A stretch of DNA of 36,850 nt, from positions 1-36,850 of the forward strand of contig JAFVAC010000074.1 of NCBI GenBank assembly GCA_017476265.1, in the 5' to 3' direction. Shown here in pieces: positions 1-36,850 of the stretch. The position numbers and the translations under genes were made by a program. Position 1 is the first letter of the stretch; each line of letters begins with the position of its first letter. The notes under the pieces are model-generated. The model made no database searches, was not told the DNA's origin, and was given only the letters and a program-made list of their open reading frames with translations. Origin of the DNA: Clostridia bacterium. Its GTDB lineage: Bacteria > Bacillota > Clostridia > Christensenellales > DTU072.

Positions 1-70
1 GCAGGGACGATCTTCGTAATTTAAGTCCCTGCCGTTCTTTCGGTTCCTTTCTTTGCGCCAAGAAAGGAAC
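1..70. other. Two perfect inverted repeats downstream of argH
   Basis: An 8-bp perfect stem (1-8 with 25-32, GCAGGGAC/GTCCCTGC) is followed by an 11-bp perfect stem (43-53 with 60-70, GTTCCTTTCTT/AAGAAAGGAAC, 6-nt loop). They lie just past the argH stop and probably end or protect its transcript. Neither has a clear U-tract on the minus strand, so a classical intrinsic terminator is not certain. Confidence 0.45.
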
Positions 71-98
71 ATACATGATGACGGCTTAAGCCGCGCGT

Positions 99-1472
99 TC
101 ACAAATACGCCTTCAGACTCTCGATGGCTCGCAGGGTCTCCCCTCTTGCCGGTCCGCCGTACGATCTTCGCCTTTGAACGCAGTTTTTGATATTCACTGC
201 GTCGTAGATCCCATCGTCGAAGAGGTCGCAAAACTCCTTATATTCTTCAAGGCTCATCTCTTCCATCGTCTTATCTTTAGCTATGCAGTAGGCTACGATC
301 CGACCCGTGATCTTGTACGCCGTGCGAAAAGGCACGCCCTTTTTCACAAGATAGTCGGCGCAATCGGTCGCATTGAGAAATCCGTCTTTGCACGCCTCTT
401 CCATTCTTTCCGGGAAAAATTTCGTGCTGGCAAGCATCGGTGTAAAAATCTCCAAACAGGACTTCAGGGTATCCATACTGTCAAATATGGACTCCTTATC
501 TTCCTGCATATCCTTATTGTAGGCGAGCGGAAGACCTTTTAGGACGGTGAGGAGCGCGACCAGGTTTCCGTTGACTCTGCCCGTCTTTCCGCGGACCAGT
601 TCGGCGATATCGGAGTTCTTTTTTTGCGGCATAATGGAGCTGCCGGTAGAGTAGGCGTCGTCCAATTCGGCATAGCCGAACTCTCTGCTTGTCCACAGGA
701 CGATCTCTTCGGCAAAGCGTGACAAGTGGGTCATACAGAGGGCGCACGCCGCGGCAAGTTCCACGCAAAAATCCCGATCGGACACGCCGTCCAAAGAGTT
801 TCTACAAGGTCCGTCGAACCCTAACAGGTCCGCCGTCCTGAATCGATCGATCGGATGGGTGGTCCCCGCCAGAGCGCAACTGCCCAAGGGGGACTCGTTC
901 ATTCTCTTCTTTGCGTCGAGAAAACGCCCGATATCGCGGGAGAACATCTCTCCGTACGCCACAAGGTGATGCGCCAAAGTGATCGGCTGAGCCCGTTGCA
1001 GATGGGTATGCCCCGGCATAATTACGTCCACGCTCCGCTCCGCGATCTCCACGATCGTGTGCAGAAGTCCGCGTATGTCCTCCACTACTCTCTCCGTCTC
1101 CGCGCGCAGATACAGTCGCACGTCCAGCGCCACTTGATCGTTCCGGCTACGGGCGGTATGCAGTTTTTTCCCAAGGTCGCCCAACCTGTCGGTCAGGACC
1201 GCTTCGACGAACATATGTACGTCTTCGGCTTTCGGGTCTATACTGAGCGCGCCGCTTTTGACGTCGGCAAGGATGTCCGAAAGTCCGGCGACGATCTTGT
1301 CCGATTCCTCTTTGGTCAGGACGCCGACCTCTCCGAGCATCGTCGCGTGCGCGATCGACCCCTGTACGTCGTACTCGATCATACGTCCGTCCACGCGAAT
1401 AGAGGAGTTGAAGTCGTTGGTCTTTTCGTCGAGTTCTTTTTCAAATCGCCCCGCCCACATCACTTTGTCCAT
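99..1472 (-). CDS. argH: Argininosuccinate lyase
   Basis: This enzyme cleaves argininosuccinate to arginine and fumarate, the last step of arginine synthesis, in the cytoplasm. The 457-residue length is normal for ArgH. The fumarase/aspartase superfamily signature GSSIMPQKKN lies near residues 275-285, and the N-terminal WAGRF and TARSRNDQV stretches are typical of the family. The ATG at 1470-1472 has a strong GGAGGT site 7 nt upstream. The gene is second in a minus-strand operon, about 31 nt after the TRIC-like gene. No argG is present in the window. Nothing is unusual in the sequence and the assignment is secure. Confidence 0.97.
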   Translation of the reverse strand: MDKVMWAGRFEKELDEKTNDFNSSIRVDGRMIEYDVQGSIAHATMLGEVGVLTKEESDKIVAGLSDILADVKSGALSIDPKAEDVHMFVEAVLTDRLGDLGKKLHTARSRNDQVALDVRLYLRAETERVVEDIRGLLHTIVEIAERSVDVIMPGHTHLQRAQPITLAHHLVAYGEMFSRDIGRFLDAKKRMNESPLGSCALAGTTHPIDRFRTADLLGFDGPCRNSLDGVSDRDFCVELAAACALCMTHLSRFAEEIVLWTSREFGYAELDDAYSTGSSIMPQKKNSDIAELVRGKTGRVNGNLVALLTVLKGLPLAYNKDMQEDKESIFDSMDTLKSCLEIFTPMLASTKFFPERMEEACKDGFLNATDCADYLVKKGVPFRTAYKITGRIVAYCIAKDKTMEEMSLEEYKEFCDLFDDGIYDAVNIKNCVQRRRSYGGPARGETLRAIESLKAYL

Positions 1473-1503
1473 CTTTTTACCTCCGAAAAATCTCCCGCGC
1501 TTT

Positions 1504-2163
1504 TTAGTCGTCCGCCTTCATATCGTCGTTCCGCAAAGCGTAGGATAGATTGATCCTGCGTAGGCTCGCTATCACGCGTATGATCGCAATAAGCGCCGCC
1601 GTCAGGTACATCGCGCCGGTGGACGACATCTTGTCGTGGATAAAGTAAAACACCACCGTCCCCACGATCGAAGCAAGGGCATATATCTCCTTCCGGACCA
1701 CGACGGGTTTTCTCCCGGCGAGCAAGTCGCGGACGATGCCTCCGCCGACGGCGGTGGTGAGCCCGACAAAGAGCATCAGAATGAAGTTATCGCCGAACCC
1801 GACGTTGACCGCGGCTTGACATCCGCTGACGGTGAAGACGCCAAGACCGATGGCGTCCACCAGGTCCACGATCTTTTTGATGACCCGAATGGTCGATTTC
1901 TTTAACTTCTTGTCCAGTATCTTGAAGACGATCAAAGATACTGCCACCGTCACGACGACGGTGATGACGTACTCGGAGTGAAGAAAGTTAAGGGGCGGCT
2001 CTATCCCGAGGACGACGTCACGAATGATCCCCCCGCCGAGCGACGTGCAGAGCGCAATAAAAAAGATCCCGAAAATGTCCAGTTCGTACTCGATCCCGAC
2101 AAAGACGCTGCTGAGCGCAAAAGCCACCAGACCGATGATCTCCAAGACTTGCAGAACGCTCAT
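1504..2163 (-). CDS. TRIC-family (UPF0126/YicG-like) membrane channel protein
   Basis: The protein has 219 residues, about seven hydrophobic segments, and the internal duplication typical of bacterial TRIC/UPF0126 proteins. Each half carries a GGGxxRD motif (GGGIIRD at 43-49, GGGIVRD at 140-146). Members of the family form trimeric monovalent-cation channels in the membrane; which ion this one carries is not evident. The ATG at 2161-2163 is preferred because a strong GAGGAGG site lies just upstream. A longer reading from a TTG at 2217 is unlikely because that TTG is part of the promoter -35 box. It is the first gene of the operon with argH; no functional link to arginine synthesis is evident. 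Confidence 0.9.
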   Translation of the reverse strand: MSVLQVLEIIGLVAFALSSVFVGIEYELDIFGIFFIALCTSLGGGIIRDVVLGIEPPLNFLHSEYVITVVVTVAVSLIVFKILDKKLKKSTIRVIKKIVDLVDAIGLGVFTVSGCQAAVNVGFGDNFILMLFVGLTTAVGGGIVRDLLAGRKPVVVRKEIYALASIVGTVVFYFIHDKMSSTGAMYLTAALIAIIRVIASLRRINLSYALRNDDMKADD

Positions 2164-2188
2164 ATTCCTCCTCTTCCGTATGCTACTA

Positions 2189-2217
2189 ATCATAGCCGAA
2201 AGTGAAGCTTTTTGCAA
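2189..2217 (-). promoter_or_regulatory. Sigma-A-type promoter for the TRIC-argH operon
   Basis: On the minus strand, TTGCAA (2212-2217) is separated by 17 nt from TATGAT (2189-2194). It is placed 25 nt upstream of the TRIC start codon, so the 5' leader is short. Confidence 0.75.
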
Positions 2218-2288
2218 CTGTTTTTACCGTTTCCGCGACTTGACTCGTCGTTTTTTTCCTCGTCTTTTTTCCAAAAGGAGATTTGTTC

Positions 2289-2318
2289 TTGCCTTTTTCG
2301 ACAAGAAAGCGATATACT
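2289..2318 (+). promoter_or_regulatory. Candidate promoter for recX (leaderless)
   Basis: TTGCCT (2289-2294), an 18-nt spacer and TATACT (2313-2318) precede the recX ATG at 2328 by 9 nt. Transcription would start about 2-3 nt before the start codon. The -35 box lies after an AAGGAG (2275-2280) that could instead serve a TTG start at 2289. Confidence 0.55.
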
Positions 2319-2327
2319 GAAAGTACT

Positions 2328-2945
2328 ATGAAAGCCGACAACTACAACCCGAAAAAACTGACCGCGGAATTGGTCCTGGACGGAAAGATCGTCTTCCTCT
2401 CCCAAGAGGCGGCGATCACCATGGGGCTCGACCTTAAAAAGGATCTGCCGGACGAGGTCGTCCCGGCTCTTGTCGCCGAGTCGGAAAGACTCCTCTGCAA
2501 AAAATACCTCTACGACCAGATCGCCAAATACTACAAGACCAAGCGGGGCTACTATACCAAACTTTTGCAAAAAGGCTTTTCCAAAGCCGCCGCCGACTAT
2601 GCGGTAAAGTGCGCCGAGGAGTCCGGCTATATTGACGACGAAAAGTTCTCCGCCTCTTACGTCGAGCAGAATGCGTCGAGAAAGGGCGCCTATCGCATCA
2701 AAAAAGAACTCTTGTCCAAAGGCGTCCCCTCCGACGTCGCCGATCGTGCGGTCGCCGAACTGGAGACCGATCCCGACGACCTGTACCGCGTGGCGAAAAA
2801 ACTCGTCAAGGGGGACCTATCCACCCCGGAGGAGCGACAAAAACTATATCGGAAACTCGCTTCGCGCGGGTTTTCCTACGGCGAGATCTCCCAAGTCGTC
2901 TCCGTACTGAAAAGAGAATACGAATTCGACGACTTTGACGACTGA
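2328..2945 (+). CDS. recX: RecX-family regulator of RecA
   Basis: RecX proteins bind RecA filaments and modulate recombination and the SOS response. This 205-residue product shows the helical three-repeat architecture of the family. Diagnostic stretches are the GYIDDEKFSASYV block, then IKKELLSKGV, then the C-terminal RKLASRGFSYGEI block. The N-terminal part (LTAELVLDGK) matches the usual beta-strand lead-in. The ATG at 2328 gives the normal family start but has no Shine-Dalgarno site. An alternative TTG at 2289 (13 residues longer) has AAGGAG at good spacing, so the start is uncertain. It is divergent from the TRIC-argH operon. Confidence 0.88.
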   Translation: MKADNYNPKKLTAELVLDGKIVFLSQEAAITMGLDLKKDLPDEVVPALVAESERLLCKKYLYDQIAKYYKTKRGYYTKLLQKGFSKAAADYAVKCAEESGYIDDEKFSASYVEQNASRKGAYRIKKELLSKGVPSDVADRAVAELETDPDDLYRVAKKLVKGDLSTPEERQKLYRKLASRGFSYGEISQVVSVLKREYEFDDFDD

Positions 2946-3356
2946 AAAACATAACCTTTACGAAAGAGTCCGTCGAGCGGAGAAAGACCGCTATCAAGTC
3001 TCTTGACGGCATTCCGATCTTTCATAGGAAAGGAAACGCATATGTCCGATCGCGGAAAAGCACGGAGCGCATATGTCCGCCGGGACCTATTCGCGTGAGT
3101 CCATATGCGCGGTCGTCAATATGTCCCATCGTTCGATTGTAGACTTTTTCATTAAAGCGCAATTCCGATTTTGTCTCCTGTATTGATATGAACGGGAACC
3201 CTAAACAGCGCTTTCGTTTTAGCCTTTTACATCACATTATCTCTCGACGAAAGCACGAAAAACAAGGTCTATTCGTTCGGTCCGCCGACGAAATGAACGT
3301 GCCTGACGCGGGATCATTTTCCATTTTTCTCTCGCGCTACAGAAATGAAAATTATA
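2946..3356. other. Non-coding gap with ATATGTCC repeats
   Basis: No convincing gene is seen here. A weak hairpin follows recX (outer CCGTC 2970-2974 with GACGG 3005-3009; inner AGCGG 2976-2980 with CCGCT 2988-2992). GCATATGTCCG occurs at 3039-3049 and 3069-3079, with a third partial copy (ATATGTCC) near 3119-3126. An inverted copy pairs GCGCATATG (3067-3075) with CATATGCGC (3102-3110). These may be operator sites or a structured leader, but their role is unknown. Confidence 0.4.
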
Positions 3357-3385
3357 TTGACAACCTATTTATTCCATTGTATAAT
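3357..3385 (+). promoter_or_regulatory. Perfect-consensus sigma-A promoter
   Basis: TTGACA (3357-3362), exactly 17 nt of spacer, then TATAAT (3380-3385). Predicted transcription starts near 3392, giving a leader of about 30 nt before the ATG at 3422. Confidence 0.88.
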
Positions 3386-3421
3386 ATATAATATCAAGAA
3401 TTGCGTAGGAGCGTTTTTTGT

Positions 3422-3814
3422 ATGAAAAAGAACAAGAAATCCGTCGTGACCGAACCTGTCGTCGCCCCTGAAGCGCAGCCCGCGGCTACGCCCACGACGA
3501 CCGCTTTTCCTCTGAGCGATCTGGCTCCGAGTGAAGAACTGCAGATCTACTACAACGACGCCTATATGCGTGAAAAACAGCGCTTTAACGATATGTTCGG
3601 CATCATCGAAACGTCCGAACCCGTCAAGACTTCGGTCCAACCCGACCCCACTCCGGTCGAGCAAGCGTCCGCATCCGAAGAAGAATACGTTCCTCTTGCC
3701 GAGTATGAAAAACTCCGTCGCAAAAAGAGTCGCATGAAGTTCGGTCTTGCCATTACGATCACCCTTGCCGTCATCTTCGCCATCGTGATCGTGACCAATA
3801 CCTTGCTCTTCTGA
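3422..3814 (+). CDS. Small tail-anchored membrane protein, function unknown
   Basis: I do not recognise this 130-residue protein. It has a Lys-rich start, a Pro/Ala/Thr-rich and then acidic soluble region, a basic KLRRKKSRMK stretch, and one C-terminal hydrophobic segment (about residues 105-130) ending at the C-terminus. There is no signal peptide, so the likely topology is tail-anchored with the bulk in the cytoplasm. The ATG at 3422 has GTAGGAG 10 nt upstream. The perfect-consensus promoter and the two terminators around it make it a strongly transcribed single-gene unit. No enzymatic motif is seen. Confidence 0.8.
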   Translation: MKKNKKSVVTEPVVAPEAQPAATPTTTAFPLSDLAPSEELQIYYNDAYMREKQRFNDMFGIIETSEPVKTSVQPDPTPVEQASASEEEYVPLAEYEKLRRKKSRMKFGLAITITLAVIFAIVIVTNTLLF

Positions 3815-3837
3815 TCTTTTTCAAAATCGACTTTACG

Positions 3838-3866
3838 GCTCTCCTTTTCGGAGAGCTTTTTCTTTC
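3838..3866 (+). terminator. Intrinsic terminator of the tail-anchored protein gene
   Basis: A 7-bp perfect stem (GCTCTCC 3838-3844 with GGAGAGC 3850-3856, 5-nt loop) is followed directly by TTTTTCTTTC. Confidence 0.9.
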
Positions 3867-3879
3867 TCTATCGTATTGT

Positions 3880-3919
3880 AAAAACTCCCCCGACTTAATA
3901 TCGGAGGAGTTTTTTTATT
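3880..3919. terminator. Bidirectional terminator between convergent units
   Basis: The stem ACTCCCCCGA (3884-3893) with TCGGAGGAGT (3901-3910) has one mismatch. It is flanked by A-rich sequence on the left and a T-run on the right, so it can end aspS transcription on the minus strand and back up the plus-strand terminator. Confidence 0.85.
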
Positions 3920-3934
3920 TCTTTTTTTCAGCGT

Positions 3935-5692
3935 TTATTTATTGTCGCTCTTCGGCTCGGCGACGCGGATATTCGCCTCGCGGAGTTGCTTTTCGGTGAC
4001 GGGACAGGGTGCGCCCATCAGTAGATCCTGCGCGTTCTTGTTCATCGGGAAGGCAATGATCTCGCGGATGTTGGGTTCATTTGCCAAAAGCATCACGATG
4101 CGGTCCACGCCGGGAGCGATGCCCGCATGAGGCGGCGCACCGAATTTGAACGCGTTGTAAAGGGCGGAGAACTTGCTTTCGATCACCTTTTCGTCATACC
4201 CGGCAATGGCAAAAGCCTTGACCATGATCTCCGGATCGTGATTTCTGACGGCGCCGGAGGACAGCTCGTAGCCGTTGCAGACGATGTCGTACTGATACGC
4301 CATGATCTCCAGCGGATCCTTGGTATTGAGGGCTTCCATACCGCCTTGCGGCATACTGAAAGGATTGTGGCAGAACTCGATCTCGCCGCTCTCCTCCCCT
4401 ATCTCGTACATCGGGAAGTCCACGATCCAGCAGAACTTGTAGACGTCCTTTTCGATCAGATCCATCGCATTTCCCAGTTCGGTCCGCAAATAACCGGCGC
4501 ATTTAGCGGTGTTCTTCTTGTCGGTCCCGACGACGAAAGCGATAAGAGCCTCCTCGGTCAAACCGAAGAAGTCGCATATTTCCTGTGCCTTTTTGGTCAA
4601 GAACTTGCTCACGCCCCCGCTCAGCGCGCCGTCTTTTGCGACTTTGACGTAATAGAAGGCGGAGTCGAGCTCCTTTTCTTTGACAAAATCGACCAAACTG
4701 TCGATGTATTTACGCGGCTTGTTGAATCCTTCGACCGCGATAGCCTTGACGGTCTTCCCCTCGAACAACGGGCAAGAAGAGCCGAGTAGCTCGGTCACAT
4801 CCTTGATGATGAGCGGATTGCGCAAGTCGGGCTTGTCGGTGCCGTAGTCGGCGATCGCGTCGAGATACTTGATCCGACGGAAGGGACCTTCGTCCACTTT
4901 CCAGGTCGTGAAAGGCTTGAATATCTCCGGCAGGACCGCTTCCAATTCGGCAAAGACGTCCTCTTGGGTCGCAAAGCACATTTCGATATCGAGCTGATAG
5001 AATTCTCCGGGCGACCGATCGGCGCGAGCGTCCTCGTCACGGAAGCAGGGCGCGATCTGAAAATAGCGGTCGAATCCCGACGTCATCAACAGTTGCTTAT
5101 ATTGCTGAGGCGCTTGCGGCAGGGCATAAAACTTGCCCGGATACAAGCGGCTGGGGACGATAAAGTCACGGGCGCCCTCCGGAGAAGAGGAAGTCAGAAT
5201 GGGGGTCGCTATCTCCAAAAATCCTCTCTCGGTCATCAGTTTTCTGATATGGCTGACGATCTTGCTCCTCAGGACGATCTTGTCCTTGACGGCGGGATTT
5301 CTGAGATCCAAAAAGCGGTACTTCAAACGCGTGTCTTCGCGGGAGGCGAGGCTGTTGGCGACCTCGAAGGGCAAGGCGGAGACGCACTTTCCCAGCACAT
5401 CGATCTCGTCGGGCTCGATCTCGATGAGCCCGGTGGGGAGATTCTCGTTGGGGGAAGAGCGGAGGATCACTTTGCCGCTGACGCGCAGAGTGCTCTCACG
5501 CGGGATCGCCCGCACCTTTTCCTTCATCTCCTCGTCGGAGACGGTGACCTGCGTCACGCCGTAAAAGTCACGCAGGACGAAAAACAGCACCGCGCCGAGG
5601 TCTCTGACGCTGTGCAGCCACCCGCACAGAGCGACGGTCTTGCCGACGTCCTCTTTGCGAAGTTCGTTACAGTTGTGTGTTCTCATACTCAT
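3935..5692 (-). CDS. aspS: Aspartyl-tRNA synthetase, bacterial type
   Basis: This class II synthetase charges tRNA-Asp in the cytoplasm. The 585-residue length is the bacterial type with an inserted GAD domain. The N-terminal OB-fold (CGWLHSVRDLGAVLFFVLRD) binds the anticodon. Motif 2 has FRDEDARADRSPGEF near residue 217, followed by QLDIEM. Motif 3 is GVDRIVMLL near residue 527. The ATG at 5690-5692 is chosen because a TTGGAG site lies 9 nt upstream; a TTG at 5707 overlaps that site and is not a likely start. It lies 37 nt downstream of asnS and is co-transcribed with it. A dedicated AsnRS next door is compatible with a discriminating AspRS, but that is inference. Confidence 0.97.
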   Translation of the reverse strand: MSMRTHNCNELRKEDVGKTVALCGWLHSVRDLGAVLFFVLRDFYGVTQVTVSDEEMKEKVRAIPRESTLRVSGKVILRSSPNENLPTGLIEIEPDEIDVLGKCVSALPFEVANSLASREDTRLKYRFLDLRNPAVKDKIVLRSKIVSHIRKLMTERGFLEIATPILTSSSPEGARDFIVPSRLYPGKFYALPQAPQQYKQLLMTSGFDRYFQIAPCFRDEDARADRSPGEFYQLDIEMCFATQEDVFAELEAVLPEIFKPFTTWKVDEGPFRRIKYLDAIADYGTDKPDLRNPLIIKDVTELLGSSCPLFEGKTVKAIAVEGFNKPRKYIDSLVDFVKEKELDSAFYYVKVAKDGALSGGVSKFLTKKAQEICDFFGLTEEALIAFVVGTDKKNTAKCAGYLRTELGNAMDLIEKDVYKFCWIVDFPMYEIGEESGEIEFCHNPFSMPQGGMEALNTKDPLEIMAYQYDIVCNGYELSSGAVRNHDPEIMVKAFAIAGYDEKVIESKFSALYNAFKFGAPPHAGIAPGVDRIVMLLANEPNIREIIAFPMNKNAQDLLMGAPCPVTEKQLREANIRVAEPKSDNK

Positions 5693-5729
5693 TTTCGTAT
5701 ACTCCAAAAATTAGTTTTGCTTCGTCTTT

Positions 5730-7103
5730 TTACATCAAGCCGCCGGCGGTACGCGGATACAGAATGACGTCTCTGATATTGTTCATGCCGGTGACATACA
5801 TCAGGATCCGCTCGAATCCGAGACCGAATCCACTGTGCGGCACGCTCCCGAAGTGGCGAAGTGCGATATAGTAGTCGTACTGCTCCTCCGGCATATTGCG
5901 CTCCCGCATCGCTTGGAGAAGTTTTTCCTCGTCCCACTCACGCTCGGAGCATCCGATGATCTCCCCTACGCCGGGCACCAAAAGATCGGTCGCCGCGACG
6001 GTCTTTCCGTCCGGGTTCTGCTTCATATAGAAGGACTTGATCGCCTTGGGATAGTTGATGACGAAGATGGGCTTTTTGAAGACCTCTTCGGTCAAATACT
6101 TCTCGTGTTCGGTCTGGATGTCCTCTCCCCATTCCGGCTTGAACACAAAGTCCTTGTCCGCCTTTTTCAAGATCTCGATCGCCTCGGTGTAGTCCACGAC
6201 GCCGAACTTGTGGCTGACGACATTCTTTAATTTTTCGATCAGACCGTGTTCCACAAACTTGTCAAAGAAAGCAAGTTCCGCCGGGCACTTGGTCAGGACG
6301 GTGTTGATGATATGCTTGATGAGGTCCTCCGCGATCTCGATGATGTCGGGCAGTTCGGCAAAAGCCACTTCCGGCTCGATGTGCCAGAACTCCGCCGCGT
6401 GGCGCGGGGTATTGCTGTTTTCGGCGCGGAAGGAGGGTCCGAAGGTGTATATCTTGCCGAAAGCCATCGCCGCGACCTCGCCTTCCAGCTGTCCGGACAC
6501 GCTGAGTCCGGCGCTTTGCCCGAAGAAATCGTTTTTGTCGTACTCCTCTTGCGACTTATACTGCGGCGCATAGCCGAGCGTGGTCACCTTGAAGACTTCG
6601 CCCGCGCCCTCGCAGTCGCTCCCCGTGATGATGGGCGTGTTGACGTAGACGTAGTGCCGGGACTGGAAAAACTCGTGTATGCAGGCGCCGACGACGCTTC
6701 TTACGCGAAAAACCGCGTTAAAGGTGTTGGTACGGACGCGCAAGTGCGGGATCGTCCGCAAAAATTCCATCGTGCTGCGCTTTTTTTGCAAGGGATAGTC
6801 GGTCGGGCAGTCCCCTAAAAGGACCACCTCTTTCGCGTTGATCTCCACGCTGCCTTTCATGACCAGGCTCTCGACGAGAGTGCCTACGACTTTGACCGAA
6901 CACCCAAGGCGCATAAATTCATCGTTTTTGATCTCGTTCTTATCGATGACGATCTGCAAGTGCTTTAAGGTCGTGCCGTCGTTGATCTCCAAAAATGCCA
7001 TATTTTTGGAGTCGCGGAAGGTGCGGACCCAACCGCACACGGTCACTTCGCTCCCGATAGGCGTCACCCCGGAAAAAATATCTACGACGTCGGTATGTTT
7101 CAT
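5730..7103 (-). CDS. asnS: Asparaginyl-tRNA synthetase
   Basis: This enzyme charges tRNA-Asn directly with asparagine. The 457-residue length is typical. The N-terminal OB-fold (VTVCGWVRTFRDSKN) is followed by the class II core. Motif 2 (FGPSFRAENSNTPRHAAEFW, near residues 218-237) is specific for AsnRS rather than AspRS, and motif 3 is GLGFERILMYVTGMNNIRD near the C-terminus. It ends YPRTAGGLM rather than the more usual FPRTPGxxxF tail. The ATG at 7103 has AAAGGAG upstream. First gene of the asnS-aspS operon, with its own promoter; no T-box leader is visible. Confidence 0.97.
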   Translation of the reverse strand: MKHTDVVDIFSGVTPIGSEVTVCGWVRTFRDSKNMAFLEINDGTTLKHLQIVIDKNEIKNDEFMRLGCSVKVVGTLVESLVMKGSVEINAKEVVLLGDCPTDYPLQKKRSTMEFLRTIPHLRVRTNTFNAVFRVRSVVGACIHEFFQSRHYVYVNTPIITGSDCEGAGEVFKVTTLGYAPQYKSQEEYDKNDFFGQSAGLSVSGQLEGEVAAMAFGKIYTFGPSFRAENSNTPRHAAEFWHIEPEVAFAELPDIIEIAEDLIKHIINTVLTKCPAELAFFDKFVEHGLIEKLKNVVSHKFGVVDYTEAIEILKKADKDFVFKPEWGEDIQTEHEKYLTEEVFKKPIFVINYPKAIKSFYMKQNPDGKTVAATDLLVPGVGEIIGCSEREWDEEKLLQAMRERNMPEEQYDYYIALRHFGSVPHSGFGLGFERILMYVTGMNNIRDVILYPRTAGGLM

Positions 7104-7169
7104 CCTTTTCTCCTTTGTCCGTAAAGGGACTCCCCCATTCGGACGAAAAACTGCGTATATTCGTAATCA

Positions 7170-7198
7170 ATTATACCATCACGCATTTCAAAACGCAA
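7170..7198 (-). promoter_or_regulatory. Promoter of asnS-aspS
   Basis: Minus strand TTGCGT (7193-7198), 17-nt spacer, TATAAT (7170-7175), with a TGG extended -10 element. The leader to the asnS ATG is about 60 nt, too short for a T-box. Confidence 0.82.
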
Positions 7199-7245
7199 TC
7201 TTTTCGCCATCGTTACCCTCCCAAACCGAACGGCAAAACGGAAAA

Positions 7246-7271
7246 GAGAGGTCGGACTTGCCCGACCTCTC
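7246..7271 (-). terminator. Terminator of the giant surface-protein gene
   Basis: A 10-bp perfect stem (GAGAGGTCGG 7246-7255 with CCGACCTCTC 7262-7271, 6-nt loop) is followed on the minus strand by TTTTCCGTTTT. It lies 22 nt past the TAG stop at 7293. Confidence 0.85.
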
Positions 7272-7292
7272 CGAAAAACCGTTTTTCTCCCG

Positions 7293-8999
7293 CTAATTCA
7301 GTGCGGAAGCGGACTGTCCGCGCACAAGATAGCTTGAGAGATTCGACGCGCTGAAGTTGACGTAGCCGACGGCGTCTTCGCCCTGGTTGAGGCAGATGAC
7401 CGGTTGACCGTTCTGTCCGCCGTACATCCAGAAGTAGGGCTGCTTTGCGTCAAGGTTGCCGTCCAGCGTGTCCGAAGCCGTCGCAAGATACGGGTGCGCG
7501 ATGTAGGGCAAGCCCGTATCGGGATTGGTCTTGAACACTCTGCCGTCTTCTTTGCCGTAATAGCCGAGTACGCCTCCGTAGATGACGCGCATCGACGAGC
7601 TGGCGATCTCGTACCCACAGACAAAGACCGTTGGTCCGATCAGGTCTTCGTGCGAAGTGACGCAGAGCCCGTCCACGATAGGATCTCCGCTCGGCGACGT
7701 GTACGGCGCCCTGAAGCATGCGTAGTTCTCCTTTCCGGTCGCCGGGTCATATCCGACGGACGAAGTGAAGCCGAGTCCGCGAGTGGTGGTCGTACTCAAC
7801 CGTTTGTTGTATCCGATATCCATACTGGTCCAGCTGTTAGTCGTAGAGGTATTGTCGCAGCACCAGCAGTAGTTGCAGGCGTTGCCGTACTTGGTGCCGT
7901 CGTCCGTCAGACCGGACACGATCCCGAAGATACCGCCATCCACCCACACGCCGGCACGGTTGGGCAAGTACTTCGGTTCGCCCAAGTCCACCATACCGAC
8001 GATATCGTCTTTTTCGGTGAATTTCACCCAGCCTGCGTCGGCGGAACCCTGCTTGCCGTCGTCGGTCAAGTTCTCGTCGCTGCTCAAGCCATAGGCGCCC
8101 ATATTGCGAATGAAGTTACAGCCCTTGGTGTAGCAACTGTTGATGGCGTAACTGCCGTACTTGGTCCCGATGGACGTGGAGCCGACTATACCGCCGAGGG
8201 TGGCGCCGACGCGCCCCAGTTCTACGCTGTACGAGTCGGTCTTGAAGCCGTCGCACCAGATATACCCGGCAAAGGACAAGCTGCTCCCGACCGCATAGCA
8301 ACTCTGGACCCTGCTCATCGGCTGTCCCTTGTATTTATCCCACGGCATCTGCGCTTCCGCATAGGTCGCCACGGTATCCCACCCGAAGAAGGTACTCCCC
8401 TGTTGCGTCACGTTGAGATAGCCGATCAGTCCGCCCAAAGAGACCGCCCAGGCGACCTCGTTATTGTTGCTTTGCGGTGCGCCGTTCTTGTACTTGGCGG
8501 TGACGCGGGCATACTGGGTATAGCTGTTGTAGAGCGCGCCGGACAGGTATCCGACCAAGCCGCCGGCATAGGTATTGTTGCCCTGAATGGTCTCGCCCGC
8601 GACGTAGCTCCTCGACTGTTCGTATTGACTGCTGTTGTCGAGGATGGTCTGATAATTGGTATCGGCGGTGTTCTTCTTCTGATAAGCGTACAGGACGGTG
8701 TCCTCCATGCCGCCCAGACCCGAGTTCGTATTGCCCGATCCGCCCACGACGGAGCACTCGTCGATGACGGTCCCCGAGGTCGCCGCGCCGACGATCGTGC
8801 CGTATGCCGCCATCGGAGTCATCGTTATCCACGCCATCATATAGAACTGATAGCTGCCGTAGCTTGGCGCATACAGGGAGAAGCCGTGTATTATGCTGTT
8901 CTTGGCGACGCCGACCACACCGCCTGCCACGGGTCCGCTGACGTTGAGGACGCCGGTGATGGTTGCCCCGGTTATGTTGCCGTACAGGTAGCTGTCCAC
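7293..8999 (-). CDS. C-terminal GLUG-repeat segment of the giant surface protein
   Basis: This 568-residue open segment carries recurring GLUG-type motifs: GGVVGVAKNS, GGLVGYLSGALYNSY, GGLIGYLNV, and GGIVGST followed by NSCYTKG. These build beta-helical stalks in secreted adhesins. It follows an in-frame TAA at 9003-9005 and shares the frame of the preceding segment, and its first motif is split by that stop. The first possible start is GTG at 8997-8999, with no Shine-Dalgarno site, so independent translation is doubtful. It ends SASALN with no LPxTG motif, no transmembrane helix and no dockerin. It is best read as the C-terminus of the composite protein. Confidence 0.7.
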   Translation of the reverse strand: MDSYLYGNITGATITGVLNVSGPVAGGVVGVAKNSIIHGFSLYAPSYGSYQFYMMAWITMTPMAAYGTIVGAATSGTVIDECSVVGGSGNTNSGLGGMEDTVLYAYQKKNTADTNYQTILDNSSQYEQSRSYVAGETIQGNNTYAGGLVGYLSGALYNSYTQYARVTAKYKNGAPQSNNNEVAWAVSLGGLIGYLNVTQQGSTFFGWDTVATYAEAQMPWDKYKGQPMSRVQSCYAVGSSLSFAGYIWCDGFKTDSYSVELGRVGATLGGIVGSTSIGTKYGSYAINSCYTKGCNFIRNMGAYGLSSDENLTDDGKQGSADAGWVKFTEKDDIVGMVDLGEPKYLPNRAGVWVDGGIFGIVSGLTDDGTKYGNACNYCWCCDNTSTTNSWTSMDIGYNKRLSTTTTRGLGFTSSVGYDPATGKENYACFRAPYTSPSGDPIVDGLCVTSHEDLIGPTVFVCGYEIASSSMRVIYGGVLGYYGKEDGRVFKTNPDTGLPYIAHPYLATASDTLDGNLDAKQPYFWMYGGQNGQPVICLNQGEDAVGYVNFSASNLSSYLVRGQSASALN

Positions 9000-9002
9000 G
9001 GC

Positions 9003-12000
9003 TTAAGCGACCAAACCGCCTATCTTGCCGTACTGCGTAGCGTTCGCCACACCGTCGCCCTTGACGGAATCGCTCGAAGCCATCATATTCAGACCGCTGG
9101 TGATATTATAGCGGTCGGTATTTCTGGACTCGATGAAGCAGTTCTCCATATACGACTTGGACATCGTGCCGATCAAACCGCCCACGTTGACGGTGGTGCG
9201 ATTGATATTGCCGAGGAACATATTGATGTTGTCGGAGGCGCGCAGTGCGGTGATCTTGGTGCCGTTGTTGGCGGCGCCGATCATGCCCGCCGCGGTCAGA
9301 GAGTCGGTCTTGTAGTTGACGTACAATCCCGCGGACGCGTCGTCGGAGGACATAACGCAGTTGGTGATGAACGAACTCCAGTTGTCCCTGGTGCCGTTGC
9401 CGTCGGACACGCCGATAAGCGCCCCCACGCTACCGGTACTGCCTTTGATGGTGATGTCCGTCTTTCTGTTGCTTTCGGATATCTTGATCGTGCAGTTGTC
9501 CGCATTGCTGTTGTAGAAGTACCCGGCAAGGAGCCCCACGCCGAGCGCGTTGTTGGCTGTGACGAAGACTCTGGAGCCGTTGCCGTTGCCGTCGGTGTTG
9601 GTCGTGACGCCCACTCTATATGTATCTTCTCCTTCCACAAAGTGGATCTGGTCGAAGTGCGCGTTGTACGCCCGCGCCGTCAGGACTCCGACGTATTGCG
9701 GCGAGCCGGTATCCACCGTCCCGAAGGAATCGAGGACGAGGTATGCGTTGCCGATGTTCACGTTCTTGATCGTACCGCCGTTGATACAGCCGAAGATCCC
9801 GTAGCCGGACAGACCGTAGTAGTCGAAGTCGGCGAGCGGATTGGTCGTCGTTGCGTTTTTGCTCAAGAGGTTCGTTTGGTCGGCAGCAAGACCGTAAATC
9901 GTGTAGCGGTTGGAACCGTTGGAACCATCCAGCGTACCGTCGAATCCCAAGTACTCTCCGTTCTCTTTTGCAAAGGTCAGCGGGACCCAAGCCTTCGAGT
10001 TGCCGTACGGAAGCGAGGAGGCACTCGAGTTGACGTCCTGCAACTTGATATCGGCGTTGAGTTTGAAGAATACGCCCTCGCAAGTGTGTTCGTTGTAGTT
10101 GAAGTACAATCCGAGATTGCGGAACTGCGTCACGTTGGTGATGGAGTAGGGTGACGACTCGGTCCCGTTGCCGGTGTTGATGGGAGCGAACCTGCCGCCC
10201 TCGCCAGTATAATTCAACAGACCGAACAGCTGACTGCCGCCGGAGATATACCCGCCGCCGTCGTAGTCGATGGTGACGTAGCGACGGAAGCTCGGATCGT
10301 TGGCGTAGAATAAGTATTCGCCGTTGGTCGCGCCGGCAGAGTTGACGGCGTATGTGATATCCTTGAGCGCCTTGATTCCGTTGCCGGAGCGGAAGCCGTT
10401 GAGGGAATAGTCGAACCTGCCGAAGAGGTTGGGCACGTTGACCAAAGTCGTCTTGATGTAGACCTGCCCGTCGGGTCTGAGACTTGCCGCCGTCCCCTCT
10501 CCGTACGTCTCGTCCACGTCCCAGACCGTCATCTTGGAGACGGTATTGTCGGTGAGATAGTTGGCGAAAGCGCTCGGCAATGTCACACCGGACTCAAACA
10601 TCATATTCCTGAAGATCAACACGGCGTCGGAGATGTACTGCAGGTCGTAGTTGTAGGTGCCTTCGACCCTGATCTGCTCGCCGTCAAAAGTGCCGTCGGG
10701 CTCGATGCGCTTTTCTTTGCCGGTGTTCTTGAACTCGTACCGATAGTACTCGTGATCGTAGGACGGATCGTATCCGTGTGCGCCGAGGGAGGTGGAGTTG
10801 GTCATGTCGGTGGCGTTGCCGTACTGTGTATTCACCGCGACGTTCAGTCGATAGGTCGCGCCCACGTCTACCAGGCACTGCAAGAACTTGCTCCCGCTCT
10901 CGTAGACGTCGAGATCGTTTTTGATCGTGACGGTCTCGTTGCTGCACTCGACGGACTCCGTCGCTCTGCGGAAGTACTCGGAGTTGTACCCGCCGGACGT
11001 GAGTGCGACGGACACGTCGGGGGCGTTCTCGTACGCGTATGCGCCGAGGTCCTTCGCCTGATTGTAGCTCTCTTCGCTGCCGGCGACGTTGTAAGAATAG
11101 ATGGAGTGACGATACTGCACCACGAAGACCGCTTGCAGTTCGTACGCCTCGGCGGGTGGCTCGTCCCCGTACAGGTTGAACAGGTCGAGATCGATCCCGT
11201 TGTAGCCGATCGGATCGGTGGGATCCTGCCCGGCGTAGTAAATGTAGCGGAAAGCCGCTCTGCGCTCGGTGGGCGAGTAGTCGTAGTTCCAGTTCAGTCT
11301 CCAGCCGACGAAGCGGTAGCGCAATTCCATAATGGCGGCGCCGTCTACGTAGGTGTAATTCAAGGGCACCAACTTGCCGGCGTCCTTGCCCCCTGTCGCT
11401 TCCACGGTCGCATTGTAGTAATCGACGTGGACGGTGCTGCCGTAGTCGAACTCTCCGTTCATTCCCGTCCCGTCGATAGAGAGGAAGAACTCGGTGTTTT
11501 GGACGTTATCGCTGATGACCGGGTGGATGACGTTCGAGAAATTGTCCACATAGTCTCCGCTCCCCAACTGCTGGGTATAGGCGATCTCGCTGACTTCCAG
11601 TCGGGTGACTTTGACGAACTTGGGTCGGATGATCAGCGGGCGGTCGTTGTCGTAGTTGTTTTCCGTGGTCGTACTCACGGCGTACGGCATAGCGGGCGTC
11701 CCGTCGATCAGGCGGGCGTACAGATACGACAAGTCGAAGTCGTACAGCGTGAAGCTGTTGTCCACGGTGGTATAGTTGCCGTCGGCGTCCTGACCGTAGC
11801 TCCTGTCCTCATATCGATACGTCACGTCCTCGTACGTGCCCGTGTTCCAATTATAGTACTGCCAGCCGATGAGCTTGACGGTGGAAGGCGTGGAGGTCAA
11901 TTCCAGCGACAGTATGGCGTCCGACCAGTAGTCGTAGTCGTACACGTCCGCGTTCATATAGCGGTAGAACATGCGGAAGTTCTTCATAGCCGAGTAGACC

Positions 12001-15000
12001 ATATTCGAGGCGGAGGCGGCGCCGGAAGTCCGACTCAACTCCGCATAGGACAGATTCCAACCGTATTGCGTGTCGTATCCGGTGGCGCTTCTTCTCTCCG
12101 TGACGACGTCGGAGCGGTCCGTCGCATAGGATAGCAAGGTGTTGTAGTCCAGATCGGCAAGCATCGTGGGATCGTTGGTCATCGGGAAGGTACTCACCGT
12201 CGTATCCATCGGCACGCCGCCTTCGCTCTCATTGTAGACGTAGGTCTCGGTGCGGACGGCGCCGGAGGACCAGCTGTTCCAGTGCGATCCGTTATAGTAA
12301 TACAACTCGTTGATGACCATGACGTCGATGAGCGGGACGTAAAGGGCGCGGACGATGAGATCCACCGCTTCGGTACGCTCGTTGCTCAAGTCAGAGACCT
12401 TGGGCAAGAGTCCTTCGGTGTCCGCCTCGTTGACGTAGAAGGTCGCTTCCGACACGGCGCTCGGGTCGGGCAGAGCCACGTCGAGGTCGGCGAACGTGTT
12501 GTACTTGTTGACGTACCATCCGACGAATCTGTACCCTGCAGGAGCGGCCGGCGCGGTCAACGTAAAGGCACTGTCGTACTGGACGTACAAGAAGTTGTCT
12601 CCCACCGGATCTTCGGACGTAGCGGGCGCATAATTGTTGCTGTCCACCGAGTCAAGGGATATCGTTTGGGTACTCTGATCGGCGACGTTGGGATAACAAT
12701 ACTCGACGGAATACTCTCCCGACTTGTCGATCTCGCCGTTGTCTACGACGTACTCGTTCCTGTTGGCGAATTGCACGCCGTATTGGAGTTTGTAATAGCG
12801 ATAGAACTCGAACTCCAATTCCATATCGCCGCGCATAATGATCGTAAAGATCGTATTGCCCTTGCCGTCAAAACTGCGCTTGACGGAAAAACCGTTGGTG
12901 TCGTCATAGATGAAGTTGTCGGGGTCGTACTCCAACCACTCATAGGTCCCGGTCATGAAGACGACGTACCCGAGAGCGCGTGATCTGTCATAGTCGATCT
13001 GACGGACCAAAAGTCTGCTGAGGACGAAGTTCTCTCTCGGCTTGACGGTGATCTTGAGTTCTTTCCCGACCGTGGTCGTGCTGTTGTAGACGTAGCCGCC
13101 GGAGGGCTCTACGGTGCCGTTGTTGAAGAGGATGTCGCCTCCGTTGGCTCCGCTGACTGCGCTGAAGGTCGATTTGGTAAAGGTCACACGCCCGTAGACG
13201 TTGTTGACGATATACAACTCGGTGTCGGAGTCGATGATCTTGCCCTTTCCTTTGTCGATAGGTCTGCCGCGGTCGTCCACGGAGTCGTAGCTGTCGTCCG
13301 CGTACATCGGGACTTCGGTGTATTTTTCCCTGACGGGATCATAGGTACAGAGGATCGCCCCGGTCTGCCCCGCCATCGCGTTGGAGTCGGTGTACTTGAA
13401 GCTGACGAAGTTGCCGACCAGTACGGTGTAGGTATAGGTATCGGCGACTTTGCCGTCGTCGCTCTCGTTGGCGAGCAAGACGCCGTTCTCGTAAGCGTCG
13501 AGCGTAGCGTAGCTACGGTACTCGTTGCCGTTTTTGGTGGACGTGGCGAACTTGAAGGGGTTGGGCAAATGCACGACGACTTTGGTCTCCTGTTTGAAGA
13601 CCAGACGGAAAGAGCGGTCGCCGATGGCGTTGATCGAATAGGTAAAGATATAGTCCGTCCCGCCGGAAGCGTTGACCGAACTCTCTACCGTGACGCCGTT
13701 GACTCCGCTGACCAATCCGAGATAGCTCGCCTCCCGCAGCTCTTCCATCGCGTAGAGCTGATAGCCCTCTTTGGCGTGGAAGTCCACGCGGACGGTGGAG
13801 AAGTAGTCGTACCGATTGCCGCTGACGAATTCTTGTCTGACGCCTTCGGTGACGACGCTGACTTCCACGTTGCCGGCGAGACTGTCCAGCGGTACGAAGC
13901 CGTTCGTCCCCTCGCCGAATCCGGGATAGAGGGTACGGAAGCTCTCGTCCAGCGTGTAGGCGTAAGACCGAACGTCTACGGCGTAACTTATAATATGAGT
14001 CGTGAAGAAGAAGTACACGGTCCGCTCGTTGGTGAGGACGTTGACGCCCGGGAGCGTGGCGTGATTGAAGCGGTACCCTCCGCGCGCGGAGAGATTGCTC
14101 GGGATCGAGAAGTTGGTCCCGCTGAGTCTAACGTCGTCGGGACCGGTCACGTCGTCGTAATCCCCGCCCGAACGGATCACAAGCCCGGTGACCTCGTACC
14201 CCTCGAACAGGGCGGGCTCCACCGAAATAGACCCGTAGTGCGACTCCGACTGCGGTGAATACACCGACAAAGTCGTGCCGTCGGTGGCGCCGCTACGCGT
14301 GTTGCCCGACTCGTCGATGAGCGTGGTCCAGTCGCGGTACTCGTTTCCTATATAGATCTTGACCGAGTACGGTATGGGCGCTATACGCATGCTGACGACG
14401 ATGCGGGACAGATCCACGTTGTTTCTCCCTTCGATCAAGGGATCCTGCACGTTGAAGCGGATGACGTAGGAATAGTTCCGGGCGCCGGATCCGCTGATGA
14501 GCGTGACCGTCATATTCATCCTCTCGTCGATCACCGAGGCGGTATTGAGATCGTTCCACTCGTATCCGTTGGCACTGATGGTGCTGAGCATAAAGCCTTC
14601 GGGCGCGATAAACGTATACAGGATATAACCGTGATGCTCCACGACCATACGGACGTCGGGACCGTCGCGCTCCAGCAGTTGCGCATACTGGGCGTCGCCG
14701 TTGACGAGAACGTCGTTGGCGTTCTTGTCCTTGACGTCGAGATTGACAGCGGTGTCGTTCGTCACGCCGAACGCGTCTACGCGATTGATCGAAGAATACA
14801 AGGTGTAAGTCTTGATGACCACGTTGAGCTCCACTTCGAGGTCGTAGCGGACGTACAACGCCGGGAGCTGACTGGTCTCGTTGTGGAAAGTGAAGCGCTT
14901 TTTATCGTTCCCTAAATTGACAAGATCGATGGTCGTGACGATCTCATCGCCGGCATTGTCCACCACGGGGACGTACTCTCCGGTCGTCTCGTCGTACTTG

Positions 15001-15884
15001 ATCGCGCGGATCACGGCGGTCGTATCGGTGATGCGATAGCCGTTGTTGGGCGTGAGAATGCCGAGGAGCTCGTCGTAATAAGCCGTCCTGAGGACCAGCG
15101 TATTGCTGTCCGCCCAATAGCCCTTGGCGTCGCCGTCCACGTCGGTCGCCCGCGGGAATCCGGTGGTGTTTTGCGGATTGTACTGCGTGGTCACGCTAAG
15201 CAGGGACGCGTCGTTGAACTTATAGCGGAAGACGTGCGTCTCTCGCTCGAAGACCGCGCGTACATAGACGTCTCCGGTCACGTTTTTGATCACGAGGACG
15301 TCGCGGATCTCGTTGGTGGAGTCGTTGCGCAATGCGTAGAATATCTGCTCGTCAAAAGCGTCGTCGTCCTCCGTTTCGGTCAGATCGACGAGGTGCTCGA
15401 CCGCGTCGCCCGCCCTGCGGACGTACAAAGCGTTCAGACTGTAGCCCTGTCCGACGGTGACCTTGACGTAAGCGCGCTCGTTCCAGGGGATGGTGCTGCC
15501 GGACTCTTCGGTGAGCCCGTTGACCGTCTCGCCGACGATGTCTTCGGTATAGCCGATCTCGGTGTTGATGGCGTAGCGCATGATCCTGAACGAGCATCTT
15601 GCCGTCACGTCTCCGACGACGACGTAGCCCGAACCGTTGGGTCCGGCATAACTCGCCTCGACCTGTCTGTCGCCGATGAGGACGGGGATCTCGTTGCTAC
15701 CGAGGAAGAAGTTATAGAGATAATAGCCCGTCGTGCTGAATTTGGGCGTCATAACGAAGGATATCTTGCTCCCGTACGCCAGCTTTATGCCGTAGTCGAA
15801 GAACAGGGATATCTTCGAGGTGTAGAAGTTAATGATCGGATACGATTCCTCTAAGATCACCTGTTGATACTCGGCGTCGTACAC
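9003..15884 (-). CDS. Central InlB-B-like repeat and GLUG segment of the giant surface protein
   Basis: This open segment has about 2,293 residues from the first GTG. It continues the frame of the upstream segment after the TAA at 15891-15893. Most of it is tandem divergent InlB-B/bacterial-repeat units of roughly 80-100 residues, recognisable by GYRFVGWYVNKYNT, YRFVGWRLNWNYD and G-rich beta-strand spacers. Near composite codon 3,670 it changes to the start of a GLUG region (GTESSPYSITNVTQFRNLGL, then DGTLDGSNGSNRYTIYGL), where strands of a parallel beta-helix are expected. The start codon has only a weak AAGG upstream. It ends with GGLVA directly before the second TAA. Secreted and surface-exposed by inference. 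Confidence 0.75.
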   Translation of the reverse strand: MYDAEYQQVILEESYPIINFYTSKISLFFDYGIKLAYGSKISFVMTPKFSTTGYYLYNFFLGSNEIPVLIGDRQVEASYAGPNGSGYVVVGDVTARCSFRIMRYAINTEIGYTEDIVGETVNGLTEESGSTIPWNERAYVKVTVGQGYSLNALYVRRAGDAVEHLVDLTETEDDDAFDEQIFYALRNDSTNEIRDVLVIKNVTGDVYVRAVFERETHVFRYKFNDASLLSVTTQYNPQNTTGFPRATDVDGDAKGYWADSNTLVLRTAYYDELLGILTPNNGYRITDTTAVIRAIKYDETTGEYVPVVDNAGDEIVTTIDLVNLGNDKKRFTFHNETSQLPALYVRYDLEVELNVVIKTYTLYSSINRVDAFGVTNDTAVNLDVKDKNANDVLVNGDAQYAQLLERDGPDVRMVVEHHGYILYTFIAPEGFMLSTISANGYEWNDLNTASVIDERMNMTVTLISGSGARNYSYVIRFNVQDPLIEGRNNVDLSRIVVSMRIAPIPYSVKIYIGNEYRDWTTLIDESGNTRSGATDGTTLSVYSPQSESHYGSISVEPALFEGYEVTGLVIRSGGDYDDVTGPDDVRLSGTNFSIPSNLSARGGYRFNHATLPGVNVLTNERTVYFFFTTHIISYAVDVRSYAYTLDESFRTLYPGFGEGTNGFVPLDSLAGNVEVSVVTEGVRQEFVSGNRYDYFSTVRVDFHAKEGYQLYAMEELREASYLGLVSGVNGVTVESSVNASGGTDYIFTYSINAIGDRSFRLVFKQETKVVVHLPNPFKFATSTKNGNEYRSYATLDAYENGVLLANESDDGKVADTYTYTVLVGNFVSFKYTDSNAMAGQTGAILCTYDPVREKYTEVPMYADDSYDSVDDRGRPIDKGKGKIIDSDTELYIVNNVYGRVTFTKSTFSAVSGANGGDILFNNGTVEPSGGYVYNSTTTVGKELKITVKPRENFVLSRLLVRQIDYDRSRALGYVVFMTGTYEWLEYDPDNFIYDDTNGFSVKRSFDGKGNTIFTIIMRGDMELEFEFYRYYKLQYGVQFANRNEYVVDNGEIDKSGEYSVEYCYPNVADQSTQTISLDSVDSNNYAPATSEDPVGDNFLYVQYDSAFTLTAPAAPAGYRFVGWYVNKYNTFADLDVALPDPSAVSEATFYVNEADTEGLLPKVSDLSNERTEAVDLIVRALYVPLIDVMVINELYYYNGSHWNSWSSGAVRTETYVYNESEGGVPMDTTVSTFPMTNDPTMLADLDYNTLLSYATDRSDVVTERRSATGYDTQYGWNLSYAELSRTSGAASASNMVYSAMKNFRMFYRYMNADVYDYDYWSDAILSLELTSTPSTVKLIGWQYYNWNTGTYEDVTYRYEDRSYGQDADGNYTTVDNSFTLYDFDLSYLYARLIDGTPAMPYAVSTTTENNYDNDRPLIIRPKFVKVTRLEVSEIAYTQQLGSGDYVDNFSNVIHPVISDNVQNTEFFLSIDGTGMNGEFDYGSTVHVDYYNATVEATGGKDAGKLVPLNYTYVDGAAIMELRYRFVGWRLNWNYDYSPTERRAAFRYIYYAGQDPTDPIGYNGIDLDLFNLYGDEPPAEAYELQAVFVVQYRHSIYSYNVAGSEESYNQAKDLGAYAYENAPDVSVALTSGGYNSEYFRRATESVECSNETVTIKNDLDVYESGSKFLQCLVDVGATYRLNVAVNTQYGNATDMTNSTSLGAHGYDPSYDHEYYRYEFKNTGKEKRIEPDGTFDGEQIRVEGTYNYDLQYISDAVLIFRNMMFESGVTLPSAFANYLTDNTVSKMTVWDVDETYGEGTAASLRPDGQVYIKTTLVNVPNLFGRFDYSLNGFRSGNGIKALKDITYAVNSAGATNGEYLFYANDPSFRRYVTIDYDGGGYISGGSQLFGLLNYTGEGGRFAPINTGNGTESSPYSITNVTQFRNLGLYFNYNEHTCEGVFFKLNADIKLQDVNSSASSLPYGNSKAWVPLTFAKENGEYLGFDGTLDGSNGSNRYTIYGLAADQTNLLSKNATTTNPLADFDYYGLSGYGIFGCINGGTIKNVNIGNAYLVLDSFGTVDTGSPQYVGVLTARAYNAHFDQIHFVEGEDTYRVGVTTNTDGNGNGSRVFVTANNALGVGLLAGYFYNSNADNCTIKISESNRKTDITIKGSTGSVGALIGVSDGNGTRDNWSSFITNCVMSSDDASAGLYVNYKTDSLTAAGMIGAANNGTKITALRASDNINMFLGNINRTTVNVGGLIGTMSKSYMENCFIESRNTDRYNITSGLNMMASSDSVKGDGVANATQYGKIGGLVA

Positions 15885-15890
15885 CGCGCC

Positions 15891-18800
15891 TTACAATACG
15901 ACGATGGAGACGGTCATATAGTTGGCGATGAGTTCGGGATCGATGGTGGAGGTCAGGTTCTTGTCCACGACGCTGACCGAGAAGTCCACGTCGTAGACGA
16001 GGATCCGGAAAGACGCGACTACCTTGACCGCGCCGACCACGTTGGTGCTGTAGCGGTTCTCGGAGACGAAGCCGTTCGACTCGCTGCCGTTGAGCAAGAG
16101 CGAAGTGCGTTCGTACCCGAGCGTCGGCGCCACGGTCAACGTGTACCGGAGACCGTGCTCGACCACCATATTATAGGTGACGACCTCGTCGTTTAGGACC
16201 TGTCTGTACTCGTACGTCCCGTTATTGTTTACAAAGGCAATGTCCGTCTTGTAGTAGGGCACGCCGGACACGACGACGACGTCCAGACTGCGGATCAGTT
16301 CCACCCCCAACACAATGTCGGTCAGATCGTACCGATATCCGCCCTCCACCGCGACGAGGTTGGGGTCGGCAAAGGTCGTCCTCTTATAAAAGACGCCGTT
16401 TCTGTAATAGTACGCCTTGTCGGGCGTCTGCGCTCCGTCAAAGAGATATACGCCGGAGACGTTGGCGTTGGGATGGGCGAAGTTGACTTCCACCGATCCT
16501 GTGTCCGCCTCCCCGATCTGCTCCGCCTCGAACGCATACAGGTTGCGACGGAAGACGGCGGTAATTCCGGCGATATTGGCTACGACGCCGGAGTCTCCGG
16601 AGTCGTCCGCAACGAAGCGGTTGAACCAGATCGTGCCGCCGTTCTTATCAAAGTACCCGTCGGTGTAGTAGCGGGTGACCACGTTGTCCCCCACGCTGGA
16701 AGTATAGTCTATGGTCAGAGAATAGAGATAGTAGCCGTTGCTGATCGTCGGGGTGACGTCGAAGGAGAAGTTGCTGCCGTGTTCTATTCCATAGTATCTG
16801 TTGCCCGTCAATACGAAGCCGGACGTGAGCGTACCCATACCGGCGTCGGAACTGAAGTTTGCCGAGTCGTTGACGAGATTATAGACGAAGTAATAGCGGT
16901 TGATCTCATAGACAACGCGCACGTTGGTTCTGCCGGTCACGCCGGAATAGACGCCGGCGGAATATGCGCCGCGATAGGTATAGACGGCGGTGGTGCGCTC
17001 GTTTTCGTCGTCGGTCTCAAAGGTCAGATCGGTCACGCGGGTGCCGTTGATGTACAGTTCGCTGACGTGATACCCGTGATCGGCGGTCATACTGATATAG
17101 ATATACGCGCCGTGGGGGGCGTAGTCGGTGACCGAATCCCCTACGCTGAGAATGGTGGTGCCGTTGACACTCGCTCCGTCTACGGATATCTTGTAGGTAT
17201 TGACGCGGAACTCCGCCCTCAGATCCATATCGCCCGTAGCGACGTAACTGTACAGTCCGTACGTATAGTGCCCGGTGTTGGGATCCGCGACCAGACCGCT
17301 CCAGTTGGACGCCTCGAAGGAGATCCGCTCGCCGTTGATGTAGACGGCGTAGATATAGCAATGGTCGGAGGCGGTGACGTCCACCGATACGAGGTCGCCG
17401 TACGAGGGACGGGACCCGGTGCTGACGGCGCCGTTTTCTCCTGCGGAGGTCGTCAGGACGTACTGTTTGGGGGTGGCGGAAGCGACGACTTCCACCTGCG
17501 CCCCGGCGGTAAAGGACCCGCCGTCGATCGTAAAGGCGTACTTCTCTTTCCCTCTTGGGTCGGAATCAAGGGCGTACTCGGTGCCGTTTTCTTTATCCCT
17601 GACAAGCACGGTCGAGATGGTATAGCCATAGCGGGCGGTCAAAAGCACTTCGTTGTCCGCAGTGGGATCCGCCACGATATAGCGAGCCGATCCGACGATC
17701 TCATCTCCCGTGGCAAAGGCGAGCGAATATCCGCCCTCGTACACGTCCGCGAGTCTCGCTTCGGCGCGCAGTCGCACCGTCACGTCGCCCTTGACGTCGG
17801 GCAGGAAGAAGTCGTACTCGCTCTGATTGTAGTGGACGTCTTCTATCGTCCCGTCTACCGAAATCGAAGCGATACGGACGCCCTCTCCGGCGGTCACTTT
17901 GACGCTCGCCGCGTCGTGATAGTAGTAGTCGAAGGAGACGGAGGCGTTGAGTTTTCTTCCGTCGGCGAATAGGTTCCCGCCGGCGAGGTTTTCATTGACG
18001 AAGACGACTTTGTAGCCGATCCGCAAGAAGGTGAACACGACGTCCTTGTCCTCGTCGATATCGCTGATCGTCAGGCGGTAGTTCTCCCCTTTGACGGCGG
18101 TGCTGACGGGTACGTACTCGCCCTCGCCGATCCTGTATCCGTCGACGTAATACCCCGCGTCGGGGGCGGCGACGAGGACCGAAGTCCCACCGTAGGCGGG
18201 ATTCGTCTCGGACACGGTCACATTGCCGTACCCGATCGACTCCGCGGTGACGGAATAGGAAATATCGCGGAATCCGAAGATGATGTTGTAGTGGTCGGCG
18301 ACGGAGACGCGAAAATCCACTTCGGTCACTCTGCCGTCCCGGACGACGGAGGTGTCGTAGACGTCTTTGCCCGCCACCCCGAGGGTCTCGTACAGGAAGT
18401 CCAAGACCTCTTCATACGCCTCGGCGTCGGTGTTGAAGACGGTGTACACGTCGTCTCCGAACTCTTGGGTCTTGACAAAGATCACGTCCTCGTCCCCGTC
18501 TATCCGCTGGCAGAAGACGTAGGTCGTACCGTCTTGCGTCCCCTCTCCGTACAAGAAGTAATATTCGCCGTTAATGAAGGCGAGGTCCACGCCGTACTCT
18601 ACGCCGTTTATCTTATAGGAGTAGAGGGTGACGTCGGGATGCGAATTGGTGAACAGGTCGTACAACACGCCGTTGATACGCATCGACGCGAGGACCTTTC
18701 GGATCGAACCGTCGAAGTCTCCCTTGACGCGGAGGTATACTTCGTCGCCGAAGGCGTATGTGCCCTCCCCGGCAAACGGCGTCTCCGTCGCGCGGTCGTA

Positions 18801-21176
18801 GAGGTCGGTCTCCCAAACGGTCCCGCCCTCTCCTACGGATACGTTGAGCATATATTCCGCAGTGGCGTACTCCACGGTAACGATAACGTCGGACTTGACG
18901 TTCTCCAACACGAAGGAATAACTCTTGGTCGTATCGCCGAAGACGTCACCTAAGGACGCGCCGTCCACGCGGACGTCCTTGATGTAGAAGACGGGATTCC
19001 TACTGTCGACGCGTATGGACGCGCTATCGTTGTAGTTGACGTACAAAAGAGTCTCCGCGTCGGTATACAGTCCGCCGTCATAGCCGATGACGCCGACGTA
19101 CTCGGAGGAGCCGTTGTTGACGGTGATCGTAAGTCGTATGGGCGTAAAGCGCGCATAGAGGGTGTTGTCCGAAGTCTCCTGCACGATATAAGAAGTACCG
19201 CCCACCCCTACGCCGTAGTCGTACGGAGTGCCGGTGGTGCCGTAGTACCAGAGCGCGGAGGACAGGCGGTTTCCTTCCATCGCCTCCACGACCAGTTCGT
19301 AAGAGTGATCTTCCGTGATCGTATACTCGCCGAGGACGGACACGGTCCTGGAAAGATCCTTGCCTTCGGCGTCCACCTTGTTTTTGTCGATGATAAGTTG
19401 TGCCGTGCCGGAGCCGTCGAAATCCAACTTAAGGACGTGGCTCTTCGGTGCCCAGATCGGTATGATGTAGAGTCTGTGACGGGAAATGAAGTCCTCGTTT
19501 TCGATGTGCGCCTGCTCGGCGTAGAGCTTGGTCCTGTCGTCCACGGACGTCAGAGTCAAAGCGTCCTGCCAGCCGAGGAAGACGTATTTCGACTTGGTCG
19601 GATTGGTGAGCGGCAAGCCGCCGTTGGTCCCGCTGGCAAAGGCGTCCTGATAGGTCACGACGGTAGTGTGCCACTCGACGCTCTCGTCTCTGTCGTCCAC
19701 ATAGGAGAAGATCAGAGTGTACTGGATGCGCTTCCACTTGGCGACCAAAGTCGTCGGCTGTTCAAAGGTCTCCGCGCCGGTGATGAGCGTGCGGGACTCG
19801 TCCCCCAGCTCATACCACCCCTCAAACTGCATCCCGACCGGTTCCGCCGGGACGGGAAGTCCGCTCGTGAGATCGACATCGCCCACCTTGTAGCTGTTGA
19901 GGCTGGTGTTGAAGGGCAAGCCGGTGACCTTGAGTTCTACGTTGTCGTTTTCGGGGTTTTCATAGTTGACGAAAGTGATGTCGCTGTTGCTGTAAGCGAA
20001 GATCGCACGGATCTTGACCTGCGCGACGTTTTCATCGGGCGTGAAGCTCAGTACATAGTCCTGCACGCTGCTGCCCTCTCGGGTGGAGGAGAAAGCGACT
20101 TGCTTTCCGTTGACGCCCACGGTGACGTTGGCGCTGCCGTCCTTGTCTACGCGGGTCAGATTGCCGTCTAAGTCCTCGATGAGCCAGTAAGCGAATTCAC
20201 GCGAGTTATAGGGGGTGGCGGTGATGGTCGCCCTCTGATCGTGCGCGAAATACCCTTCGACGTTGACGCTCTCGTAGTCCACGCTGCGGATGATCAGTTT
20301 GCCCATAGCCTGCCCGTACTTGTCGAGAGGCACGGTGACTTGATAGTCGGTCGCCCGCTTGACGTACTCGGGCGTGAAGTTCATGTTGCGGTCGATGGTG
20401 ACAAGGGAGTTTTCCCCGTCCACGTCCACGTAGAGATTGGGCGTCCAGCCGGTGAAGACGTAGCCGTACTTCTCCATCTTGGGGTCGTCGCCGTAGCTCG
20501 GGATCTTGGTCGGGACCTCGCCGTAGGTGACCTTCTCTTCCGAGGCGACGGTTCCGTCGTCGTAGTAGAAGCGGACGTAGTAGGACGCCTTTTCGAAGAT
20601 GGCAAGATTGAGCAATCCGTCCTTGGTGACGCGGAGGTCCTTGCGCTGAGCAAGCGGATAGCCGTCGTTCCACTTGACGAAGACGTACCCGGTTTCCGGC
20701 ACCGCGATGACGGTGGCGGCGTCCTCGCCGCTTTGGACCACTTGGTCCATCTCCCCTTGTATCTTGCCGCCGACGGAGGCGCGATAGCTGATATGGCAGG
20801 CGATATCGACGACGTTAAACTCCACCGTCTGCTCGAACCCGCCGTAGCTTAACACGACCTTTTGCGAACCGGTGGACGTGACGTCCAATCCGGTGAATGT
20901 GGTATTGCCCAAGACGATCTCGTCGACAAAACCGTCGGAATACGTCACGCGCACGGGGATCTGAGAGGCATTGCTCCCCACGCCGATGTTGTTTCCGGAG
21001 ACGGGCTCTATGCTGACGATCGTCCTCTCGGGCGTAATGGTCGCGTCCAACGCGGGTAAGACCGCAAGCAGAGTCACAGCAAGCGCCGCCGCGACCAAAA
21101 CGATCACACCGATGATGATCTTGTATGCCGACCCCGATAGGATCCTTCTTTGTCCGGATTTGTAACTGCCTCTCAT
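15891..21176 (-). CDS. N-terminal segment of the giant surface protein (signal anchor, Ig-like, InlB-B repeats)
   Basis: This 1,761-residue segment begins with a basic stretch (MRGSYKSGQRR) and one hydrophobic helix at about residues 20-42, which is a signal peptide or signal anchor; ALDA before T47 is a possible cleavage site. An Ig-like domain follows (about 48-124, ending in the YGGFEQTVEFNV strand pair). Then come many bacterial-repeat/InlB-B units, for example GYVFVKW at 163-169 and YGYVFTGW at 237-244, and VGMQFEGWY near 449. The ATG at 21176 is chosen because TTGGAGTG lies 8 nt upstream and a TTGAAA-17-TATAAT promoter lies behind it. It ends VSIVVL at an in-frame TAA; the same repeat unit continues beyond it. 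Confidence 0.85.
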   Translation of the reverse strand: MRGSYKSGQRRILSGSAYKIIIGVIVLVAAALAVTLLAVLPALDATITPERTIVSIEPVSGNNIGVGSNASQIPVRVTYSDGFVDEIVLGNTTFTGLDVTSTGSQKVVLSYGGFEQTVEFNVVDIACHISYRASVGGKIQGEMDQVVQSGEDAATVIAVPETGYVFVKWNDGYPLAQRKDLRVTKDGLLNLAIFEKASYYVRFYYDDGTVASEEKVTYGEVPTKIPSYGDDPKMEKYGYVFTGWTPNLYVDVDGENSLVTIDRNMNFTPEYVKRATDYQVTVPLDKYGQAMGKLIIRSVDYESVNVEGYFAHDQRATITATPYNSREFAYWLIEDLDGNLTRVDKDGSANVTVGVNGKQVAFSSTREGSSVQDYVLSFTPDENVAQVKIRAIFAYSNSDITFVNYENPENDNVELKVTGLPFNTSLNSYKVGDVDLTSGLPVPAEPVGMQFEGWYELGDESRTLITGAETFEQPTTLVAKWKRIQYTLIFSYVDDRDESVEWHTTVVTYQDAFASGTNGGLPLTNPTKSKYVFLGWQDALTLTSVDDRTKLYAEQAHIENEDFISRHRLYIIPIWAPKSHVLKLDFDGSGTAQLIIDKNKVDAEGKDLSRTVSVLGEYTITEDHSYELVVEAMEGNRLSSALWYYGTTGTPYDYGVGVGGTSYIVQETSDNTLYARFTPIRLTITVNNGSSEYVGVIGYDGGLYTDAETLLYVNYNDSASIRVDSRNPVFYIKDVRVDGASLGDVFGDTTKSYSFVLENVKSDVIVTVEYATAEYMLNVSVGEGGTVWETDLYDRATETPFAGEGTYAFGDEVYLRVKGDFDGSIRKVLASMRINGVLYDLFTNSHPDVTLYSYKINGVEYGVDLAFINGEYYFLYGEGTQDGTTYVFCQRIDGDEDVIFVKTQEFGDDVYTVFNTDAEAYEEVLDFLYETLGVAGKDVYDTSVVRDGRVTEVDFRVSVADHYNIIFGFRDISYSVTAESIGYGNVTVSETNPAYGGTSVLVAAPDAGYYVDGYRIGEGEYVPVSTAVKGENYRLTISDIDEDKDVVFTFLRIGYKVVFVNENLAGGNLFADGRKLNASVSFDYYYHDAASVKVTAGEGVRIASISVDGTIEDVHYNQSEYDFFLPDVKGDVTVRLRAEARLADVYEGGYSLAFATGDEIVGSARYIVADPTADNEVLLTARYGYTISTVLVRDKENGTEYALDSDPRGKEKYAFTIDGGSFTAGAQVEVVASATPKQYVLTTSAGENGAVSTGSRPSYGDLVSVDVTASDHCYIYAVYINGERISFEASNWSGLVADPNTGHYTYGLYSYVATGDMDLRAEFRVNTYKISVDGASVNGTTILSVGDSVTDYAPHGAYIYISMTADHGYHVSELYINGTRVTDLTFETDDENERTTAVYTYRGAYSAGVYSGVTGRTNVRVVYEINRYYFVYNLVNDSANFSSDAGMGTLTSGFVLTGNRYYGIEHGSNFSFDVTPTISNGYYLYSLTIDYTSSVGDNVVTRYYTDGYFDKNGGTIWFNRFVADDSGDSGVVANIAGITAVFRRNLYAFEAEQIGEADTGSVEVNFAHPNANVSGVYLFDGAQTPDKAYYYRNGVFYKRTTFADPNLVAVEGGYRYDLTDIVLGVELIRSLDVVVVSGVPYYKTDIAFVNNNGTYEYRQVLNDEVVTYNMVVEHGLRYTLTVAPTLGYERTSLLLNGSESNGFVSENRYSTNVVGAVKVVASFRILVYDVDFSVSVVDKNLTSTIDPELIANYMTVSIVVL

Positions 21177-21258
21177 AGCGCACACTCCAAAGATTAATTT
21201 ACTTTCCATGCGCATTACGCACGCGCGTAAAGCGAAAGAGTATAGTACTCCATTTGCT

Positions 21259-21287
21259 ATTATATAATATTGCGCGCGACATTTCAA
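21259..21287 (-). promoter_or_regulatory. Promoter of the giant surface-protein gene
   Basis: Minus strand TTGAAA (21282-21287), 17-nt spacer, TATAAT (21259-21264). The leader to the ATG at 21176 is about 75 nt. Confidence 0.85.
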
Positions 21288-21848
21288 GAGGAAAATCTCA
21301 TTTTTTTCACGAACCTCTTCCGAACGGTTTTTTCTGCCGAAAGAATATGCGCTCGCAAAAGCGCCTTCCCTCTCCAGTTCCCATTGACCCATCGGAAATT
21401 ATATTTTCTGTTTTAGGATTCTATTTTGATGCTTTAGGGTGCCTTTATATTGCATTTCATCACATATGATTCTCTAAAGGATAACATAAAAACCCGCATC
21501 TTTTCTATTTCGGAACGCTCTAATGTCGAAACCCGTCAAGCGTCCGTCCCAAATAATAAGTAGGTAATATTAGGTAAGAGAAAAGCGAGTATATCTTGCT
21601 ACAAATATTTTTACTTACGGAACATTGTCGATCAGCATTCAGTAGACCGTGCGCGCAGGCGCAATTAAGCGGTTCTATCAAAACTCTTTCAACAATATAA
21701 ATTAACTGTGTTTTCTTAGTGTCGATTACATATCCAGACAATCCTGAATGCATTTTATCCCTTTTTTACATTCTTTTTTGCTCAGTGTCTTACAAATATT
21801 TACTATTTGCAAATAAAAAAATTAACCAAAAATTTGTTAAGAAAGTTA
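21288..21848. other. AT-rich intergenic region at the cassette edge
   Basis: Base composition drops visibly here compared with the flanking housekeeping DNA, and the low GC continues through the accessory genes to about 24.4 kb. I see no integrase, transposase, tRNA remnant or clear direct repeat. Short open frames exist on both strands but have no convincing start signals or recognisable products. Confidence 0.5.
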
Positions 21849-21877
21849 TTGACAAATCAGGCAACATGTGTTAATCT
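21849..21877 (+). promoter_or_regulatory. Promoter of the repressor-metalloprotease cassette
   Basis: TTGACA (21849-21854), 17 nt, TAATCT (21872-21877) preceded by a TG extended -10. It is 27 nt upstream of the repressor ATG and may be bound by the repressor, though I see no clean palindrome. Confidence 0.7.
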
Positions 21878-21904
21878 ATTGATAACGCAAAGGAGGCATT
21901 GAAA

Positions 21905-22267
21905 ATGACATATACAAGATATGGTGAATTTTTGCGCATTCTTCGTGTGAAATATCACGAAGTTATGGGTGACACGGCAAAAGTACTAAATGTAAAAGTC
22001 CCTTTTGTTTCTGCGGTAGAAAGCGGAAAGAAGAATGTCCCGGAAGAATGGGTTCCGAAGCTCATTGAGCATTATAAATTAAACGCGCAAGAACAGAATG
22101 AATTAAGAGAAGCCATAGAAGAATCTAAAACACAAATGAAGATTAATCTATTCTCTGCTACCGAACCTAAACGCCGTCTCGCTATTCAATTTCAACGGTC
22201 GTTCGAAGACCTTGACGATGAAACAGCAAAAGCCATAATTAAGCTTTTGAATAAGGAGGAAGATTAG
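21905..22267 (+). CDS. Xre-family helix-turn-helix transcriptional regulator
   Basis: This 120-residue DNA-binding protein has a Cro/CI-type HTH at about residues 8-50. The turn and recognition helix include VKVPFVSAVESGKKNVP, and a helical C-terminal tail ends KLLNKEED. The ATG at 21905 has AAAGGAGG 8 nt upstream, a near-perfect site; a TTG at 21899 is too close to it. The stop codon overlaps the GTG of the next gene by one base (TAGTG), so the two are translationally coupled. Next to an ImmA-type protease, the usual arrangement is that the protease inactivates this repressor to switch on a mobile-element or stress programme. That role is inferred from the family, not shown. Confidence 0.88.
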   Translation: MTYTRYGEFLRILRVKYHEVMGDTAKVLNVKVPFVSAVESGKKNVPEEWVPKLIEHYKLNAQEQNELREAIEESKTQMKINLFSATEPKRRLAIQFQRSFEDLDDETAKAIIKLLNKEED

Positions 22268-22791
22268 TGGATTATTTGACCAAACCGGCAAGCAGAAACG
22301 ATTTGCGTTACTGCGCAAAATTCTTTCGCTCCATATGTCATTTCACAGCAGACGAGCCGATTGACCCCGTGGTGCTTTTGGATCAATTACGGGATTTGGA
22401 TGGGTTTTCCGACGTTAACTATGAAATAGTCGAGGATTCCATCCTGCCCGGCAATGTCCCCGCTCAATGCATTATGTCGGAAGAGAACTACTTGATTCAA
22501 ATAAAAGAATCTGTTTATATTGGGGCGTATGAGAAAAAAATCGGTGGGCACAGAATGCATATTATGCATGAAATAATGCATGTATTTGCTGACAAATTGG
22601 GCTTTTCGCCCATCCTGACTCGACAATTAACGGACGAAACACCTTGTTTTAGACGATTGGAATGGATTGTTAAAGTGCTTGCCGGCGAAGTGATGATGCC
22701 CTATGAAGCGACCCAAAATATGTCAGTTTCGGATATCATGAATGTATATGGCGTTTCTAAATCGGCAGCGGAAACACGCTTGAAGTATTAA
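22267..22791 (+). CDS. ImmA/IrrE-family zinc metallopeptidase
   Basis: This 174-residue protein has the family's zinc site HEIMH at residues 101-105 and a downstream E132 in the helix EWIVKVLAGEVMMP that would supply the third ligand. Relatives cleave a partner Xre repressor, as ImmA does for ImmR in ICEBs1 and IrrE for DdrO. The GTG start at 22267 overlaps the regulator's stop and has AAGGAGG about 7 nt upstream inside the regulator's 3' end. The motif is intact, so activity is plausible. The partner would be the preceding Xre protein. GC content is low and matches the neighbouring cassette genes. Confidence 0.9.
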   Translation: MDYLTKPASRNDLRYCAKFFRSICHFTADEPIDPVVLLDQLRDLDGFSDVNYEIVEDSILPGNVPAQCIMSEENYLIQIKESVYIGAYEKKIGGHRMHIMHEIMHVFADKLGFSPILTRQLTDETPCFRRLEWIVKVLAGEVMMPYEATQNMSVSDIMNVYGVSKSAAETRLKY

Positions 22792-22804
22792 TAAGGAGAA
22801 CAGA

Positions 22805-22886
22805 ATACAAAAAACCATTGAATACTACATAAAAGAAAAACCTCGACAAAATTGCGGCAACAATTAAGTCGAAGTTATTCGGTTGA
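22805..22886 (+). pseudogene. Possible decayed small ORF between immA-like and DUF4417 genes
   Basis: AAGGAG at 22795-22800 is followed by ATA instead of ATG and then QKTIEYYIKEKP. One base later, in the next frame, comes LDKIAATIKSKLFG and a TGA (22884-22886). Joined with a one-base shift and an ATG, this would read as a 28-residue peptide. It may be a broken small gene, or chance. No family is recognised. Confidence 0.25.
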
Positions 22887-22998
22887 TGCTAAACTAAGTA
22901 ACACCTACGAAAGCTATTTTAGCAAAAACCTCCTTTTATGTCAAGATATTTGCTTTTGTCTTTCAAGAAAAGGCGAAAAACATTCTAGGAGGTGTGAA

Positions 22999-23631
22999 AT
23001 GCACACTATTGAAGCGAGGTCAAAGCAGACCTTTTTACGCAATGAGTTTGATGCGCTCGGAAAATGGAATATTCCAATTGTCCGTAAAAACAAACTCGAT
23101 GTAAGTAAAGTCGATTTAATTTGTTTTTCTGATATAAAGACAAATGATATTGACGAAAACAGGGCAAAAGGCGTCCATTTCTTTATTGACGACTATCGTA
23201 TGGAGGGGGTTTATTATAACTTTGATAAATCACTTAATCGATTAAGTCAATACAAATTCTTGTTGACGCCGGACTATAGTCTCTACGCCGAAATGCCAAA
23301 GGCTATACAACTTTTTAATGTGTTTCGCAACCGTTGGTGCGGAGCATATTGGCAAAGCAACGGTTTAACCGTTATCCCAACGGTCAGTTGGAGCGATACC
23401 GCAAGTTTTGACTTTTGCTTTGATGGCATAGAGGAAGGCTCCGTTGTCGCCGTTGGGATGATTGGGTGTAAGCGCAATAAGCTAGCTTTTATGCGAGGAT
23501 ACAGCGCAATGTTGGAAAAAATCAACCCCGCCGCAATTATCTGTCTTGGAGAACCTTTCCCTGAGATGAAAGGTGATATCGTGACGATTGACTATCTGAC
23601 AACAAGGAGGGTCAATCGAAATGGGCGGTAG
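22999..23631 (+). CDS. DUF4417 domain protein
   Basis: This 210-residue protein of unknown biochemical function belongs, as I recognise it, to the DUF4417 family common in Clostridia phages and conjugative elements. Family-like blocks are FLRNEFDALGKWNIPIVRKN, GVHFFIDDYRMEGVY, LLTPDYSLYAEMP, NRWCGAYWQSNGLTVIPTVS and VAVGMIGCKRNKLAFMRGY. The start at 22999 has TAGGAGGTG just upstream; an in-frame extension back to 22852 begins with TTG, lacks a ribosome site and reads as low-complexity, non-family sequence. Its last 11 bases overlap the next gene, whose Shine-Dalgarno site lies inside this coding region. It suggests that the cassette derives from a mobile element. Confidence 0.85.
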   Translation: MHTIEARSKQTFLRNEFDALGKWNIPIVRKNKLDVSKVDLICFSDIKTNDIDENRAKGVHFFIDDYRMEGVYYNFDKSLNRLSQYKFLLTPDYSLYAEMPKAIQLFNVFRNRWCGAYWQSNGLTVIPTVSWSDTASFDFCFDGIEEGSVVAVGMIGCKRNKLAFMRGYSAMLEKINPAAIICLGEPFPEMKGDIVTIDYLTTRRVNRNGR

Positions 23632-23998
23632 AGGAACTTTTGCAAGCGGAAATAGCGTGGCGTATACTTATAAAATTGTCGGCAAAATAAACGGCGTGAA
23701 AATATTGGAAGGATTAGCAGGAAAGCACTCATTACCTGAAGAAGCACATTCGAGTAATGCATATATCAAACTTAGACCCGATGGAACATTTCACGAAATG
23801 CGTATTTACGGGAATGATCATTACTTAAAGTATGAAATCGCATATCATCCGGAACAAAGCATAACAGGTAATCGATATGAAAAAGTACTGCATATCCATG
23901 AATATGACAGGAGTTTTGGCAGAACTAGAGCTAGGACGTTGACTGATGAGGAATATAAAAAATACAAAAAATTTTTTAAAGGAGTACCTAAAAAATGA
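23621..23998 (+). CDS. MGGRG-starting small protein, phage/ICE-associated, function unknown
   Basis: The 125-residue product begins MGGRGTFASGN. That opening recurs in small proteins of Clostridia phages and conjugative elements. It has a central beta-rich part (KLRPDGTFHEMRIYGND), a conserved-looking HIHEYDRSFGRTRARTLTDEE block and a Lys-rich C-terminus. AAGGAGG at 23604-23610 lies 10 nt before the ATG and inside the DUF4417 gene. The stop overlaps the next start (ATGA). There is no signal peptide or membrane segment. The His pair and basic tail would suit a nucleic-acid-active or toxin-like protein, but nothing in the sequence proves that. Confidence 0.75.
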   Translation: MGGRGTFASGNSVAYTYKIVGKINGVKILEGLAGKHSLPEEAHSSNAYIKLRPDGTFHEMRIYGNDHYLKYEIAYHPEQSITGNRYEKVLHIHEYDRSFGRTRARTLTDEEYKKYKKFFKGVPKK

Positions 23999-24285
23999 TC
24001 AATGGAAATGTAAATGAGTTCGTTGATGGTCTTTATTATGGCGATGAAAGATGGTTCTTGTTCAGAAATAGAAAGTATTTTATTCAAGGGTGGATAGAGA
24101 ATAATAATTTTTCTTTGGCTTTAGATCAAGTAGAGCCGGATACAAAAAAAGCCGGTTATCTATGGATTTATACCAACCACAAAGATAAAAAAGACCAGGT
24201 AGTAGAATGCTTTTTGACGGCTAATCTATTTGACGGCAAAACTTTTTGGGAAATTGAAAATGAAATCATATGGGTTGACGAATAA
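23995..24285 (+). CDS. Small acidic conserved protein, possible immunity-like partner
   Basis: The 96-residue product is acidic and aromatic-rich, with blocks FVDGLYYGDERWFLF, RKYFIQGWIENN and FDGKTFWEIENEIIWVDE. I recall similar small proteins with a GLYYG...YFIQGW...DGKTF pattern scattered through Firmicutes accessory regions, often beside toxin-like genes; this is memory, not a search. The ATG overlaps the previous stop by 4 nt and has AAAGGAG 10 nt upstream. Pairing a basic protein with a small acidic one in overlapping genes is typical of toxin/immunity or binding pairs. No catalytic motif or membrane segment is seen. Confidence 0.7.
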   Translation: MINGNVNEFVDGLYYGDERWFLFRNRKYFIQGWIENNNFSLALDQVEPDTKKAGYLWIYTNHKDKKDQVVECFLTANLFDGKTFWEIENEIIWVDE

Positions 24286-24416
24286 AATAATATTTCCAAA
24301 AGTAAGCTATCATGATTATGTATCTCTTTTATCAACCCTGAAAATTTGAAACAGGAGATTCCCTATATTCGGCTCAGCCGTGTTAATAGCCCCACCCCCG
24401 ACAACGCTTTTGCCAC

Positions 24417-24450
24417 AAAAAAAATATCTCGTCTATCGGACGAGATATTT
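24417..24450. terminator. Bidirectional intrinsic terminator next to tRNA-Leu
   Basis: A perfect 12-bp stem (24422-24433 with 24439-24450, 5-nt loop) has an A-run on its left side, giving the minus strand a long U-tract 3' of the tRNA. On the plus strand it is followed by TTGG only, so it mainly serves the tRNA. Confidence 0.9.
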
Positions 24451-24451
24451 T

Positions 24452-24538
24452 TGGTGCCGGTGATCGGGGTCGAACCGATACGGTATCGCTACCACGGGAT
24501 TTTGAGTCCCGCGCGTCTGCCAATTCCACCACACCGGC
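24452..24538 (-). tRNA. tRNA-Leu (anticodon CAA)
   Basis: The minus strand reads GCCGGTG ... CACCGGC-A-CCA, a 7-bp acceptor stem with an encoded CCA end. The anticodon stem CGGGA/TCCCG closes a CTCAAAA loop, giving anticodon CAA (24502-24504) for UUG codons. The long variable arm (class II) and TTCGACC T-loop fit tRNA-Leu. Length is 87 nt including CCA. Confidence 0.96.
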
Positions 24539-24557
24539 TTGTTCGCTTCGGTTTTGT

Positions 24558-24586
24558 ATTGTAGCATATAATTTTTGTTCTTGCAA
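24558..24586 (-). promoter_or_regulatory. Promoter of tRNA-Leu
   Basis: Minus strand TTGCAA (24581-24586), 17-nt spacer, TACAAT (24558-24563), 19 nt upstream of the mature tRNA 5' end. Confidence 0.85.
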
Positions 24587-24658
24587 GTGAATTTCCGAAA
24601 AATTACTCGTTTTTTTGAAAAAAGAAGGAGAAGCGATTTTGCCTCCCCTTTTACTTTC

Positions 24659-27541
24659 TCATTCCGCTTGCGTTTTCAGCGGGATCATCGTAAAGGTCAA
24701 CGTATGCTCGGCGCTCTTAACCAGATATTTCGGCAAAGGCTCGCCGAATCCTCCGCCGTAGCCGCTGACCAGCGCAGCAACGTCAACGTAGACGCCGCTC
24801 ATTTTTGCCTCCGAGCCGATGAGATACGCCTTGGCGAGTTCTTCGTCGGAGGAAGTAGAGACTCGGAGTTGATACGGGGCGCGGTCCGCAGACAGGAGCA
24901 GTCCCAGTCCTTCGGCGTTGCGCAACACGGTATAGTGGACGTCGGTACGATTCCCTCTCTCTTGCCCTATATCGGTACCGGAGGACATTTTGGCAGCGGT
25001 CGTCTCATAGACGCCGTAGATCGCGTGCGCGTTGAGATCGACGTAGTTGTCTCCGGCTCCTCTGCCGTAATAAGTGACGCGGTCGAAAGAGCCGTTAAAG
25101 CGAAAGGCTTTGGCAAAGCAGTCGATATTGGGCGGGCACTTTTTGTTCGGGCGCAGGACGGACGTGACTTCGATCGCTCCCGAAGCGTACACGAGGTACT
25201 TATCCGCGACCGTAAAACACTGCTTTCCGTCCACAAAGAGGCGCGTGTCTATGGAGATCTCCGCCTTGTTGTCGGAGGTCGTATAGGAAAACTTGTCCGG
25301 CACGAAGTCGGTACGGGCATAGTCCCCGCTCAAAATGTTGCGGACGAAAGGTCGATCTATCTTGATCCCCGCGCAACCGCCGGTCTTCTTGCCCGGAGCG
25401 GCGCTGAGGACTTCAACGCCCAGAAGAGAATACCGCACGAGCGCCCCGGTCGAACGGGAGAAGGTCGCCCTCCCGCTCTCGAACGCGATCTCCAAAAAAT
25501 CGCCCTTTTCCCAAACTTTCAGTTTTTGTCCCGTCCGCACGTCGAAGAAGGGGGACGCGGTATGCAAAACGAGCTGTTCGCAAGAGACTTCGCCGCCCCG
25601 ATCATAACAAGTTACCGTCAGATGTTTGTCCCCCGTATCTTGCCCGAACAGGAGGTCGATCTCTCGCGCCGTCCGGGGCGGGATCGCCACGTTCATACGG
25701 TATTTTTGCTCGACTTTGCCGTCGCAAAGGATGGTAAAGAGCAGGGTCTTGTCCTTGACGTCGGTCCGATAGGACGTGTTGATGATCTCGATCTTGTCCT
25801 CCGCCGCCACGCGGACCTTGATGGGACGGGCAAGGTAGCGGTGCAGTTCCGCCGCGGGATAAGCCTTCCGATCCCCCGAAAAGAGCCCTTCGTCGCGTAG
25901 GCACAGTCCGTCGGGACCGTCGTCGACGAATCGGGTCACGCACCCGCCCAGACAGCAGGGTGTATTGTCTATTATTTCATCGAAATCCGTCAGATACCCC
26001 GAGCCCAGTCCAGATGACAGTGCGTAGGAGCGCAAAAAGACGGGTTTTTGCGCGCTGACCCGGTTGATCTCGTCGATCAATCCGTCCACCGTGGGGGCGT
26101 CCAAAGAGACGATGTCCGCATAGTCGCGCGCGAGGACGAGCTTTTGCCCTTTGTCCGCGACGTAGGATAGAGCGCGGGATACGTTGAAAGCGGTCGCGCT
26201 CTCCTGCCCGAAGTCGTAAAAAAGCACGGCGGGATTGTTCCCGGTCCGAGCATACAGATAAGCGGTCTTTTCCAAATATGCCTTGGAAAAACGCTTGTCG
26301 TCGGACACAAGGTCGCGGTGCTTCGTTCCGAAGACGTTCTCACCGTCGGTATTCAGCCCCACGGACAAAATGAGATACAGTCCGGCTCTGCACGCCGCTT
26401 CCAAGACGGAAGGATCGAGCGGAAAGACCGTCTTGATCGCATTAAAACCGTACTTTTTGAGAAGAGCAAAGTCCCTGACGTAGTCCGAAAAGGTCATCGC
26501 TTCGCCGAACCCGTTGCGGACGGCGTTGTATTCCGCCGCGCGGATTTTCAACGGCAACGAGGACAATGTGATCGTGCCCGATTGCTCGCCGAGCGCGCAG
26601 AATCCCACTTCGGTGCGCACGTACTCGGTGACCTTCCCCTTTTCGATGATACGCACGCAAAGGTCGTACAAAGCGGGATCATCCGAACTGTACGGCAAAA
26701 ACGGGCGCGAAAACTCATATTCGACAGGAGAACTCGTCACGTCCGAACGGATGGAGAACTCCTCCACACCGTTGCGGGAAAGATTGATCTCCGCTCTTGC
26801 TCCGGTGTTGTCGGACGAGAAAACGAAAGTAAACTTGCCGTTATAGACGCCGTTATCCTCCGTGCAATAGAGGTTATAGTCAAAGAGGGCGTTCTGCCCG
26901 CGCCAAGTGAGATACACGTCGCCGAGGACGCCGAGGTCCCTTCTCGCGCTCCCGCGCGCAATAAAAAGTCTCGGACTCCAGCGCTTGATGACGACCAGAA
27001 GTTCGTTTTCTCCTTCCACCAGATACGGCAGGGAGAACTCCCCCTCGCCGAGCGCGGAAAAACCGCAATAGACCCCATTGAGGTAGACGTCGAATCTGCC
27101 GCCTACGTCCGTGAATACGACGGTGTACTTCATTGACAGATCATTGACGAAAAATGACTTTTTGTAGATAAAAAGAAAGTTTTCAGACTTTTTTCCATCG
27201 GGTATTTTCTTCTTCGGATGGGACAAATCGGGTCCCTCGCCTTTGAGAGAGACGCCGATGGGCGGACAAAAGCCGAGGTCGATCAAAGAGGACGGTACGG
27301 CGATCTTGTCTACGCACAAAGAGGAGTCGAACGTCTCCCCCGTCAAGCCGTCCGGCAGAACGGCAAAGTCCCACTCGCCGGATAAAGAACGCCGTCTGTC
27401 AGAGAGATCCCGACGACTCTGTCCCGGTCTCTCCCGGAAAGCCGCCCGGGAGGAAAAGGACGTGAAATAGGCATGGGGCGGGACCAGGTTCTCCGAAAAG
27501 GTAAAGTCCCCCGCGACGCCTTTTTTGAACGAATATATCAT
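24659..27541 (-). CDS. LacZ-like glycoside hydrolase family 2 protein, probably catalytically degenerate
   Basis: The 960-residue protein follows LacZ architecture: jelly-roll N-terminal domain (LSGEWDF 53-59, VPSSLIDLGFCPP 82-94, GVLGDVYL 204-211), Ig-like domain, TIM barrel (about 330-570), then a bgal-small-chain-like C-terminal domain with GRGAGDNYVDLNA and QERGNRTDV. Key barrel residues differ. The acid/base motif GNES reads GQES (E447 kept). The nucleophile motif CEYAHAMGN reads RSYALSSGL, placing S505 at the Glu537 position. The Mg ligands in ETHG become NTDG (397-400), and RHE becomes EYN. No signal peptide is seen, so it is cytoplasmic. The ATG at 27541 has GGAG 10 nt upstream. It may bind but not cleave sugars. 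Confidence 0.85.
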   Translation of the reverse strand: MIYSFKKGVAGDFTFSENLVPPHAYFTSFSSRAAFRERPGQSRRDLSDRRRSLSGEWDFAVLPDGLTGETFDSSLCVDKIAVPSSLIDLGFCPPIGVSLKGEGPDLSHPKKKIPDGKKSENFLFIYKKSFFVNDLSMKYTVVFTDVGGRFDVYLNGVYCGFSALGEGEFSLPYLVEGENELLVVIKRWSPRLFIARGSARRDLGVLGDVYLTWRGQNALFDYNLYCTEDNGVYNGKFTFVFSSDNTGARAEINLSRNGVEEFSIRSDVTSSPVEYEFSRPFLPYSSDDPALYDLCVRIIEKGKVTEYVRTEVGFCALGEQSGTITLSSLPLKIRAAEYNAVRNGFGEAMTFSDYVRDFALLKKYGFNAIKTVFPLDPSVLEAACRAGLYLILSVGLNTDGENVFGTKHRDLVSDDKRFSKAYLEKTAYLYARTGNNPAVLFYDFGQESATAFNVSRALSYVADKGQKLVLARDYADIVSLDAPTVDGLIDEINRVSAQKPVFLRSYALSSGLGSGYLTDFDEIIDNTPCCLGGCVTRFVDDGPDGLCLRDEGLFSGDRKAYPAAELHRYLARPIKVRVAAEDKIEIINTSYRTDVKDKTLLFTILCDGKVEQKYRMNVAIPPRTAREIDLLFGQDTGDKHLTVTCYDRGGEVSCEQLVLHTASPFFDVRTGQKLKVWEKGDFLEIAFESGRATFSRSTGALVRYSLLGVEVLSAAPGKKTGGCAGIKIDRPFVRNILSGDYARTDFVPDKFSYTTSDNKAEISIDTRLFVDGKQCFTVADKYLVYASGAIEVTSVLRPNKKCPPNIDCFAKAFRFNGSFDRVTYYGRGAGDNYVDLNAHAIYGVYETTAAKMSSGTDIGQERGNRTDVHYTVLRNAEGLGLLLSADRAPYQLRVSTSSDEELAKAYLIGSEAKMSGVYVDVAALVSGYGGGFGEPLPKYLVKSAEHTLTFTMIPLKTQAE

Positions 27542-27796
27542 AAGAGCATAACTCCGAATAATTGTAGTAAACGCGACGAATATTTATATAATATTATCAC
27601 TTTTATCAGTATATCACAGCGCGCGTCAAGAAAACAAGGCATAATTAACAAAAATTTTACCTTTTTCGGCACTTCTTGCGCACTTTCGACAAAGAACAAA
27701 AAAAACGCCCGAATTAAGCCGCTTCTTTGCGACTTCGGTAGGTAGAGGTGCTTGTCATAATTTGTCGTTATTTGTAGCCGTGGCTACATATAAACG

Positions 27797-28384
27797 TCAA
27801 TTATCTATCTTCAGTATTTTTCTCATCGGGATATACAACAACACGCACAAAAAGGCGTTAATTGCCCAGACCACCGTCTGCCAGGGGGTCCGATAGACGT
27901 ACCAGGCGAGCATCGTGCCGTACTTGTTGCTGATATAGGACGTCATCACGAAGATCCCTATGGTATTCAGATTGGTACAGACGCCATAGACGGCGATCAT
28001 ACTGACAATGGCGGCGACCACAGGGTACTTGACTTCCTTTTTCTTTCCCCTGAACAGCCAAAAGACCACTCCGGGGATCAGCCCCAACATTCCGCTGGAG
28101 ACCAAAATAAAGGGATTGATCGCGCCCTTCGGGGCGATCCAACAGCCGATCAGATCGCCGAGCAATCCGCAAATAAACCCGGGAATGGGACCTAAAAACG
28201 CTCCCGCCAAAAAATCGGGTAAATAGGTCAACGAGATCGCGTTGCTGTTGCCGGTGCCGAAATTCCAGGTGAAGATATTGCACAACGCGGACAGCGCGGT
28301 CAGGACGGCGGTGTATGCGATCGCTTTGGTGGAAAAGACGGGTCTCTTCCTTTGATTGACCCGAACTTCACTTTCCTCTTGCAT
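27797..28384 (-). CDS. Folate-family (FolT-like) ECF transporter substrate-binding S component
   Basis: This 195-residue integral membrane protein has about six hydrophobic segments. The loop-helix region GFICGLLGDLIG (69-80), P85-G87, PFILVSSGMLGLIPGVVF (91-108) matches the FolT-type S-component pattern. S components capture the vitamin and share the EcfA/A'/T energy module, which is not encoded here. The ATG at 28384 has AGGGAGG 9 nt upstream. The THF riboswitch in the leader independently supports folate as substrate. The gene is monocistronic and divergent from the flippase gene. Confidence 0.9.
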   Translation of the reverse strand: MQEESEVRVNQRKRPVFSTKAIAYTAVLTALSALCNIFTWNFGTGNSNAISLTYLPDFLAGAFLGPIPGFICGLLGDLIGCWIAPKGAINPFILVSSGMLGLIPGVVFWLFRGKKKEVKYPVVAAIVSMIAVYGVCTNLNTIGIFVMTSYISNKYGTMLAWYVYRTPWQTVVWAINAFLCVLLYIPMRKILKIDN

Positions 28385-28394
28385 AAAAAAAGAC

Positions 28395-28414
28395 CTCCCT
28401 TATGGAGAGCCTCC
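28395..28414 (-). promoter_or_regulatory. Shine-Dalgarno switch downstream of the THF aptamer
   Basis: In the RNA, CTCC (from 28407-28404) can pair either with the ribosome site GGAG (28398-28395) or with an upstream GGAG (28414-28411). The two pairings exclude each other, so this is a plausible translational expression platform. A separate perfect hairpin GGAGCA/TGCTCC lies at 28431-28446. Confidence 0.5.
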
Positions 28415-28455
28415 GTAGACGCAATCAGTCGGAGCAAGAATGCTCCAAAAAACCG

Positions 28456-28548
28456 GCAACGGACGCGACAAGCAACCGCGACCGAAAGGGTCTTCGTGTG
28501 CGGACAACATCCCATTCCGCACCACTTGACGCAGCTTGTCTACTCTGC
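28456..28548 (-). ncRNA. Tetrahydrofolate (THF) riboswitch
   Basis: The leader of the FolT-like gene contains the conserved blocks of the THF aptamer in order. On the minus strand these are AGAGTAGA, GCGTCAAGTG, GGAATGGGATGTTGTCC, CACACGAAG and, near the 3' end, GCGTCCG. Spacing and total length (about 93 nt) fit the class. It lies between the promoter at 28557-28586 and the start codon at 28384. The transported vitamin and the sensed ligand agree. Confidence 0.9.
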
Positions 28549-28556
28549 ACGACTCT

Positions 28557-28586
28557 ATTGTACGGTCGATTGTCCGCCCTTGTCAA
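28557..28586 (-). promoter_or_regulatory. Promoter of the THF riboswitch and FolT-like gene
   Basis: Minus strand TTGACA (28581-28586), 18-nt spacer, TACAAT (28557-28562); transcription begins just before the aptamer. Confidence 0.8.
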
Positions 28587-28609
28587 GCATACAAAGCCCC
28601 CTTTGGCAA

Positions 28610-28615
28610 TATAAT
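28610..28615 (+). promoter_or_regulatory. -10 element of the spoVB-like gene
   Basis: TATAAT ends 6 nt before the ATG at 28622, so the transcript would begin at or next to the start codon. No good -35 hexamer is seen at 17 nt (GCATAC) and no Shine-Dalgarno site is present. Confidence 0.55.
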
Positions 28616-28621
28616 TTTTCT

Positions 28622-30127
28622 ATGAAAAGAAAAAAAGTCCTCGCATCCGTCGCAACCGTGACCGTGTTCGGCGTGTTTACGCGAGTCATCAGCTTCGTCT
28701 TCAAGATCTACCTCTCCCGCGCTTTGGGAGCGGAAGCGATCGGCTTGTATCAGATCGCGGTGAGCGTGTTTTATCTCTTCGCCTCGTTGTCCTCCGGGGG
28801 CGTCCCCCTGGTCCTGAGCCGAAAAGCCGCCGAGTCCGAGGCTCTGTACGGCAGAGCGGACCACTCCTACTTTTCCTCCGCTCTTGTACTCGGCGTCCTC
28901 ATTTCCGCCACGACGACCGGTGCGCTTGCGCTTCTCAACACGAATCTCTCCTTTCTGTTCGCCGACGAAGGGGCTCTTCCGCTCTTCCTTGTCACGCTGC
29001 CAGCGCTTATGTCCACGACGATTTACTCCGTCGTCCGGGGGTGGATGTGGGGCAAGAGAGATTTCACCTCCTTTTCCGCGACGGAAACGGTGGAAGAAGT
29101 CCTGCGCATTCTCTTTTCCGCGCTCTTCATCAGTGGCGTCGTAGGGGGCGTCTCCGGCGTCTACGGCGTGGCGCTCGCCTTTGCGGTAAGCGACGTCATC
29201 GTCGCCGTTTTGCTCCTTGTGCTTTTCTTCGTGAAAGGCGGCAAATTAACTCGCCCGTCCAAAATAAAAGAGATCCTGTTCCCCTCGCTGCCCGTGACGG
29301 CGATGCGAGTCTTTTCCGGGTTGATCTCTACTTTGATCGCCTTCCTTTTGCCACTACGATTGATGCAGTTCGGGATGACGGGCGCGGAAGCCACCGCGTC
29401 CTACGGGAGAGTCGCCGGCATGGCGAATCCTCTGCTTTTAGCGCCCAACGCTCTTATAAGCAGTCTCGCCATCGTCCTCATCCCCGAGATGAGCGCAAGC
29501 GGCGCCAAAAAGCGATACGACGTCCTCAACAGGCAGTTGAACGCCGGGCTCAACTTCGCTTTCGTCATCGGCGGTCTGTTTTTGACGGCGTATATCGCCC
29601 TCGGTCGGGAGATCACCGAACTGCTTTACGACGACGCAATAAGCGGAGAATACTTGCAATACGCCGCCTACGTCATGCTCCCGATGAGCTTGTCTCAACT
29701 GACTCAATCGGCTCTCAACTCCATCGGCAAGGAGGGCGTCGCCTTCCGGAACTATTTCATCGGCAACGTCGCTCTCATCCTCTCCGTCGTCTTTTTGCCG
29801 AAGTACATCGGGATCTATTCCGTCGCCGCCGCTACCCTCGTCAGTCTCCTCTGCACCGCCGTTCTGAACGTCTACTCGTTGCGAAAATACGTTGAGTTCG
29901 AATTTCACTTTGTCAAACGCCTCGTCGCGGTCTTCCTATTCGTCTTTCCGTCGGCGTTTTTGTCCGACGGAGTCCAGTCGCTCCTTGCGGACGGGCTCGG
30001 ACTCTATGCGATCTTTCCGTCCGCTTTGGTTGGCGTCGCGTCCTATATCGCCCTGTGTCTATGCACCGATCTTGTGGACGTAAAGGGCTTTTTCCATCTG
30101 CGACGACAAGCAAAGTCCCGAGTCTGA
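28622..30127 (+). CDS. SpoVB/MurJ-like polysaccharide flippase (MOP superfamily)
   Basis: The 501-residue multi-pass protein has about 12-14 membrane segments. The N-terminal KKVLASVATVTVFGVFTRVI, the RALGAEAIGLYQIAVSVFYL segment, and the RKYDVLNRQLNAGL-like loop are typical of SpoVB-type lipid-linked oligosaccharide exporters. Relatives translocate peptidoglycan precursors or spore-envelope polysaccharides across the membrane. The ATG at 28622 is chosen because it gives the family N-terminus; an upstream extension would run through the opposite-strand riboswitch. The start lacks a ribosome site and sits 6 nt from a TATAAT, so the mRNA may be leaderless. SpoVB and MurJ roles cannot be separated from sequence alone. 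Confidence 0.88.
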   Translation: MKRKKVLASVATVTVFGVFTRVISFVFKIYLSRALGAEAIGLYQIAVSVFYLFASLSSGGVPLVLSRKAAESEALYGRADHSYFSSALVLGVLISATTTGALALLNTNLSFLFADEGALPLFLVTLPALMSTTIYSVVRGWMWGKRDFTSFSATETVEEVLRILFSALFISGVVGGVSGVYGVALAFAVSDVIVAVLLLVLFFVKGGKLTRPSKIKEILFPSLPVTAMRVFSGLISTLIAFLLPLRLMQFGMTGAEATASYGRVAGMANPLLLAPNALISSLAIVLIPEMSASGAKKRYDVLNRQLNAGLNFAFVIGGLFLTAYIALGREITELLYDDAISGEYLQYAAYVMLPMSLSQLTQSALNSIGKEGVAFRNYFIGNVALILSVVFLPKYIGIYSVAAATLVSLLCTAVLNVYSLRKYVEFEFHFVKRLVAVFLFVFPSAFLSDGVQSLLADGLGLYAIFPSALVGVASYIALCLCTDLVDVKGFFHLRRQAKSRV

Positions 30128-30132
30128 ACAAA

Positions 30133-30165
30133 AATATCCGCCGATCACTCGGCGGATATTGTTCT
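30133..30165. terminator. Bidirectional terminator between convergent flippase and lipoprotein genes
   Basis: A perfect 12-bp stem (AATATCCGCCGA 30133-30144 with TCGGCGGATATT 30149-30160, 4-nt loop) lies between the two stops. U-rich tracts follow on both strands (GTTCTTTTT on plus, TTTTTGTTC on minus). Confidence 0.9.
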
Positions 30166-30189
30166 TTTTATCGAAGAAAAGTCAGATCT

Positions 30190-33100
30190 TTATTTCTTTT
30201 TTTTCTTCTTGTCCTTGCGAACCACCCTCTGCACATAGACGGGCTTTTCCACGACGTCGGAGTACTCTTCGGTGTCTTCGTCAACGGGTTCCGCGACGAC
30301 GGGCGCAGCGGGCTTTTCGGGCTCGGGGGTCTTCGCCGCTTTTGTAGTGGACACGTTGTTTTCCACGACGACCTCTCTCGGGTGCTTCTTCTTCCAACGT
30401 CTGATGACGACTACGACCACGACGATGACGATGACCACCGCGATCACGATACTGGAGATCAAGAGCCATGCGTCTCCTCTGTCCCAAATGCTGGTGCTGC
30501 CACCGTTGTTGTCGTCGGAATCCGAAGGCTCCTCTTTCTGTTCGCTCTCCTTATCTTCAGGATAGGCGTACACTTTAGCGGTGGCTTTTGCCTTCGCTCC
30601 GTCGTCGAGGGCATCAAAGGACGTCTTGGCGGCGGTATAGACGTCTTCGTCGATCGTCTCGATGGAGACTTGGTCGATGACCATCATACCGAGCAGAAGT
30701 TGTTTCGATCCGATCTCATCCTTCTCGTCGGCGTTGTCCCCGAGGAAGAACGCCCATTTTGCGGAAGAGGACGTAGCGGACGGATTGTAGATATACATCG
30801 TATACTCGACCGCGTCGCTCGCCCCGTTCGTGTTGACGTAGACGGACTCATAAGAAGAGGTAGATCCGTTGGGCATATAACGGAACTCGCCGTACACACC
30901 CTCTGTGGAGTAAGTCGTCTCGTCGTCTTGCTTGACCTCTTTTGCAATCAAAGTCTTCGCCTTGAAGGTGACCTTGTAGTAGGACTTGGCGGCGATGGAG
31001 ACGGTGTTGCTGACGGTGTAGTTCTGTCCGAAGGGGACCTTGTTGCTCATGAGCAAGCTGTTGTAGCCGTCGATATGCAAGAAGTCTCTGATCGAGAATC
31101 CGTCGGGCATGAAGGACTCGAAGACGTTGGTCTCGGTCGCCGTGTTCTCATCGGTGACGGTGTAAGCGACCTTCAGTTTGTCCATAGCGTCGGTAGCGTA
31201 ATTGTAGACGCCGTAGACTCTCTCGTCCTCGTCGGACCCGGTCGCGTCGGAAGCCTTCGCCCAGGAGTAGTTGTTGGGGGTGTTGCCCAAGTTATACCCG
31301 TCGGTGCCTTCGGCGGTGGTGTTTTCGGTGAAGGAGTCGAAGGAGTCGGTGGTGTAGACGAGGTTCTTGAAGATGTATTGGTTCTTGTCCGCACCATACA
31401 GATAGTCGAAAGCAAGGAGGGTGTTCTCGCCCTTTTCAAGGGCGGCGTTGTACTCCGCTTCGTCCACCGTCAGGACCTTGACTGCGTCAAAGTACACCGT
31501 GCCGGAGGAGAGATCCGCTTGGTCGTAGACAGCCACGGAAGTGGTCGCCGTACCGATCTTTTTGCTCGCCTTGACGGCGTACGGATTGCCTAAGCTCAAC
31601 TCCAATCCGAAGGAGGAGGACGTCGTGCCGGTCTTGATGTAGAAGCCGTACTGGGTCCACTTGTCGCCGGTAGAGATACCGACGAATCCGATATAGTTCT
31701 CTTCGACGTCGGCGGTGAGTACGTTGCTGACGTTGCCGACGGTGACGGACGCCTTCGCGTCGCCGACGGTCTTGACCCACACCGAGACGTAATAGTACCC
31801 GGAGGAGGACAGGCTCTTGTCGGAAGCGGTCATGCTCTGCGCCACGCTGTAGTTGGAGGAGATCATGAGAGCGGACTTGTACGGGCTGACGTAATCGGAC
31901 CCGGCAAAGAGTCCGTCGTTATTGACCGAGCCGGCTTTGATCTCCTTCTTTCCGTCGGGCTCGGAGCCTTTGGCGACGAGGACGTTGCCGCTGGCGGTAG
32001 CCGAACCGGGCGTGATATATTCACTGAAGGAGGACACGGCGGCGTCGCTGACCGCGCGGACGCGGAAGGAGGTCGCCTTGACGCCCGTCAGATCAACGTC
32101 TACCGAGGTCTCCGACGCCGGTACGATCTTGTACAGACGCTCGACCACTTCGCCGTCTTCGGTGAACTTGGCGTACACTTCATAAGCCGTCGGCTGGGTC
32201 TCGTTGCCGGCGTAGTCGATACCGACGACCGAATTCCAGCTCAATGTATATTGATCGCCCGTCACGCGCGCGGACTTGAGTTTAATCGTGTTATAGGTGT
32301 TGTTTTTGGCGGTGCCTTGCGTCCAGCTCGACAGGATCCCCACACCGTCGTCCTTGAGTCCGCCCTGTGCGTCGAACTCGTCCGCAGAGGTCTTGCTGTA
32401 GTCGATGGAGGAGAAGTTGCCGTTGGTGACGCTGTCGCTTGCCGAAGCGGTATTGGCAAAGGCGTAGGACTTCACCTGGTCGCCGCTCTTGGAGGTCGCG
32501 CTGTACTCGCTGTACTTGATCTCGGAGCAGTTGAGGACGGCAAGATGCACTTCTCCTTTGACGTAGTCGTCGGTGGAGTAGCGGGTCCCGCTGCCCACGG
32601 TGACGCGCAGAGCGACGTAATTGACGACCTGCGAGTCGCCCATAATATAGAAGGCGATCTCTTTCCAGTCTTCACTGTCAAACCCGGTCACACTGGAAAG
32701 GACGGCCATCTTTTCGACGTCGTTTTCGGTGCCGCCGATCAGCGCGATGGTGATATCCTTGTCGTTTTCGATAGCGGTCTTCGCCCAGACGGCGATACGA
32801 TAGGCGGTACTCTTCTTGATCGTCAACGTATCCTTACCCGTGAGGACGGAAGCGGTGGGCACGCCGTGGGTGAGCACCAGCTCTTGCAGCGTGACGGTGT
32901 TGCCGCCGACTTCGATGGAGCCGATGGACTCGTTGGGGACGTATTCAAGCATGATGCTGTCCGCGTCCTCTTTGGCGACGCCGGTGGCGAGTTCGTCCGT
33001 CCAGTGGTCGGAGACGACTTCGTTGTTGATCAACCCGCCGAAATCAAGTTCGCTCTCGTCGGTGATCGGGGACAGGATCTGCCAGTCGGCGGAGGCGTAG

Positions 33101-35250
33101 GTATTCGCCTTGACCTCGTCGGTGACTTCGACGATGGAGATATTGTCGAAGAAGACGCCGCCGAACATTAGGTTCTCATACTCGGTCGCGGTCCCCTCGC
33201 CGAACCAGAATTCAAGCGTCAGTTTGCGATCGCCGAGCTGATTGCCGGTGACGTAGAAGTCGATCTTTTCCCAACCGGCATTGAACGTATCGGTGGTCTT
33301 GACAAGATCGTCGCCCGCGCCGGTCAATTTGATCTTGGCGTAAGGCCGATCGTTGTTGTTGCTCCAAACGGTGTACTTGGACAAATACGTGAGATTGTCA
33401 TCGTCGTATTGGTCCCATTTTTCCATCAGAGTCTTGATGGCGGGCCAGGTGTTTTTCAAGAAGTTGCTACGCTCTTTGAGGTAGGAATAGTTGACGTAGG
33501 TCTCGTCGCCCGCTTTGAGCGTGCCGGCGTCGACATAGGAAGCAAAGTGCTCTTTGAGGTACTTATACTTGAAGTTCGAGGCGACCTGCGCGTTGTATTG
33601 CGCTTTGAGAGCGGTGGTATAATCGGTGGACTCGACGAGCGCGTTGATGGTGTTGACGTCGGTCTCGGGAGTGGGCGCGGCGCCGTCGGCGATCGCTTGA
33701 TCCGCAGCCGTCAGACTCTCAAAGTAGCCGTAGAAGAGTTCTCCCTCGTCGGTCTCGTTGCGATAGTAGTCAACAATGGCTTGTTGCGTCGCGGTGTAAT
33801 TCGCGGGAGCCTTGGGCGCGTTAGCGGTCGGGTAGACGAACGTGCCGGTCGCTTCGTCATACGGAGCCCAGACGTAAGCCCAAACGCTTACGATATAGTT
33901 CTTATCTTTTTCCACGGTCAGGGTGGACTTGTTGGTCAAGCCGGCGCCGGAGAGATCGTTGTGGTACAACATAAGAGCTTTGGTTTCGGCGAGCCCGTTC
34001 AGATCTCCGCGATTGCCGTCCATGATCTTGGTGCTCCAGTCTTCGTACGAGGGAGCGCCGAAAGAGTAGGTCGAATCAAGCAGGGCGGAATAGGTATTCT
34101 TATCGTGATCCTCTCCGTAGAGTTTCGCCAGATCGACCACGCCGGTGAAAGCGTTGGTGACCGAGGGACGATCGCTTGAAGAAATTCCGCTCTTTCCGAT
34201 GACCAAAGTATAGTTTTTGGCGTTGGCGGAAGAGTAGGAACCCTCGCGGAAGCTATAGAAGAACTTCATCGCGTTGGTGGTGGTGGGGGTGTTGTAGCTC
34301 TCGTTGATCTGCGTCAGACCGAGGTCGGGCAGATAGTAGTCGGAGACGTACGCGATCCGGCTCTCGGTCGCGGCGGACAGAGAGGCGAAGTTCTCATGGT
34401 TGAGCGTGACGACTTCTCCCTCGTTGTAGGCGGGGTCGCTCGCGGTGGAGACTTCGGTGCAGATGAAGTTGTCGAAAAGGACGGCGCCGCGGGTGGCGTA
34501 CGCGTTGTCCACACCGTTGATCTTCTCCGGTCCGTTGCCGAGCCAGAGTCTGAGGTCGATGCTCGCGGTCGCGTTTTTGTTGGACTCGATCAGGATCGAA
34601 TAGGTCTTCCACTGTCCTTCGGTGTTGATGCACGGATTGAGATACTCGACGGCGCCGGTCAGATGGACCCACGCGCCCTTTTTGTCCTTGTCCGCGTCAG
34701 CCACGTCGGTCAGATCGACGACGGAGCAGACCGAATACTGCAAGAGATAGTACTTGCCCGCTTCCAGACTGAAGGAAGAGGTGTTTTTGTAATACAGACT
34801 GCCGGCGGTCTCGTTGCTGGCGATGAGCAGCGCGTTGGTGTCCTGCAGGTCTTCGATCTCCTCCCCTTCTTCGTCGGTCTCATGCGGTGTGCGAGGATCG
34901 ACGCCGGGATTGTTGAAGACGGTCTTGTCGGCGACGACGAGTTTGTCTTTGTTGAGGTCGTAGCCCTTTTCGTCCTTCAGGTCGATGACGCCCATCGTGA
35001 CGCCGTTGGCGGAAGTGCCGAGGCTGCCTTTGGTCGCCGTCCAACCGTTCACGTTGACTTTGACGTAGGCGTCGGAAGAGGCGCCGGGCGCGTTGTAGAA
35101 CGTGCCGTTGGTGATGGTCTGCGTACGGGTGACGGTGTCCGTCTCCTCGCTCTTATCTTCGGGCGAAGTATAGTCGGTACACGCCACGGCGGTCAGTCCC
35201 ATCAAAACGACGATGAGGACGGTCAAAATGAGTAAAAGTTTTTTCTTCAT
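30190..35250 (-). CDS. Giant lipoprotein with carbohydrate-binding-like and Fn3-like domains and a C-terminal TM anchor
   Basis: This 1,686-residue exported protein begins with a lipoprotein signal peptide (MKKKLL, hydrophobic core, AVAC with C24 as lipid site). Several large beta-sandwich domains resembling CBM/galactose-binding folds follow; the first starts near the NGTF motif around residue 48, and later ones repeat a K/SYY.V.VW/FK pattern. An Fn3-like domain lies near 985-1090 (YTLSWNSVVG ... YEVYAKFTEDG). An acidic linker then leads to one strong C-terminal helix (about 1594-1618) and a short cytoplasmic tail that is basic, then Pro/Glu-rich, ending KKKKKK. The ATG at 35250 has AGGTGG close upstream. 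It probably binds glycans at the cell surface, but the ligand is unknown. Confidence 0.85.
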   Translation of the reverse strand: MKKKLLLILTVLIVVLMGLTAVACTDYTSPEDKSEETDTVTRTQTITNGTFYNAPGASSDAYVKVNVNGWTATKGSLGTSANGVTMGVIDLKDEKGYDLNKDKLVVADKTVFNNPGVDPRTPHETDEEGEEIEDLQDTNALLIASNETAGSLYYKNTSSFSLEAGKYYLLQYSVCSVVDLTDVADADKDKKGAWVHLTGAVEYLNPCINTEGQWKTYSILIESNKNATASIDLRLWLGNGPEKINGVDNAYATRGAVLFDNFICTEVSTASDPAYNEGEVVTLNHENFASLSAATESRIAYVSDYYLPDLGLTQINESYNTPTTTNAMKFFYSFREGSYSSANAKNYTLVIGKSGISSSDRPSVTNAFTGVVDLAKLYGEDHDKNTYSALLDSTYSFGAPSYEDWSTKIMDGNRGDLNGLAETKALMLYHNDLSGAGLTNKSTLTVEKDKNYIVSVWAYVWAPYDEATGTFVYPTANAPKAPANYTATQQAIVDYYRNETDEGELFYGYFESLTAADQAIADGAAPTPETDVNTINALVESTDYTTALKAQYNAQVASNFKYKYLKEHFASYVDAGTLKAGDETYVNYSYLKERSNFLKNTWPAIKTLMEKWDQYDDDNLTYLSKYTVWSNNNDRPYAKIKLTGAGDDLVKTTDTFNAGWEKIDFYVTGNQLGDRKLTLEFWFGEGTATEYENLMFGGVFFDNISIVEVTDEVKANTYASADWQILSPITDESELDFGGLINNEVVSDHWTDELATGVAKEDADSIMLEYVPNESIGSIEVGGNTVTLQELVLTHGVPTASVLTGKDTLTIKKSTAYRIAVWAKTAIENDKDITIALIGGTENDVEKMAVLSSVTGFDSEDWKEIAFYIMGDSQVVNYVALRVTVGSGTRYSTDDYVKGEVHLAVLNCSEIKYSEYSATSKSGDQVKSYAFANTASASDSVTNGNFSSIDYSKTSADEFDAQGGLKDDGVGILSSWTQGTAKNNTYNTIKLKSARVTGDQYTLSWNSVVGIDYAGNETQPTAYEVYAKFTEDGEVVERLYKIVPASETSVDVDLTGVKATSFRVRAVSDAAVSSFSEYITPGSATASGNVLVAKGSEPDGKKEIKAGSVNNDGLFAGSDYVSPYKSALMISSNYSVAQSMTASDKSLSSSGYYYVSVWVKTVGDAKASVTVGNVSNVLTADVEENYIGFVGISTGDKWTQYGFYIKTGTTSSSFGLELSLGNPYAVKASKKIGTATTSVAVYDQADLSSGTVYFDAVKVLTVDEAEYNAALEKGENTLLAFDYLYGADKNQYIFKNLVYTTDSFDSFTENTTAEGTDGYNLGNTPNNYSWAKASDATGSDEDERVYGVYNYATDAMDKLKVAYTVTDENTATETNVFESFMPDGFSIRDFLHIDGYNSLLMSNKVPFGQNYTVSNTVSIAAKSYYKVTFKAKTLIAKEVKQDDETTYSTEGVYGEFRYMPNGSTSSYESVYVNTNGASDAVEYTMYIYNPSATSSSAKWAFFLGDNADEKDEIGSKQLLLGMMVIDQVSIETIDEDVYTAAKTSFDALDDGAKAKATAKVYAYPEDKESEQKEEPSDSDDNNGGSTSIWDRGDAWLLISSIVIAVVIVIVVVVVVIRRWKKKHPREVVVENNVSTTKAAKTPEPEKPAAPVVAEPVDEDTEEYSDVVEKPVYVQRVVRKDKKKKKK

Positions 35251-35307
35251 AATACCACCTATAAATAATGAATGCTTATACTACTTCAGTATTTTTGAGC
35301 ATATACT

Positions 35308-35336
35308 ATAATACCACACCTTTGCCGTAAACACAA
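35308..35336 (-). promoter_or_regulatory. Promoter of the giant lipoprotein gene
   Basis: Minus strand TTGTGT (35331-35336), 17-nt spacer, TATTAT (35308-35313), with a TGG extended -10 element. Confidence 0.75.
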
Positions 35337-35583
35337 CTTAATAAACCCAAAAAAATAATTCCGACGGGAAATACCGTAAATTTTCTCCGTAGGAGAGGCG
35401 TCGGACGCGACTTTTTCCGCCGAAAACGTCCTTACGGATCCTGCCGCCCGACCGTTAGCTTAGCAAGACCGTTTTTTCCTTCCGACGGACGAGGAAAAAA
35501 CACCCTCCGTTTTTCCCGTTTTCGCCGATTTTTCGCACGCAAAAAAACCTTGCGAAAAAGAGACCGTTTGCGAAAAAAACGAC
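35337..35583. other. Intergenic region upstream of the lipoprotein promoter
   Basis: Low-complexity A/T runs alternate with short GC-rich blocks. I see no gene, riboswitch or clear operator in it. It separates the lipoprotein promoter from the terminator of the YbjN-like genes. Confidence 0.4.
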
Positions 35584-35612
35584 AAAAAATTCCCGACATT
35601 TTTCGTCGGGAA
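35584..35612 (-). terminator. Terminator of the AAA-YbjN operon
   Basis: A perfect 8-bp stem (TTCCCGAC 35590-35597 with GTCGGGAA 35605-35612, 7-nt loop) is followed on the minus strand by TTTTTTGTCG. It lies 22 nt past the stop at 35635. Confidence 0.88.
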
Positions 35613-35634
35613 ACAGCGGTGTTCTTAAAGGTTA

Positions 35635-36111
35635 TCAGTCGATCCGCGCCAGGAACTCTTCGTAGTCGATCAGCCCTTTTGCGAGCCCGAAGAAGGTCTC
35701 GATATTGTCGTCCACCGTGTGGACCGCCAGACGGAACGCTCTCTCCAACACCTCTTTGGAAAGAATGGTGTCCCCGTACACGAGCGCGTCCTCGAAGAGC
35801 AATCCGCCCTTCTCGTAGGTATAGTGGAAGGTGCCGACGATCAGTCGATTGTTGATGTCGGCGGCGGCTTTGGCGCCGAGGATCCTCCTCTCTTCCGGAA
35901 AGTCGAAAGGCGGTCTGACGAAAAACCGCACCAATTCCCGGTCCTCGTCCATGACGATAAAGACGTTGAGCGTGAAGTCGTCCCCCGTCATTTTGAGATG
36001 GACGCTCAGGTCCTCTTCCTCCGCGGTGTAGTGTAATTGGATCCCGTCCAACATCGCAAGGACGCTCTCGAAGGTCTTTTTTGCGTGCTTTTTACGGTCG
36101 ATGGCATTCAT
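35635..36111 (-). CDS. YbjN-domain-like protein (copy 2)
   Basis: The 158-residue cytoplasmic protein looks like a YbjN/tetratricopeptide-binding fold: an N-terminal helix, then an antiparallel sheet (LHYTAEEEDLSVHLKMTGDD, then a strand ending ELVRFFVRPPFDF), then a helical C-terminus (VLERAFRLAVHTVDDNIETF). Its biochemical role is unknown; YbjN-type domains bind proteins such as chaperone clients. The ATG at 36111 has AGAGGTG upstream. It is 11 nt after its paralogue and shares the HY-(T/A)-xEE pattern near residue 30. Confidence 0.7.
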   Translation of the reverse strand: MNAIDRKKHAKKTFESVLAMLDGIQLHYTAEEEDLSVHLKMTGDDFTLNVFIVMDEDRELVRFFVRPPFDFPEERRILGAKAAADINNRLIVGTFHYTYEKGGLLFEDALVYGDTILSKEVLERAFRLAVHTVDDNIETFFGLAKGLIDYEEFLARID

Positions 36112-36122
36112 AAGGGCACCTC

Positions 36123-36596
36123 TCAGGAAAACAATGCGACGATCTGCTCGTACTTTTCGTCGCAGGAAGGGACTTTTGTGAACTTGTCATAACAGCCGGA
36201 CGCCTCAAAAAGCATCCCGCTGACGACGTTGCCGACGGCTTTCTTCGCAAGAAGGCTCCCGCTGAACGGGAGGACGTACCTAAGACAGATCCTGCCACCG
36301 TCGTCTTTCTCGAATCCGCCCAAAGCGATGCGATCGTTGGCGCAGGAAAACGCGATCGCATACTTGTCCGCGTCCTCCTTTTTGACGACGATATCGGTCC
36401 GGAAGCGGAAGTACAGCAGCTCTCTCTCCTCGTCCGCGACGATCATACACTCCAGATTGTCGATAAAGGAGAGGTCGAACCTCCTGTCCTCCTCGTCCAC
36501 GGCGTAGTGCAATTCCTGCTCGTCCAGGAACGCTTTCACCGTGCGGAACGCTCTTATGGCGTCCTCTTTTGCCTCGATGAGCTTTTTGTCGGTCAT
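36123..36596 (-). CDS. YbjN-domain-like protein (copy 1)
   Basis: This 157-residue protein is paralogous to the next gene downstream: same length, same order of elements and similar motifs (QELHYAVDEEDRRFDLSFID; ERELLYFRFRTDI; GCYDKFTKVPS near the end). The two arose by an old tandem duplication. The ATG at 36596 has GAGGAGGG just upstream. It lies 12 nt after the AAA+ gene, indicating one operon. Role unknown; the tie to an AAA+ ATPase suggests an adaptor or client-recognition job, which is inference. Confidence 0.72.
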   Translation of the reverse strand: MTDKKLIEAKEDAIRAFRTVKAFLDEQELHYAVDEEDRRFDLSFIDNLECMIVADEERELLYFRFRTDIVVKKEDADKYAIAFSCANDRIALGGFEKDDGGRICLRYVLPFSGSLLAKKAVGNVVSGMLFEASGCYDKFTKVPSCDEKYEQIVALFS

Positions 36597-36608
36597 TTTG
36601 CCCTCCTC

Positions 36609-36850
36609 TTACCGGAACCCGATCGGGGTCTTCTTGTCCGCGGGCTTGAACGCGAACTCCTTGTCTGCGATGGCGAGATCGAAGTCGTTTTTGGTCAGAG
36701 TGACTTCCTTTTTGCGGGCGATCTGACAGCGCATAGCCGCCTTTGCCACCGCCCTTTCATAGAGGTTACGCACGAAGCGCGCATTGGAAAACTCTTTGGC
36801 GTTGATGACCTCGTCGCTCAGACCGTCGAAGTACGCTTTGGCGGCGACGA
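36609..36850 (-). CDS. C-terminal end of a SpoVK/CbbX-type AAA+ ATPase (partial)
   Basis: Translating the window edge gives 80 codons ending in TAA at 36609-36611. The stretch NARFVRNLYERAVAKAAMR followed by VTLTKNDFDLAI is the AAA lid domain typical of SpoVK/CbbX/CfxQ ATPases. The Walker motifs lie outside the window. Upstream in the YbjN operon. Confidence 0.8.
   Translation of the reverse strand, partial: VAAKAYFDGLSDEVINAKEFSNARFVRNLYERAVAKAAMRCQIARKKEVTLTKNDFDLAIADKEFAFKPADKKTPIGFR

What the first reader, a model, noticed from the sequence alone, without database searches (positions are those of the whole stretch)
9003..15893. One 4,628-codon surface-protein frame broken by two in-frame TAA codons without frameshift
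Segments ending at 15891 and 9003 and starting after them share one frame exactly (13,884 nt from the ATG at 21176 to the TAG at 7295). The repeats continue across the first TAA, and the second cuts a GLUG motif (GGLVA-stop-AVDSYL). Only one promoter, one good ribosome site and one terminator serve the region. Random decay would be expected to bring frameshifts as well as stops. Options are very recent nonsense mutations, stop-codon read-through giving three nested product sizes, or a mixed-strain consensus.
Basis: partly seen in the sequence, partly recalled or inferred. Interest (0 to 1): 0.75.

Follow-up and report, generated by a model that had tools for sequence, protein, structure and literature searches.

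The report
Giant surface gene with spurious stops
A giant cell-surface protein gene that is unbroken in related gut bacteria carries two stop codons in this one draft genome, most probably wrong letters in the assembly (or fresh private mutations), because the same draft also has stops inside single-copy genes a cell should not be able to live without.

Summary
One frame runs from the ATG at 21176 to the TAG at 7295-7293 (4,628 codons), broken only by TAA at 15893-15891 and 9005-9003, with one promoter, one ribosome site and one terminator. It is one gene. All 39 other species of the bacterial family (11 genera) carry a homologue, in 23 of them as a single open frame above 4,000 codons, and none has a stop within its matched stretches. 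Programmed read-through therefore has no comparative support. In addition, about 1.14 Mb of coding sequence from the same draft genome holds 11 further in-frame TAA/TAG codons in otherwise intact genes, including thrS and def (the only full-length copy of each; unbroken in all nine sister species), rpmE, lysC and parB, but only one clear frameshift. No suppressor tRNA was found, and RF1 and RF2 are intact. The draft thus contains substitution-type consensus errors, which most simply explain both TAAs. Genuine private nonsense mutations are the main rival: two stops in this gene exceed the genome-wide rate (P about 0.008), and stops are over-represented in surface proteins. Raw reads would decide. 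The more durable finding is the family-wide giant surface protein itself.

The parts
7293..21176 (-). Reading frame of one giant cell-surface protein (4,628 codons including three stops): N-terminal membrane anchor, InlB-type repeat domains, long beta-rich body, C-terminal solenoid-like beta region
15891..15893 (-). First in-frame TAA, codon 1762; orthologues have a sense codon in the aligned column
9003..9005 (-). Second in-frame TAA, codon 4058; orthologues have a sense codon in the aligned column; lies in a predicted strand of the solenoid-like region
15894..21176 (-). Segment 1 (1,761 aa): membrane anchor, Big_3-like (below cut-off) and divergent InlB B-repeat domains
   Evidence: all 40 family genomes searched have a match
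9006..15890 (-). Segment 2 (2,295 aa), no named domain; 46% identical to the orthologue in G005 over its whole length
7296..9002 (-). Segment 3 (569 aa), C-terminal part of the solenoid-like region and tail
21259..21287 (-). Promoter-like site TTGAAA-17-TATAAT
   Evidence: consensus match only; 6 found, 7.0 expected by chance in the region
7245..7272 (-). Intrinsic terminator (12-pair stem, T tail)
5730..7103 (-). Asparaginyl-tRNA synthetase-like gene; follows the giant gene also in G005, G009, G004 and G002
3935..5707 (-). Class II (Asp-type) tRNA synthetase; close to the giant gene in seven congeners
   Evidence: type assigned from sequence likeness, not by a family search

Best explanation
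The locus is one gene for a giant surface protein conserved throughout a family of uncultured Clostridia. The two TAA codons are single-base substitutions private to this draft genome and most likely wrong consensus bases of a metagenome assembly. SHOWN: one frame, no stop in any of 39 relatives' matched stretches, and in-frame TAA/TAG in ten other otherwise intact genes of the same draft, including the only full-length thrS and the only def. INFERRED: these two genes are essential, so their stops cannot be real null alleles of living cells unless suppressed; the draft therefore contains base errors, and the two TAAs belong to the same class. On this reading the living organism makes one protein of about 4,627 residues.
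For: Single frame. Homologue in 40 of 40 family genomes, 23 of the 39 others with an open frame above 4,000 codons and none with a stop in the matched stretch. Sense codons at both aligned columns. In-frame TAG in thrS: single full-length copy, none in nine congeners. In-frame TAG in def: single copy in each of ten species, only this one broken. In-frame TAA in rpmE, TAG in lysC and parB; further cases. 13 stops against one clear frameshift in about 1.14 Mb coding. RF1 and RF2 intact; no CUA/UUA-anticodon tRNA found. Published: poor reads mainly raise internal stops rather than frameshifts, and an excess of internal stops marks poor assemblies (PMC11017572).
Against: From the other 11 stops one expects 0.135 in this gene; two has P about 0.008 before allowing for how the finding was selected. 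Seven of 13 stops lie in secreted-like proteins that hold 18.5% of codons (P about 0.0045; by gene 5 of 11, P about 0.04), hinting that some are genuine. AspS, which lies 1.6 kb downstream on the same contig, shows no excess of odd residues, mild evidence against a very high local error rate. No reads were available.
Confidence: 0.55

Rival explanations
1. Genuine, recent nonsense mutations in the sampled strain or population: the gene is a young pseudogene, or makes only a membrane-anchored fragment of 1,761 residues, while the base errors elsewhere in the draft are a separate matter.
For: Two stops in one gene exceed the genome-wide rate, and stops are over-represented in secreted-like proteins. 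A second surface-like gene also has two stops (L138). Neighbouring AspS looks clean.
Against: The gene is present in all 40 family genomes and without stops wherever it was matched in the other 39. No frameshift or other decay in 13.9 kb. The same draft has stops in genes that cannot be null.
Confidence: 0.36
2. Stop-codon read-through or suppression gives three nested products, possibly genome-wide by a suppressor of UAA and UAG.
For: 13 in-frame stops are all TAA or TAG, none TGA, including in single-copy thrS and def. The draft is 93% complete, so a suppressor could be missing.
Against: TGA share expected under random substitution is only 16%, so none in 13 has P about 0.1. No suppressor anticodon found. 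RF1 and RF2 intact. No relative has a stop in the matched stretches. UAA is the least leaky stop (PMC5289835). No special RNA structure after either TAA (z -1.2 and +0.9). The 13 stops show no shared context.
Confidence: 0.06
3. Three separate genes, the downstream ones starting by re-initiation just after each TAA.
For: A GTG lies three codons after the first TAA with a weak AAGG before it, and a GTG two codons after the second.
Against: No separate promoter or strong ribosome site. Segments 2 and 3 would lack a membrane anchor or signal. Orthologues are single frames.
Confidence: 0.02

Closest known systems
Spurious pseudogenes (internal stops) caused by assembly or read errors (PMC11017572)
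   Same: In-frame stops without frameshifts in otherwise intact genes, including ones that cannot be null, private to one assembly.
   Different: That study did not examine metagenome-assembled genomes; read depth and quality here are unknown.
Listeria-Bacteroides / InlB B-repeat surface proteins (Pfam PF18998, PF09479)
   Same: N-terminal anchor followed by InlB-type beta repeats.
   Different: Over 4,000 residues, mostly without a named domain, and conserved across a whole family.
Beta-solenoid passenger and adhesin domains (autotransporters, Gemella IgA1 protease, tailspikes)
   Same: The model of the C-terminal 950 residues is a run of short strands like a solenoid; the best Foldseek hits are of this kind.
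   Different: No hit below E 0.03, low TM-scores, model pLDDT 62; resemblance only.

Membership tests
Programmed or suppressed stop-codon read-through gene | In-frame stop conserved at the same place in relatives | tested here: not met
   No stop in the matched stretches of 39 relatives; sense codons at both columns
Programmed or suppressed stop-codon read-through gene | Suppressor tRNA or altered release factor | tested here: not met
   No CUA/UUA anticodon in the assembled part; RF1 and RF2 intact; draft is 93% complete
Programmed or suppressed stop-codon read-through gene | Leaky stop context or downstream structure | tested here: not met
   UAA followed by G at both sites; RNA folds z -1.2 and +0.9
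Programmed or suppressed stop-codon read-through gene | Peptides spanning the stops | not testable with these tools
   No proteome available
Spurious internal stops from consensus error | Stops in genes that cannot be null, private to this assembly | tested here: met
   thrS and def (only full-length copies) broken here, intact in all nine congeners; essentiality itself is general knowledge, not tested
Spurious internal stops from consensus error | Substitutions far outnumber indels | tested here: met
   13 in-frame stops against one clear frameshift in about 1.14 Mb coding
Spurious internal stops from consensus error | Reads disagree with the consensus base | not testable with these tools
   No reads available
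Ordinary nonsense pseudogene | Stop present in the organism's DNA | not testable with these tools
   Needs reads or a second genome of the species
Ordinary nonsense pseudogene | Relaxed constraint or further decay | tested here: not met
   Coding signal remains strong around both stops; no frameshift in 13.9 kb; a very young pseudogene would look the same
GLUG-motif protein (PF07581) | Match above the curated cut-off | tested here: not met
   No match in this gene; the only genome match is on another contig (C42)
InlB B-repeat protein (PF18998) | Match above the curated cut-off | tested here: met
   Segment 1: 53.6 bits against 23.6; orthologues likewise

The most novel reading that the evidence does not exclude
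The organism tolerates UAA and UAG inside genes genome-wide, through a suppressor tRNA or other factor lying in the unassembled 7% of the genome, so that thrS, def, rpmE and the giant surface gene are all decoded across real in-frame stops (none of 13 is UGA).
Probability: 0.05. Interest if true: 0.85.

Novelty: not a real feature. Interest (0 to 1): 0.2.

Why it matters
It shows that in-frame stops in a draft metagenome genome should be checked against single-copy essential genes of the same draft before read-through or decay is proposed. It also brings out a giant surface protein conserved in all 40 searched species of a bacterial family, which deserves study in its own right. If the stops were real and decoded, this would be a bacterium with genome-wide tolerance of UAA and UAG.

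Tried and rejected
RF1 loss as a cause of TAA/TAG tolerance: rejected; the 'TAA' reported inside prfA is its natural end. Suppressor tRNA: anticodons of the assembled tRNAs were read directly or excluded by pattern; none found. Alternative genetic code: rejected; TAA, TAG and TGA all end long frames (508, 240 and 300). Collapsed repeats as a source of misassembly: no DNA repeat of 24 nt or more in the gene. Most same-frame ORF pairs in the first scans were neighbouring genes with their own ribosome sites and were discarded, as were most apparent frameshifts (overlapping genes or model slips). Same-species DNA: a 30-base probe across the first TAA found nothing in viral contigs; other collections were capped or hold one genome per species. 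Missense test on AspS and AsnS: inconclusive. Structure search: no significant match.

Full report
THE OBSERVATION. Reading 21176 to 7293 on the minus strand gives 4,628 codons with TAA at codon 1762 (15893-15891), TAA at codon 4058 (9005-9003) and a terminal TAG. There is no frameshift. Signals for one transcription unit are present: a promoter-like TTGAAA-17-TATAAT, GGAG before the ATG, and a strong terminator after the TAG. Neither break has a normal start site behind it; only a weak AAGG-GTG follows the first. The gene holds no DNA repeats of 24 nt or more, and Pfam's GLUG model does not match it.

ONE GENE, CONSERVED ACROSS A FAMILY. The window is a whole contig (C58) of a draft genome of 2.0 Mb in 122 contigs, 93% complete. 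One sister genome, G004, has a contig of the same length (82,332 bases) as a contig of the rumen-type isolate RUG11213 labelled 'Clostridiales', so the genus is probably an uncultured Clostridia lineage. Every one of the nine other species of the genus carries the protein; five have it as a single frame of 4,455 to 4,938 codons and four are split by contig ends. The N-terminal part is found in all 40 genomes of the family, 11 genera; 23 of the 39 relatives show an open frame above 4,000 codons, and none has a stop inside a matched stretch of the giant protein (the one hit with a stop, in G015, is a different 848-codon repeat protein). In four close relatives it is followed by asnS and an aspS-like gene as here, and in three more by the aspS-like gene alone. 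Domains: membrane anchor, divergent InlB B-repeats, otherwise unnamed. A 950-residue model of the C-terminal part is a run of short strands resembling a solenoid (mean pLDDT 62, pTM 0.75); the second stop falls inside one strand. Structure search gave no significant match.

WHAT STANDS AT THE STOPS ELSEWHERE. In an alignment of the congeners, all readable orthologues have sense codons at both columns. Intact copies thus exist; the stops are private to this draft among the genomes held.

THE SAME THING HAPPENS ELSEWHERE IN THIS DRAFT. I scanned about 1.3 Mb of the genome (1.14 Mb coding) for in-frame stops in otherwise continuous coding sequence. Besides the two in the giant gene there are 11: lysC TAG, thrS TAG, parB TAG, rpmE TAA, def TAG, a CobW-like gene TAG, two TAG in one lipoprotein-like gene (L138), and one each in surface-like genes of L153 (TAG), L057 (TAA) and L064 (TAA). 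Some of the last group rest on coding signal alone. ThrS has a single full-length copy here, with one TAG, and the nine congeners have none; def is single-copy in all ten species and broken only here. Both are taken as essential from general knowledge. Only one clear frameshift turned up, in a repeat-type surface gene (L114 near 13802).

INTERPRETATION. Stops in the only thrS and only def cannot be real null alleles of a living cell. Either the consensus is wrong there or the cell decodes these stops. Against decoding: no tRNA with a CUA or UUA anticodon in the assembled part, intact RF1 and RF2, no conserved stop in any relative, no shared context, no RNA structure, and UAA being the least leaky stop (PMC5289835). 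The absence of TGA among 13 stops is not significant (expected share 16%). For error: 13 stops against one frameshift is the pattern expected of base miscalls; PMC11017572 reports that low-quality reads mainly increase internal stops, and that excess internal stops mark poor assemblies, though it did not study metagenome assemblies. If all 13 were errors the implied rate is about one wrong base in 3,500.

WHY NOT MORE CERTAIN. Two stops in the giant gene exceed expectation from the rest (0.135 expected; P about 0.008), and stops are over-represented in secreted-like proteins (7 of 13 against 18.5% of codons). The finding was selected for having two stops, and errors may cluster where coverage is low, but the excess leaves genuine private nonsense mutations as a serious rival (0.36). 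AspS on the same contig shows no excess of odd residues. Raw reads would settle it.

VERDICT. Ordinary as a finding about stops; the giant protein itself is worth separate attention.

Noticed in passing
window 7293-21176 and homologues in 39 relatives: A giant surface protein of about 4,000-4,900 codons with an N-terminal anchor occurs in all 40 searched species (11 genera) of the family, near asnS/aspS in the closest ones. Such conservation of a giant surface protein is unusual and its function is unknown.
   Followed up: partly
L177:6981 (thrS), L194:4501 (def), L061:6657 (rpmE), L049:6478 (lysC), L115:16519 (parB), L185:482 (CobW-like): In-frame TAG or TAA codons in otherwise intact housekeeping genes of the same draft genome.
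   Followed up: yes
L138:17850 and L138:17973: Two TAG codons 41 codons apart in one lipoprotein-like gene; a second gene with a pair of in-frame stops.
   Followed up: no
L114 near 13802 (minus strand): The one clear frameshift found, in a repeat-type (MBG-like) surface gene.
   Followed up: no
window 21899-24290 (+): A small cluster next to tRNA-Leu: an ORF resembling an HTH regulator, an ImmA/IrrE-type metallopeptidase (PF06114), a DUF4417 protein and two small ORFs; looks like a remnant of a mobile element.
   Followed up: partly
window 30190-35250 (-): A 1,686-residue lipoprotein-like protein with no Pfam or NCBIfam match; frame intact.
   Followed up: no
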